Shown here: positions 1-40,350 of the stretch, piece after piece | How the letters are laid out: every line of letters begins with the position of its first letter | Position numbering within the stretch: position 1 is the first letter of the stretch | Source: a virus | Direction: 5' to 3' (one strand) | Virus record (IMG/VR): IMGVR_UViG_3300030107_007143 | Coordinates: 1 to 40,350 of that record | DNA length: 40,350 bases | Made by a program: the position numbers and the translations under genes | Notes under the pieces: generated by a model | What the model was told of the DNA's origin: nothing | What the model saw: the letters and a program-made list of their open reading frames with translations, nothing else | Databases searched by the model: none

Positions 1-1
1 T

Positions 2-3000
2 ACCTCTGACAGCGCCGTTATCAGTTTTGGCGCAGATGGCGATACTACGCTTACGCACACAGACGGCTCTGGCTTAACGCTGAACTCTACAAACAAAATT
101 ATGTTTAACGACGCGAGCCAGTTCATTCAAGGCTCAAGTGCCACGGTTCTGTCGCTCGGCGCAACGGATGAGATTGATCTCACGGCGACTGCGCTCGACT
201 TCAACGGCACTGTTGCTATTTCTGGTGATACGACAATAGAGGATGGTGCGGATCTTATCACCGCATCCGCTGGAACATCCAACGTCCGTGTAGGTGTCAA
301 CGCAGGTAACAGCATTACTTCTGGCGGCAACTACAACGTGGTTGTGGGCGACGAAGCGGGCACGGCTTTGACTACGGGGGATAACAACGTAGCCATTGGG
401 TTTGAAGCGTTAAGCACTGAAGATGCTGATGGGAACAATGTAGCTGTTGGCTACAGGGCGCTAAAAACTCTTAACGCTGGTGGTGATGGGAACAATGTCG
501 CTGTGGGTTACACCACAGGGCAGTCGGTAACTACAGGTCATAGCAATACGCTCCTTGGCGCACTAGCAGCAGATGCCTTAACAGAGGGCGATGAAAATGT
601 TGCAATCGGTAAACATGCCTTGGGTGGAGATACACTAGGCAATTATTCCGTAGCAATCGGTTCAGCAGCCCTAAAAGCACAAAACTTTACAACATCTACC
701 AGTGTTTACAATAATGCTATAGGTAGAGGTGCGGGTGAAGCAGTTACCACGGGGACAAACAACAATATTCATGGCGGCTTAGCTGGTGATGCCCTAACAA
801 CAGGTAGTTTTAATGTAGCAATTGGAACTAGCGCATTAAGTGCTGATACCACTGGTCAGTCTTCAATCGCAATAGGCCATCAAGCCTTACAAAGTCAAAA
901 TAATACGACTTCAGGTTTTGTGCATAACGTAGCTGTTGGACACAAAGCAGGTAATTCAATCACTTCGGGAGATCTAAACACGCTTATAGGCGGTCTCGCT
1001 GGTGATGCGCTTACATCAGGGAATAGTAATACGGCGATGGGGTATGTCGCTCTGAGCACAGATACCCTAGGGGATAGGGCGGTAGCTATCGGATACGGTG
1101 CCCTTCAAAACCAAAACTTTACAACGACCACAGACAATTACAACGTAGCCGTGGGCTACAACGCTGGTAACGACATCACCGTTGGAATACGCAACACCTT
1201 GATTGGAGGTCTTGCAGGTGATGCTTTGACCGACGCAGATAAAAATGTGGCGATAGGTTATTTAGCTTTATCGGCAGATACGTTAGGCAATACTTCTGTC
1301 GCTGTCGGCATGGGAACTCTGGAAACCCAAAACTTCACTACTGACACAAACAGTTTTAATACTGCGGTTGGGCATGAAGCGGGTAACGACATCACCACGG
1401 GAGTTCAGAATGTCCTCGTGGGCGGTTTGGCTGGTGACGCTCTGACTGATGCTGATTTTAACGTAGCTGTGGGGGTACAAGCCTTAGGTTCTGATACGCA
1501 AGGTAGTCGAAGCACTGCTCTTGGTTACTACGCTTTATTAAATCAGAACTTCACGACTGCTACGAACGCTCACAACACCGCAGTTGGGTACTTTGCAGGA
1601 GCGGCGGTCACCACGGGAGTCAACAATACACTTTTGGGCGGTCTTGCAGGTGATGCGATAACTAGCTCTTCTAATAATGTGGCAGTCGGCACAGAAGCCC
1701 TGACTTCAAACACGCTCGGTAATAGGAATGTAGCGGTCGGTAGGCAAGCATTGAACTCTATGAATGTTACGAGTCCTACAGATACGTTTAATGTGGCAGT
1801 TGGAGATAAAGCAGGCTTGTCAGTCACCACGGGCAAGGAGCACACACTCATTGGGGGTCTCGCGGGAGACGCTTTAACATCTGGTGATCGTAATGTCGCA
1901 ATTGGAACCAACGCTCTTTCTGCTGACACACAAGGCAGTAGAAATGTCGCTGTTGGCTATGATTCGTTAAAAACACAAAACTTTACGACAGGTACTAACG
2001 CCTACAATGTCGGCGTGGGCTACAACACAGGTGCGGCAATCACCACCGGAATCCAAAATTCTATTTTAGGTGCAGAATCAGGTAGCTCACTGACTACCGG
2101 TGACAGCAATGTTGCATTCGGTTATCAGTCGCTCAGAGATGACACGCTTGGATCTCATTCTGTTGCTTTAGGCGATAGAGCACTTAAATTCCAAAACTTT
2201 ACTACAGCTACCGACACTTACAATACCGCCGTTGGTTCTAGTGCAGGTCTAAACATCACCACGGGAACAGCGAATACAGCGATTGGCGGACTTGCTCTGA
2301 ACAAAGAAACCGTAGGCGCTAGTAATGTTGCAGTTGGATATGCAGCTTTATTCGATCAAGTTTCGAGTAGTGGCACGGGCACTTACAACACAGCAGTAGG
2401 GCATCTTGCAGGGGAAAATATCACTTCCGGAATACAGAACACTATCATCGGTGGTCTGGCGGGTGACTCTTTGACAGATGCAGATATGAACACTGCTGTA
2501 GGTGTCGCTGCTTTAGGCGGTGACACGTTAGGTAGCCGATCAGTAGCTATCGGTAGATCAGCACTTACTGTACAAAATTTTACTACGGCTACGGAAGTCT
2601 ACAACGTAGCCGTTGGCTATAATGCTGGAGTCTCAGTCACTTCCGGAATACAGAACACTATCATCGGTGGTCAGGCAGGTGATCAAATCACTGACGGAAA
2701 TTCTAACTGTTTCTTTGGCAAGGACGCTGGCGACACCACTACAAGCGGCAGTAAAAACATTTGCATTGGGCAGAATGCTAATAACGCATCTGGTACTGGT
2801 GATCATGCGATTGTAATTGGTCACGACATAAATGGTGATGGGAACGACTTTAGTTTCGGTAAATCATCGAACATCGTAAAGAACGATTTTGACACTGACG
2901 CTAACTGGTCGAGATCCTCTGACCAAAGACTGAAAAAGAACATAGCTGATTCAACGCTAGGGTTGTCGTTTATCAACGCTTTGCGCCCCGTGAAATACAA

Positions 3001-3277
3001 TTGGAAGCCCAGTAACGAACTTGATTCTTCAGATTCCCAGTTAGCGCACCTCTACAAAGAAAACGCTGAAGACAATGAAATGAACACAGAAGCGACGATG
3101 TATAATTTCATCGCTCAAGAAGTGAAAGCTGCGTTAGATGCAGCAGGCGTTTCGGATTTTAGCGGCTGGAGTGAGGATCAGTGGGGAGTGCAACAAGTAT
3201 CTCGCGAAATGTTCATCATGCCGTTAGTCAAAGCAGTTCAAGAATTAACGGCTCGTATTGAGGCCCTAGAATCATAG
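2..3277 (+). CDS. Tail fibre/spike with 72-aa repeats and S74 chaperone domain (5' partial)
   Basis: The frame is open to the left window edge, so the N-terminus is missing; an internal ATG at 101 is probably not the true start. Most of the protein is a repeated YadA-head-like sequence (N-x-A-x-G-Y/H...ITTG...NT-IGGLAGDALT...NVAIG...ALS-DT-G...QNFTT), suggesting a trimeric beta-rich shaft. From about residue 939 (counting the ATG at 101 as 1) the motif SSDQRLKKNI and a following helical region ending in LVKAVQELTARIEALES match the Peptidase_S74 intramolecular chaperone/auto-cleavage domain of phage fibres. In that family a Ser just before the D-x-R-x-K segment is the cleavage nucleophile. The likely role is host-receptor binding. 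The stop is followed by an excellent Shine-Dalgarno (SD) for the next gene. Confidence 0.9.
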   Translation, partial: TSDSAVISFGADGDTTLTHTDGSGLTLNSTNKIMFNDASQFIQGSSATVLSLGATDEIDLTATALDFNGTVAISGDTTIEDGADLITASAGTSNVRVGVNAGNSITSGGNYNVVVGDEAGTALTTGDNNVAIGFEALSTEDADGNNVAVGYRALKTLNAGGDGNNVAVGYTTGQSVTTGHSNTLLGALAADALTEGDENVAIGKHALGGDTLGNYSVAIGSAALKAQNFTTSTSVYNNAIGRGAGEAVTTGTNNNIHGGLAGDALTTGSFNVAIGTSALSADTTGQSSIAIGHQALQSQNNTTSGFVHNVAVGHKAGNSITSGDLNTLIGGLAGDALTSGNSNTAMGYVALSTDTLGDRAVAIGYGALQNQNFTTTTDNYNVAVGYNAGNDITVGIRNTLIGGLAGDALTDADKNVAIGYLALSADTLGNTSVAVGMGTLETQNFTTDTNSFNTAVGHEAGNDITTGVQNVLVGGLAGDALTDADFNVAVGVQALGSDTQGSRSTALGYYALLNQNFTTATNAHNTAVGYFAGAAVTTGVNNTLLGGLAGDAITSSSNNVAVGTEALTSNTLGNRNVAVGRQALNSMNVTSPTDTFNVAVGDKAGLSVTTGKEHTLIGGLAGDALTSGDRNVAIGTNALSADTQGSRNVAVGYDSLKTQNFTTGTNAYNVGVGYNTGAAITTGIQNSILGAESGSSLTTGDSNVAFGYQSLRDDTLGSHSVALGDRALKFQNFTTATDTYNTAVGSSAGLNITTGTANTAIGGLALNKETVGASNVAVGYAALFDQVSSSGTGTYNTAVGHLAGENITSGIQNTIIGGLAGDSLTDADMNTAVGVAALGGDTLGSRSVAIGRSALTVQNFTTATEVYNVAVGYNAGVSVTSGIQNTIIGGQAGDQITDGNSNCFFGKDAGDTTTSGSKNICIGQNANNASGTGDHAIVIGHDINGDGNDFSFGKSSNIVKNDFDTDANWSRSSDQRLKKNIADSTLGLSFINALRPVKYNWKPSNELDSSDSQLAHLYKENAEDNEMNTEATMYNFIAQEVKAALDAAGVSDFSGWSEDQWGVQQVSREMFIMPLVKAVQELTARIEALES
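280..2790 (+). repeat. About eleven 216-bp (72-aa) tandem coding repeats in the tail fibre
   Basis: Successive units start at N-x-A-V-G followed by variants of GYNAGNDITTG, then GGLAGDALT, then NVAIG, then QNFTT. Two central units can be aligned residue for residue at exactly 72 aa. Eleven GxxAGxxITTG-type starts are countable between about 490 and 2610, with degenerate units at both ends. The nucleotide sequence differs at many synonymous sites, so the copies are old and held together by protein-level selection. Confidence 0.85.
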
Positions 3278-3286
3278 GAGGACGAA

Positions 3287-3541
3287 ATGTCTGAAGAGGC
3301 AAGAACTGACGAAGAAAAAGCACAGATGTATCAAGCCATGTTAGATGGCGCGAATGTCATCACTAGTGTGCTGGATGCAAACAACGAATATGGCAATGAC
3401 TTGACCAATGCTGAGAAGCAGGAGCGTGTACTGCGTAGTGCTGGTTATTTAGAATACGGCAAGGCACTAGGCGATTGGGGATCAGAAGACTTCAGCGCCA
3501 TAGATTCTGCTGTAGCAGCCGCAAAAGCATATACACCATAA
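3287..3541 (+). CDS. Hypothetical protein, 84 aa
   Basis: It starts at ATG behind a strong AGGAGG SD directly after the fibre stop. The product is a small acidic, probably helical protein with no membrane segment or Cys. The sequence DAMLDGANVI-like N-terminal half and the C-terminal AIDSAVAAAKAYTP do not match a family I can name. Its place just after the fibre gene suggests a late-expressed fibre accessory or chaperone, but that is position-based inference only. Confidence 0.75.
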   Translation: MSEEARTDEEKAQMYQAMLDGANVITSVLDANNEYGNDLTNAEKQERVLRSAGYLEYGKALGDWGSEDFSAIDSAVAAAKAYTP

Positions 3542-3554
3542 GGAAAAACAAAAC

Positions 3555-3743
3555 GTGCAAATCAACCTAGAAGAAAACGAGATTAACGCAATCCTAGCAA
3601 TTCTTGGCGACATGCCTAGCAAAAGCGGGACTTGGCCTTTGATGATGAAAATTAAAGTGCAAGCTGATGCTCAGTTGGTTGAACCTGAAGAAGAGCCAGA
3701 AGAAGGCGAGGAAGAGGCTGCTGTTGAAGCTATAAATGGCTGA
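3555..3743 (+). CDS. Small acidic hypothetical protein, 62 aa (GTG start)
   Basis: The best start is GTG, preceded by AAGGAAAA. The N-terminal 35 residues (INLEENEINAILAILGDMPS) look like a short amphipathic helix. The C-terminal third is almost pure Glu/Pro/Ala (EEEPEEGEEEAAVE), giving a very low pI. The gene overlaps the start of the oxygenase gene by 8 bp, implying translational coupling. Function is unknown. Confidence 0.7.
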   Translation: MQINLEENEINAILAILGDMPSKSGTWPLMMKIKVQADAQLVEPEEEPEEGEEEAAVEAING

Positions 3744-4446
3744 GATTCAGTTTCAGATGCATCCGCTGCCGTCAGTATTTCTGATGGAGTTGGACATTCC
3801 GACAGAGTTTGTTGAATCGTGTAATGACTACCTTGATGAGCTAGTTACGCAAGACGATAAGGTTAGCGCAGCGCATACGCTGGTAGGTCAGATTAAGACA
3901 GGCGAGCAGCTTGTTATGGATCACGAAGATCCAAGGCTGCAACCGTTTTCTAGGTTCTTGTGCGAGATGGGCGTCACATACATCAACCAGTTCATGGCCC
4001 AGTCTGGTCAGTTGCTGGACGGCAACAGAAACGTCGAGATGGATGAGCTTTGGTCTGTGCATAGTTACGAGGGTGATTACAATCCGATCCATGATCACGG
4101 CACAAAGACGATCATGGGAATTAGCTGTACGACATGGACTAAGGTGCCACCGCAGATCGTTCAGGGGCCAAGGCCGGGATCGCAAGAGTACGGGCTGTAT
4201 AACGCCTCTGGTGAGTCAGATGGTTGTCTCTGCTTCAACTACGGGCAAAGCAGCACATGGGATAGAGAGCGGCTCAAGCCTACGCAGAATGTTGTAGTCA
4301 GGCCGCAGGTGGGACGGTTATATATGTTTCCGAGTTGGATGCAGCATATGGTGTATCCGTTTCAGGGGGAAGGCGAGCGAAGGACGGTAGCCGCCAACAT
4401 CAACTGTTTTCCTGTAGAGGGTGAGCAAGATGGACATAAACATTAA
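3736..4446 (+). CDS. 2OG-Fe(II) oxygenase superfamily protein
   Basis: This is a 236-aa protein with the double-stranded beta-helix signature of 2-oxoglutarate/Fe(II) oxygenases. Residues 117-127 (NPIHDHGTKTIMG region) carry the N-terminal His cluster. FPSWMQH (199-204) supplies the distal His. The Arg pair at 215-216 in ERRTVAANIN would bind the 2OG carboxylate. The FPSW-x-H...RR-x-x-x-x-N arrangement is typical of the putative phage 2OG oxygenase family (PF13759-like, from memory). Substrate is unknown; virion protein or nucleic-acid hydroxylation are possibilities. It lies between fibre-related genes and the lysis cassette, overlapping both neighbours, so it is probably expressed late. Confidence 0.85.
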   Translation: MAEIQFQMHPLPSVFLMELDIPTEFVESCNDYLDELVTQDDKVSAAHTLVGQIKTGEQLVMDHEDPRLQPFSRFLCEMGVTYINQFMAQSGQLLDGNRNVEMDELWSVHSYEGDYNPIHDHGTKTIMGISCTTWTKVPPQIVQGPRPGSQEYGLYNASGESDGCLCFNYGQSSTWDRERLKPTQNVVVRPQVGRLYMFPSWMQHMVYPFQGEGERRTVAANINCFPVEGEQDGHKH

Positions 4447-4633
4447 TGAAACAGCGCAGATCAGTTGGAAACAAGTTGCTGTACAAAAGCAGGAGCGTTT
4501 GAGAACAGGCGCTGAAGGCGAAACTGTGCGCGAGGCGGTAGAAACAATCATACCGACGATCTATACCAAAGAAGGCAACAAGATAGAGGCGCAACCATTA
4601 GCGCCTACTCAACGAGTGAATGTATCGGTATGA
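4430..4633 (+). CDS. Hypothetical protein, 67 aa
   Basis: The ATG at 4430 is preferred over the upstream GTG at 4421, because AGAGGGTGAG sits at SD distance from the ATG but abuts the GTG. It overlaps the oxygenase gene by 17 bp and the next gene by 4 bp (ATGA). The soluble product has WKQVAVQKQERLRTG followed by a run ending in PLAPTQRVNVSV. No family recognised. Confidence 0.65.
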   Translation: MDININETAQISWKQVAVQKQERLRTGAEGETVREAVETIIPTIYTKEGNKIEAQPLAPTQRVNVSV

Positions 4634-4818
4634 GTGACGCAGGTGAAAAAGCATTGAACGAAGTCCACGCCCATGAGCGAGAGTGTGCCTTGCGTTACCA
4701 GCGTATCGAAGAGCGCCTTGCAGAGGGTTCTGCAAAATTTAAACATCTAGAGCATTTAATTTACGGACTGTACGCATTGATTGCAGCGGCTGCGTTGCCT
4801 CAGTTTTTCATGGGGTAA
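4630..4818 (+). CDS. XhlA-like small membrane protein of the lysis cassette
   Basis: This 62-aa protein has an N-terminal amphipathic/coiled-coil part (ERECALRYQRIEERLAEGSA) and one C-terminal membrane segment (about residues 44-61, IYGLYALIAAAALPQFFM). That layout is characteristic of haemolysin XhlA-type proteins, which assist phage holins. It starts by an ATGA overlap and leads a run of small membrane-protein genes ending in the endolysin. A role in lysis is inferred from architecture and context. Confidence 0.7.
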   Translation: MSDAGEKALNEVHAHERECALRYQRIEERLAEGSAKFKHLEHLIYGLYALIAAAALPQFFMG

Positions 4819-4881
4819 GCTGTCATCCTGATAGAATCCGTCGCAGCAGCCGGCCTCATTCTGAAACAAATATCAGAGACG

Positions 4882-5286
4882 GTGGCCGCAGTGAACGAGG
4901 GCCGAGCCTCCTTGGAAACGGCCATGGGTCTCATCGCAGATTTCGGATCTGGGCTTAACGAATTTCAAGCCTCTCGATCAAGTGGCTTCAGACCCCTGTC
5001 AAATGGCGATATCCTCAAGCTCTCTATGCTGCGTAGGTCGCAGGAGCGATACGAGACCGATTTACGAAATTTAATGCTAGTCATGGATTCTCGCTTGCTC
5101 GAGCAATATGACCAGATGGTCGCCGAAAATAGGCGAAAGCATAGGGAGCACCAAGCACTCATGGCGAAAAAAAAGAGGCAAAGAGAGAAACTGCAGCAGC
5201 AGATCGCTGTCGGCCTGCTCACTCTGATTATCGGCGGGGCCATTTGTATAGGCTTGTTCGCCTTAGTGATCAAGGCTTTTGGGTGA
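4882..5286 (+). CDS. Putative holin-like/lysis membrane protein; true start uncertain
   Basis: A 134-aa product is read from GTG 4882. The central region is helical and charged (RRSQERYETDLRNL, NRRKHREHQALMAKKKRQRE). It ends in one clear membrane segment (about 109-131, QIAVGLLTLIIGGAICIGLF). No good SD precedes the GTG. The frame stays open back to the previous stop at 4818 and the upstream codons read as sensible protein (LIESVAAAGLILKQISET). A non-standard start such as ATC, CTG or ATA near 4825-4833 is therefore possible. The stop codon overlaps the GTG of the next tiny gene. Confidence 0.65.
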   Translation: MAAVNEGRASLETAMGLIADFGSGLNEFQASRSSGFRPLSNGDILKLSMLRRSQERYETDLRNLMLVMDSRLLEQYDQMVAENRRKHREHQALMAKKKRQREKLQQQIAVGLLTLIIGGAICIGLFALVIKAFG

Positions 5287-5381
5287 GTCGGGTGGAAAAA
5301 ATTCTTTGGATACTCCTAATCAGCGGTATAGCAGGGCCGACGTTTTTGTTTGCCGCCAGTTACTGGCTGAACATGCCATGA
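5283..5381 (+). CDS. Tiny single-TM lysis-cassette peptide, 32 aa
   Basis: GTG 5283 overlaps the TGA of the preceding gene (GTGA), and the ORF ends in a TGA overlapping the next ATG (ATGA). The peptide has a charged N-terminus (SRVEK), then a hydrophobic stretch (ILWILLISGIAGPTFLFAA) and a short WLNMP tail, so it is a one-pass membrane peptide. The double stop-start overlap is the main evidence that it is real. Size and place suggest a holin modulator or spanin-like helper, but it lacks a lipobox. Confidence 0.6.
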   Translation: MSRVEKILWILLISGIAGPTFLFAASYWLNMP

Positions 5382-5593
5382 TCATGGCTTTCTTGCTTGT
5401 TGTCGTCGTAGACAACGCGCCCCTCGATGAACGATTTTTTTTCCGCATGGTCGATCGCTGCAATTTCTTTGCTCATATGATCGAATCGGGGCAGTATAAA
5501 ATGGTGCAAAACAATAGATTATCATCACAAGAAAACGTCACTGCGTACTGCATACCAAAATATGCGCCGCCTAACACGAGGTTTTGGGACTGA
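5378..5593 (+). CDS. Conserved small phage protein, 71 aa
   Basis: The frame is open further upstream from a TTG, but ATG 5378 (ATGA overlap with the preceding peptide) is the likely start. It has a hydrophobic N-terminus (MIMAFLLVVVVDNAP) that may be a buried strand or a weak signal. FRMVDRCNFFAHMI and a C-terminal VTAYCIPKYAPP follow. I recall similar small proteins (V-x-x-C-x-F-A and VTAYC-P motifs) in marine phages without known function. Two Cys could pair. Confidence 0.65.
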   Translation: MIMAFLLVVVVDNAPLDERFFFRMVDRCNFFAHMIESGQYKMVQNNRLSSQENVTAYCIPKYAPPNTRFWD

Positions 5594-5595
5594 AC

Positions 5596-5931
5596 ATGGC
5601 AGCGAAGAAGCTGGAGCCAAACTCTGAATTTGCGCAATACGATTCGAACAACGATGGAGTCGTAGACGATGACGAGTTGGAAACCAGTCAGCATTTGCAG
5701 GAACTGCGTTTGCAGCAGGATAAAGCAAATGCGCAAAGAGGAATGGCATGGTTTGCGCTGTGGGGCATGTTATTGTACCCGACATTGATCGTCATCTGCA
5801 CGTTTGTCGGCTTGGATCAAGCAGCAGCTATACTTGGAGATATTGCCAGCGTCTATTTTGTGGCGATCGCTGGTTTGGTGGCAGCGTTTTTTGGCGCGAG
5901 CGCATGGGTAACAAGAGGAAACGGTAAATGA
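5596..5931 (+). CDS. EF-hand membrane protein in lysis cassette
   Basis: The start is ATG 5596, just after the previous stop; an in-frame upstream TTG is unlikely. The 111-aa protein has a perfect 12-residue EF-hand loop at 16-27 (D-S-N-N-D-G-V-V-D-D-D-E). A charged helix (QELRLQQDKANAQR) and two membrane segments follow (about 50-72 and 84-104). The combination implies a Ca2+-binding cytoplasmic or periplasmic head on a two-TM membrane anchor. It overlaps the next holin gene by 4 bp, so a holin/antiholin role that senses calcium is plausible but inferred. Confidence 0.75.
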   Translation: MAAKKLEPNSEFAQYDSNNDGVVDDDELETSQHLQELRLQQDKANAQRGMAWFALWGMLLYPTLIVICTFVGLDQAAAILGDIASVYFVAIAGLVAAFFGASAWVTRGNGK

Positions 5932-6326
5932 GTTTAGTAGGACAACTAATCGGCCCAGTTACAGGGCTGCTAGATAAATTTATCGAAGACAAAGACCAGA
6001 AAAACCTCCTTGCTCATGAAATCTCTACGCTGGCTGACAAACAAGCCGCCGAAAATGCGCTTGCGCAAATCGAAGTGAACAAGATCGAAGCCAAAGGTAA
6101 TTGGTTCCAAAGCTCGTGGCGCCCGCTTGTAGGCTGGGTTTGTGCCATCGCTTTTGCATGGCATTTTGTCATACAAAGCCTATTGGTTTTCGCCTTTTCT
6201 TATGCTGGTGCAGAAGTTCCTGATTTACCGGAGTTCGATATGTCAGCCTTGCTGACTGTCCTCGGTGGTCTCTTAGGGCTTGGCTCGCTGCGCACGTTTG
6301 AGAAAACAAGAGGCATCAACAAGTGA
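5928..6326 (+). CDS. Holin, three-TM gene-transfer-release type
   Basis: The 132-aa protein has an N-terminal amphipathic part (IGPVTGLLDKFIEDKDQKNLL), then GNWFQSSWRPLVGW leading into hydrophobic segments at about 67-92 and 104-120, and a charged end (LRTFEKTRGINK). The W-x-S-S-W-R-P-x-x-G-W motif and order of segments match the 'holin of 3TMs, for gene-transfer release' family (PF11351, from memory). It would form the inner-membrane lesion that releases the endolysin encoded immediately downstream. Confidence 0.85.
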   Translation: MSLVGQLIGPVTGLLDKFIEDKDQKNLLAHEISTLADKQAAENALAQIEVNKIEAKGNWFQSSWRPLVGWVCAIAFAWHFVIQSLLVFAFSYAGAEVPDLPEFDMSALLTVLGGLLGLGSLRTFEKTRGINK

Positions 6327-6772
6327 TGAGAGTGACGAGCGGAGAGGGCATATCGCTCATCAAGAAGTTTGAAGGCTGCGAGCTGGAGGCGTATCAATGC
6401 TCTGCCGACGTATGGACAATCGGCTACGGCCACACATCTGGTGTCTCAGAAGGCGACACTTGCACCGCCGAAGAAGCTGAGTCGATGCTTGCCAAAGACC
6501 TGCAAGAATTCGAAGGGTATGTGAACGATCTCGTCAATGTGGATCTGACACAAAATCAGTTCGATGCTCTTGTGGCTTGGACATACAACCTGGGCCCCGG
6601 CGCACTCAAAGAATCTACCCTGCTTCGCAAGCTGAATGAAGGTGACTACAAAGACGCACCGTACCAAATTAAACGCTGGAATCGAGCAGGCGGTAAAGTC
6701 TTAGATGGACTAGTGCGTCGCCGAGAAGCGGAATCTTTATTATTTCAAGGTGCAGCCTGGGAACATGTCTGA
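6326..6772 (+). CDS. Endolysin, GH24 lysozyme (T4/P21 type)
   Basis: ATG 6326 overlaps the holin TGA; GTG 6323 is an alternative. The 148-aa product has the GH24 core: KKFEG with catalytic Glu16, AYQCSADVWTIGYGHT with Cys25 where T4 lysozyme has Asp20, and Thr31. Asp-to-Cys at this place is common in lambdoid R-type endolysins. QNQFDALVAWTYNLG and a C-terminal RW-x-x-AGGKVLDGLVRRRE-x-E motif complete the fold. There is no signal peptide or SAR helix, so export depends on the holins. It cleaves peptidoglycan glycan strands. Confidence 0.93.
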   Translation: MRVTSGEGISLIKKFEGCELEAYQCSADVWTIGYGHTSGVSEGDTCTAEEAESMLAKDLQEFEGYVNDLVNVDLTQNQFDALVAWTYNLGPGALKESTLLRKLNEGDYKDAPYQIKRWNRAGGKVLDGLVRRREAESLLFQGAAWEHV

Positions 6773-8243
6773 GGCCTCTTTCAAAGACTTTGATATACTC
6801 AGTAACGCTGATCAAGCAGAGGCCTTAGCTCTCCTTCAAAAATACGACCAATTAGAAAAACAAGAAAGTTGTCAGGCAGACTTCCTTGCATTCGTCAAAA
6901 GCCAGTGGCCTGACTTTGTTCAGGGCCGACACCACAAGATAATCGGACAAAAATTCAACGATATTGCACGAGGGAAACTGAAGCGTCTCATCGTTTGTTT
7001 GCCACCCAGGCACACAAAATCTGAGTTTGCGAGCACTTTTTTCCCGGCATGGATGATGGGACTCCGATCGAATCTGAAAATCATACAAACTACTCACACT
7101 GCAGAGCTTGCGGTGCGTTTCGGACGCAGGGTTAGGAACATAATCGATTCCTCTGAGTATCAAGAAGTGTTCCCGGACTTGAAGCTTGAGGCTGATAATA
7201 AAAGCGCCGGCCGCTGGACGACAAACGGTGGGGGTGAAAGTTTCTATGCAGGAGTTGGCGGGGCTATCACCGGTCGAGGTGCAGACCTGCTCATAATTGA
7301 TGACCCGGTGTCTGAGCAAGACGCTTTAAGCCCGACTGCTATGGATGGTGTTTATGAGTGGTACACCTCTGGCCCTCGTCAAAGATTGCAGCCGGGAGGC
7401 ATCATCGTAATCGTGATGACTCGTTGGTCGACCAAAGATCTTGTAGGCAAGGTGCTGAAAAAGCAGGGCGATGAGCATGCGGACCAGTGGGACGTGATCG
7501 AATTTCCAGCGATAATGCCGGAGTCGAATACGCCGCTTTGGCCTGAGTTTTGGAAAAAAGAGGAGTTGCTTTCAGTCAAAGCCTCTTTGCCCGTTTCAAA
7601 ATGGAACGCGCAGTGGATGCAAAACCCAACTGCAGAAGAAGGGTCCATCGTGAAGCGCGAATGGTGGAGACACTGGGAGCGGGAAGATGTGCCAGCTTAT
7701 TCCTACGTAATCCAATCTTATGACACAGCATTTTCGAAAAAAGAAACTGCGGACTACAGTGCAATCACAACCTGGGCAGTTTTTCAGCACAATGATATCG
7801 AGCAAATAATTCTCTTAGACGCAAAGCGCGTGCGTTTGGACTTTCCAGAACTCAAAAGGCTAGCATGGGAGGAGTACAAATATTGGGAGCCAGACTGCGT
7901 TCTGATAGAGGCAAAGGCCAGTGGGACGCCATTGACGCAGGAATTACGCCGGATGGGGATCCCAGTCACTGCATATACACCGTCTCGCGGGCAAGATAAG
8001 ATCGCTCGAATGAATAGCGTCGCACCGATATTCGAAAGTGGTATGGTCTGGGCGCCTGAAGCTCCGTTTGCAGAAGAAGTAATCGAAGAAATGGCTAGTT
8101 TCCCTTACGGGGACCATGACGATTATTGCGACTCGGCAACGATGGCGCTCATGAGATTTCGGCAAGGTGGTTTTTTGAACCTTGAAGGCGACTACGTAGA
8201 AGAAATCACACCGCTTCGCAGGGATAGGAAGGTTTATTACTGA
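6765..8243 (+). CDS. terL: Terminase large subunit
   Basis: ATG 6765 is chosen over GTG 6750 because GGGA lies just upstream. The 492-aa protein has the ATPase Walker A-like PPRHTKSE (80-87), Walker B LLIIDDP (175-181) and the coupling motif VMTRWSTKD (217-225). The nuclease domain is RNase H-like: D320 in QSYDTAF, E382 in LIEAKASG and the acidic cluster FPYGDHDDYCDS (about 447-456). It pumps DNA into the prohead through the portal encoded next. No small terminase subunit is recognisable upstream, where the endolysin sits instead. Confidence 0.95.
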   Translation: MSEASFKDFDILSNADQAEALALLQKYDQLEKQESCQADFLAFVKSQWPDFVQGRHHKIIGQKFNDIARGKLKRLIVCLPPRHTKSEFASTFFPAWMMGLRSNLKIIQTTHTAELAVRFGRRVRNIIDSSEYQEVFPDLKLEADNKSAGRWTTNGGGESFYAGVGGAITGRGADLLIIDDPVSEQDALSPTAMDGVYEWYTSGPRQRLQPGGIIVIVMTRWSTKDLVGKVLKKQGDEHADQWDVIEFPAIMPESNTPLWPEFWKKEELLSVKASLPVSKWNAQWMQNPTAEEGSIVKREWWRHWEREDVPAYSYVIQSYDTAFSKKETADYSAITTWAVFQHNDIEQIILLDAKRVRLDFPELKRLAWEEYKYWEPDCVLIEAKASGTPLTQELRRMGIPVTAYTPSRGQDKIARMNSVAPIFESGMVWAPEAPFAEEVIEEMASFPYGDHDDYCDSATMALMRFRQGGFLNLEGDYVEEITPLRRDRKVYY

Positions 8244-10747
8244 TGATCGAACGAAGAGACCAGCAGGCAGGCACTGCAGAAGACCCGGATATTGTAAACT
8301 TAGGCAACCAAGTAGAAATTATCCCTGAGCCCTCCAGGTCAGACCAAATACGCGAAGCTGCTCAAATATTGGTCGTCGAAGAAGACCTCTTACTAGACGA
8401 AGACGAGGAAGCTTTACCGGTCGAAGCCGGAGACTTCAATGAGAATCTTGCAGAAAAATTAGACCGGGGCGAGCTCGGCTCCCTGGCAAGCGACGTGCTT
8501 GCGTCCATAAAATCAGATAAAGACAGTCGCAGTGAATGGGAAAAAACATACACCGACGGTTTGAAATATCTGGGTATGAAGTTTGATGAATCGAGGTCCA
8601 ATCCTTTCCAGGGCTCTACAGGTGTCATTCACCCGATTTTGGCCGAAGCGGTTACGCAGTTCCAGGCTCAAGCGTACAAGGAAATGCTGCCACCTAGAGG
8701 CCCGGTGAAGACGGAGATAGTTGGGGCTCGCACGCCAGAAACCGAGATGCAAGCGGAAAGGGTTCAGGAGTTCATGAATTACTATGTCATGAACGTCATG
8801 CCTGAGTTTGACCCTGAGCTCGATATGCTGCTTTTTTATCTTCCCTTGGCCGGCTCAGCCTTCAAAAAAATATATTTCGATGCGGCCTTGAACCGAGCAA
8901 TGAGCAAATTTGTAGAGCCGCAGGATTTAATCGTGCCTTATGAGGCGACTGATCTTTTCAGTGCAGAAAGAGTAACTCACGTCCTTTCGATGTCGAAAAA
9001 CGAAATACGAAAGCAACAACTAGTAGGGTTTTACGCTGACATTGAGCTCAAAGGAGCCTCTTATCACGTCTCGCGAGATGAGATAGAGGAAGAGATTGAT
9101 GAAATCGAAGGCCAAAGCCCGGGGTATCAAGAGGATCGTGACAGAACAGTCTATGAGATCCACACAATTTTGGATTTGCCCGGTTATGAGGACACAGGTG
9201 CAGACGGCCAGCCGACCGGTCTGAAGTTGCCCTACATCGTGACAATAGACGAACCAAGTCAGCAAGTTTTGGCGATACGCAGAAACTATTTAGAGGATGA
9301 TCCCCTCAAACAAAAAATTAACTACTTTGTGCAATATAAGTTTTTGCCGGGACTCGGATTCTATGGTTTAGGCCTATCTCACATGATTGGTGGTTTGGCG
9401 AAAGCAAGCACCAGTATTCTGAGGCAGTTGATTGACGCCGGGACTCTCGCCAACCTGCCTGCAGGTTTTAAAGCGAGAGGTATGCGGATCCGAGACGAAG
9501 ATGACCCGCTTCAACCGGGTGAGTTTCGAGATATTGACACGACTGGCGCGTCTTTAAGGGAGAACCTTATACCCCTGCCAATTAAAGAACCTAGCAATGT
9601 GCTTATGCAGCTGCTTGGATTGTTGGTCGAATCAGGCAAACGATTTGCTTCGATTGCGGACATGAATGTTGGAGATATGAACGCCGCCATGCCCGTAGGC
9701 ACGACGGTCGCGCTCTTGGAGCGGGGGACCAAGGTCATGTCGGCGATCCATAAGCGCCTGCATTATTCGCAAAAAGTAGAGTTTCAGTTGTTGGCCAAGG
9801 TCTTCGCCGATTACCTGCCACCAGTCTATCCCTATCAGACAGGTTCCGGTCCTCAGGAGGTAAAAGCGCAAGACTTTGACGGGCGAGTAGACGTTATTCC
9901 CGTCAGTGATCCAAATATTTTCAGTCAGTCTCAACGGATCACTATGGCCCAAGAGCTGCTGACGATGGTTCAGTCTAACCCAGAGATTCATGGGCCTAGC
10001 GGTATTTATGAAGCGTACCGGCGAATGTATGCGGCTCTGGGCGTGGATAACATAGACTCACTGCTGCAACCGCCGCAAGAGCCACCACCGCCGATGCCGA
10101 TCGATGCGGGTTTAGAAAACAGTGGTCTGATGATGGGCCAGCCCGCCCTGGCGTTTGAGCAACAAAACCACCAGGCTCATATAGACGCGCACAGGTCGCT
10201 CTTCCTCACCGAAAATGTCAAAACTAACCCAGCTTTGCAGGGCGTGATCATTGCTCACATGATGCAACATTTGCAGTTTTTGTCTGCGCAATTGGCCCAA
10301 GAGCAGATTCCTGCAGAGGTCACTCAACAAATGACGGAAATATCCTCTGCGATGCAACAAGGCGCGATTCCGCCCGCGGAGGGTCAGGCCGTAATGTCTG
10401 AGCTGCAAATGATTGCGGAGCAGTTTTCTGCACCAATTCTGGCTCAGCTGACTCAAGAATTGTTTTTGAGTATCGGGCAGGGCTCAGAGGAGGACCCTTT
10501 AGTTGCGATACGTCAACAAGAGCTGGATCTACGAGCACAAGAGCTGCAGTCGGAGCAGAATCAGTTCGCCGCGAAAGAGCAGCAGCGCCGTAACGAGAAA
10601 ACCTTGGAAGCCGAAATTGCTAAACAGCGTATAGAAACGCAAAAAGAGGTTGCCGATGATAAGCTAGACCTAGCTTTGCGGCGACTTCAACAGCAGGCTG
10701 ATCTTAAAATTACAGAATTGAACGCAAAGTTCGGAGGGCAACGATGA
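8243..10747 (+). CDS. Portal protein
   Basis: The start overlaps the terL stop (TGATG). At 834 aa it is in the large size class of P22/podovirus-type portals. It has an acidic N-terminal extension (EEDLLLDEDEEALPVE), a core with GSTGVIHPILAEAVTQFQAQAY, LPLAGSAFKKIYFD and VGDMNAAMPVGTTVALLERGT, and a long Gln-rich helical C-terminal barrel/crown (from about 650: QQELDLRAQELQSEQNQFAA). It forms the dodecameric DNA channel. Identification rests on these portal-like motifs, length and position right after terL. Confidence 0.9.
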   Translation: MIERRDQQAGTAEDPDIVNLGNQVEIIPEPSRSDQIREAAQILVVEEDLLLDEDEEALPVEAGDFNENLAEKLDRGELGSLASDVLASIKSDKDSRSEWEKTYTDGLKYLGMKFDESRSNPFQGSTGVIHPILAEAVTQFQAQAYKEMLPPRGPVKTEIVGARTPETEMQAERVQEFMNYYVMNVMPEFDPELDMLLFYLPLAGSAFKKIYFDAALNRAMSKFVEPQDLIVPYEATDLFSAERVTHVLSMSKNEIRKQQLVGFYADIELKGASYHVSRDEIEEEIDEIEGQSPGYQEDRDRTVYEIHTILDLPGYEDTGADGQPTGLKLPYIVTIDEPSQQVLAIRRNYLEDDPLKQKINYFVQYKFLPGLGFYGLGLSHMIGGLAKASTSILRQLIDAGTLANLPAGFKARGMRIRDEDDPLQPGEFRDIDTTGASLRENLIPLPIKEPSNVLMQLLGLLVESGKRFASIADMNVGDMNAAMPVGTTVALLERGTKVMSAIHKRLHYSQKVEFQLLAKVFADYLPPVYPYQTGSGPQEVKAQDFDGRVDVIPVSDPNIFSQSQRITMAQELLTMVQSNPEIHGPSGIYEAYRRMYAALGVDNIDSLLQPPQEPPPPMPIDAGLENSGLMMGQPALAFEQQNHQAHIDAHRSLFLTENVKTNPALQGVIIAHMMQHLQFLSAQLAQEQIPAEVTQQMTEISSAMQQGAIPPAEGQAVMSELQMIAEQFSAPILAQLTQELFLSIGQGSEEDPLVAIRQQELDLRAQELQSEQNQFAAKEQQRRNEKTLEAEIAKQRIETQKEVADDKLDLALRRLQQQADLKITELNAKFGGQR

Positions 10748-11040
10748 CGACTAGCTACGTCAAAGACATGCAGCAAAAGCTTAAGCAGGCGAAATACATC
10801 GCTAGAGCTGCAGAAAAAATTGCTGCAGACACGGCAGCGGTGGAAAAAGAGGCAAAAAGATTAGCAAGTATGGCTCGGATAGAGGAAAAGCTCGCGAGGA
10901 TAGAGGGGAGAATTCTGGCCACTCCAGAGCTTCAGCCACCGGCTCAAGCTCAGGCTGAAAGCACTGAGACAGTTACCTCGACAAAAACACCACCCAAGAA
11001 AAAAGCAAAAGCAAAAAAAGCGCCAGCAAAAAGGAAGTAA
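10744..11040 (+). CDS. Basic coiled-coil protein with Lys/Ala/Pro tail, 98 aa
   Basis: ATGA overlap with the portal gene. The first 60 residues are an Ala/Lys/Glu helix with heptad character (IARAAEKIAADTAAVEKEAK). After a Pro/Gln linker the C-terminus is histone-H1-like (KTPPKKKAKAKKAPAKRK). It could bind packaged DNA or the inner face of the portal. No family recognised. Confidence 0.75.
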   Translation: MTTSYVKDMQQKLKQAKYIARAAEKIAADTAAVEKEAKRLASMARIEEKLARIEGRILATPELQPPAQAQAESTETVTSTKTPPKKKAKAKKAPAKRK

Positions 11041-11041
11041 A

Positions 11042-11251
11042 ATGCCTTTGAAGAAAGGGAAGAGTAACAAAGTGATAGGAGCAAACATTCGCATGTTGAA
11101 AAAAGAAGGGAAGCCGCAAAAACAAGCTGTGGCGATAGCGATGAAAACAGCGAAAAGCATGAAAGACGGTGGCGCCGTACGCAGGGTGAAAAAAACCGTG
11201 AGAGGCGGAGGAGCAGCTACCAAGGGCTTGCAGTTTTATGAGATCGACTGA
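11042..11251 (+). CDS. Small basic conserved phage protein, 69 aa
   Basis: It starts 2 bp after the previous stop. The N-terminal pattern MPLKKGKSNKVIGANIRMLKK followed by EGKPQKQAVAIAMKTA matches a small family I recall from many phages (DUF6496-like; the name is uncertain). There the '(G)KPQKQAVAIA' motif is invariant. The C-terminus carries MKDGGAVRRVKK, one of several 'GG-x-V' tails in this genome. Very basic; possible nucleic-acid binding or virion component. Confidence 0.75.
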   Translation: MPLKKGKSNKVIGANIRMLKKEGKPQKQAVAIAMKTAKSMKDGGAVRRVKKTVRGGGAATKGLQFYEID

Positions 11252-11439
11252 TGGACGATATTGATCTCGCGATGAAGCTTAAGGATGTCATTGCAGATCG
11301 ACGAGAGATGATTCGCGTAACGATGATGGACGGGTTGCTAAAAAGTGTGGAACATTATAAAAACTTGCAAGGTGAATTGACTGCGCTAAACTTAATTGAG
11401 TCCGAAATATCCAACCACTTCAAGGATCACAAGTTATGA
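11251..11439 (+). CDS. Small conserved hypothetical protein, 62 aa
   Basis: TGATG overlap upstream and ATGA overlap downstream fix both ends. The protein is all-helical in appearance (IDLAMKLKDVIADRREMIR, VEHYKNLQGELTALNLIE). Its place between portal and scaffold suggests a head-assembly accessory. No family named. Confidence 0.7.
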   Translation: MDDIDLAMKLKDVIADRREMIRVTMMDGLLKSVEHYKNLQGELTALNLIESEISNHFKDHKL

Positions 11440-11855
11440 GCAAAGTCACGGTTCGAGGCGCGTATGTTGACGATGCTGATCGATGGCTTAATCCAGATCT
11501 GATAGACGCATCGACGCTTGAGAGGATGCCTCAACCAACCAGCTGGCGAATGCTAGTGCTCCCATTTAAAGGCAGAGCAACCAGCAAAGGTGGAATCGTG
11601 CTCACAAAAGAAACCCTGGACCGTGAAGCTCTGGCAACCGTTGTCGCGAGGGTGCTGAAACAAGGACCATTGTGCTATAACGACAAGACCAAATACGGGG
11701 CAGAGCCTTGGTGTAAAGAGGGCGATTGGGTTTTGATTGGTAGATATTCTGGGTGTCGATTTATGCTGGAGGACGGCGAAGAGGTGCGAATAATAAATGA
11801 CGACGAGGTCATTGCTACCATCCTACAACCTGACGATATTGTGAGTTTTGCATGA
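11436..11855 (+). CDS. GroES-like co-chaperonin (phage Cpn10)
   Basis: The 139-aa protein has a Cpn10 core after a 35-residue N-terminal extension. WRMLVLPFKGRATSKGGIVL is at 37-56, where GGIVL matches the GroEL-contacting mobile loop of GroES (IVL at 54-56). GDWVLIGRYSG is at 96-106 and EVRIINDDEVIATI at 116-129. Phage co-chaperonins such as T4 gp31 replace GroES so that the host GroEL can fold the capsid protein. Position just upstream of scaffold and capsid genes fits that role. Coupled to both neighbours by 4-bp ATGA overlaps. Confidence 0.85.
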   Translation: MSKVTVRGAYVDDADRWLNPDLIDASTLERMPQPTSWRMLVLPFKGRATSKGGIVLTKETLDREALATVVARVLKQGPLCYNDKTKYGAEPWCKEGDWVLIGRYSGCRFMLEDGEEVRIINDDEVIATILQPDDIVSFA

Positions 11856-12796
11856 TAGAAAAACGAGAGGCAGAAATAGAGACGGAGTCTGAAGACCTGC
11901 AGATACAGGTGATGGACGATCCTGTAGAAGAGACGGCGGCACAGACCGCTCCCGACGATGAGCTCGAAAATTACACCAAATCTGTTTCGAAGCGCATCAA
12001 CAAACTCAACGCTAAAACGCGACAAGCTGAAGAACGTGCCCAACAAATGGAGCGTTTGGCGATGCAGAAAGAGCAGGAGCTCCAACAGTATCGACAAATA
12101 ACGCAACAACAAGAAGTGACTGTCCTCCAAAAAGAGGAAGAAGCTTTAGTTTCGAAGCAAGCACAAGTTGACGACATATATCGAAAAGCGGTCGAGGCGG
12201 GAGATCCCGATTTGATGTCGAAGGCTGACACGTTGAAGAACGATATAGCCATCGAAAAAGAAAAATTACGTGTCGCGAAAAATAGGCAAGCGCAAACGCC
12301 GCAAGTACAAAACGTGCAACAGCAGACTTCAGAGGAGCCGCCTGCCGTACCCGTTCCTGACCCGACTCCTGAGGCCCAGTCTTGGCACAAGCAAAATCCC
12401 TGGTATGGGGACACAGAAAACGAACAAAACCTCGAGGCCACTCAATACGCGTACTTCACGCATTACAATTTGATCAACGAGGGCTACGAGCCAGACTCAG
12501 ACGAATACTACGACGCTCTAGATTCTCGAGTGCGTAGAGTTTATCCTGATCTCACATCTGCGGAAGTGGATGAAGACCAAGATGCCAATCAAAGTGGAGC
12601 GCGACCCCCCGTGCAAAGAGTCGCCCCCACCACGGCAAGTGGTAGGCAAAAAACACGAGAACGGGACGGAGTGACCTTTACTAAATCGGAAGTAGCAAGG
12701 CTCCGCGGTCTCAAGCCACACAACATGACAGAGGAGCAATGGCTCGTCAGTGTGGCGAAAGAAAAAAAGAAAATCGCGGCTAGAGAGGCAAGCTAA
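11852..12796 (+). CDS. Scaffold protein (putative)
   Basis: The 314-aa protein is very rich in Glu, Gln and Lys. A long coiled coil spans about 38-145 (KRINKLNAKTRQAEERAQQM, KDIAIEKEKLRVAKNRQA). A Pro-rich linker follows, then SWHKQNPWYGDTENEQ, and a basic C-terminal end (TEEQWLVSVAKEKKKIAAREAS) suited to bind the capsid inner surface. This architecture, and location two genes upstream of the decoration/capsid genes, is classic for prohead scaffolds. No protease motif seen. Confidence 0.8.
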   Translation: MIEKREAEIETESEDLQIQVMDDPVEETAAQTAPDDELENYTKSVSKRINKLNAKTRQAEERAQQMERLAMQKEQELQQYRQITQQQEVTVLQKEEEALVSKQAQVDDIYRKAVEAGDPDLMSKADTLKNDIAIEKEKLRVAKNRQAQTPQVQNVQQQTSEEPPAVPVPDPTPEAQSWHKQNPWYGDTENEQNLEATQYAYFTHYNLINEGYEPDSDEYYDALDSRVRRVYPDLTSAEVDEDQDANQSGARPPVQRVAPTTASGRQKTRERDGVTFTKSEVARLRGLKPHNMTEEQWLVSVAKEKKKIAAREAS

Positions 12797-13275
12797 TGAC
12801 AGAAAGTAAAGCAACTGCACGTTCATCGCGTGAAAGCGGAGCGCACGATAAACAGGCTCGAAAACGACAATGGCTCGAGACGCGAAAGCTTGAGGCGCCT
12901 CCACCACCACCAGGTTATACCTACAGGTGGATCAGGGAGTCCATGTTAGGCACTGAAGACCGTTCCAACGTATCCAGACGGGTCCGCGAGGGATGGGAGT
13001 TGGTGCGAGCGGAAGAGTTGCCACCCGATTGGGCGGACACTTTGCCAACAATGGACAAGGACGGCAGGCATAGCGGAGTCATTTACAACGAGGGACTTTT
13101 GCTTGCGAAAATACCTACAGAAATCGTAAGTCAACGCAACGAACATTATTCAGCGAAAACCCAGGACGCGAAAGACGCCTTGGATAACACCATGTTTAAT
13201 GAAACGCGCGGTGACGCGAGATATGTCAAGTATGATCCGCAAAGGGACTCTCGAGTAACCTTTGGCAAACAATAA
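12796..13275 (+). CDS. Conserved capsid-region protein, 159 aa
   Basis: TAATG overlap with the scaffold gene. It starts with a basic disordered stretch, then PPPPGYTYRWIRESMLG, RSNVSRRVREGWELVRAEE, LLLAKIPTEIVSQRN, and ends near YDPQRDSRVTFGKQ. I recall the 'PPPGYxYRWIR...NVSRRxREGW' pattern as conserved next to phage capsid genes, without a proven function. Likely a minor head or assembly factor. Confidence 0.75.
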   Translation: MTESKATARSSRESGAHDKQARKRQWLETRKLEAPPPPPGYTYRWIRESMLGTEDRSNVSRRVREGWELVRAEELPPDWADTLPTMDKDGRHSGVIYNEGLLLAKIPTEIVSQRNEHYSAKTQDAKDALDNTMFNETRGDARYVKYDPQRDSRVTFGKQ

Positions 13276-13289
13276 ATGGAGACTAAAGC

Positions 13290-13877
13290 ATGGCTAATAA
13301 AGATGCCGCGTTTGGTTTGAAGCCCGCCCGCATGATGGGTGGTTCTCCGTACTCAGGTGGCCAATCTCGTTATCGAATCGCGAATAACCAGTCGGGTGCA
13401 ATCTTCCAGGGCGACCTGGTCAAGCAACTGACTGCAGGCGTTATCGGTCGAGCGGCTGCTTCTAGCACGGTTCCCGTCGTTGGCGTATTCAACGGCGTTC
13501 AATACACCGATCCCACTACTGGTGAACAGGTGTTCAAAAACTTCTATCCCGGCTCAGTGGCCGCAGCAGACATCATCGCTTTTGTAATCGATGATCCTGA
13601 TGTGGTTTTCGAAGTGCAGGCAGATGACACCTTCCCCGTAGCAGATTTGTTCGGCAATTTTGACATTGTAGATCAATCTACGACCGGGGACACCGCATCT
13701 GGCCGCTCGAACGTCGAGCTTGATGTGACTACTGGCGCCACGACCACGACGTTACCGCTCAAGGCCCTTGACATTAGCCAGGATCCCGATAATTCAGACG
13801 TAGCAAGCGCAAACACAAACGTGATGGTGGTGATTCAGAACCACATCATGGGTGTGAAAGGCGCTGGCTTGGCATAG
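13290..13877 (+). CDS. Putative head decoration/minor capsid protein
   Basis: The start is ATG after GGAG. The 195-aa protein begins MANKDAAFGLKPARMMGGSP and then has alternating hydrophobic/Thr/Asp segments, suggesting beta structure (GDLVKQLTAGVIGRAA, VVGVFNGVQYTD, DIIAFVIDDPDVVFEVQAD). This N-terminus and gene place directly before the major capsid gene resemble decoration-type proteins of marine podoviruses from memory. Confidence 0.75.
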   Translation: MANKDAAFGLKPARMMGGSPYSGGQSRYRIANNQSGAIFQGDLVKQLTAGVIGRAAASSTVPVVGVFNGVQYTDPTTGEQVFKNFYPGSVAAADIIAFVIDDPDVVFEVQADDTFPVADLFGNFDIVDQSTTGDTASGRSNVELDVTTGATTTTLPLKALDISQDPDNSDVASANTNVMVVIQNHIMGVKGAGLA

Positions 13878-13888
13878 GAGATTAACAG

Positions 13889-14806
13889 ATGGCAATTTCT
13901 CGCGCACAATTAGCGAAAGAACTCGAGCCAGGCCTGAACTCCTTGTTCGGCATGAGCTACGATTCTTACGACAGAGAGTATGAAGAAATATACGCGATTG
14001 AAGACAGCCAGAGAGCCTTCGAAGAAGAGGTGCTCATAACTGGATTCGGCTCAGCTCCAGTGAAAACTGAGGGTCAGGGCGTAGTCTTCGATTCGGCTTC
14101 AGAGTCTTTTTCAGCTCGATATACCCACGATACGATATCGTTAGCTTTTGCACTTACCGAGGAGGCCGTCGAGGATAACCTCTACGACTCGTTGGGCAAG
14201 AGGTATGTAAAAGCACTGGCTCGATCGATGGCTAACACCAAGGAGGTGAAGGGAAGCGATGTGCTCAACAACGCTTTTTCCTCGAGCTTTACAGGTGGCG
14301 ATGGCGTCTCGCTGATCAACACTGCCCACCCATTGGCAGGTGGTGGCACCGCAGCGAATCGTGCTACGACTATGGCGGATCTAAACGAGACCTCCTTAGA
14401 GGATTCGTTGATCGACATATCCACCTTTACGGACGATCGTGGACTGACAATCTCAGTCCAAGCAACGAAACTGGTGATTCCACCGCAGCTCGTTTTTGTC
14501 GCTGACCGCATCTTGAACTCAACTCTGCGTTCGGGAACGGCCGATAACGATATAAATGCGTTGAGGAATACGGGGGTTTTGCCACAGGGCTACACCGTGA
14601 ATCATTATCTGAATGATCCCGATGCATACTTCATCTTGACCAGCGTCACAGAGGCTGGTGAGGGCCTGAAGATGTTCCAGCGTTCGCCGATGGAAACTAG
14701 CATGGAACCTGACTTTACAACAGGTAACATCAGGTATAAGGCGCGCGAACGATATTCATTCGGGTTCTCCGACTGGAGGGGCATTTACGGGTCCCAAGGG
14801 GCTTAA
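13889..14806 (+). CDS. Major capsid protein
   Basis: The SD AGGAG precedes the ATG. At 305 aa it has features of the Mu/HK97-fold capsid group: YTHDTISLAFALTEEAVEDN in the first third, a central HPLAGGGTAANRATTMADLN loop, LVFVADRILNSTLRSG, and a C-terminal end with ARERYSFGFSDWRGIYGS. A factor-independent terminator follows at once, as expected for the most abundant late product. HK97-fold assignment is by pattern and context. Confidence 0.88.
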   Translation: MAISRAQLAKELEPGLNSLFGMSYDSYDREYEEIYAIEDSQRAFEEEVLITGFGSAPVKTEGQGVVFDSASESFSARYTHDTISLAFALTEEAVEDNLYDSLGKRYVKALARSMANTKEVKGSDVLNNAFSSSFTGGDGVSLINTAHPLAGGGTAANRATTMADLNETSLEDSLIDISTFTDDRGLTISVQATKLVIPPQLVFVADRILNSTLRSGTADNDINALRNTGVLPQGYTVNHYLNDPDAYFILTSVTEAGEGLKMFQRSPMETSMEPDFTTGNIRYKARERYSFGFSDWRGIYGSQGA

Positions 14807-14822
14807 ATGCTCTAGCGATAAG

Positions 14823-14846
14823 AGGGGGTTTCGGCCCCCTTTTTTT
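14823..14846 (+). terminator. Rho-independent terminator after capsid gene
   Basis: Perfect 6-bp stem AGGGGG/CCCCCT with TTTCGG loop, followed by an unbroken T tract to 14846. It starts 17 bp past the capsid stop. It probably sets the high capsid mRNA level relative to downstream tail genes, with partial read-through. Confidence 0.92.
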
Positions 14847-14881
14847 GTGCTTCTTATTACCCTACACTCAATTTGTCTATG

Positions 14882-14902
14882 GCAATCAGATGGTCTGATT
14901 GC
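14882..14902. promoter_or_regulatory. Perfect 9-bp inverted repeat upstream of 14924 gene
   Basis: GCAATCAGA-TGG-TCTGATTGC is a perfect 9-bp inverted repeat with a 3-nt centre. It lies 9 nt before the GAGGAG SD of the next gene and 36 bp after the terminator. It could be an RNA 5' stabilising hairpin or processing site, or a protein operator. Confidence 0.7.
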
Positions 14903-14923
14903 TGGTTCAATGAGGAGAACTGT

Positions 14924-15634
14924 ATGACAACTCATTTCACTTCTGGTGTGACTAACGTCGGCGTGAGCAGCACGCTAGGCAAGCTGAAGATGCCCGCTCC
15001 ATCTAAATACCACACCTATCATAACGATTTTGACACTTACTTAGCGTCTGATTGGACGATAACGACGACAGAAGGTGGATCAGGAAATGCATCGGAGGCT
15101 TTGGGCGACGGCGATGGTGGGCTCCTCGTCATTACAAATGACGACGCGGACAATGACAACGATTTCTTACAATTAGTAAAAGAAGGTTTCAAGTTCGAGT
15201 CGGGCAAACAGCTAGCGTTCAGCTCACGTTTCAAGACGTCAGACGCAGACGCTTCAGACGTTGTCATGGGCTTACAGATTACCGATACGTCACCTCTTGA
15301 TGTGTCAGATGGCGTGTTTTTTCTGCTTACCGACGGATCTACCACTTTGCAGTTCATAGTCGAAAAGGATGGAACGCAAAGCACGCTGAACCTACCAACG
15401 GCTATGGCGGATGACACGTTCATGACCGTAGGTTTTGTTTTTGATCCGAAAGATCAGTTGTTTCACGTTTTCCAAAATAACGCAGAAGTAGGCACGGTTG
15501 TTGCGACCAACGCTCCAGATGATGAGGACCTTACTGTGAGCTTTGGGATTCAAAATGGCGCTGCCGCGGCAAAAGTCATGACGATTGACTATGTTACCGC
15601 CATGAAAGAGCGCACCGCTGCGACTGAACTGTAG
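14924..15634 (+). CDS. Structural protein with lectin-like beta domain, 236 aa
   Basis: ATG 14924 with SD GAGGAG is preferred over an upstream TTG at 14873, which would read through the inverted repeat. After a short N-terminal region, residues from about 35 show repeated beta-strand/Asp patterns (FDTYLASDWTITTTEGGSG, LAFSSRFKTSDADASDVVMG, FMTVGFVFDPKDQLFHVFQN). They resemble ConA/LamG-type jelly rolls. Probably a head or tail surface protein. Separately regulated because it follows the terminator. Confidence 0.75.
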   Translation: MTTHFTSGVTNVGVSSTLGKLKMPAPSKYHTYHNDFDTYLASDWTITTTEGGSGNASEALGDGDGGLLVITNDDADNDNDFLQLVKEGFKFESGKQLAFSSRFKTSDADASDVVMGLQITDTSPLDVSDGVFFLLTDGSTTLQFIVEKDGTQSTLNLPTAMADDTFMTVGFVFDPKDQLFHVFQNNAEVGTVVATNAPDDEDLTVSFGIQNGAAAAKVMTIDYVTAMKERTAATEL

Positions 15635-15644
15635 GGGGTGACTC

Positions 15645-16049
15645 ATGGCTGACGCCGTAACGAGCCAGACAATCCAGGACGGCGAGCGAAAGGCCGTCCT
15701 AAAATTTACTAACGCGAGCGATGGCACGGGTGAGTCTGCTGTTAAAAAGGTAGATGTTTCTGCCCTTACGAATAACGCACGAGGTGAGTCCTGTAGTAGC
15801 GTAGCCATCAATCGAATATGGTGGCAGTGTACCGGGCTAAGCGTGAAGATTGAGTTTGATGCTACGTCCAACGTATTAGCAATCGGCCTGAGTGAAGACT
15901 CGAACGGATATCACGATTATTCCGCTTTTTCGGGGATACCAAACAACGCAGGCAGTGGTAAAACGGGTGATTTAGATTTCACCACGGTTGGTCATAGCAG
16001 CGGTGATACCTATATGATCATTCTCGAGCTGATCAAGTCTTACGGTTGA
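15645..16049 (+). CDS. Conserved virion-region protein, 134 aa
   Basis: The SD GGGGTGA precedes the ATG. The sequence looks beta-rich (AVLKFTNASDGTGESAVKK, VAINRIWWQCTGLSVKIEFD, TYMIILELIKSYG). I recall 'IWWxCTGLSVxIEFDAT' as conserved in phage head-accessory proteins, with no assigned function. Ends in a TGATG overlap with the next gene. Confidence 0.72.
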   Translation: MADAVTSQTIQDGERKAVLKFTNASDGTGESAVKKVDVSALTNNARGESCSSVAINRIWWQCTGLSVKIEFDATSNVLAIGLSEDSNGYHDYSAFSGIPNNAGSGKTGDLDFTTVGHSSGDTYMIILELIKSYG

Positions 16050-16351
16050 TGGCAACTACAAAAGACGTAAAAAAAACAGAATCTGGCAGGGTCTCCTATA
16101 GGGGAGAGACTTTTGCCGGTTTCAATAAGCCGAAGAGAACGCCAGGCGAAAATAAAAAATTTGCAGTGCTGGCAAGACAAGGCAACGAAGTGAAATTAGT
16201 GCGATACGGTGATCCTAATATGCGAATCCGCACTAACGACCCTGAGCGTAACCGCAGCTTTCGCGCTAGACACAAGTGTTCAACAGCCAAGGACAAATTG
16301 ACGGCGAGATATTGGTCTTGCCGCGGATGGCCGGCCAAAAATAGTAGGTAA
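16049..16351 (+). CDS. Small basic protein with FRARHKC / YWSC motifs, 100 aa
   Basis: Start ATG 16049 overlaps the previous TGA. Conserved-looking segments are NKKFAVLARQGNEVKLVRYG, DPNMRIRTNDPERNRSFRARHKC and TARYWSCRGWP. One Cys in each of the last two could bind metal or cross-link. I recall 'GDPNM-x-I...FRARH-x-C...YWSC' from marine phage proteins of unknown function (DUF6321-like, name uncertain). Strongly basic. Confidence 0.72.
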   Translation: MATTKDVKKTESGRVSYRGETFAGFNKPKRTPGENKKFAVLARQGNEVKLVRYGDPNMRIRTNDPERNRSFRARHKCSTAKDKLTARYWSCRGWPAKNSR

Positions 16352-16356
16352 CACTC

Positions 16357-18291
16357 ATGGCAGAGACGGACCTCGAGCAAGCTATAGCGGAGTACTCTAG
16401 CGGTGCAACCCCGTTCAGTGGGCTCCAAGATTTTTTTCTTAATCGTCCAGTATTTGATCGAGGCCCTCGACCTGATCCTGTTTTGCCGACCGTCAGAACC
16501 TTAGATTTTGCCGACTTTGATCAAGGTCAACGAGCCACTGAGCTTCAAAATTTGATTGATGAGCAAATAGCTCAACAGCAATCCGATCGACAAGCAGCGC
16601 TAGATACGTTGCGCGATACCCTCCAGGAGCAGCTTTCTACGGCAGCAGAGGCTGAAGCAGCAGAACGCTCAAATGTAGTGAGGGCGTTGGAAGAAAGATT
16701 GTCGAACGTTCGAGAGAACATTGCGGCAGAGCAGTCTGAGTTGCGAGATTTGGGAGTAGCTGAGCGCGCTGATCTTAGAGCAGAGCAACAGGCCCTGGTA
16801 GATACGCTTCAAGCAAATATCGACTCTGCTAGAGCAGATCTTCTCGAGTCTCAAGCTAGAGTAGAGGCCGCGCAAACTGGCGCGCTTGGGGATTTAGAGG
16901 CCCGGCAGACGAGCATCGTTGAAAATCTCAGAGAAAGAATATCGGGTTTGAACGACGACCTGGGCAGTATTTCTACTGAAATTCGTTCGGAGCTTGCCGA
17001 ACAAGAAGCCTCCTTGAGTGAAGAGCAGAGGAACGCTGGCAGTGAGCTGCAGAGCAAAATCAACGATTTGTCGGCAGAGCTCGAAACCGTCTCAGAAAGC
17101 GTAGGGACCGAAACTGAAAGACAGGCTGAGTTACTCCGAGGCGAAAGAGAAACCGCTCTAACTGATTTAGAGGAGAAAATCGGGTCCCTACGAGAAGAAA
17201 TTGGGCAACTGCCTTTTGATGACATCGATGCCCGTATCGAGCAACTCTCCAACAGTAGCGCGACGCTTGCCCAAACTGCAGATACAGAGCGGGCGGAGCT
17301 CGCCAGGAGAATCGAGCAGTTGACCGGTCAAGCAGTTACGCCAGAAGATCTAGAGCGGGCGCTGGGCGATAGGGTGACAAGCGACGAGCTTTCGCGACAA
17401 CTCGAGGGCATAAGGTCTCAACTGGTGGACCCCGATAGAATTTCAACAGAACGGGCGGCCGCCATACAAGCGGCGATTGATCCTCTGAGTGCAGAAAGAG
17501 CGCAAGCCATCTCATCGGCGGTTGACCCAATCCAGCAGCAAATAGAGGCTTTGAGAGGGCAAATACCACAACAAATAGACATTGAGGCGCTGCGCAAGCA
17601 GATCACTGACGACATTATGGCGAACCTACCGCAACAGCAGGCAGCACCCGCAGAGACTACAACGCCAGTTACAGTTGGCTCCGCAGAAGGCCAGCAAGAC
17701 ATCTCGGTTGAGCCGGAGGGTGACGCTTTGGCCGCATACATGAACCTGTCGGACGGCCAAGCAGATGCTTTGGGTCTTTTCGATGATCCGAGACCGATGC
17801 AGCAGTTCAACCCGTCCTCGGATATCAGAGACACGATTGCGGTTCCGACGCCACGACAGAATCAAATGACGAGTCGCGCAGGTGCTTTTATACCAGAGAC
17901 ATCAGTAGGGGTCATTCAAACAAGTGCGGACAAGCCGATCATTCCGAACTTCAAGGATCAAAATCTGATGGACAATTTTGCTGGATTTAGTATGCGCAAA
18001 GACGACAGCCCGGATGGTGGAGGATTGATGTCAAAATTGTCGCAAGCGTCTAGTCCTAGTACGTCGATTGGTGGATTTTTTCCCAGTTTAGTCGGCTTGA
18101 AAGCCGCCAACGGGTCTGCGGGCGGGACGCCGGTAGTGGGCAACGTAGCCATTCGAGCTGATCGTACGCCTAAGCCTGAAGGAATTGTTCCGTTGACACC
18201 AACCACTCCAAAAGTGAAGCGTCAAATGCCGGCTCGAAAACCATTGCCGGTCATGACCGCACCTATTCGTTTCAATAGATTTACGAGGTAA
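16357..18291 (+). CDS. Long coiled-coil virion-region protein, 644 aa
   Basis: A short N-terminal region (FSGLQDFFLNRPVFDRGPRP) leads into an almost continuous coiled coil from about 60 to 420, rich in Glu, Gln, Arg, Ala and Leu (SELRDLGVAERADLRAEQQA, LREEIGQLPFDD). The C-terminal 220 residues are disordered and Pro/Gly-rich (PQQQAAPAETTTPVTVG). They include a pattern GLMSKLSQASSPSTSIGGFF and a basic tail (KRQMPARKPLPVM). Not a tape measure by context, since no tail-tube genes exist. It could be an internal core or fibre-like protein. No family identified. Confidence 0.8.
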   Translation: MAETDLEQAIAEYSSGATPFSGLQDFFLNRPVFDRGPRPDPVLPTVRTLDFADFDQGQRATELQNLIDEQIAQQQSDRQAALDTLRDTLQEQLSTAAEAEAAERSNVVRALEERLSNVRENIAAEQSELRDLGVAERADLRAEQQALVDTLQANIDSARADLLESQARVEAAQTGALGDLEARQTSIVENLRERISGLNDDLGSISTEIRSELAEQEASLSEEQRNAGSELQSKINDLSAELETVSESVGTETERQAELLRGERETALTDLEEKIGSLREEIGQLPFDDIDARIEQLSNSSATLAQTADTERAELARRIEQLTGQAVTPEDLERALGDRVTSDELSRQLEGIRSQLVDPDRISTERAAAIQAAIDPLSAERAQAISSAVDPIQQQIEALRGQIPQQIDIEALRKQITDDIMANLPQQQAAPAETTTPVTVGSAEGQQDISVEPEGDALAAYMNLSDGQADALGLFDDPRPMQQFNPSSDIRDTIAVPTPRQNQMTSRAGAFIPETSVGVIQTSADKPIIPNFKDQNLMDNFAGFSMRKDDSPDGGGLMSKLSQASSPSTSIGGFFPSLVGLKAANGSAGGTPVVGNVAIRADRTPKPEGIVPLTPTTPKVKRQMPARKPLPVMTAPIRFNRFTR

Positions 18292-18293
18292 GC

Positions 18294-18665
18294 ATGGCAA
18301 GCGAAGTACCAGACAATGTAGCTAACCCGTCTCTCTACAGACAGGCTAAGAGAAAAGCAAAAGCCAAATTCGACGTCTTCCCGTCAGCTTATGCCTCGGG
18401 TTACCTCGTCCAAGAATATAAGCGCCTTGGGGGCAAGTACAAAGGCGCTATCGGCGGAGAGGTCACGCTTGACCCTGTGAAAAGCGACCTCGACAAAGAC
18501 GGCAAGCTTAGCGCCTATGAGCGCAAGCGCGGGACAGCGATTGCAAAAAGCATGGCCCGGCAGGCCAAACCCATGAAAAACGGCGGCACGGTCATGGTGC
18601 AGAGCCGTGGGTGTGGAGCTATTATGCCAGAAAAACAAAAAATGACCCGAGTACCCCGTGGGTAA
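18294..18665 (+). CDS. EF-hand small basic protein with RGCGAIMP tail, 123 aa
   Basis: N-terminal NPSLYRQAKRKAKAKFDVFPS and AYASGYLVQEYKRLGGKYKG match a small phage family I recall (DUF5872-like, name uncertain). Residues 65-76 form a canonical EF-hand loop (D-L-D-K-D-G-K-L-S-A-Y-E). After KPMKNGGTVM the protein ends VQSRGCGAIMPEKQKMTRVP, shared almost exactly with the next protein. The last 8 bp overlap the next gene's GTG start. Confidence 0.75.
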   Translation: MASEVPDNVANPSLYRQAKRKAKAKFDVFPSAYASGYLVQEYKRLGGKYKGAIGGEVTLDPVKSDLDKDGKLSAYERKRGTAIAKSMARQAKPMKNGGTVMVQSRGCGAIMPEKQKMTRVPRG

Positions 18666-19056
18666 ACCACAAGGCGGCCTGAAAAAGTGGTTCGGCAAAG
18701 GGAAAGGTGGCGATTGGGTCGATATCGGCGCTCCGAAAAAAGACGGTAAGTTTCAGTCTTGTGGACGCGCTCAAGCAAAAGGGACTAAGCGTTCTTACCC
18801 AAAGTGTGTGCCGAGGGCGGAAGCCAAGCAGATGACCGAGGCGGAGCGCAAAAGCGCAGTGAGACGCAAAAGAGCCAAACCGCAGGGTGTGGGTGGTAAA
18901 CCGACAAACGTCAGAACTTATACCTCGCCAGCATCAGCGAAAGGTCGACGGATCGTGCGCAAAGCGAATGGCGGTGATGTTACGATGGTTCAAGCCCGCG
19001 GGTGTGGTGCGATCATGCCCAACAAACAAAAAATGACGAGAGTCCCACGTTCCTAG
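18658..19056 (+). CDS. Small basic protein, GDWVDIGAPKKDGK family, 132 aa
   Basis: The start is GTG inside the last codons of the preceding gene. The N-terminal half (KGGDWVDIGAPKKDGKFQSC, then GRAQAKGTKRSYPKCVPRAE and MTEAERKSAVRRKRA) is a widespread small phage/viral domain with two Cys; function is unknown. The C-terminus (ANGGDVTMVQARGCGAIMP, then NKQKMTRVPRS) repeats the tail of the upstream protein. Very high Lys/Arg. Confidence 0.75.
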   Translation: MGKPQGGLKKWFGKGKGGDWVDIGAPKKDGKFQSCGRAQAKGTKRSYPKCVPRAEAKQMTEAERKSAVRRKRAKPQGVGGKPTNVRTYTSPASAKGRRIVRKANGGDVTMVQARGCGAIMPNKQKMTRVPRS

Positions 19057-19068
19057 TAGGAGGACAAA

Positions 19069-19362
19069 ATGGCCGGACACAAAATGACAAATAAAGGCAT
19101 GGCGATGAAGAAGCCTGGCAAGATGCAAAAAGGCGGCGCCATGAAAAAGAAAAAAATCAAAATGCCAGGCGGCATGAAAAAAGGTGGGACCATGAAAAAA
19201 GTGGGACCCGGCAAAATGAACAAGGGCGGAACGATGAAAAAGCCGCCAACCAAAATGGACAAAGGCGGCACGATCAAGAAGCCTGGAGGTATGAAGAAAG
19301 GCGGCTCTGTCAAAATGATGAAGAAGCCCTCCAACAAAAATAGCGGCCTTTTCGGCCGGTAG
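19069..19362 (+). CDS. Lys/Gly/Met-repeat protein, 97 aa
   Basis: The SD AGGAGG is strong. The sequence is built from repeated K-GG-(T/A)-M-KK blocks (MKKGGTMKK, MNKGGTMKK, MDKGGTIKK, MKKGGSVK). About 29 of 97 residues are Lys, with about 21 Gly and 15 Met, one Asp and no Glu, so pI is extreme. It should be disordered and bind DNA or acidic surfaces. Possible roles are DNA condensation in the head or coating of virion proteins. A CGGCC-TTTTC-GGCCG hairpin (19344-19358) ends the gene. Confidence 0.75.
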   Translation: MAGHKMTNKGMAMKKPGKMQKGGAMKKKKIKMPGGMKKGGTMKKVGPGKMNKGGTMKKPPTKMDKGGTIKKPGGMKKGGSVKMMKKPSNKNSGLFGR

Positions 19363-20057
19363 TGGCTTATCTACAATCGAACATCCCGTATTTCAAATGC
19401 TGGGTGCGGAAAGAGTACACGCATAATCACGAGCAATACCATGGTGAGTTTTTGCACGCTATGGCAATTGCCGTCACAACCATGCCAACTCGGTGCTTGA
19501 GCTTCCAAGTTATTTTCACCGGAGCTGAATGCGAAGACGACGAGCCAAACGTCCATGGCGGCGCTATGTGGGCACGGATGCCCATAACAGCGTTAGCGGG
19601 AGACACAGATTATGAGGGTTGGCCTGACCCCATGCCGGTTTGGGCCGCACAGCCATGGGATTGCTCATCTCATCATCATGCCGTTTATGTGCTCGATCGT
19701 TGCACCCCGTGCCCCTGGATTGCAAAAATTGATGGTGAATTTTATCCGGCCAAATATCTGTTCACGGTTGACTACGCGGAGAACGAGATAGCCGACGACC
19801 CTGCCCAGCACAAACAATCGCATGTAATGCAATTGTTAGAAGCAGGTGACTGGACGGGCAACATCGTCGCCCTTCCAAATAACAGAGTCCGAGTGACGCA
19901 CCCCGCATGGTTCTCGGTTGGCGAGGGAGCCCCGGATTTTCGACCTAGTCAGCACATTCACTACAGCAAGAGCGATCTTGACTACACTTTAGATGTGAAT
20001 AAGGTGTTCGATAACCTTTATGCCCCAGAGAAGAAGAATGGCAACAAGCGGAAGTAA
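19362..20057 (+). CDS. Conserved virion-region protein, 231 aa
   Basis: The start is GTG, 1 bp overlap with the preceding stop. The protein is rich in His, Cys and Trp (EYTHNHEQYHGEFLHAMAIA, GGAMWARMPI, WDCSSHHHAVYVLDRCTPCP, FTVDYAENEIADDPAQHKQS). The look is of a folded metal-binding or head-neck protein. I recall the N-terminal 'R-x-E-Y-THNH...F-x-Y...H-G' pattern from marine phage genomes without function. The C-terminus overlaps the next gene's start by 20 bp. Confidence 0.72.
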   Translation: MAYLQSNIPYFKCWVRKEYTHNHEQYHGEFLHAMAIAVTTMPTRCLSFQVIFTGAECEDDEPNVHGGAMWARMPITALAGDTDYEGWPDPMPVWAAQPWDCSSHHHAVYVLDRCTPCPWIAKIDGEFYPAKYLFTVDYAENEIADDPAQHKQSHVMQLLEAGDWTGNIVALPNNRVRVTHPAWFSVGEGAPDFRPSQHIHYSKSDLDYTLDVNKVFDNLYAPEKKNGNKRK

Positions 20058-20733
20058 GGATTTCGAACTAGATGTAGCAGATTACATCGAGGAAGCTTTT
20101 GAGCGTTGCGGGCTGGAGCTCCGCACAGGGTACGACTTGAAAAGTGCCACACGGTCGCTGAATCTCATGCTAGCCGAATGGTCAAACCGGGGGTTGAACC
20201 AATGGACAGTCGCACAAAAAACTATTTCGATGGTGAAAGACACCACCGAATATACAATTGATTCTACAAATCCTACAGCGACGATTGACGTTCTAGACGT
20301 TTTCATACGTGAAACGATAGGCGGTCAAACGACAGACGTGCCCCTCAGCAGAATGTCTCGTGCCGAGTATGCGCACATTTCAACAAAAACGAGCACTGGT
20401 AAGCCGAACCAATTTTTGGTTCAGAAAAAACTTTCGCCAACGGTGACTGTGTGGCCGGCGCCAGATAAAAACAGTACGTATACTATCCACCTCAATGTCC
20501 TGTCTCGTATGGACGATGCGGACGTTGGCGTCGATACGCTTGAAATACCCTTCCGATTTTTTCCCTGCCTTGCGGCGGGTCTAGCATATTATTTGGCTTT
20601 GAAGCGCGCTCCTGAGAAAGTACAAATGTTGAAGGCGCTGTATGAAGAGGAGTTCGATAGAGCCTTATCACAAGACGAGGAGCGGGCGAGCTTTCGCGTT
20701 GCGCCAGATTTGCGTAATTATAACATCGCCTAA
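20038..20733 (+). CDS. Head-tail connector/tail accessory protein (P22 gp4-like)
   Basis: ATG 20038 is preferred over ATG 20020 because AGAGAAGAAG precedes it and the product then starts MATSGSKDFELDVADYIEEA. Then come ERCGLELRTGYDLKSATRSL and NLMLAEWSNRGLNQWTVAQK, a pattern typical of podovirus head-completion/tail accessory proteins following the portal. A beta region with VTVWPAPDKNSTYTIHLNVL and a C-terminal helix (YYLALKRAPEKVQMLKALYEE) complete it. It would bind the portal and seal packaged DNA. Confidence 0.8.
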   Translation: MATSGSKDFELDVADYIEEAFERCGLELRTGYDLKSATRSLNLMLAEWSNRGLNQWTVAQKTISMVKDTTEYTIDSTNPTATIDVLDVFIRETIGGQTTDVPLSRMSRAEYAHISTKTSTGKPNQFLVQKKLSPTVTVWPAPDKNSTYTIHLNVLSRMDDADVGVDTLEIPFRFFPCLAAGLAYYLALKRAPEKVQMLKALYEEEFDRALSQDEERASFRVAPDLRNYNIA

Positions 20734-20735
20734 TT

Positions 20736-21059
20736 ATGGCTTTCTCTAGCAACAAGAACGCTTATGGGATTTGCGATATCACGGGGTTTCGATATCGCTT
20801 GCGTGATATGAAAAAGACCTGGAACGGTCTATTGGTGGGCCCGGATCAATGGTCACCGAAGCACCCCCAGCTGATGAAAAAGCCTACTCCGATTGATCCG
20901 CAAGCGCTGAAAGAAGCCAGGCCAGACCCCTCTTCCGATGGCGAGGATAATAAATTTTTCAGTGTTTACACTAACGTCGGAAGTGGTAAATTAGGTACAA
21001 CTTTGCAAACTTTTGCAATTACAGCCGGCGTTGGAACCGTGGAGATCACCATCACATGA
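20736..21059 (+). CDS. Conserved virion-region protein, 107 aa
   Basis: N-terminal YGICDITGFRYRLRDMKKTW, then GLLVGPDQWSPKHPQL, forms a small knuckle. In related proteins I recall, Cys pairs are sometimes present here (C-D-x-C-GF-Y, V-C-P-E-C), suggesting a zinc knuckle that has lost ligands in this copy. The C-terminus is Thr/Gly-rich (LQTFAITAGVGTVEITIT). Ends in a 4-bp ATGA overlap with the next gene. Confidence 0.72.
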   Translation: MAFSSNKNAYGICDITGFRYRLRDMKKTWNGLLVGPDQWSPKHPQLMKKPTPIDPQALKEARPDPSSDGEDNKFFSVYTNVGSGKLGTTLQTFAITAGVGTVEITIT

Positions 21060-21706
21060 GCTTTACCCTAGCGACTCTTAAGTCCACCGTGCAGGATTAC
21101 TTGCAGGTCAATGAAACGACCTTCAACAATAATTTGAACACGTTCATCAAAGAGTCTGAAAGTCGTATATTTAAAATGGTCCAGCTGCCCTCGCAACGCA
21201 AAAATGTTCAGGGGACGGTTACCACTAGCAACCGTTTTTTAGCGACTCCCAGTGATTTTTTTGCGCCGTTCAGCTTGGCTGTAATTGATAGTAACAACAA
21301 ATACCACTATTTGGATTTCAAACACCCAAGTTTTTTGAAAGCTTTCAGTCCGACGACCACAACAACAGGTAGACCTCGGTACTACAGTTTGTTCGATGAT
21401 ACAGCCTTTGAACTAGCGCCCGTGCCAAATAGCGGCTACACCGCAGAGCTACACTATCTCCACAAACCGGCGTCTTTGACGTCAGGCAGCGACTCTGGAA
21501 CAACTATTTTGTCTGATGAGCATCCCGACGCCCTCTTTTATGGCACCCTGGTAGAAGCGGCTGTTTTTTTGAAAGAAGCTCCTGACGTCATAGGGAATTT
21601 TGAGGGGCGGTTCAAAGAGGCGATTGCTAGGATGAAGAACCAAAGCGAGGGCCGTGAGAGTCGAGACGAATATCGTTACGACTTGCTGCGCATTGGTATC
21701 AGTTAG
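21056..21706 (+). CDS. Tail adaptor/accessory protein, 216 aa
   Basis: N-terminal FTLATLKSTVQDYLQVNETT and FNNNLNTFIKESESRIFKMV, then FLATPSDFFAPFSLAVIDSN, followed by strands and a C-terminal helix ending GRFKEAIARMKNQSEGR. This is the layout of phage adaptor/stopper proteins (gp6/gp11-type) that join connector and tail. Coupled by ATGA upstream and 1-bp overlap downstream. Confidence 0.78.
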   Translation: MSFTLATLKSTVQDYLQVNETTFNNNLNTFIKESESRIFKMVQLPSQRKNVQGTVTTSNRFLATPSDFFAPFSLAVIDSNNKYHYLDFKHPSFLKAFSPTTTTTGRPRYYSLFDDTAFELAPVPNSGYTAELHYLHKPASLTSGSDSGTTILSDEHPDALFYGTLVEAAVFLKEAPDVIGNFEGRFKEAIARMKNQSEGRESRDEYRYDLLRIGIS

Positions 21707-22428
21707 TGTCCCGTATCCCTGAATTAGAGGGCAAGCGAGTTGCCATCATAGGTTTGGGCGCGTCTCAGATTGATTACGTAATCGGTGTAGAAAACAGCAA
21801 AACGTGGGATGAGGTTTGGGTGATCAACTCTGCCTTATCAGTCTTCGCGTGTGACCGTGTCTTCATGTTGGACCCCGCGAGCAGATTTCTCGATACAAAT
21901 GATGCGGGAAATCAGACCGAAGTCATGCGCAAGGTGTTGCCCAGTTTTTCGAAACCGATTTACACCTGCGAGTTAGATCCAAGGGTGCCTGCTGCGGTCG
22001 AATATCCCTTAACCGACGTCATCAAAGATCAAAGATGCGCTTACCTAAACACGACGGTTGCTTATGCGGTTGCTTTCGCTGCCTACCAGAAGGTAGGGCA
22101 TATTGACCTTTTTGGCATGGATTTTTCGTACAAACACAATCTGCACTTTGCAGAAGCCGGCAGGGCGTGTCTGGAGTTTTGGATTTGTAAGTGCATCTCC
22201 ATGGAAATAAGCGTTGGTGTCAGCCCCAGATCCTCTCTTCTAGACCAGAACGTTGAGGTGGAGGAGCGTTTGTATGGGTATCATCGTTTAGATAATCCCA
22301 AAATAGCGATGCCGGATCCGCAAGGAGAGTGGGTTGTTTGTAATCGATCAGAGCTCGCGTCGATGGTCAAGAAACACAACCTTGAAACCATCGAGGTGAT
22401 GGCTAGCCCAGAGCCATACAAAGGATAA
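21706..22428 (+). CDS. Rossmann-like protein, possible glycosyltransferase-type enzyme
   Basis: The start is GTG overlapping the previous TAG. Residues 10-20 (KRVAIIGLGASQIDYVI) form a GxGxS nucleotide-binding-like loop. Later motifs are WDEVWVINSALSVFACDRVF, MLDPASRFLD, LNTTVAYAVAFAAYQKVGHI and DLFGMDFSY, with a late EFWICKCISMEISVGVSP. The order recalls DUF115/MAF-type or sialyltransferase-like folds, but identity is unproven. An enzyme-like gene inside the tail module could act on virion glycosylation or host surface. Confidence 0.7.
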   Translation: MSRIPELEGKRVAIIGLGASQIDYVIGVENSKTWDEVWVINSALSVFACDRVFMLDPASRFLDTNDAGNQTEVMRKVLPSFSKPIYTCELDPRVPAAVEYPLTDVIKDQRCAYLNTTVAYAVAFAAYQKVGHIDLFGMDFSYKHNLHFAEAGRACLEFWICKCISMEISVGVSPRSSLLDQNVEVEERLYGYHRLDNPKIAMPDPQGEWVVCNRSELASMVKKHNLETIEVMASPEPYKG

Positions 22429-22430
22429 AT

Positions 22431-22715
22431 ATGTCACAGGGCACATTTCAGGTAGGCCAAGTCCTGGTCTCTACGACCGAAAACGCGGGCCATGACGCAG
22501 AGTTTTGGGCGGAGCAGGTGACTCGCAAAATATTGGGGATCAGTCAGGAAGCAGATCCTCATGTAAGATTACAGGCAGAGGCTTTTCGAAACCAGGTGTA
22601 TACCCTTATACTCATCGCAATCAAAAACGCCATCGCCTCTGATCGAGTTACTATCAGGGGCTTGCTAGCAAGCCAAGGGCATGATGATATGGCGGGTATC
22701 ATAAAGGAGTTATAA
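22431..22715 (+). CDS. Small conserved hypothetical protein, 94 aa
   Basis: Starts 2 bp after the previous stop. Helical protein: TFQVGQVLVSTTENAGHDAE, then ADPHVRLQAEAFRNQVYTLI and a C-terminal AIASDRVTIRGLLASQGHDD. I recall this pattern as conserved beside tail accessory genes in marine podoviruses. Function is unknown. Confidence 0.72.
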   Translation: MSQGTFQVGQVLVSTTENAGHDAEFWAEQVTRKILGISQEADPHVRLQAEAFRNQVYTLILIAIKNAIASDRVTIRGLLASQGHDDMAGIIKEL

Positions 22716-22716
22716 C

Positions 22717-23145
22717 ATGGCTATCACCTCGGCTATACCCACTTCCTTCAAACAAGAGCTTTTGGTAGGCACCCATAATTTTACCGCTACTAGTGGCAAC
22801 GCTTTCAAATTAGCTTTGTACACTTCGAGCGCAACGCTAGGCGCGTCAACGACGGCGTTTACGACTACAGGGCAAGCGAGTGGCACCAATTACTCTTCGG
22901 GGGGAATAACGATCACATCGGTTACCCCGACAACGTCCGGGACGACAGCGGTGTGCGATTTTGCCGACGCGACATTTTCCACTGCTACTATCACGGCGCG
23001 CGGAATGCTAATTTATAATGACACGCAAAGCGACAAAGCGTGCGCTGTCGTTGATTTCGGTGGCGACAAGACCTCTACTGCGGGCGACTTCACCGTTGTC
23101 TTCCCGTCGCCGACTGCGACAGGGGCCATCATCAGACTAGCGTGA
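22717..23145 (+). CDS. Conserved tail/virion protein, beta-rich, 142 aa
   Basis: The SD AAAGGAG precedes the ATG. N-terminal SFKQELLVGTHNFTATSGNA is followed by FKLALYTSSATLGASTTAFT and Ser/Thr/Gly-rich strands (TVVFPSPTATGAIIRLA at the end). The pattern 'F-K-LALYTSSA...GTNYSSGG...DFAD' is common in phage structural proteins of unknown place in the virion. A tail-surface or decoration role is plausible. Confidence 0.75.
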   Translation: MAITSAIPTSFKQELLVGTHNFTATSGNAFKLALYTSSATLGASTTAFTTTGQASGTNYSSGGITITSVTPTTSGTTAVCDFADATFSTATITARGMLIYNDTQSDKACAVVDFGGDKTSTAGDFTVVFPSPTATGAIIRLA

Positions 23146-23148
23146 TGC

Positions 23149-25047
23149 ATGGCATTACAACTTTTAGAGTTTCAAGCAGGTGTCAATAAAGAAAGCACCG
23201 ACTATGCCGCTAAGGGCGGTTGGGTAGACGCAAATCTAGTCCGGTTCCGTAAAGGTCGAGCGGAAAAAGTCGGCGGCTGGCTTAAGTCTGGGACCAGCTC
23301 TTACTTGGGCACAGGCCGAGCTCTTCATAGCTGGATCTCTTTGGGCGGCACCCGATTTTTGGGTGTGGGCACAACCTTCAAGTACTACATCGAAGAAGGA
23401 GAGTCATATAATGACGTCACTCCTATCCGATCCACCACCAGTGCTGGCGATGTAACATTTTCTGCAAGCGATGGGAGCAGCACGGTTACAGTTACTGATA
23501 CGGCGCACGGTGCCGTGAATAACGATTTTGTTACTTTTTCTAGCGCTACTAGTCTCGGGGGTAATATCACTGCCGCGGTTCTCAACCAAGAATACCAAAT
23601 CGACTTGGTGACTGGAGCAAACACCTATGAAATTACAGCCAAGGACACCTCAGGTTCGACTGTCACGGCGAACAGCAGTGATTCTGGAAACGGCGGTAGT
23701 AGCACTGTCGGGGTTTACCAAATCAATGTCGGGCTCGATACGTTTGTAGCATCAAGTGGTTGGGGGTTAGGGACTTGGGGCGCCGGTGGCTGGGGCAGCG
23801 CTTCTTCTATCAGTTCGATCAACCAATTACGCATCTGGACTCATGATAACTACGGCGAAAACTTAATAATCAACCCGAGAGGAGCCGGCATTTTCCGCTG
23901 GGTCGAAAACAACGGCGTTGGAGTCCGCGCTTTAGAATTATCTGGTGTAAGTGGTGCAAGCGGCGTGCCCACCGTAGGGCTTCAGGTAATCACCTCTGAG
24001 ACCGATCGCCATTTGATTGTTCTGGGATCTGACCCTCTCTCCAGTGGTAGTCGTACAGGCGTCGTAGACCCAATGCTAGTTGCTTTCAGCGACTCTGAAA
24101 ACGAACTAGATTTTTTGCCCACTAGTACTAACAGCGCTGGGTCTGTACGGCTCAGCTCGGGGTCCTTCATCGTAGGTGGCATCAAGAGCCGCCAAGAAAT
24201 TTTGATCTGGACAGACACGTCTCTGTACAGCATGAATTTCATCGGACCACCGCTCACTTTTGCAGTAAATTTAGTCAACGAGGGCAGTGGTCTCATTGGA
24301 CCAAAAGCCGCAGCTAACGCCCCAAACGGTGTTTATTTCGCCAGTAAAAACTCGTTCTATTTTTACAACGGCTCCGTTCAGAAACTCCCATGCTCAGTTC
24401 AAGAGTACGTGTTTAACGATTTAGATCTGGGGCAAGCTTTCAAATGCCACATGGGAGTAAACAGCGAATACGGAGAGTTTTGGTTTTTCTATCCGAGTAA
24501 AACAGACGGCACTGGCGAAATCAGCCGATATGTCATCTATTCTTATGAGGAGAACCATTGGTCAATCGGCAGTCTGACTCGTTTTGCTTGGCTTGACGCA
24601 GGTATAGAGGATCTTCCGTTGGCTACTGCGGTAAGCAACAGTGAGCAATGCGTTTTCGAACATGAAATCGGCTACGACGATAATGCTGATCCGATGACCA
24701 ATGTTTTTATTGAGAGTGGGGACCTGGACATCGCGAATGGCGAAGCGTTCAGCTTGGTAAGCAAAGTAATTCCTGACATGAAGTTTGTTCAGGACGCCGG
24801 GCTGACAAATACCCCCGCAATGAACATCGTTTTGAAACGTCGTAATTTTCCAGGAGAAACGCTGACGACAGATTCCACAACACAGGTGACATCTACCAGC
24901 ACGTTTACGAATGTGCGCAGCAGAGCTCGGCAGCTAGTTTTCCGATTTGAATCTGACGATGACAATACCACAGACAATCAATTAGGTTACAAGTGGCGTT
25001 TGGGTAGCACTCGTATTGATATAGCTCCGAGTGGTCGCAGAGGATGA
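23149..25047 (+). CDS. Tail hub protein, P22 gp10/packaged-DNA-stabilisation type
   Basis: The 632-aa protein begins FQAGVNKESTDYAAKGGWVD and NLVRFRKGRAEKVGGWLK, the start typical of gp10-like podovirus tail proteins. An inserted Ser/Thr/Gly-rich beta domain spans about 95-185 (DTAHGAVNNDFVTFSSATS). The rest has propeller-like repeats (GENLIINPRGAGIFRW, NGVYFASKNSFYFYNGSVQK, YSYEENHWSIGSLTR). The C-terminus is basic. It would form the hexameric tail knob below the connector. Confidence 0.8.
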   Translation: MALQLLEFQAGVNKESTDYAAKGGWVDANLVRFRKGRAEKVGGWLKSGTSSYLGTGRALHSWISLGGTRFLGVGTTFKYYIEEGESYNDVTPIRSTTSAGDVTFSASDGSSTVTVTDTAHGAVNNDFVTFSSATSLGGNITAAVLNQEYQIDLVTGANTYEITAKDTSGSTVTANSSDSGNGGSSTVGVYQINVGLDTFVASSGWGLGTWGAGGWGSASSISSINQLRIWTHDNYGENLIINPRGAGIFRWVENNGVGVRALELSGVSGASGVPTVGLQVITSETDRHLIVLGSDPLSSGSRTGVVDPMLVAFSDSENELDFLPTSTNSAGSVRLSSGSFIVGGIKSRQEILIWTDTSLYSMNFIGPPLTFAVNLVNEGSGLIGPKAAANAPNGVYFASKNSFYFYNGSVQKLPCSVQEYVFNDLDLGQAFKCHMGVNSEYGEFWFFYPSKTDGTGEISRYVIYSYEENHWSIGSLTRFAWLDAGIEDLPLATAVSNSEQCVFEHEIGYDDNADPMTNVFIESGDLDIANGEAFSLVSKVIPDMKFVQDAGLTNTPAMNIVLKRRNFPGETLTTDSTTQVTSTSTFTNVRSRARQLVFRFESDDDNTTDNQLGYKWRLGSTRIDIAPSGRRG

Positions 25048-25355
25048 GCAAGCTTTTACCGACGCGACTGCCGTTAGCGCAGGGCGAAACGGTAAATGCA
25101 GACGTGTTCAATCGCATGGTTCGAGTGCTAGAGCTGAACCTGGGGGCGGTGGATATCAACATCAGCCCGCATTTCAACGCAACAGAAATCAGTGAGCTAC
25201 AATTTGCGACGGGTGCGGTAATATTCAATACTACGACACAGATTCATCAGGCTTTCGACGGGACACGTTTGCGGGACCTGTACTCGCACCAGACATACCC
25301 GACCGGCTTGGCAATGACTAGCGCTGTAGGCGCCGTTACGGTGACGATATCATGA
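25044..25355 (+). CDS. Small conserved tail-region protein, 103 aa
   Basis: ATGA overlap with the gp10-like gene. N-terminal LLPTRLPLAQGETVNADVFN and RMVRVLELNLGAVDINISP, then FNTTTQIHQAFDGTRLRDLY. The last part recalls phage fibre attachment segments (N-T-x-T...Q-x-x-D-G). It may be a small tail/fibre connector. Coupled to the next gene. Confidence 0.7.
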   Translation: MSKLLPTRLPLAQGETVNADVFNRMVRVLELNLGAVDINISPHFNATEISELQFATGAVIFNTTTQIHQAFDGTRLRDLYSHQTYPTGLAMTSAVGAVTVTIS

Positions 25356-27043
25356 ACAAAATGCTCCAGGATAGAATCGACGCGTTGATGGGCATGGGTG
25401 CCGTTTCGCCTATGCAAATGCAAAGCGGCGGCGAAGTAGACATGACGGACATGATGATGTCCGACCCGGTCCTCGCGGGGCCCGCACCGGAGGCAAGTAA
25501 CGCAGATTTAGAAGCGGCAATCAACGAATTGCTCAAAGCGCGAGACACGGCGATGGACCCGGCCGAGGCCGAGAAAGCCGGTCAAATGGCAGAGTCTTTA
25601 CAGGTCAAATCACAAGCTCCGATGTCCGAGCTTGCAATGCAGCTGGCCGCACAAGGCAGGGGTGAAGACACCACACTTGCTCATTTAAGACCGGGTGAAG
25701 TTATTTTGCCACCCGAAATGTTTGACGACGCGACCTTTGAACAAGCAGTCGAAGCCAGATTCGAAGATCTGGATTTGGATCCCGAGCGATATGTAGTGGG
25801 GCTAGGGATTGCCAGCTTGAATCCCTCGACAGGTTTAGAAGAGTTCGGTTGGTTCAAAAAGACCTTCAAAAGCCTGAAAAAGGTTGTCAAAAAGGTTGCG
25901 CCTGTAGCTATGTTTATACCTGGTATCGGCACGGCTCTGGGTGCGGCACTCGGCGGTATTGGCGGATTAGCGGGGGCTGCTTTGGCTAAAGTGCCTATCT
26001 TGTCTGAGGCAGTTAGCGGTATTGGTGCCGCGGTAAAAGGTCTCGGCAGTCTAGGCATTCCCGGGTTGTCTCCGGCAGCACAGGGGGCTATCCAAGCCGG
26101 TAAGAGCGGTGTGTTGAGCACCATTGGTGGTGCTTTGAAAAACCCGCTTGCTGGAGGTCTCCTGGGTGGAAAAGGATCTACTTACGGTGGCATAACCGGT
26201 CAAGAGGGCAGCTCAGATTTTTTCCGGAAATTTTTGGATAAATTGGCAAGTACGGGTCCACAACAGGAAAAAGCCGTATCTACAGCAAGAGAATCAGGAG
26301 CCTCTGATAAAGAGATTTACGAGGAAGTTCAAAAGCAAAACCCAGGGCTTGTCGAACGTTTTGCCGCGACTTTCCTTGGTGGCGGAGCTGGAGGCGGTTT
26401 CGGAGCGCGAGATATAGCCTCATTAGGAGCCGCAGGCGTTCTAGGTAAACTTGCATACGACGCGGCAAAGGACCGCAGAGGCGTGCCGCTGACGCCCCTT
26501 ACACAGATGGACGCAGCTGGCCGTTACAACATCGAAGCTGAAATCGCTCGACGAATGGGTAAAGAAGCGCCAAACCCTGTTGAATTTGGATTATTGCCGC
26601 AAGGAACGCTGCCGACTTTGAGCGGGGGTAGGCCAACACCTACGCCGAGGGGAGAACCACAGCAGACAGTAATGGTCGATGGTCAGCCGGTTACTCAAAC
26701 GGTGAAGATCAACGAAGATGACATGATCATGATGAGATATGGCGGCCCAGTGATGGCCTTCGCAGAAGGTGGCAACGTCGCCATGCAAGATTTCGAGCGG
26801 ATGGACGGCAAGATCGAAGGTCCTGGCACTGAGCGTAGCGACGACATCCCAGCAATGCTCAGTGACGGAGAATTCGTTATGACGGGGCAAGCTGTCCGAG
26901 GCGCTGGGGCGTTCGACATGGCAAAAGGCGCTGGGGGTATTATTACTTTAACGCCCAACGGTGAAGAAAGCCGTGAGCGAGGAACGAAGCTCATGTACGA
27001 CATGATGGATCTATTCAAAGATTTCGCGCAGCTGAGGGCATAA
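25352..27043 (+). CDS. Internal-virion/ejection-type protein with membrane-active segment, 563 aa
   Basis: ATGA start overlap. Residues 105-120 (DTTLAHLRPGEVILPP) and about 490-520 (GPGTERSDDIPAMLSDGEFV, then MTGQAVRGAG) are related motifs of a kind I recall in marine phage internal or tail proteins. Residues 166-182 (GWFKKTFKSLKKVVKKV) are a cationic amphipathic helix, followed by a Gly-rich hydrophobic stretch to about 212 (IPGIGTALGAALGGIGGLAG). That resembles membrane-inserting peptides. Short GGEV and GGPV/GGNV motifs occur near both ends. Likely ejected with DNA to open the cell envelope. Confidence 0.72.
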   Translation: MNKMLQDRIDALMGMGAVSPMQMQSGGEVDMTDMMMSDPVLAGPAPEASNADLEAAINELLKARDTAMDPAEAEKAGQMAESLQVKSQAPMSELAMQLAAQGRGEDTTLAHLRPGEVILPPEMFDDATFEQAVEARFEDLDLDPERYVVGLGIASLNPSTGLEEFGWFKKTFKSLKKVVKKVAPVAMFIPGIGTALGAALGGIGGLAGAALAKVPILSEAVSGIGAAVKGLGSLGIPGLSPAAQGAIQAGKSGVLSTIGGALKNPLAGGLLGGKGSTYGGITGQEGSSDFFRKFLDKLASTGPQQEKAVSTARESGASDKEIYEEVQKQNPGLVERFAATFLGGGAGGGFGARDIASLGAAGVLGKLAYDAAKDRRGVPLTPLTQMDAAGRYNIEAEIARRMGKEAPNPVEFGLLPQGTLPTLSGGRPTPTPRGEPQQTVMVDGQPVTQTVKINEDDMIMMRYGGPVMAFAEGGNVAMQDFERMDGKIEGPGTERSDDIPAMLSDGEFVMTGQAVRGAGAFDMAKGAGGIITLTPNGEESRERGTKLMYDMMDLFKDFAQLRA

Positions 27044-27045
27044 CG

Positions 27046-28854
27046 ATGGCCGAGACAGAGTTCCCGTTTGTTGAGTCCGTACAAAGATCAGACCGTCAGT
27101 TAGATCCCATCACTCAACAATTGTTGTTCGGCCTCGATGGCCAGGGTGGGTTTATCCCTGGAGCCTTCCAGGCGGCAGAACGTACGTTCTTCGATGAAGA
27201 GGGCAGACCGATCGTCATCGGCCAAGAAATTGCAGGACTCAGCCCCGATCAAATTCGAGCAGCTCAGTTAGCGCGTCAGTCAATCGGTGTGCAAGACCCA
27301 TTTATTGAGGAAGCGGTTAGGCAAGGTACAGCCGGCATTGGCGCGCTAGAAGCGGGTTTGACAGACGAGGCGATTGCACAAGCTCGCGCCTTGCAAGCAA
27401 TACAAGAAGGCTCTCGGTTTGCCTTAGATCAAAGAGACCGAGGGTTGTTAGACGCGTTAGCAGGTACCGAGGAGCAACGCGCACGGGCAATCACTGCAGA
27501 AGAAAGACTGCGAGGCGATTTAGCTGACCTTGCTGGGTTTCAAACAGGCGCTACTCGACAATTCATAGATCAGCTAGGTGAAAGAGAACGTCTCGGACGG
27601 ACGGCAGCCGATCAATTCGGTATGGATCTAGGTAGGGCCCGTCAGGTTGGCCGCAGAACTTTTGATGAATTTGGTAGGGATATTACCGACGCTGTTGGAT
27701 TAGGAGCGATAAGCACAGAGGAATTATCTCGAGGCTTGAGGGAGTCTGAAGAACTGCTTCGCGGCACCACCGGCGATTTTGACGCAACGGCTGCAACGCA
27801 GCGGTTTTTTGATCCCTTTGAGGAGCAAGTGGTTCAACAAACCGTAGACGACGCGTTGGAGCGTCTCGCGCAGGCGGACCAGGCGCAAACTGCTCGAGAC
27901 ATACAAACAGGCGGAGAGTCTGCGTTTGGCTCTCGTGCGCGTTTACAGGCGTCTGAGCGAGCAGAATCATTAGGCAGGGGTCTTGCACAAGAACTAGCTG
28001 GAATCCGCTCTGCGGGCTTCCAGAGAGCCCAGCAGACCGCAATCAGTGAAGACGAAAGGGCGCGACAAGCGGCCAGGGGAGCAGCTTCAGGTTTAGCGTC
28101 TCTCGGCGGCCAAAGGTTCGGTGCTCGATCTGGGTTAGCAGGACAACTGTCGTCGGCCGCTCAACAAAGGTTGGGTGCAGGCACCGGGTTTGGCAATTTG
28201 ATTCAACAGACAGCAGCTCAACAGCTCGCAAGCCAACAACAATTAGGTCAACAGATGGGGCAAACGGCCGCTCAGGGTCTAGGCGCCCAACAGGCTTTAG
28301 CTGGTCAACTGGGGACCGCAGCACAACAAAGATTCGCAGCCGGCACCGGGTTGGGACAGACTTTAGGACAAACCGGTCAACAAGCAGCTGCGGCTCGATC
28401 AGCTGCAGCGCAACAAGGGTTAGGCGTTGCAGGGGCTCTCGCCGGCCAGTTCGGCCAAACGGGGGCAACGCAAGCCGCCGCGGGCAGACAGCTGCAGCAG
28501 GCAAGACAAGGGTTAGGAGGCTTCCTTACCGGCTTAGGACAGCAAGCGCAAGCAGCAAGTGCTGCAGACGTTGGATTGTTATCGGGCATCGGACAACAAG
28601 CCCAACAACAACGACAAAGAGAGTTGGATGCTCAGCGTGCAGCGCTTCTTCAAGCTCAACAAGCTCCCCTCGCGCAGTATCAAGCGTTAGCGCCGTTCGT
28701 AGGCATGGTTCCCCAAGGTTTCTCTCAGACCCAAACGACGTTCGGTCAGCCAGCTAGCGCCCTCCAAGCAGGTTTAGGCACCGGCTTGAGCACTTTGGGG
28801 GCTCTTGGAAATTTTTACGGTCAACCGCAAAGACAAACGGCAGCGACTAGCTGA
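27046..28854 (+). CDS. Ala/Gln/Gly-rich internal virion protein, 602 aa
   Basis: The N-terminal half is helical and charged (ADQAQTARDIQTGGESAFGS, RARLQASERAESLGRGLAQE). The C-terminal half consists of Ala/Gln/Gly repeats; three units starting LAGQL-x-x-AAQQR or LAGQFG are visible at about 28135, 28297 and 28438 (spacings about 54 and 47 aa). The sequence ends in PFVGMVPQGFSQTQTTFGQP. No membrane segment. By position among the large proteins before the small-gene arm it is an ejection-core candidate. Confidence 0.72.
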   Translation: MAETEFPFVESVQRSDRQLDPITQQLLFGLDGQGGFIPGAFQAAERTFFDEEGRPIVIGQEIAGLSPDQIRAAQLARQSIGVQDPFIEEAVRQGTAGIGALEAGLTDEAIAQARALQAIQEGSRFALDQRDRGLLDALAGTEEQRARAITAEERLRGDLADLAGFQTGATRQFIDQLGERERLGRTAADQFGMDLGRARQVGRRTFDEFGRDITDAVGLGAISTEELSRGLRESEELLRGTTGDFDATAATQRFFDPFEEQVVQQTVDDALERLAQADQAQTARDIQTGGESAFGSRARLQASERAESLGRGLAQELAGIRSAGFQRAQQTAISEDERARQAARGAASGLASLGGQRFGARSGLAGQLSSAAQQRLGAGTGFGNLIQQTAAQQLASQQQLGQQMGQTAAQGLGAQQALAGQLGTAAQQRFAAGTGLGQTLGQTGQQAAAARSAAAQQGLGVAGALAGQFGQTGATQAAAGRQLQQARQGLGGFLTGLGQQAQAASAADVGLLSGIGQQAQQQRQRELDAQRAALLQAQQAPLAQYQALAPFVGMVPQGFSQTQTTFGQPASALQAGLGTGLSTLGALGNFYGQPQRQTAATS

Positions 28855-30431
28855 TGGCGATTTCTAGAGCGCAAATGGAAAAGCAGGTGAAAGGTTTCGC
28901 GGACGCGGGTATTGCATCACTTGATCCTTTCGAAGAGTTTGGCGCTGGCACAGGGTTACAACCTTTGAGGTTGGACGAACAGAAACAACAGCCACCAGCT
29001 CCAACGAGCCAGTTGTCATTCTTCAGCACTCCATCTCAAGAAAAAATTTCTGAATACGCGAATGTGCTACGTAATCTGACAGGGAGAGATAGAAGAACTC
29101 AAAGACAAAAGCTTTTCGACCTGGCAAGTACGGTTGGTCAGACCATGCTGACAGCCGATCCCAGAGCCGGTGCGTTCCGCACGTTGGGTTTGGGTTTTGC
29201 ACAGTTCAGTGACGCGGAGAGAAAGCGGCGTCGAGAACAAGAACAAGAAGACAGGGCAATCGCTTTGAAAGCGTTTGAACTGGCCAAAGCAGACGAAGAT
29301 AAGTCCGCATCTCTCATGAATGAATACCGCATTGCTCGGGCAAAGCGTATAGCAGAGGCGAGATACAAGCAGTATGTCGTAAAAAACCCCAACGGTATTA
29401 CTGTGCGAAATGAGCGCATACCTGCCGGAGAAACAGTCTTTTTGACGCAGTATGAACTTCCAGGTTACCTCCAAGACGTGCAGGAACAGCTCGAGGGGCA
29501 AGAGGTATCACCGGTCGCAGATTTCGGACAGGCGGTTTACATGAGTCCTGACGAAGCCAGAAAGCGTTTTGAGCTGGTAGCGCCGGATTTGAAGCGCCTC
29601 AAGCCAGACGAATTCAACAAGGTGGTAGAAAAGTTTTCAACCGACGATGAAAAATTGCAGGGCAAGTCCGTCATTGTCGGCCAGTCTTTTACTGATTTCA
29701 GCGTTCTGTATGACGATGCCGGCAACCCTATTACGATCATTGCGAAACCAAATAAGGATTACGCAAAGGTGCCTATGGCCGGTTATCGAGAGGCATCGGA
29801 AAAATCCTTGCAGGAAGAGGCGCAAAATTTACGTCAGCTGCAGTCTAGCGTCATACCCGATTTGAGGACGGCTTTGGCGCTGCTCTTGGACGGGAAAGCT
29901 GAGACAGGCCCCTTTCAGGGTCGTATAGCTAATTTGAAATTTATTTTGGGCGACGCTTTCGGGGTTGACGTCGAGGGCATGGAAGACCTCGAGGTAATTT
30001 TGTCGATTGCGAACCGGTTGGCTCCAACGTTACGTGTAGCCGGCTCTGGTTCGACCTCAGACATGGAGTTTCGCGCCATGTTGTCAGGCCTTATTTCAGC
30101 CGAAAAAACGCCCAAGTCGAATTATTTGGCGGCCTACATGCTTATAAAGCGAGCGGACATTCAGGCCAAACAATTACAAATACTGCAAAGCATGCTTTAC
30201 GACGAATCAGTGCGCAGCCCTGCGGAAATCACCGCGGCGATTCAAGAGGTCGATAATAGTCTTTTCGAGCAATACGAGGGCGACACAAACGATTCGGAAG
30301 AATTGCAGCGCTGGACCGATTCTTTACCGCGGGGCGCCATAATCAAAAACAATCCTTTGGATCCCCTCTACGTGGATAAGAGTGGAAATCCGATCACAGA
30401 CGTCTACATCATCAAAGGGATGGACTTCTAA
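28854..30431 (+). CDS. Internal virion/ejection-type protein, 525 aa
   Basis: TGATG start overlap. It opens MAISRAQMEKQVKGFADAGI, sharing its first seven residues with the major capsid protein. The middle is helical and highly charged (RKRRREQEQEDRAIALKAFE). Around residue 395 the motif TLRVAGSGSTSDMEFRAMLS is one I recall in podovirus internal/DNA-transfer proteins. Function is inferred from context and this motif. Confidence 0.72.
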   Translation: MAISRAQMEKQVKGFADAGIASLDPFEEFGAGTGLQPLRLDEQKQQPPAPTSQLSFFSTPSQEKISEYANVLRNLTGRDRRTQRQKLFDLASTVGQTMLTADPRAGAFRTLGLGFAQFSDAERKRRREQEQEDRAIALKAFELAKADEDKSASLMNEYRIARAKRIAEARYKQYVVKNPNGITVRNERIPAGETVFLTQYELPGYLQDVQEQLEGQEVSPVADFGQAVYMSPDEARKRFELVAPDLKRLKPDEFNKVVEKFSTDDEKLQGKSVIVGQSFTDFSVLYDDAGNPITIIAKPNKDYAKVPMAGYREASEKSLQEEAQNLRQLQSSVIPDLRTALALLLDGKAETGPFQGRIANLKFILGDAFGVDVEGMEDLEVILSIANRLAPTLRVAGSGSTSDMEFRAMLSGLISAEKTPKSNYLAAYMLIKRADIQAKQLQILQSMLYDESVRSPAEITAAIQEVDNSLFEQYEGDTNDSEELQRWTDSLPRGAIIKNNPLDPLYVDKSGNPITDVYIIKGMDF

Positions 30432-30433
30432 TT

Positions 30434-32992
30434 ATGGCTATACCTCTACCAGATGATTTTTCAACGTACGAACCGTCCGATCGACAACAGCCTTTGCCAG
30501 CAAATGTAGAGGACAGTTTCGAGAAGGGTTTAGGGGCTCGGGTACAAGAAGCACTTGGAAACGTCGTGTCTTACCCAGGCAAAATTTTTGCGGCTGCAAC
30601 AGGTGCAGACGCACCGATACAGTTTCCAGAGTTGCCCGAGCTTACAGATATGCCCGGTGCTGACATGCCATCTTTTTTCAGACGATTGATGCCGAACATC
30701 AAGGCAATGCTGACCAGTGATGACTTGGGCAAGGCCGAAATATTCGAAGCCTCATTTGGTGACGATGAAAAATTTGGCGGCGTGTTCGTAGACGATTTCG
30801 GACTGCCTATCGTTTTTTGGAACGATGTGCCGTATTACGTTAACAAGCCTGGTTTCAGCGAACAGGATTTCAGCACGTTTCTTGGAGAAGTAGCGAAGTA
30901 TTCACCAGCCAGCCGTTTCGTTGGAGGGGCGAAAACAGTTACCGGCACAGCAGCGAGGGGCGCGGTTGCTTATCCAACGACAGAAGCCACGCTGCGGGCG
31001 GGTGAAGCGTTGGTCACGCCAAAAACAGTCGCAGCTCGTGATGAGGCGCCTTCAGAGGTTGTTGGAGACATCGCTACTTTGGCGCTTCAAGACGTAGCGA
31101 TAGATTATACTTTGCCAAAAGTTTTGAAGGTTGCCGGAAAAACAATCGAGACAGCTGCCGACAAAGGCGGAGACATTACCAAAAAACTGGTTGAGCGAGC
31201 AGGCAAATATAATCCTTTCCCCCGGATCACTCCCGAGCAGATCAACAAATCTCGCTTTCCGTTGACGCTGGGACAAAGATACAGCCCAATACAAGATCCC
31301 AGAGCGAAAGATTTTACCCCACAACTAGCGACCGAAGATTTGATTAGATTCGGTAACGCCGATACGACCGCTCAGGAAACGCTTAAGCAGTTCGATCGAG
31401 ACCAAATGGAGATGATTGAGTCTGCAGCGAGAGACCTGCAAAACGAACTTGGTGTCGGCGTAGTGGCAGAAAACTACTATCAAGTTCCGGCCGAAGCAGG
31501 AGCTGAGATCCAGAAAATTGTCTCAGATTTAGCAGCAGACAAAAACGAACAATCGCAGCTCATATATGACGCGTTGAAACAAGCGCAGGACGAAAGCAAG
31601 CCGCGGTTTGGGCCTGAAGCGATTAAACGAATTACTCAAAACATGATGGATTATGTGACCATCGATGAGGGGATTTACCCTTCGCTGCTCAATCAGAACG
31701 ACCAGTTGAAACCTGTTTTCGACATGCTCAAAAAAATCAATCGGCAAGCGACAGGACGCAAAAACTTCCCCGAGCAAACAATCGACCAAATATCTCGTTT
31801 TCGAGACAACCTAGGATACAAAATCGGGAACGCTCAAGGCTCAGATAAGCGCATTCTGACCCAGCTGAAAACAAGATTAGACGAAGGCATCGACGAAGCG
31901 ATTACAGCGGGTTTGGTTAGCGGTGATACCAAATTTATAGACGATCTACGCCAGGCCGGAAAATTATATAGCGAATACAACGCGTTGTCGGGTGGGCGAC
32001 CCATCGCTGCTTTACGTAAGTTGCCAGACGCAGAAAAGGCGGTGCAAAAGGGGCTTAGGACCTTAGCCAACACAGAATACGACACACTCGAAGTGCTGAA
32101 TCTGTTGTTCGGCAAAAATTTATTGCAGCCACGCAAACACATGGGCCTGCTGATTGATGAGTTGCAAAAGATTTTGCCAGAGGACGAAATGACTCGAGTT
32201 CGCGGACTGTTGCGAGATGGTGTGCTTACTCGGGCCTTCGCCGGCACAGGCGGCAAGATCTCGCGCCTTTCCATAGCGAAAAATTTCGACGAGGTGTTCA
32301 CCAAACAGAAAGACATTATCGAACGATTATTTACCGCTGATGAAATTAAAAAGGTCAAAGATCTCAAAAACGATGTGTTACCCACATTAGCCGCGGAGCT
32401 AAGAAAAAACCCTAGCGCTACTGGTTATATCATTCAGGGTTTCCTTCAGCAGCTAGGGCTACACTCTGTGCCACAATTTGGTTTGACGCCAGACGCCCGA
32501 GTAGCTCGAGCTTTGTTGGAGGAAAGTGCCGAGCAACTGAGCGCAAGAAAACAAAAAGGTTTTGTTGCCGATATCATTCGCGGAAAAATAACAGAGATGA
32601 GAAGTCCTCTGTTTTCAGAAGATGCTCGAGCCACTATTTTGGGAAATCTCACCGCCGAAGACGTGACACAGGCCGCTCTTCGACCTCAACTCCGCGAAGA
32701 CGAGGAAGAACAAGAGGAGGCGGGCCGGAGAGCTTTTCGTCCTCTCAGTCAGGAGCAAAGACGGCAGATCCGCAGACCCGATCGTGCGACTCAGGATCTA
32801 AGACAAAGGATCCGAGACATCCAGGATATGCAAGCAGATGCAAGTGCTACACCAGGTTTTTTCGAACCGTTGCCAGTGACTACAGCACCAGCTCAAGCAA
32901 CTCCTTCTGCAGCTTTGTCGCCAACGATACTGCCGAGCGATCAAGATAGGGAGCTCGCCGCTAGGCAAGCAGGCATAGGCGCGTTGATTTAG
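30434..32992 (+). CDS. Large internal virion/ejection-type protein, 852 aa
   Basis: Starts 2 bp after the previous stop. The N-terminal third has a Pro-rich region and FGGVFVDDFGLPIVFWNDVP. From about 240 on it is mostly charged helices (RDQMEMIESAARDLQNELGV, QIQKIVSDLAADKNEQ-like). The C-terminal 150 residues are Arg/Glu-rich then disordered, ending DRELAARQAGIGALI. It ends tail-to-tail with a minus-strand gene, their stop codons overlapping. Likely an internal-core/ejection protein by size and place. Confidence 0.72.
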   Translation: MAIPLPDDFSTYEPSDRQQPLPANVEDSFEKGLGARVQEALGNVVSYPGKIFAAATGADAPIQFPELPELTDMPGADMPSFFRRLMPNIKAMLTSDDLGKAEIFEASFGDDEKFGGVFVDDFGLPIVFWNDVPYYVNKPGFSEQDFSTFLGEVAKYSPASRFVGGAKTVTGTAARGAVAYPTTEATLRAGEALVTPKTVAARDEAPSEVVGDIATLALQDVAIDYTLPKVLKVAGKTIETAADKGGDITKKLVERAGKYNPFPRITPEQINKSRFPLTLGQRYSPIQDPRAKDFTPQLATEDLIRFGNADTTAQETLKQFDRDQMEMIESAARDLQNELGVGVVAENYYQVPAEAGAEIQKIVSDLAADKNEQSQLIYDALKQAQDESKPRFGPEAIKRITQNMMDYVTIDEGIYPSLLNQNDQLKPVFDMLKKINRQATGRKNFPEQTIDQISRFRDNLGYKIGNAQGSDKRILTQLKTRLDEGIDEAITAGLVSGDTKFIDDLRQAGKLYSEYNALSGGRPIAALRKLPDAEKAVQKGLRTLANTEYDTLEVLNLLFGKNLLQPRKHMGLLIDELQKILPEDEMTRVRGLLRDGVLTRAFAGTGGKISRLSIAKNFDEVFTKQKDIIERLFTADEIKKVKDLKNDVLPTLAAELRKNPSATGYIIQGFLQQLGLHSVPQFGLTPDARVARALLEESAEQLSARKQKGFVADIIRGKITEMRSPLFSEDARATILGNLTAEDVTQAALRPQLREDEEEQEEAGRRAFRPLSQEQRRQIRRPDRATQDLRQRIRDIQDMQADASATPGFFEPLPVTTAPAQATPSAALSPTILPSDQDRELAARQAGIGALI

Positions 32993-33234
32993 GCCTCTAT
33001 CACCCCGTCGACGTCACGCGCCACAATCATGGCGCCTTCGACGTTGTACTCGAAATCATAACCCATCAGGACTTCCCCCTGAGATTCGATCAACAGGTTA
33101 CGACTGAGCAGTCTTAATAACGCGCATTGCTGATGCAGTGTCATGCGCGTAAATAGGTCCAAAACCTCTGTCGCCTCGAGGACGGGCCGATAACTAGCAG
33201 GCACTTGCTGCGTTTTTTTTGCAAATAGCTTCAT
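32989..33234 (-). CDS. Partner protein of RHH regulator, 81 aa
   Basis: On the minus strand, ATG 33234 overlaps the stop of the upstream RHH gene (ATGA), so this start is preferred over an in-frame codon at 33270. The product is MKLFAKKTQQVPASYRPVLE, then VLDLFTRMTLHQQCALLRLL and a C-terminal EGAMIVARDVDGVIEA. Not recognised. The two-gene order (small DNA binder then small partner) resembles regulator or toxin-antitoxin operons, but no toxin fold is evident. Its TAA overlaps the stop of the 852-aa gene. Confidence 0.65.
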   Translation of the reverse strand: MKLFAKKTQQVPASYRPVLEATEVLDLFTRMTLHQQCALLRLLSRNLLIESQGEVLMGYDFEYNVEGAMIVARDVDGVIEA

Positions 33235-33431
33235 CGATGAATACGGCCTTCCTGCACCAAGCGCTCCCATTCACGATTTATCAGCATACGTACCTGGGCG
33301 ATTTTTGAGCGCTCACCCTCGGCACAGAGCTGCTTCAGTCGATCAAACGTAACCTGGTCAACTGCCAAACTCCTTCGCAATCTTGGGTCTTCAGTTTCAG
33401 CAACAGCGGTGTCTGGGGTGGTCCATTCCAT
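33231..33431 (-). CDS. Ribbon-helix-helix DNA-binding regulator (Arc/CopG-like)
   Basis: The 66-aa protein has a disordered N-terminus (TTPDTAVAETEDP). A short strand (RRSLAVD) and two helices (QVTFDRLKQLCAEGERS, KIAQVRMLINREWERLVQEG) follow. Strand-helix-helix of this size, with I-A-x-x-R-M-LI-x-RE-W, is the RHH pattern of Arc/CopG-type repressors. RHH dimers insert the strand in the DNA major groove. It is divergent from the 33487 gene, with a short region containing a palindrome in between. Likely a regulator of this junction or of the repeated promoters to the right. Confidence 0.75.
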   Translation of the reverse strand: MEWTTPDTAVAETEDPRLRRSLAVDQVTFDRLKQLCAEGERSKIAQVRMLINREWERLVQEGRIHR

Positions 33432-33450
33432 ACGCTATCTCAAAAAATTT

Positions 33451-33492
33451 GTTATATTGTGCCAACTTTAGCATATTTTTATACAAATGTAT
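33451..33492. promoter_or_regulatory. Divergent AT-rich promoter/operator region
   Basis: The rightward strand holds TTGTGC (33457-33462), a 17-nt spacer and TATACA (33480-33485). The palindrome ATACA-AA-TGTAT (33481-33492) covers this -10 and the ATG of the 33487 gene. Leftward, TATAAC lies at 33456-33451 with no clear -35. An autoregulatory operator for the RHH protein is plausible. Start-site use is unresolved because the predicted transcript would begin near or inside the ATG. Confidence 0.5.
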
Positions 33493-34203
33493 CAACTCAA
33501 AAACTACCTGCTAAGCATGCGCTCGCACTGGATGATCAACCAATCTTTGTATGAAGCGGTCCAGGAGTCGATGCCAGATATTGCTAAATTCAGAGCATCA
33601 CAAGGACAGCTCGATTTGAAGAAGACCGCGGTTCAGGACCATGTGCAAAAGATTTTCCCGGACATTTACCGCGTCCCGCTTTTTCGCCGTTCTTTCTGCA
33701 AGATGCTGGTAGAAGAAATTGGTCACATGCGACAAGAGATACCTTTCGAGCCCAATCCGGGAGAGGACAAATTAAGGCAAATTCCAGAAATCGTTTTGGC
33801 AGAGCACGTTCCTGAGTTGCAGCGAAGTATGTGGTTTGTGGTCAAGAATGTTTTGAACCCCATTTTTTGGGCGTTGTACCAACGCAACTGCGCGGACGTA
33901 GGATCTATTCAAATAGCAAATTACAACTTGCAGGACAAAAAACAGGGCGCTTGGCATCACGATTCAAGCGCTGACATCTCAGTTGTGGTGCCTTTGAACA
34001 CAGGGGAGTACGAGGGCGGGGGAACAGAATTCCACCAGTGGGGAACGTTAAATCCATTGCCCAGCGGCCATGCCTTGATTTTTCCTAGCTTCACAAATCT
34101 TCATCGCGGGCTCCCGGTCTTTTCGGGCGACAGGTTACTCCTGGTCTTCTGGCTTTACGATCGAGCTCGAGTGGTAGACAACGCAGAACTTTGGTTCGAA
34201 TAA
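33487..34203 (+). CDS. 2OG-Fe(II) oxygenase (prolyl-4-hydroxylase-like)
   Basis: The 238-aa protein has the full facial triad: GAWHHDSSADIS with H157-x-D159, then GGGTEFHQWG, the distal H206 in SFTNLHRGLPVFSGDRLLLV, and R216 for 2OG binding. The order and the 'VVPLN...EGGGTEF...P-x-G-x-ALIFPS...H-RG' layout are classic for P4H/PKHD-type oxygenases. Substrate is unknown. It is the second such enzyme in the window and only superficially like the one at 3736. ATG 33487 is at the very edge of the promoter; Met11 is an alternative start. Confidence 0.88.
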   Translation: MYQLKNYLLSMRSHWMINQSLYEAVQESMPDIAKFRASQGQLDLKKTAVQDHVQKIFPDIYRVPLFRRSFCKMLVEEIGHMRQEIPFEPNPGEDKLRQIPEIVLAEHVPELQRSMWFVVKNVLNPIFWALYQRNCADVGSIQIANYNLQDKKQGAWHHDSSADISVVVPLNTGEYEGGGTEFHQWGTLNPLPSGHALIFPSFTNLHRGLPVFSGDRLLLVFWLYDRARVVDNAELWFE

Positions 34204-34204
34204 T

Positions 34205-34246
34205 TTGTACAAAAAAGTATACATCGACACGCGAATGGGTATAATA
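34205..34246 (+). promoter_or_regulatory. Repeated phage promoter, copy A
   Basis: GTATAC (34217-34222), 17-nt spacer, TATAAT (34240-34245). CGACACG lies in the spacer at 34225-34231, exactly 15 nt upstream of the -10. Upstream is the palindrome TTTGTACAAA. Downstream comes GCGCCAACAACAACGGAAA with an SD for the gene at 34267. Matches copies B and C. Confidence 0.8.
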
Positions 34247-34266
34247 AGCGCCAACAACAACGGAAA

Positions 34267-35100
34267 ATGATGATGCAAGATTTACAAAAACTGGTTCAAA
34301 CCGTAGCTTCCCGCATCGAACAGTTTGACGCCAGATCCGCGGCAGCCAGGGCCGCGCGAGACGAGCGGCTAAGAAAAAACGCTGAAGCGAACGGCGACCT
34401 CGCACCCACACTCAGCGCAGCCGGCATGCATGCGCCTTGCGACAACTATCATTGGGAATGGTGCCTCTACAACGCTGACGGTGAAATCCAAGACGTTCGC
34501 GAAGGTGAATTTATGGCCGGAGAGTTCTTACCCTGGAGCAAGGAAATCGATCTTTTTTGCCGCGATTACGCAGAAAAGCGAACGGGCTTCCCTTTGCGCC
34601 GGGTCACTTACATCCCGGTTGAACGAGCCGATACAGTTATCGAAGCGCTTTCAGGCGTTGTTCACATACACACCGGGAAGCCTTTCGAGGATCGCGATGG
34701 CGAGCACCTTGTCTACGTCTACATCGATGAGCGATGCAAAGACGTCGCCGACGCTATCGCGTCTTACCTCGAGGCCCCCAGGGTGGCAGCTGCTGCGGCT
34801 CAACGAGCTGCTGAACAGGCCAAGCTGGACGCCGCCGAGCCTTGCCCAACCGGGCGAATCGCAATCACGGGTAAAATTCTCGGTATCAAGCTGCAAGAGG
34901 GTTATTACGGAAACACCTGGAAGATGCTGGTAGAGGACGATCGTGGGTTCAAAGTTTGGGGGACTATCCCTAGCAATTTGAACGTAGGGCGAGGCGACCG
35001 CGTGACGTTCACCGCAGCAATAGAGCCATCGAAAGACGATGACAAATTTGGTTTTTTCAAGCGGCCTACCAAGGCTGCACATTTAGAGGAGGCCGCGTAA
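34267..35100 (+). CDS. OB-fold protein, possible ssDNA-binding role, 277 aa
   Basis: Three consecutive ATGs (34267, 34270, 34273) follow GGAAA. The N-terminal part is helical (AAARAARDERLRKNAEANGD). A middle domain contains DNYHWEWCLYNADGE and YVYIDERCKDVADAIAS. The C-terminal 90 residues, GRIAITGKILGIKLQEGYYG, then NTWKMLVEDDRGFKVWGTIP and GDRVTFTAAIEPSKDDDKFG, look like an OB fold seen in many phage/plasmid proteins. The last codons and stop lie in a GGCCGC-GTAA-GCGGCC hairpin. First gene of promoter A's operon. Confidence 0.72.
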   Translation: MMMQDLQKLVQTVASRIEQFDARSAAARAARDERLRKNAEANGDLAPTLSAAGMHAPCDNYHWEWCLYNADGEIQDVREGEFMAGEFLPWSKEIDLFCRDYAEKRTGFPLRRVTYIPVERADTVIEALSGVVHIHTGKPFEDRDGEHLVYVYIDERCKDVADAIASYLEAPRVAAAAAQRAAEQAKLDAAEPCPTGRIAITGKILGIKLQEGYYGNTWKMLVEDDRGFKVWGTIPSNLNVGRGDRVTFTAAIEPSKDDDKFGFFKRPTKAAHLEEAA

Positions 35101-35107
35101 GCGGCCC
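35088..35107. repeat. 20-bp palindromic repeat across a stop codon, copy 1
   Basis: GGAGGCCGCGTAAGCGGCCC; the core GGCCGC-GTAA-GCGGCC is a perfect 6-bp stem with a GTAA loop containing the TAA. The same 20 bp occur at 37622-37641. The next SD (AGGAGA) follows immediately, so the hairpin could affect coupling or mRNA stability. Confidence 0.85.
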
Positions 35108-35120
35108 AGGAGACAACGAC

Positions 35121-35312
35121 ATGGACGATTTTTTGGCAACAGGTATAGCAGAGGGCTTCTTGCCTGCGGACAGTGACGATCAAGTGATTGAGGCTTGGCA
35201 GCACCTGGTCGACACTGGGTTAGCTTGGCGTTTACAAGGGTGGTTCGGGCGCACCGCGGTCGACCTCATAAAGGCGGGAGTGATAGCCCCCGTATCGTCT
35301 GGAGAAGACTAG
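35121..35312 (+). CDS. Small conserved protein, 63 aa
   Basis: SD AGGAGA before the ATG. The sequence EGFLPADSDDQVIEAWQHLV, then DTGLAWRLQGWFGRTAVDLI matches a small family (DUF7417-like, name uncertain; the 'AWQ-LVDTGLAWRLQGWFGRTA' core is highly recognisable). It occurs in phages and mobile elements. Function is unknown. Adjacent to the OB-fold gene in one transcript. Confidence 0.8.
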   Translation: MDDFLATGIAEGFLPADSDDQVIEAWQHLVDTGLAWRLQGWFGRTAVDLIKAGVIAPVSSGED

Positions 35313-35564
35313 ATGGCGAAACTTATTGGCAGACCGGTGTTCCAAGTCACTCGACACGCAACAGGCAAAAATGATCGACGTGTCCATGTGCTAACTTGTG
35401 TTGCCCAAGGCGTCATTACTAAACGTCGGGCGCAATCGGACGCCCATGAGGTGTTCATACAGAGCGTTTGCGATAGTTTGCGGGGTTGGGTGCCGACAGC
35501 GGATGTCGGTACTCTAGAGGACTTCCACCATCATCGAAAAAAAACATGGTATTTGCGTAAATAA
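35313..35564 (+). CDS. Hypothetical basic protein, 83 aa
   Basis: Abuts the preceding stop. The product has VFQVTRHATGKNDRRVHVLT, then a helical middle and SLRGWVPTADVGTLEDFHHH with a C-terminal RKKTWYLRK. No family recognised. Directly followed by promoter B. Confidence 0.65.
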   Translation: MAKLIGRPVFQVTRHATGKNDRRVHVLTCVAQGVITKRRAQSDAHEVFIQSVCDSLRGWVPTADVGTLEDFHHHRKKTWYLRK

Positions 35565-35565
35565 A

Positions 35566-35606
35566 TGCGTAAAAATGTATACATCGACACGCAAATGCGT
35601 ATAATT
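35566..35606 (+). promoter_or_regulatory. Repeated phage promoter, copy B
   Basis: GTATAC (35577-35582), 17-nt spacer, TATAAT (35600-35605), CGACACG at 35585-35591. A 5-bp hairpin TTGGG/CCCAA (35614-35629) lies in the leader, then AAGGAAAAAG as SD for the gene at 35651. Confidence 0.8.
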
Positions 35607-35650
35607 GGCCGTGTTGGGGCTGATCCCAATCAACAAAAAAGGAAAAAGTG

Positions 35651-36223
35651 ATGAAAGAGAAAATTCAAAAACTAGGAAATTTGACCAAAGCGGAGCTGAT
35701 CAGACGGGTTCACCTCGCTGAGGCTTTCGAAGAAAGTAATAAGGCAAAGCTCGAGCGCATCAACTCTTTTGAAAACCAGATACGTTTCCTGCAGAAGGAG
35801 AACGAGTCGCTGCGCAAGGAGGTAGGCGAACTTGAGGCGCAAGATCCCCAACACGCCGAGACGTATCAAGTCGCGCACAAAGACATTGCCGGGTATCAGG
35901 GCTATTCAGAAGCGGCCATCAAGATATACACGCACACTGACCAGCCTGAGGATGGCGAGAAGCGTATCGCAACGATCAACATTCCTCATTTGGTTGATTC
36001 GTATCGAACGCATAGATCGATCGCAAGACAGTCTGAGGAAGCGGACACTGATTTTGATGCAGAGGCTTTGGAGGCCCTTGAGCGTGCTGAGACGCGGAAA
36101 CAACGTGAGCGTCTTTTTGAGATTCAAGATTTGTTGGGTGTGTTTTTCGAAAGGGCGGGCGGTTACGGTGACGAAGGATACGTAGGCGTCAAAGTCGAAC
36201 TGCGCAACAACTACAACGGGTAA
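35651..36223 (+). CDS. Coiled-coil hypothetical protein, 190 aa
   Basis: ATG 35651 (after GTG 35648) is at good distance from AAGG. N-terminal coiled coil (EESNKAKLERINSFENQIRF, LQKENESLRKEVGELEAQ) to about residue 75. A globular part contains IAGYQGYSEAAIKIYTHTDQ and IATINIPHLVD. The C-terminus is YGDEGYVGVKVELRNNYNG. Early-gene position. Function is unknown. Confidence 0.7.
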   Translation: MKEKIQKLGNLTKAELIRRVHLAEAFEESNKAKLERINSFENQIRFLQKENESLRKEVGELEAQDPQHAETYQVAHKDIAGYQGYSEAAIKIYTHTDQPEDGEKRIATINIPHLVDSYRTHRSIARQSEEADTDFDAEALEALERAETRKQRERLFEIQDLLGVFFERAGGYGDEGYVGVKVELRNNYNG

Positions 36224-36231
36224 GGGAGAAG

Positions 36232-36705
36232 ATGATGAGTGCATATTTAGTAAACACGGACCACATAGCTGAGATCGTAAAGTTTGCCCACAACAACAAG
36301 TTCAATCACGCTTACAATTGTTCGACCAAAAGCTCAATCGACACCGATCCCGAAAAATTGGTCGCACTGTTAGCCCAGGCAAACATAGACAGCCTGGTTG
36401 CCAGGTACGACGAAAACCCAAGCGACTTCAATGGGTTTATCGAACAGTGCTTGTCAAACCTAAAGCACAGCACAGACGGTTTCAGTCAAAGCTTGCTTAG
36501 TGGCGTCGGATGCTGCCAGCTTGGAGCCGACGATATCTACAACATGATCAAGTGCTGGGAGTATCAGTCTTGCGAGGTCGATAACTGGTTTGAGACAGAC
36601 GCTTATTGGGTGAGTGTCTACCTCAAAGACATAGCCGCAAGGAAGCTGGCTGAGAATGCCAAGGTCCAGTGGGAGTTTGTAAACAAAAGGGTTGAAGCGT
36701 CATGA
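36232..36705 (+). CDS. Conserved phage/mobile-element protein, 157 aa
   Basis: Two ATGs (36232 and 36235) follow GGGAGAAG; the second has better SD spacing. N-terminal SAYLVNTDHIAEIVKFAHNN is the recognisable start of a family common in phages and plasmids. Later parts hold ARYDENPSDFNGFIEQ, CWEYQSCEVDNWFETDAYWV and a helical end (ARKLAENAKVQWEF). Function is unknown. ATGA overlap with next gene. Confidence 0.75.
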   Translation: MMSAYLVNTDHIAEIVKFAHNNKFNHAYNCSTKSSIDTDPEKLVALLAQANIDSLVARYDENPSDFNGFIEQCLSNLKHSTDGFSQSLLSGVGCCQLGADDIYNMIKCWEYQSCEVDNWFETDAYWVSVYLKDIAARKLAENAKVQWEFVNKRVEAS

Positions 36706-37043
36706 GACTTTTCGACTTCACTTACGACAAACTTGTAATCGCTTGGTGCGCGGACACAAAAAAGTGGAGCGTGACTGGTGTGAAAGAGCCCTACTCTGAT
36801 GAAATCTTGGGTTGGCATAAAACTAGAGACGCAGCGACCATCGCCGCCAAAGAGTTCGCGTTTGCCCCTGACTTCGAAAGCCACCAGGCTTTTAAGGTGC
36901 AAGTTTTGGGAAAGCGCGGTCAGTTAATTCACTCGGACACGATCCCGAGCTGGGACCATAAACACTGGTTCGACCGGCTGAGTGCAGAAAAACAAGACCG
37001 GTGGCTTTACGCGCCTAATTTATCGCAACGATATCGGTTGTGA
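36702..37043 (+). CDS. Hypothetical protein, 113 aa
   Basis: ATGA overlap with the preceding gene. Sequence FDFTYDKLVIAWCADTKKWS, then a Trp/His-rich C-terminal part (SWDHKHWFDRLSAEKQ, RWLYAPNLSQRYRL). No family recognised. Last gene before promoter C. Confidence 0.65.
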   Translation: MRLFDFTYDKLVIAWCADTKKWSVTGVKEPYSDEILGWHKTRDAATIAAKEFAFAPDFESHQAFKVQVLGKRGQLIHSDTIPSWDHKHWFDRLSAEKQDRWLYAPNLSQRYRL

Positions 37044-37065
37044 GTCCTGAAATTATCAAAATAAA

Positions 37066-37107
37066 TTTTGTAAAAAGCTATACAACGACACGGTAATTTG
37101 TATAATA
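37066..37107 (+). promoter_or_regulatory. Repeated phage promoter, copy C
   Basis: CTATAC (37078-37083), 17-nt spacer, TATAAT (37101-37106), CGACACG at 37086-37092. Leader GTGCCATCAACAACGAAGGA is close to that of copy A and supplies the SD for 37137. Confidence 0.8.
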
Positions 37108-37136
37108 GGTGCCATCAACAACGAAGGAACCACACC

Positions 37137-37634
37137 ATGAACACAGACATCAAGATTGGCGACAAGGTACGCAGCTTTGATTTTGCAGCACATCGAGACA
37201 TCGAAGGCCCAGACGCTTGCTTTGCAGAGGGAGTTGTCGAGGGATTTCAAACCATCGGCTGCACTCGATTCGATATTCGAGTTACCCGCGCTGTTTGGGA
37301 GGGTAAAGAAGTGCCAACGGAGGAAGGTGCGCGGATTGCTCCGCCGCTCAACGGTACGCCCACCAACATGGGCCGCATCACTGACGGCGTGGTCAAGATC
37401 GAAGAGGCTGAGCCAGCCAATCAAATTGGCGACATGGATCTCAGCAATCTGACTGAAGAGCAGCTTGACGTGATTCGCACTCTCGCTTTAGCAGCCGAAG
37501 AGCATTTCGACAGGCTGGGTCGAGACAGCGAGTTTGCTCCGAAGGCAGATCGCGCAAACAGGGCTTCGATACAGGCTTTCAAACTAATTGGCCGCATTCG
37601 GAGAGAAAAAGAAACAAGAACGGAGGCCGCGTAA
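37137..37634 (+). CDS. Conserved hypothetical protein, 165 aa
   Basis: ATG 37137 with GAAGGA upstream is preferred to ATG 37098, which lies inside the promoter. Sequence IKIGDKVRSFDFAAHRDIEG, then DACFAEGVVEGFQ and CTRFDIRVTRAVWEGKEV, PPLNGTPTNMGRITDGVVKI. The first half resembles a small SH3-like beta barrel of the kind I recall in cyanophage/plasmid proteins. The C-terminal half is a basic helix (LTEEQLDVIRTLALAAEEHF). The stop sits in palindrome copy 2. Confidence 0.72.
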   Translation: MNTDIKIGDKVRSFDFAAHRDIEGPDACFAEGVVEGFQTIGCTRFDIRVTRAVWEGKEVPTEEGARIAPPLNGTPTNMGRITDGVVKIEEAEPANQIGDMDLSNLTEEQLDVIRTLALAAEEHFDRLGRDSEFAPKADRANRASIQAFKLIGRIRREKETRTEAA

Positions 37635-37641
37635 GCGGCCC
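37622..37641. repeat. 20-bp palindromic repeat across a stop codon, copy 2
   Basis: Identical 20 bp to 35088-35107: GGAGGCCGCGTAAGCGGCCC, with the perfect GGCCGC/GCGGCC stem and TAA in the GTAA loop. Followed by AAGGAG SD for the next gene. Confidence 0.85.
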
Positions 37642-37657
37642 GTACAAGGAGAACGTG

Positions 37658-37888
37658 ATGATCAAACTCAAAAAAATCAACGACGCATACTGGGCTGGCA
37701 ACGGCTTTGGCAATCAATCTGCCGAATGGGTAGTCAAAGGCGCGGAGCATATCAATGTATGGTCGAGCGGTGGCAACGAATGGAACGTGACAAACCGCGA
37801 CACTGGCGAACGAATTTTACGCAACAAATATGGTCGCGCATTCACTCTCGAACTGCTCGAAGACAAAATGCCTGAGCTTGGTTCTTAA
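37658..37888 (+). CDS. Hypothetical protein, 76 aa
   Basis: ATG 37658 with AAGGAG 7 nt upstream (GTG 37655 is in frame). Sequence LKKINDAYWAGNGFGNQSAE, then NVWSSGGNEWNVTNRDTGER and ILRNKYGRAFTLELLEDKMP. Compact beta-like protein. No family recognised. Confidence 0.68.
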   Translation: MIKLKKINDAYWAGNGFGNQSAEWVVKGAEHINVWSSGGNEWNVTNRDTGERILRNKYGRAFTLELLEDKMPELGS

Positions 37889-37904
37889 CTCCAACTGACG
37901 AGCT

Positions 37905-37923
37905 GGGCGGGTGGTTCCCGCCC
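37905..37923 (+). promoter_or_regulatory. Strong GC hairpin without T tract
   Basis: Perfect 7-bp stem GGGCGGG/CCCGCCC with a TGGTT loop in the gap after the 37658 gene. No T run follows, so it is not a standard terminator. An alternative CCCG...CGGG pairing (37922-37936) overlaps its 3' arm. Confidence 0.7.
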
Positions 37924-37963
37924 CGAAACCTACGGGTCTTGGATAACCAATAAGGAAAATGTG

Positions 37964-38353
37964 ATGAGCTACGAATACAAAGGAAACGATGTTGTTTGGT
38001 CTATTTACTCAGATACGAGCAGTGATGACGTGGATGAGTGGGTAGCAGATAACCAAACTGGTGACGATGACGAAGGCAGGATCGAAAACATTCCAGACGG
38101 CGTTTACGAAGTGAACCAGCGTAACTGGAACACCAATCGCCGTATCTCGCTGCAAACCAAAGTTTTGGTTTGGAATGGCAAGGTAGATATCGAGTCTGCA
38201 AAAGAAGCTGTTGCTGAGTTTCTGAACAAGACTGGTGACTGGCACTACTTCATCGAGGGCGTGATGTTCGGCAAGAAAAGCACCAAGGTGTTTGACAAAT
38301 ATGGCAAGCACGTTGAAACGCAGCGCACCCTTCAATTTATTTTGGGTAGTTAA
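37964..38353 (+). CDS. Hypothetical protein, 129 aa
   Basis: ATG 37964 with AAGGA. Early part is acidic (SDTSSDDVDEWVADNQTGDD), then EVNQRNWNTNRRISLQTKVL, AKEAVAEFLNKTGDWHYFIE and a C-terminal KHVETQRTLQFILGS. No family recognised. No own promoter seen; it probably belongs to transcript C. Confidence 0.65.
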   Translation: MSYEYKGNDVVWSIYSDTSSDDVDEWVADNQTGDDDEGRIENIPDGVYEVNQRNWNTNRRISLQTKVLVWNGKVDIESAKEAVAEFLNKTGDWHYFIEGVMFGKKSTKVFDKYGKHVETQRTLQFILGS

Positions 38354-38378
38354 GGCAACTGAGAGACATAAGGAAAAG

Positions 38379-38675
38379 ATGATGGAATTACACTTTACTG
38401 ACCGAGAAATCGGCTATCTATCAAACACCAAAATGAATAGTTGTTACGACGAACAATCGTGGCGTTTTGACCTAAACGATGACGAAATGCGCCCTACGGA
38501 GGGCGGTGTGATGCTTTGGTGTGGAGATAATTTCCTTAACGCAAAGATTGTTGCTCAGCATTACCGTTCTGGCGAAAACCCTCTAGCCACTTCTATCATG
38601 TGGGATGAGGGCGGCTTGAATAACGAGTGGGTGGTCTGGGTGGATGCAAAATCTATTGACGATCCCAGAATATAA
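38379..38675 (+). CDS. Hypothetical protein, 98 aa
   Basis: Two ATGs (38379, 38382) follow AAGGAAAAG. An upstream in-frame TTG start at 38292 inside the preceding gene is not supported. Acidic, Trp-rich protein (EGGVMLWCGDNFLNAKIVAQ, LNNEWVVWVDAKSIDD). Last rightward gene before the convergent hairpin. Confidence 0.68.
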   Translation: MMELHFTDREIGYLSNTKMNSCYDEQSWRFDLNDDEMRPTEGGVMLWCGDNFLNAKIVAQHYRSGENPLATSIMWDEGGLNNEWVVWVDAKSIDDPRI

Positions 38676-38689
38676 AGAACAGGAACAGG

Positions 38690-38732
38690 AGGACAGAAAA
38701 CCCATAGTCAACCCTTTTGGTTTTTCTGTCCT
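38690..38732. terminator. Convergent hairpin/possible bidirectional terminator
   Basis: Arms AGGACAGAAAACC (38690-38702) and GGTTTTTCTGTCCT (38719-38732) pair over 13 bp with one extra A/T. It lies where rightward and leftward genes meet. One arm codes the C-terminus of the minus-strand gene. A-rich and T-rich runs within the stem make it usable in both directions. Confidence 0.65.
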
Positions 38733-38917
38733 TTCATCCGCTCGACGTACTGCATGTACGGCTCGCCAAACTTGACCTCGAACCATTTGCCCCAGCTGTA
38801 TCGACGACTCGGCACTGGGTGCCCACGCTTATGCCAGATATCTCTCGCGGCATGATATTTGATATCTTGCGCCCACTGCTTCTCGCGCTCCTGGTCCTCA
38901 GTAGAGAGCACTAGCAT
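38708..38917 (-). CDS. Small basic hypothetical protein, 69 aa
   Basis: ATG at 38917, inside the end of the exonuclease gene (20-bp overlap); a TTG at 38920 is the only in-frame codon slightly upstream. Sequence LVLSTEDQEREKQWAQDIKY, then AARDIWHKRGHPVPSRRYSW and FGEPYMQYVERMKGQ. Possibly an accessory of the nuclease operon. No family recognised. Confidence 0.62.
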   Translation of the reverse strand: MLVLSTEDQEREKQWAQDIKYHAARDIWHKRGHPVPSRRYSWGKWFEVKFGEPYMQYVERMKGQKNQKG

Positions 38918-39671
38918 CAAACTCTACCGGTTCATCTAAACCAAACGGGCGCAGCGTGTTCGCACCGCGGGCCTCAAGGCCCCGAGCTAACGCCTGTTCA
39001 TTCTTTGCATGGCCGTACTCAATCGCGTCATCACTCAGCGTATATACAGCATATGGGTACGGGTGCGCTTTCGCCTGCGCCAAGAAGTAAAACTTCGCTG
39101 CCGGCAGTCCCACAGACTCGCAGGCGGCCAGGTAGAACGCTGCTTGTTGATAGTACCGAAATGAGTTAACTGCAGCCCTGAAGCCCCTAGGGGACGCGTC
39201 GCGGCAGGTTTTGAGGTCCCAGACATCTGTCCCGGTATACCAGTCAAGCTTTGCTTTGCAAGGCTCACCACACCAGACAAAACATAAAGTCAGCTCAACT
39301 CGGTGGTTCTCTTGTGGAATGTATTCCGCAACCACCTCCCGTCGCTCCATGCAAAGGTCGTACAGGTCTTGTTTGCAGGGGGTGCGATCGTCCAGGCCTT
39401 CTAACCATTTGGCGTATTCCTCCTTCCCAACCTTTGTGCGCCGATCGACCGCGGGCTCTATGGCAAACTCCTCAAAAAACTTCTCGTGTTCCAAAAACAC
39501 GGTGTGCTGCACTCTGCCCTCGAGCAACGCTGGCGTTTCTTTCATCGGCGCTTGATGCCTCCAGGTGTAAGGACACTCAATCAAAGTCGTCAAATCGTGC
39601 GAGCGCCATGCCGGTATGCTCGCGTACGTGGGGTAATCTAACCCGTCATAAATTCCAGGCTCAAAATCCAT
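38898..39671 (-). CDS. RecE/exonuclease VIII-like PD-(D/E)XK nuclease
   Basis: The 257-aa protein has PDDEXK features in order: SIPAWRSHDLTTLIECPYTW (N-terminal substrate region), EGRVQHTVFLEHE with His56, CKAKLDWYTG with Asp143, VWDLKTCRDAS with D152-L-K154, and FRYYQQAAFYLAA with the late Tyr/Gln helix. This is the layout of the PDDEXK_12/RecE family (DUF3799-type), which degrades dsDNA ends 5'-3' in phage recombination. No RecT annealing partner is visible in the window. SD TAGGAG lies in the preceding peptide gene's end. Confidence 0.88.
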   Translation of the reverse strand: MDFEPGIYDGLDYPTYASIPAWRSHDLTTLIECPYTWRHQAPMKETPALLEGRVQHTVFLEHEKFFEEFAIEPAVDRRTKVGKEEYAKWLEGLDDRTPCKQDLYDLCMERREVVAEYIPQENHRVELTLCFVWCGEPCKAKLDWYTGTDVWDLKTCRDASPRGFRAAVNSFRYYQQAAFYLAACESVGLPAAKFYFLAQAKAHPYPYAVYTLSDDAIEYGHAKNEQALARGLEARGANTLRPFGLDEPVEFDASALY

Positions 39672-39679
39672 GCGCTCTC

Positions 39680-39772
39680 CTACGCTATTTTACTGAGGAC
39701 CAAGGCAGTCAGATATATGGCGGCTATAAGGCTTATGCCCATAACGATGCCCTGGGTGATTTCATTTTTCAT
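39680..39772 (-). CDS. Tiny single-TM peptide, 30 aa
   Basis: ATG at 39772; stop TAG (39682-39680) overlaps the SD of the exonuclease gene. The peptide is MKNEITQGIVMGISLIAAIY plus LTALVLSKIA: a short polar N-terminus and one hydrophobic helix. SD upstream is weak. Reality is supported mainly by placement between coupled genes. Function is unknown. Confidence 0.5.
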   Translation of the reverse strand: MKNEITQGIVMGISLIAAIYLTALVLSKIA

Positions 39773-39953
39773 GGGAAAAGGTCCCGCCTGCGGCCGCCCG
39801 GACGGGAACGGGCCTAGGGAAACCCGGGGAAAGGATACGAAACCCCAAGCTTTGGCCTGTTGGTCCCGTCTGGTAGGTCACGCGGACGGGCACACGTTGG
39901 AACGCCGTGATGAAGGGCGCGACCTGTTCAAAAGAAGGCGAAACCGACACCAC
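39762..39953 (-). CDS. Possible small ORF, 63 aa (weak)
   Basis: A GTG-initiated frame fills the otherwise empty 39773-39927 stretch. It overlaps both flanking peptide genes by short distances (its TGA overlaps the ATG region of the 39772 gene). Sequence contains QRVPVRVTYQTGPTGQSLGF and PGFPRPVPVRAAAGGTF, Pro/Arg-rich. No SD or family. The stretch also has GC-rich repeats (GTCCCG/CGGGAC) that could be an RNA structure instead. Confidence 0.3.
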   Translation of the reverse strand: MVSVSPSFEQVAPFITAFQRVPVRVTYQTGPTGQSLGFRILSPGFPRPVPVRAAAGGTFSHEK

Positions 39954-40020
39954 AAAGCATGCCTAGCCCAAACGCTATGAGTAGCGCAACGCTTGTGTAT
40001 TGCGGCACCTTCCAAGCCAT
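39928..40020 (-). CDS. Tiny single-TM peptide, 30 aa
   Basis: ATG 40020 begins 7 nt after the DUF3310 gene's stop. MAWKVPQYTS is followed by VALLIAFGLGMLCGVGFAFF, a clear membrane helix with one Cys. A longer version from ATG 40113 would overlap the DUF3310 gene by 86 bp; AGGGA upstream makes it possible but less likely. Function is unknown. Confidence 0.5.
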   Translation of the reverse strand: MAWKVPQYTSVALLIAFGLGMLCGVGFAFF

Positions 40021-40027
40021 AAAACCA

Positions 40028-40285
40028 TCATTTTTGTTGATCCTTGCGAGGATCGTCGCCGCTCGAGTATCGTAAATACCAAACTGCTTTGGCTTTGTCT
40101 TGCTCTGCATCATCTTTTTTTCCCTGTCGCCATAAATATTTGAACGCTGCAATCTCAGCGTACTCCTCAACCCGCTGCAAGCCAAACGCTGCGACCATCG
40201 CATCTATGCACTCTAGCTCCCCCGAAACGTAATGTTTCGGGCTGTTAACTAGGTCCTCTTTTTTCGGTCTTCCTCGTTTTGCCAT
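40028..40285 (-). CDS. DUF3310 family protein (T7 gp1.7-like nucleotide kinase family)
   Basis: ATG 40285 preceded by AGAGG. 85 aa: MAKRGRPKKEDLVNSPKHYV, then GELECIDAMVAAFG, EYAEIAAFKYLWRQGKKDDA and EQDKAKAVWYLRYSS. The 'PKHY...G-x-x-E-C-I-D-A...EYA...A-FKYLWR-G-K-D...D-x-x-KA-WYL' pattern defines DUF3310, related to phage nucleotide kinase gp1.7. It lies directly downstream of ssb in the leftward replication operon. Confidence 0.85.
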   Translation of the reverse strand: MAKRGRPKKEDLVNSPKHYVSGELECIDAMVAAFGLQRVEEYAEIAAFKYLWRQGKKDDAEQDKAKAVWYLRYSSGDDPRKDQQK

Positions 40286-40293
40286 AGCTGCCT

Positions 40294-40350
40294 CTAAAAC
40301 GGTATGTCGTCTTCGAAATCGTCATCCGCGGCCGCTACTGCTGCGGCAGG
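40294..40350 (-). CDS. ssb: Single-stranded DNA-binding protein, C-terminal fragment
   Basis: A minus-strand frame enters from the window edge and ends at TAG 40296-40294. The last 18 residues read PAAAVAAADDDFEDDIPF. The acidic -D-D-I-P-F ending is the hallmark C-terminal tip of bacterial/phage SSB, which recruits replication and recombination proteins. Only the tail is in the window. SSB followed by DUF3310 and a RecE-like nuclease defines a replication/recombination operon. Confidence 0.75.
   Translation of the reverse strand, partial: PAAAVAAADDDFEDDIPF

Follow-up and report, generated by a model that had tools for sequence, protein, structure and literature searches.

Promoter Modules in the Window

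The window analyzed here, a 40,350-nucleotide stretch of viral DNA, contains three near-identical modules that resemble promoters and carry an embedded CGACACG box, which raises the question of what these modules control and which protein reads them. The analysis described below suggests that they are probably a shared switch ahead of changeable extra genes, allowing joint control by one virus-made regulator. The initial annotation described each copy as (G/C)TATAC, a 17-nt spacer, and TATAAT, and this arrangement is confirmed in the sequence at 34217-34245 (copy A), 35577-35605 (copy B), and 37078-37106 (copy C). The start of CGACACG precedes the start of TATAAT by exactly 15 nt in all three copies (34225/34240, 35585/35600, and 37086/37101), and copies A and C have the leader GCCA-x-CAACAACG in common, both as originally described. 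The claim that the module is unique within the 40-kb window also holds, as the three copies score 35.2, 31.5, and 33.0 bits, compared with 5.3 bits for the next site, when scored with a matrix built exclusively from other phages (124 sites). The top score obtained with the same matrix in 15 Markov-simulated windows was at most 9.5 bits, and chance does not come close to accounting for the full module. Its parts are less distinctive when counted separately: CGACACG alone has an ordinary frequency (5 in the window versus a chance expectation of 5.2), while STATAC-N17-TATAAT shows no more than mild enrichment when up to 2 mismatches are allowed (5 versus 1.8 expected). The parent record (52,088 b) contains a fourth copy of the module at 49966 (+), beside a degenerate, divergent partner near 49938 (-).

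Conservation of the module extends about 12 bp further upstream, taking in a TTGTRYAA box, and a longer core, ACAWCGACACGG, has CGACACG as its terminal part. Module A (34199..34245, + strand) thus consists of the upstream box TTGTACAA (34205-34212), GTATAC at the -35 position (34217-34222), CGACACG (34225-34231), and the -10 element TATAAT (34240-34245). The corresponding elements of module B (35559..35605, +) are a weak upstream box, ATGCGTAA (35565-35572), GTATAC (35577-35582), CGACACG (35585-35591), and TATAAT (35600-35605), while those of module C (37060..37106, +) are TTTTGTAA (37066-37073), CTATAC (37078-37083), CGACACG (37086-37092), and TATAAT (37101-37106). Transcription would be expected to start ~7 nt beyond the -10 of these modules. 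The leader behind module A (34250..34266, +) is of the GCCAACAACAACG type, which is also found in copy C and in many relatives, and the leader behind module C (37111..37123, +) is of the GCCATCAACAACG type. The leader behind module B (35613..35630, +) has a 5' hairpin of the UUGGGGCUGAUCCCAA type (-7.1 kcal/mol) and represents the family's other type of leader.

A Promoter Class in Uncultivated Phages

An exact pattern search located the module in 17 IMG/VR contigs, and extension of this search yielded more than 120 deduplicated IMG/VR sites. Judged from these sequences, the module is a member of a large promoter class in a syntenic, uncultivated tailed-phage family; a single syntenic core genome is common to the 15 large records that carry the motif. 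The element that defines the class is TTGTRYAA-N4-TTGYACA(A/T)-CGACACGG, and it overlaps the -35. The -35 position is occupied by TTGCAC in the larger class and by GTATAC or GTGTAC in the class found in the window, GTATAC being a variant of TTGCAC. Spacing to the -10 is 16, 17, or 18 bp at 20, 54, and 11, respectively, of the 96 deduplicated sites for which a -10 was scored (85/96 within 16-18 bp). This peak at 17±1 bp across more than 90 deduplicated sites supports the original reading of the modules as promoters, here of the sigma70 type. Each record contains 1-6 sites, mostly with a matched -10, and in the 15 large records these lie mainly at three places: behind the 2OG-Fe(II) oxygenase (2OG) gene, at the recombinase operon, and behind MCP. 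No palindromic covariation of half-sites was found inside the promoters.

Searches among isolate phages returned little. There was no match when the region from 34.0 to 37.7 kb was compared by blastn with 50,697 phage genomes, and the 41-nt consensus gave only weak partial matches (~30 bits) to isolates. The closest isolates by TerL (023Pt_psg01, HTVC027P, DSL-LC04, and HTVC023P) contain no site better than E=0.3, and a promoter motif is not reported in the HTVC027P transcriptome paper. A host operator was also considered as the origin of the element and rejected, as a scan of genome contigs with the GT-variant pattern gave four matches that resemble chance.

Genes Behind the Promoters

The module-controlled accessory region begins directly 3' of the 2OG gene (33487..34203, +), which is a core gene. 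The first gene behind module A (34267..35100, +) encodes a 277-aa protein of the phrog_4750 family whose genome position varies among relatives, mostly with its own promoter copy. Module B is followed by a gene for a coiled-coil-like protein (35651..36223, +; 190 aa counted from ATG) and by a second gene (36232..36705, +; 157 aa) of cluster c54, which is also found behind a site in record G012. The first gene behind module C (37137..37634, +) encodes 165 aa; neither this gene nor the first gene behind module B was found in the 14 other large records. The association with variable genes is family-wide: among first genes behind sites, 4/43 are core, compared with 393/909 ORFs (p=4e-6), and the other 39/43 are accessory. 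Within a single genome, the same regulatory sequence precedes several accessory genes that are unrelated to one another, and sites cluster before such genes and before the recombinase operon, where the divergent promoters ahead of the serine recombinase (Resolvase domain, 3e-27) carry them.

It was proposed at the outset that loss of the box in relatives that keep the genes would speak against the modules. The gene behind copy A has the box in 10 of 14 relatives; in the other four it lies within an operon (three) or behind a different promoter (one), and where the gene occupies other genome places the promoter is still kept in most records. Known anti-defence genes were not recognized among the three targets in the window. 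Behind sites in two other records (G020 and G021) are ArdC-N plus zincin (MPTase) antirestriction proteins (E 1e-27 and 1e-41), and because some targets are of this ArdC type, the box could help to shortlist counter-defence candidates from their regulatory sequence, an approach already taken for archaeal viruses. More broadly, the box would place dozens of unrelated, uncharacterized accessory genes of this uncultivated family under a single control circuit.

Lineage-Specific Changes of the Box

The box differs between lineages. The seven sites of record G050 have shifted to CGACA(C/T)CC and all end in CC (CGACACCC or CGACATCC, with one CAACACCC), a type shown by none of the sites located in 15 other records. 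In the G064/G066 clade, TTGCAA repeats replace the CGACACG-type box. The initial annotation suggested that an activator or a repressor acts at the box, and the part of this suggestion that stands is the likely involvement of a trans-acting factor, since the box changes in concert across a whole genome. The likeness of promoters within a genome could also result in part from copying of modules along with genes. The G050 contig stops short of the RHH locus described below, and relatives of G050 found through the exonuclease are without the CGACACCC box.

Candidate Regulators

The candidate trans-acting regulator is a 66-aa, Arc-like RHH protein (33231..33431, - strand) that is near-universal in the family. 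It is present in 12 of the 13 records whose pre-2OG region was read, and was not found upstream of 2OG in motif-bearing record G004. A conserved 93-aa protein (32989..33270, -) is encoded directly behind the RHH gene and overlaps it. The AF2 model of the RHH protein contains a strand segment followed by helices 26-38 and 43-60, consistent with a beta-alpha-alpha fold. The top Foldseek matches, all with weak E-values, include MazE4, Arc, CopG, MatP, and PutA, all of which are RHH proteins, and the phrog_3180 Arc-like repressor profile matches 10 of 20 RHH members (best 3.3e-5).

The divergent intergenic region between the RHH and 2OG genes (33432..33486) contains TTGYRYAA half-sites at 33457-33464 and 33479-33486 and is proposed to be an autoregulatory operator. 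Across the family, regions upstream of RHH genes contain 44 half-sites versus 13.1±3.5 in shuffles, and 13 exact half-sites versus 1.2. These half-sites are in tandem, often 10 or 20 bp apart, whereas the step between TTG boxes in the promoters is 12 bp. CGACACG itself is absent from the upstream region of the RHH gene. Furthermore, the DNA-contact strand of the RHH protein (RKSLAVD) is identical in G064, whose promoters are without CGACACG, making the RHH protein an unlikely reader of this sequence. The RHH protein named in the initial annotation is still the best regulator candidate, but through the TTGYRYAA half-sites and not through CGACACG, which may be read by a different protein.

A second candidate, on the basis of co-occurrence with CGACAC, is c32 (78 aa), whose gene (50017-50253 of the parent record) lies under the recombinase promoter beside the serine recombinase. 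Comparison of c32 and CGACAC within the same stretch gave 24 cases with both, 37 with neither, 5 with c32 only, and 1 with the motif only (in this record c32 is located elsewhere), an association that is essentially one split between two clades. Searches with c32 gave no Pfam or PHROG family, no recognizable DNA-binding fold, and no meaningful fold match.

Proposed Mechanism and Alternatives

On balance, it is proposed that the modules are copies of a composite promoter-operator belonging to a family-wide regulon of accessory genes and the recombinase operon, with the RHH protein as the most likely phage regulator. The targets would be accessory genes of the moron, host-takeover, or counter-defence type, in addition to the recombinase operon. 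The -35 and -10, at ~17-bp spacing, would be read by RNA polymerase of the host carrying the main sigma factor, while a phage-encoded DNA-binding protein would recognize the element overlapping the -35, from about -47 to -20, placing all copies under joint control. This protein is most likely the RHH protein, bound to TTGYRYAA half-sites at the modules and to the tandem 10-bp repeats before its own gene, which it would also repress. The most likely logic is that the genes are expressed early from incoming naked DNA and turned off as the RHH protein accumulates. The CGACACGG box may be touched by this same complex as its third contact, or it may be bound by a second factor; c32 is the best lead for such a factor. 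A two-factor version, in which the RHH protein reads TTGYRYAA family-wide, c32 recognizes the spacer's clade-specific CGACACGG box, and the two jointly time a counter-defence regulon, is conceivable but doubtful; if true, the box would flag uncharacterized counter-defence genes throughout the uncultured family.

The spacing of sigma70 type, the AT-rich upstream region resembling an UP element, and the failure to find a phage sigma region-4 domain in 10 records would also suit plain, strong promoters of the T4-early type, in which the element reflects a preference of host RNA polymerase or a host factor without a phage regulator. This explanation is considered unlikely: the best-conserved part, CGACACGG, falls in the spacer, which sigma70 reads little, GTATAC is a poor -35, and the box changes genome-wide while the -10 stays. 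In addition, a 21-base pattern of the element has only 4 matches in 84,980 bacterial and archaeal genomes, read as chance. Another alternative is activation, in which c32 or the RHH protein would occupy the region from -47 to -20 and bring polymerase to a weak -35, much as lambda CII or T4 MotA do. The weak -35 of the GTATAC class, the co-occurrence of c32 with CGACAC, and the overlap with the -35, as at lambda CII sites, agree with this. Nevertheless, activation is also considered unlikely, as the -10 is often a near-perfect TATAAT, many copies have TTGCAC at the -35, and c32 has neither a recognizable DNA-binding fold nor an association that goes much beyond the split of two clades.

The conserved element is long and asymmetric, and CGACACG presumably bears a superficial resemblance to the specificity sequence of T7-class promoters, as would be expected of promoters served by an alternative sigma factor or by a phage-encoded RNA polymerase of the single-subunit, T7-like kind. 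The TATAAT-like -10 with sigma70 spacing tolerance and the failure to find sigma region 4 in 10 records make this highly improbable; PF00940 (T7-like RNA polymerase) also had no match in 10 records, although the control set likewise gave none. Finally, the modules could be lysogeny or immunity operators silenced by a prophage-state repressor, as with Rep in cluster A mycobacteriophages. This proposal fits the sites in the divergent promoters that precede the serine recombinase, as well as the several sites per genome that shift in sequence between lineages like stoperators (PMC6550527). An immunity function is nonetheless improbable, since the sites are few and nearly all promoter-associated, they do not occur in the late and replication operons, which a repressor conferring immunity would have to shut down, and no integrated copy was recognized in the 84,980 species genomes (one variant pattern).

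Comparison with Known Systems

The preferred RHH-controlled regulon has features of several known systems. Arc and Mnt of phage P22 are small RHH repressors that act at or near their own promoter on tandem half-sites about one helical turn apart. The candidate described here is also a small phage RHH protein with tandem half-sites at this distance, but Arc and Mnt control a single locus whereas multiple dispersed accessory promoters would be controlled here. Promoters that depend on lambda CII contain TTGC-N6-TTGC flanking the -35, and are similar in that a pair of TTG(C) boxes, separated by about one helical turn, overlaps the -35. In contrast to CII promoters, the step here is 12 bp, the second box is the -35 itself, there is an additional CGACACGG box, and no CII homologue was identified.

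The system may best be viewed, by analogy, as a phage accessory-gene regulon comparable to the anti-defence regulons of archaeal viruses. SIRV2 and its relatives have a regulatory sequence of early anti-defence genes with Aca8 as the proposed regulator (PMC11065993). In both cases one conserved, lineage-variable promoter-operator precedes numerous small accessory genes that are unrelated to one another, anti-defence genes among them, and a small DNA-binding protein is the proposed repressor after early expression (PMC11065993). The SIRV2 type differs in its archaeal TATA/BRE promoters and wHTH regulator, compared with the bacterial sigma70-type promoter and RHH candidate here, where the operator overlaps the -35 and includes an extra spacer box. 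Early timing was measured for the SIRV2 type and is proposed here.

In cluster A mycobacteriophages, too, a genome contains several sites that are asymmetric and oriented, and the consensus of these operators/stoperators is specific to the genome and changes along with the repressor Rep (PMC6550527). Rep is an HTH immunity repressor, unlike the RHH candidate, and the site pattern of this family does not match that of a stoperator system, as cluster A genomes have 20-30 sites, mostly away from promoters, that block elongation (PMC6550527), compared with the few, -10-linked sites per record found here. The box versions CGACACGG, CGACACCC, and the TTGCAA repeats, together with the regulator sequences, constitute a natural data set for co-change of regulator and site.

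An extended promoter element

The three-copy layout given in the initial annotation, with modules at 34217-34245 (copy A), 35577-35605 (copy B) and 37078-37106 (copy C) on the forward strand, matches the sequence exactly. CGACACG alone occurs 5 times in the window vs 5.2 expected and is not enriched; therefore, the case depends on the full module. When 124 sites from other phages are compiled into a position matrix, with the window's own record left out, copies A, C, and B score 35.2, 33.0, and 31.5 bits, respectively. The next-best window site scores 5.3 bits and the top score in simulated windows is 9.5 bits, confirming that the module is confined to these three copies in the window. The IMG/VR virus record comprises 52,088 bases, the window being the first 40,350, and a fourth copy lies beyond it at 49966 with a degenerate divergent partner near 49938. 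Both stand ahead of c32, a small gene, and of a serine recombinase gene.

The module also recurs in other phages, as the exact pattern is present in 17 IMG/VR contigs. Relaxed IMG/VR searches, in which the -10 was dropped and the TTGCAC form admitted, yielded sets of 93 and of at least 120 stretches. These combine genuine sites, located in AT-rich DNA between genes, with chance matches within genes; 128 sites were left after deduplication. Among the 96 sites with a scored -10, the distance between -35 and -10 is 17 bp (n = 54), 16 bp (n = 20), or 18 bp (n = 11), which on sequence grounds is the usual spacing of sigma70 promoters. The sites share the consensus TTGTRYAA-N4-TTGYACA(A/T)CGACACGG...TATAAT, so the 29-bp motif initially described lacks the upstream third of the full element. 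The GTATAC at -35 in the window is a minority variant of TTGCAC. Of 121 leaders that follow the promoter, 28 have a strong hairpin (≤ -8 kcal/mol) at the presumed mRNA 5' end, with varying stem sequences (examples in stretches L202, L126, L136, and L072). The copy B leader has a weaker hairpin (35613-35630, -7.1 kcal/mol), and copies A and C fall in a separate leader class, GCCA-x-CAACAACG.

Phage family and genes behind the sites

The core genome is common to fifteen large motif-bearing records and syntenic among them (terminase, portal, capsid, tail proteins, 2OG-Fe(II) oxygenase (2OG), exonuclease, VapE-like primase, and recombinase), indicating that they belong to one phage family. The nearest isolates by terminase (57-61% identity) are 023Pt_psg01, HTVC027P, HTVC023P, and DSL-LC04, and the motif is absent from these four. 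The sites occupy three main places: directly behind the 2OG gene (33487-34203, + strand), where copies A-C lie; upstream of the recombinase operon, as divergent promoters; and behind the capsid gene, where the promoter drives an inserted gene. The conserved serine recombinase lies beside a repeat-rich conserved structural gene and an S74-type tail fibre (record G000, 50226-51038 and 51200-51775; window 101-3277), and might be an invertase of the tail fibre instead of an integrase.

A core gene is first behind the site in 4 of 43 cases vs 43% among all ORFs (Fisher p = 4e-6), where gene calls, as for the genomic settings, are mechanical and some records incomplete; all 4 belong to the c32/recombinase operon. 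In relatives, the genes behind the sites encode, among others, ArdC-N/zincin antirestriction proteins, an SNF2 helicase, an HD-domain protein, and a protein with a weak SprT-like match. No recognised function was found for the three genes behind copies A-C. Antirestriction proteins with ArdC-N and zincin domains lie directly under the shared promoter in two tailed phages (G020 19820-20794, stretch L302; G021 39305-40339, stretch L283).

The copy-A gene (34267-35100, + strand) was found in 24 contigs, of which 14 had sufficient upstream sequence for a promoter check. The box, whose absence beside conserved genes had been considered counter-evidence, is retained with this gene in most cases: 10 of 14 relatives carry it, three as TTGCACATAGACACGG. 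The gene sits within an operon in 3 of the 14, and in one (L252) it follows a different promoter, TTGTCTCTACCACACAAGTAGGTATAAT, which occurs twice in that contig in slightly differing form. In several relatives the gene lies behind the capsid gene with the same promoter. In a different phage with the copy-A gene (L403, record G052), the promoter is a distinct one, present in duplicate and marked by AGACAAC/GTTGTCT inverted repeats, with the same GCCATCAAC leader.

Candidate regulators and proposed mechanism

In the most likely scheme, for which we infer sign, timing, and binding, a sigma70-type promoter would fire on incoming DNA, the 66-aa protein RHH (33231-33431, - strand) would build up and bind across the -35, and bound RHH would then switch the regulon off, as proposed for Aca-type regulators (PMC11065993). 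The assignment of this protein as RHH is based on its predicted structure, on fold matches that are weak but agree with one another, and on an Arc-like PHROG. It occurs in 12 of the 13 records in which the region before 2OG was read, always divergent from 2OG. The 21 non-redundant RHH upstream regions contain 44 TTGYRYAA half-sites (≤1 mismatch) vs 13.1±3.5 in shuffles, and 13 exact half-sites vs 1.2, often spaced 10 or 20 bp. The same half-site also forms positions -47 to -28 of the promoters, providing circumstantial evidence that RHH may control both itself and the regulon. The 12-bp separation of the promoter boxes counts against a simple RHH story. Since CGACACG is also absent upstream of RHH, and the RHH contact strand is unchanged in record G064, where the promoters lack CGACACG, this box may need another reader. 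A 93-aa protein (32989-33270) that directly overlaps the RHH gene is conserved in most of the family and matched no known family.

One candidate reader is c32 (78 aa), whose gene is under the recombinase promoter and whose fold was not recognised. At recombinase loci fetched independently of the motif, c32 and CGACAC are both present in 24, both missing in 37, and found singly in 5 (c32) and 1 (motif). The c32-free loci are essentially one clade, making c32 a lead rather than proof. In the sister clade L392-L398 (G064, G066, G063), c32 is missing from the region upstream of the recombinase.

Regulatory sequences of this kind have precedents: in archaeal viruses a conserved sequence marks early accessory/anti-defence genes (PMC11065993), and cluster A mycobacteriophages are known to have operator sets specific to each lineage (PMC6550527). 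The concept is thus already known; the element, its composite layout, and the phage family are new.

That the sites are just strong promoters with no regulator is unlikely, and a model in which a phage protein is needed as activator at the promoters is slightly less probable still. When dispersed sites change together while the -10 stays, this usually points to a shared binding protein; such changes are evidence for a trans-acting factor and against the regulator-free model. In record G050 (L399/L400), a relative within the family, all seven sites found have CC rather than GG at the end, and in place of CGACACGG the box is mostly CGACACCC, with two CGACATCC and one CAACACCC. The same low-threshold scan found no CC-type variant in 15 other records. 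Module copying could be a partial contributor to such alike sites, and is counterweighed by the flanks of the G050 sites, which are unlike each other. G050 is a natural operator-switch case whose contig stops short of the RHH locus. The G064/G066 clade carries TTGYAA boxes at 10-bp steps, without CGACAC, in the same genome places.

Follow-up and report, generated by a model that had tools for sequence, protein, structure and literature searches.

A stop-codon hairpin shared by small genes of uncultured tailed phages lies at joints where their neighbours are shuffled

Results

Identical hairpins close two unrelated genes

The window analysed here comprises 40,350 bases of a 52,088-base viral record (IMG/VR record IMGVR_UViG_3300030107_007143) and carries, twice on its + strand, the same 20-bp palindrome positioned over a stop codon (Table 1). 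The core 16-mer, GGCCGC-GTAA-GCGGCC, which occurs twice in the whole record, forms a 6-pair hairpin with the TAA at positions 2-4 of the tetraloop, and both proteins closed in this way end in E-A-A because the shared DNA is read in that frame. A preliminary description of the locus had pointed out these features, together with an SD for the next gene, and all of them hold at both sites; if anything, the repeat was understated. After the SD, start codons follow at 35121 (site 1) and at 37655 (GTG) or 37658 (ATG) (site 2). A third copy was not found at up to three mismatches in the 40,350 bases, and 100 dinucleotide shuffles of the window contained the 20-mer in no case. On its own the 20-mer has a predicted folding energy of -13.5 kcal/mol (z -3.9), and with 60-nt context the z score is -3.0 at site 2 and only -0.6 at site 1. 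Rfam covariance models gave no match with E up to 1 within positions 34000-38500.

Table 1. Features of the window around the two hairpins.
Feature	Position	Strand	Description
Promoter-like repeat, copy 1	34218..34245	+	before gene 34267
Gene closed by site 1	34267..35100	+	277 aa, function unknown, phrog_4750 (E 7e-30)
Hairpin site 1	35088..35107	+	stem 35091-35096/35101-35106, loop GTAA 35097-35100, stop TAA 35098-35100
Gene after site 1	35121..35312	+	63 aa, DUF7417; SD AGGAG starts 2 nt past stem
Promoter-like repeat, copy 2	35578..35605	+	before gene 35648
Promoter-like repeat, copy 3	37079..37106	+	before gene 37137
Gene closed by site 2	37137..37634	+	165 aa from ATG, no family match; family U1
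Hairpin site 2	37622..37641	+	stem 37625-37630/37635-37640, loop 37631-37634, stop TAA 37632-37634
Gene after site 2	37655..37888	+	77 aa
Exonuclease VIII-like gene	38898..39671	-	PDDEXK, DUF3799; possible recombination enzyme

The two closed genes are unrelated, as had been proposed (best BLASTP E = 6), and the C-terminal homology that had been named as refuting the initial interpretation was not found between them. In relatives, family U1 is likewise closed by the hairpin and has several different downstream partners, while the family of the gene after site 2 lies between two hairpins in another locus (L036), and the first part of this gene shares 83% identity across 119 nt with a record from another phage group. 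The promoter-like repeats precede genes and lie more than 500 nt away from the hairpins; the other exact-16-mer loci searched showed no copy of them. By its TerL, the window phage, the only one typed, is nearest to Pelagibacter phages HTVC027P/023P and phage 023Pt_psg01.

The hairpin recurs on stop codons across phage groups

The 20-mer is present in 54 IMG/VR stretches, and at least 158 distinct sites with the exact 16-mer (class 1) were collected, 144 of the 158 over the stop of an ORF with 40 codons or more. An SD and a start also lie close behind at 115 of these 158 sites, versus 28 of 68 for a control stem. Of 210 stop-plus-SD hairpins from 4.4 Mb, 205 have the stop at positions 2-4 of the loop, a count biased by the fact that these sequences were largely fetched by hairpin patterns. 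Records hold 0-3 copies (47 of 50 have a match), 34 loci hold two or more, with a maximum of five, and eight triples with and without a cassette were found. A second stem shows the same stop-codon layout and behaviour as the first.

Outside IMG/VR, the 18-mer occurs in 65 stretches of bacterial genomes (genome_contigs), mostly scattered across GC-rich genomes; one of these stretches is a copy, within a MAG, of phage contig L004. Among deposited phages, the hairpin lies on the stop of CDS0029 in Phage C72C1 (one circular record) and ends a Rhizobium phage primase gene; a Microbacterium phage has a match inside a gene, and two further junction queries gave weak matches only.

Relatives of the gene closed by site 1 partly show what had been named as a contrary outcome, namely that the gene is kept and the hairpin is not: among the 23 of 24 loci that include the stop, a stem of at least 6 pairs surrounds it in only 7. 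In 11 of 23 the E-A-A end is retained with the 3' arm decayed to 0-5 pairs, mostly with a T-rich terminator-like hairpin next, and the remaining 5 have no such hairpin.

Homology between phages starts or stops at the hairpin

Genes closed by the hairpin are newly paired from phage to phage, sometimes as hairpin-to-hairpin units. More than one downstream partner was seen in 20 of 24 multi-site upstream clusters, and more than one upstream partner in 18 of 22 multi-site downstream clusters; the upstream family U0 has 13 different downstream families at 13 sites, and the downstream family D0 has 8 upstream families at 9 sites. Across hairpin joints, the neighbour is retained in 1/15 pairs sharing the upstream gene and 0/11 sharing the downstream gene at 80-95% protein identity, compared with 38/68 and 56/64 at hairpin-free joints within four genes and 424/541 and 430/517 at all hairpin-free joints. 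Neighbours at hairpin joints are mostly conserved at 95-100% identity (16/19 and 17/23), and in 4/6 same-downstream pairs at 60-80%.

At the nucleotide level, one-sided site pairs (61 and 37) drop from an identity of about 0.9 to about 0.27 at the core, with flanks up to 100% identical on one side and random beyond the hairpin, and this switch is also seen between phages with few genes in common. Among 38 cross-group matches, the three most identical (95.0, 91.2 and 88.9%) end within 3 nt of a hairpin in both records, and 7 of the 38 end within 20 nt, at a density of 29 hairpins in 746 kb. The earlier suggestion of a mobile recombination scar survives in part: the element behaves as a recombination joint, with reshuffled neighbours and breakpoints, and "mobile scar" is too weak a term because numerous genes share this joint across several phage groups.

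Shuffling is not confined to this element: control hairpins that combine the same stem with a GAAA loop likewise lie at mosaic joints, with several partners in 6 of 10 and 9 of 17 multi-site clusters. Most of these controls resemble terminators, a T-run being present on 39 or 56 of 111, depending on the strand. The comparison uses partner counts per cluster because large clusters swell the raw one-sided pair counts (194 + 25 for the GAAA loop).

Substitutions follow sense-strand RNA pairing

Of the interior stem substitutions, 15 of 16 are sense-strand C>T changes that keep pairing as G-U, and interior G>A is absent, although the outer position shows 13 G>A changes. Since these changes preserve sense-strand pairing, an RNA hairpin is probably maintained, in agreement with the earlier guess of an RNA element. 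Its predicted probability over 146 junctions is 0.98, and the SD is predicted to be unpaired only about half the time (mean 0.53). The layout would fit cistron separation at least as well as the translation coupling initially considered; the hairpin may also serve as a protein site.

Both main stems encode Ala-Ala-stop. The ssrA tag likewise ends in Ala-Ala, a likeness that raises, by analogy, the idea of a degron. Ala-Ala does not seem strictly required, as sites encoding V-A or A-V ends retain pairing.

Discussion

It has long been asked how phages can exchange small genes and leave them intact; the joint described here is visible, repeated and testable. Our best reading is that small accessory genes of uncultured tailed phages carry this hairpin as a standardised 3' end, which probably separates cistrons and, being shared, also acts as a recombination junction. 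The mRNA hairpin would reform behind the terminating ribosome and keep neighbouring cistrons apart, as a translation boundary, for mRNA stability or both, and this function would place the sense-strand stem under selection. General recombination, by phage exonuclease and annealing enzymes or by those of the host, could then join any such gene to any other because all end in the same 16-20 bp, and each recombinant would automatically receive a stop, hairpin, SD and start. Against this reading count the shuffling seen at GAAA-loop hairpins, the mostly conserved neighbours at 95-100% identity, the decay of the hairpin in many relatives of the gene closed by site 1, the partly paired SD, and the dominance of two stems, which is more sequence conservation than a pure RNA stem requires. 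In a broader and more tentative form, which we hold at somewhat less than even odds, these phages would share a gene-cassette economy, integron-like in form and lacking the integron integrase, in which the stop-codon hairpin closing each one-gene cassette combines the roles of translation stop, cistron separator and exchange joint, across some eight gene-content groups and with two or more versions of the stem.

A dedicated serine or tyrosine recombinase that, like integron integrase acting on attC, cuts at the hairpin and moves true site-specific cassettes would account for hairpin-to-hairpin transfer, arrays and the strong sequence conservation, and the window's phage does encode a Resolvase-domain protein (record 50226-51038). 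We nevertheless consider it unlikely: among records of which many are fragments, no recombinase was found in every carrier and no gene family in each of the eight gene-content groups, the Resolvase domain being present in 8 of 50 (47 of them with a hairpin match) and a tyrosine integrase, counting any tyrosine recombinase, in 9 of 38, and substitutions track sense-strand RNA pairing. Candidates for general recombination are also sporadic (DUF3799 exonuclease in 10 of 50 records, RecT and ERF each in 1 of 38).

Next comes a doubtful reading in which the hairpin is purely a gene-expression element, a stop-overlapping RNA structure that recurs through selection, the mosaic joints being no more than ordinary gene-boundary mosaicism. 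Tolerance of G-U pairs, the same layout in two different stems and terminators at joints are consistent with it, but neighbour conservation at 80-95% identity lies far below that of nearby hairpin-free joints, and the cross-group matches of highest identity have their ends at hairpins in the two records concerned. A weak or conditional transcription terminator is very improbable: a T-run follows 43 of 67 stems with a TTAG loop and 7 of 158 class-1 sites, but is absent from the other 151 and from the + strand 3' of both window sites, and the next gene usually begins at once; on this sequence criterion, the lack of a T-run after a GC-rich stem, we rejected the terminator reading. Least credible are assembly chimeras formed through the shared repeat. 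Nearly all data are metagenomic contigs, and exact runs are common to unrelated sites (median 18 nt, maximum 42), but 26 of 164 distinct junctions recur in at least two loci, several across different data sets, most runs stay below 21 nt (a length attained in 1567 of 18250 pairs), and both window sites lie within one contig.

A standardised gene end of this type was not described in the literature listings searched. The closest known kind is the PeSLs (promoter early stem-loops; Arbiol 2010, Comeau 2014) together with short boundary sequences. PeSLs are described as promoter/stem-loop cassettes of T4-like phages (PMC4503421, PMC3950731), and the hairpin shares with them a short repeated stem-loop at gene ends and modular shuffling of small genes between related phages. 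Unlike PeSLs, it lies over the stop codon, spans 16 bp, has no adjoining early promoter and, by a sequence test, mostly lacks the T-run of a terminator; its carriers, which may or may not be T4-like, come from several gene-content groups. Mosaic phages also recombine homologously at short conserved gene-boundary sequences (PMC3029335), whereas in the present case a single sequence is common to many unrelated genes and folds into a hairpin over the stop codon.

The attC hairpins of integron cassettes are reported to hinder ribosomes and not to terminate transcription (PMC8876359), and single small genes with a 3' hairpin in arrays resemble such cassettes by anatomy only. The GTTRRRY core of attC is absent from the conserved 16-mer, and the longer flanks here are not conserved. 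An attC site is far longer than the phage hairpin. Stoperators of cluster A mycobacteriophages are 13-bp asymmetric repressor sites (24 in L5, 34 in Bxb1; PMC3029335) and are similarly short, repeated and oriented at gene boundaries, whereas the present element is a palindrome whose substitutions keep RNA pairing. We rejected stoperator identity, the copy number of 0-3 per record being too low. REP/RAYT elements have a conserved tetranucleotide at their foot and a partner transposase; the foot of the hairpin varies among sites.

The hairpin also offers a handle for finding accessory genes: of nine cassette families tested, six lack any PHROG match, two hit nothing beyond PHROGs of unknown function and one has a match to an anti-restriction protein (phrog_7245).

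Position and recurrence of the stop-codon hairpin

The window holds two copies of a 20-mer built on a 16-mer core, GGCCGC-GTAA-GCGGCC, in which loop positions 2-4 form the stop codon TAA; a sequence scan bore out both copies as first described, and the two genes closed by them share no relationship. Beyond these two sites no match with at most three mismatches was found in the window, the 20-mer was absent from all 100 shuffles of it, and the core is present twice in the complete 52088-base record. The search for further copies at stop codons, proposed in the preliminary description, was productive: 54 stretches of viral_contigs contain the 20-mer and at least 120 the 16-mer. Among the matches listed (loci L001-L179), the 16-mer sits on the stop codon of an ORF with 40 or more codons at 144 of 158 distinct exact sites, and a one-mismatch variant does so at 28 of 30. 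The inner 14-mer, again among the matches listed, occurs at 178 distinct sites, of which 163 have an ORF of that length and 151 are followed by a Shine-Dalgarno-like site (SD) and start under a lenient rule, and the stem-to-SD start distance has a median of 3 nt (152 sites). Few copies occur per record: with one mismatch allowed, 47 of 50 records match, at no more than three copies each. In Rhizobium phage MN988496.1 a hairpin-bearing 21-mer at 40250-40270 is the exact end of the primase gene, the next annotated gene lying some 250 nt beyond.

Repeated elements and hairpin-flanking genes in the window
Feature	Positions	Strand
20-mer site 1	35088-35107	
20-mer site 2	37622-37641	
Gene 1, closed by site 1	34267-35100	+
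Family 1 gene	37137-37634	
Family 16 gene	37655-37888	
Promoter-like repeat, copy 1	34218-34245	
Promoter-like repeat, copy 2	35578-35605	
Promoter-like repeat, copy 3	37079-37106	

The 28-bp sigma70-like promoter repeat has conserved spacer letters and lies ahead of three gene blocks; it was found in 0 of 100 shuffles and not in the other GGCCGC-GTAA loci searched.

Gene neighbours change at the hairpin

The hairpin is flanked by 83 gene families upstream and 99 downstream. Three upstream families have 13 different followers at 13 paired sites, nine at 11 and eight at eight, and one downstream family has eight different predecessors at nine sites; by nucleotide clusters, several followers occur in 20/24 multi-site upstream clusters and several predecessors in 18/22 downstream ones. 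In a gene-neighbour test on genes called with a simple finder of our own (88 of the 1729 joints with a hairpin), pairs of 80-95% protein identity sharing the upstream or the downstream gene kept their neighbour in 1/15 and 0/11 cases, respectively, at hairpin joints, in 424/541 and 430/517 at hairpin-free joints, and in 38/68 and 56/64 at hairpin-free joints at most four genes from a hairpin. Hairpin neighbours are mostly conserved at 95-100% identity (16/19 and 17/23), as expected because near-identical phages are compared; counter to the trend, same-downstream pairs at 60-80% identity are conserved in 4/6.

The 176 sites with sufficient flank include 61 pairs that are alike on the upstream side only (mean identity 0.88-0.90 ahead of the core, 0.26 past it) and 37 on the downstream side only (0.27-0.28 ahead, 0.92 past), one flank being 100% identical in the most similar examples. 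The SD leader mostly moves together with the downstream gene; in some pairs identity extends past the hairpin and across the leader up to the start codon. In eight triples, some contigs have A-hairpin-X-hairpin-B adjacencies where others have A-hairpin-B; 29 families occur both upstream and downstream of a hairpin, and two or more copies are present in 34 loci. Family 1, followed by family 16 in the window, is followed by family 25 in L030, and in L036 family 16 is flanked by two hairpins with family 25 behind. Chimeric assembly is an unlikely source of these junctions, because 26 of 164 recur in more than one locus.

Related stems and stem conservation

Another stem, GGCGGC-GTAA-GCCGCC (the second class), was found among the matches listed at 115 sites, of which 99 lie on stops and 75 have SD and start; it shuffles in 7/11 and 9/12 multi-site clusters. 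The GGGCGC stem, found at 68 sites, of which 39 are on stops and 28 have an SD, shuffles rarely (2/4 and 2/5). With a GAAA loop the GGCCGC stem is mostly terminator-like and also lies at mosaic joints (6/10 and 9/17), and conserved hairpins at gene ends are therefore joints in general; what sets the GTAA hairpin apart is that its loop contains the stop, that an SD follows at once, that a T-run is mostly lacking and that so many unrelated genes carry it. At L288-L407, many GGCCGC-GAAA terminator-like hairpins are followed by the palindrome TGTGACATGTCAC. The TTAG-loop stem, on stops at 25/67 sites and with a T-run at 43/67, is a related terminator version. Five loci (L444, L479, L503, L556, L576) have TAG in the TTAG loop, then a T-run and a common promoter-like tail, an arrangement resembling a terminator-promoter cassette.

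In single-substitution variants of both stems, interior changes comprise 15 C>T, which all leave a G-U pair in the sense strand, and a single G>C, which disrupts pairing; G>A was found nowhere in the interior and 13 times at the outermost pair. Pairing on the antisense strand or in the double strand would not account for this asymmetry, and part of it could arise from a mutation bias between the strands. Coding also constrains the 5' arm; for the 3' arm on its own, pairing is kept in 11/12. Compensated changes comprise the stem GGGCGC/GCGCCC (a single locus) and the entire second class.

The preliminary description had counted loss of the hairpin in relatives that keep the genes, or C-terminal homology between the two closed genes, against its reading. 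The 3' arm is decayed in 11 of 23 gene-1 relatives with the stop in view; the two genes are unrelated. Most of the decayed arms precede a distinct T-rich hairpin that resembles a terminator, suggesting that the stem is important where the next gene adjoins directly. Loci L001-L003, L007 and L011-L013 are gene-1 relatives with an E-E-A-A end, a decayed 3' arm and then a GGGGGC terminator-like hairpin.

Of the readings first offered (translation-coupling or RNA-stability element, protein site, mobile recombination scar), shuffling and breakpoints support a recombination joint, and C>T changes kept as G-U a sense-strand RNA stem. We favour a combination in which the RNA hairpin would separate cistrons and the DNA shared by hairpins would be used by general recombination.

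Known systems and spread among phages

Integron attC hairpins, said to hinder ribosomes rather than transcription, offer a functional parallel to the proposed cistron separation (PMC8876359), and promoter early stem-loops of T4-like phages (PMC4503421, PMC3950731) and boundary sequences (PMC3029335) embody the same kind of idea as the joint. Searches of an open-access library gave no description of a stop-codon hairpin as a recombination joint, so that, as far as could be seen, this version of the known stem-loops and boundary sequences is new.

The window phage encodes an exonuclease VIII-like gene, a Resolvase-domain protein and a protein whose acidic DDIPF end resembles that of SSB; no enzyme family tested was common to all carriers. 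Its TerL is 57-61% identical to those of Pelagibacter phages HTVC027P and HTVC023P and phage 023Pt_psg01, and a related TerL occurs in 9 of the 50 records examined. Gene content was read from the window's record and from 20 hairpin records, some of them in part, and gene sharing, judged by eye from the resulting table, places these in about eight groups. Nucleotide comparison between groups (at least 80 nt, at least 70%) gave 38 matches, the most identical being 95.0% over 240 nt, 91.2% over 205 and 88.9% over 496; in seven, including these three, one end is no more than 20 nt from a hairpin in each of the two records, at a hairpin density of 29 in 746 kb. Over 119 nt the window gene at 37655 shares 83% identity with G029, a hairpin-bearing record of another group also party to the best match; here an exact hairpin marks the end in the window's record but not that in G029. 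Second-stem sites such as L466, L473 and L510 end in V-A-A, share similar CCTC...GGAGCAA leaders and apparently represent another phage group.
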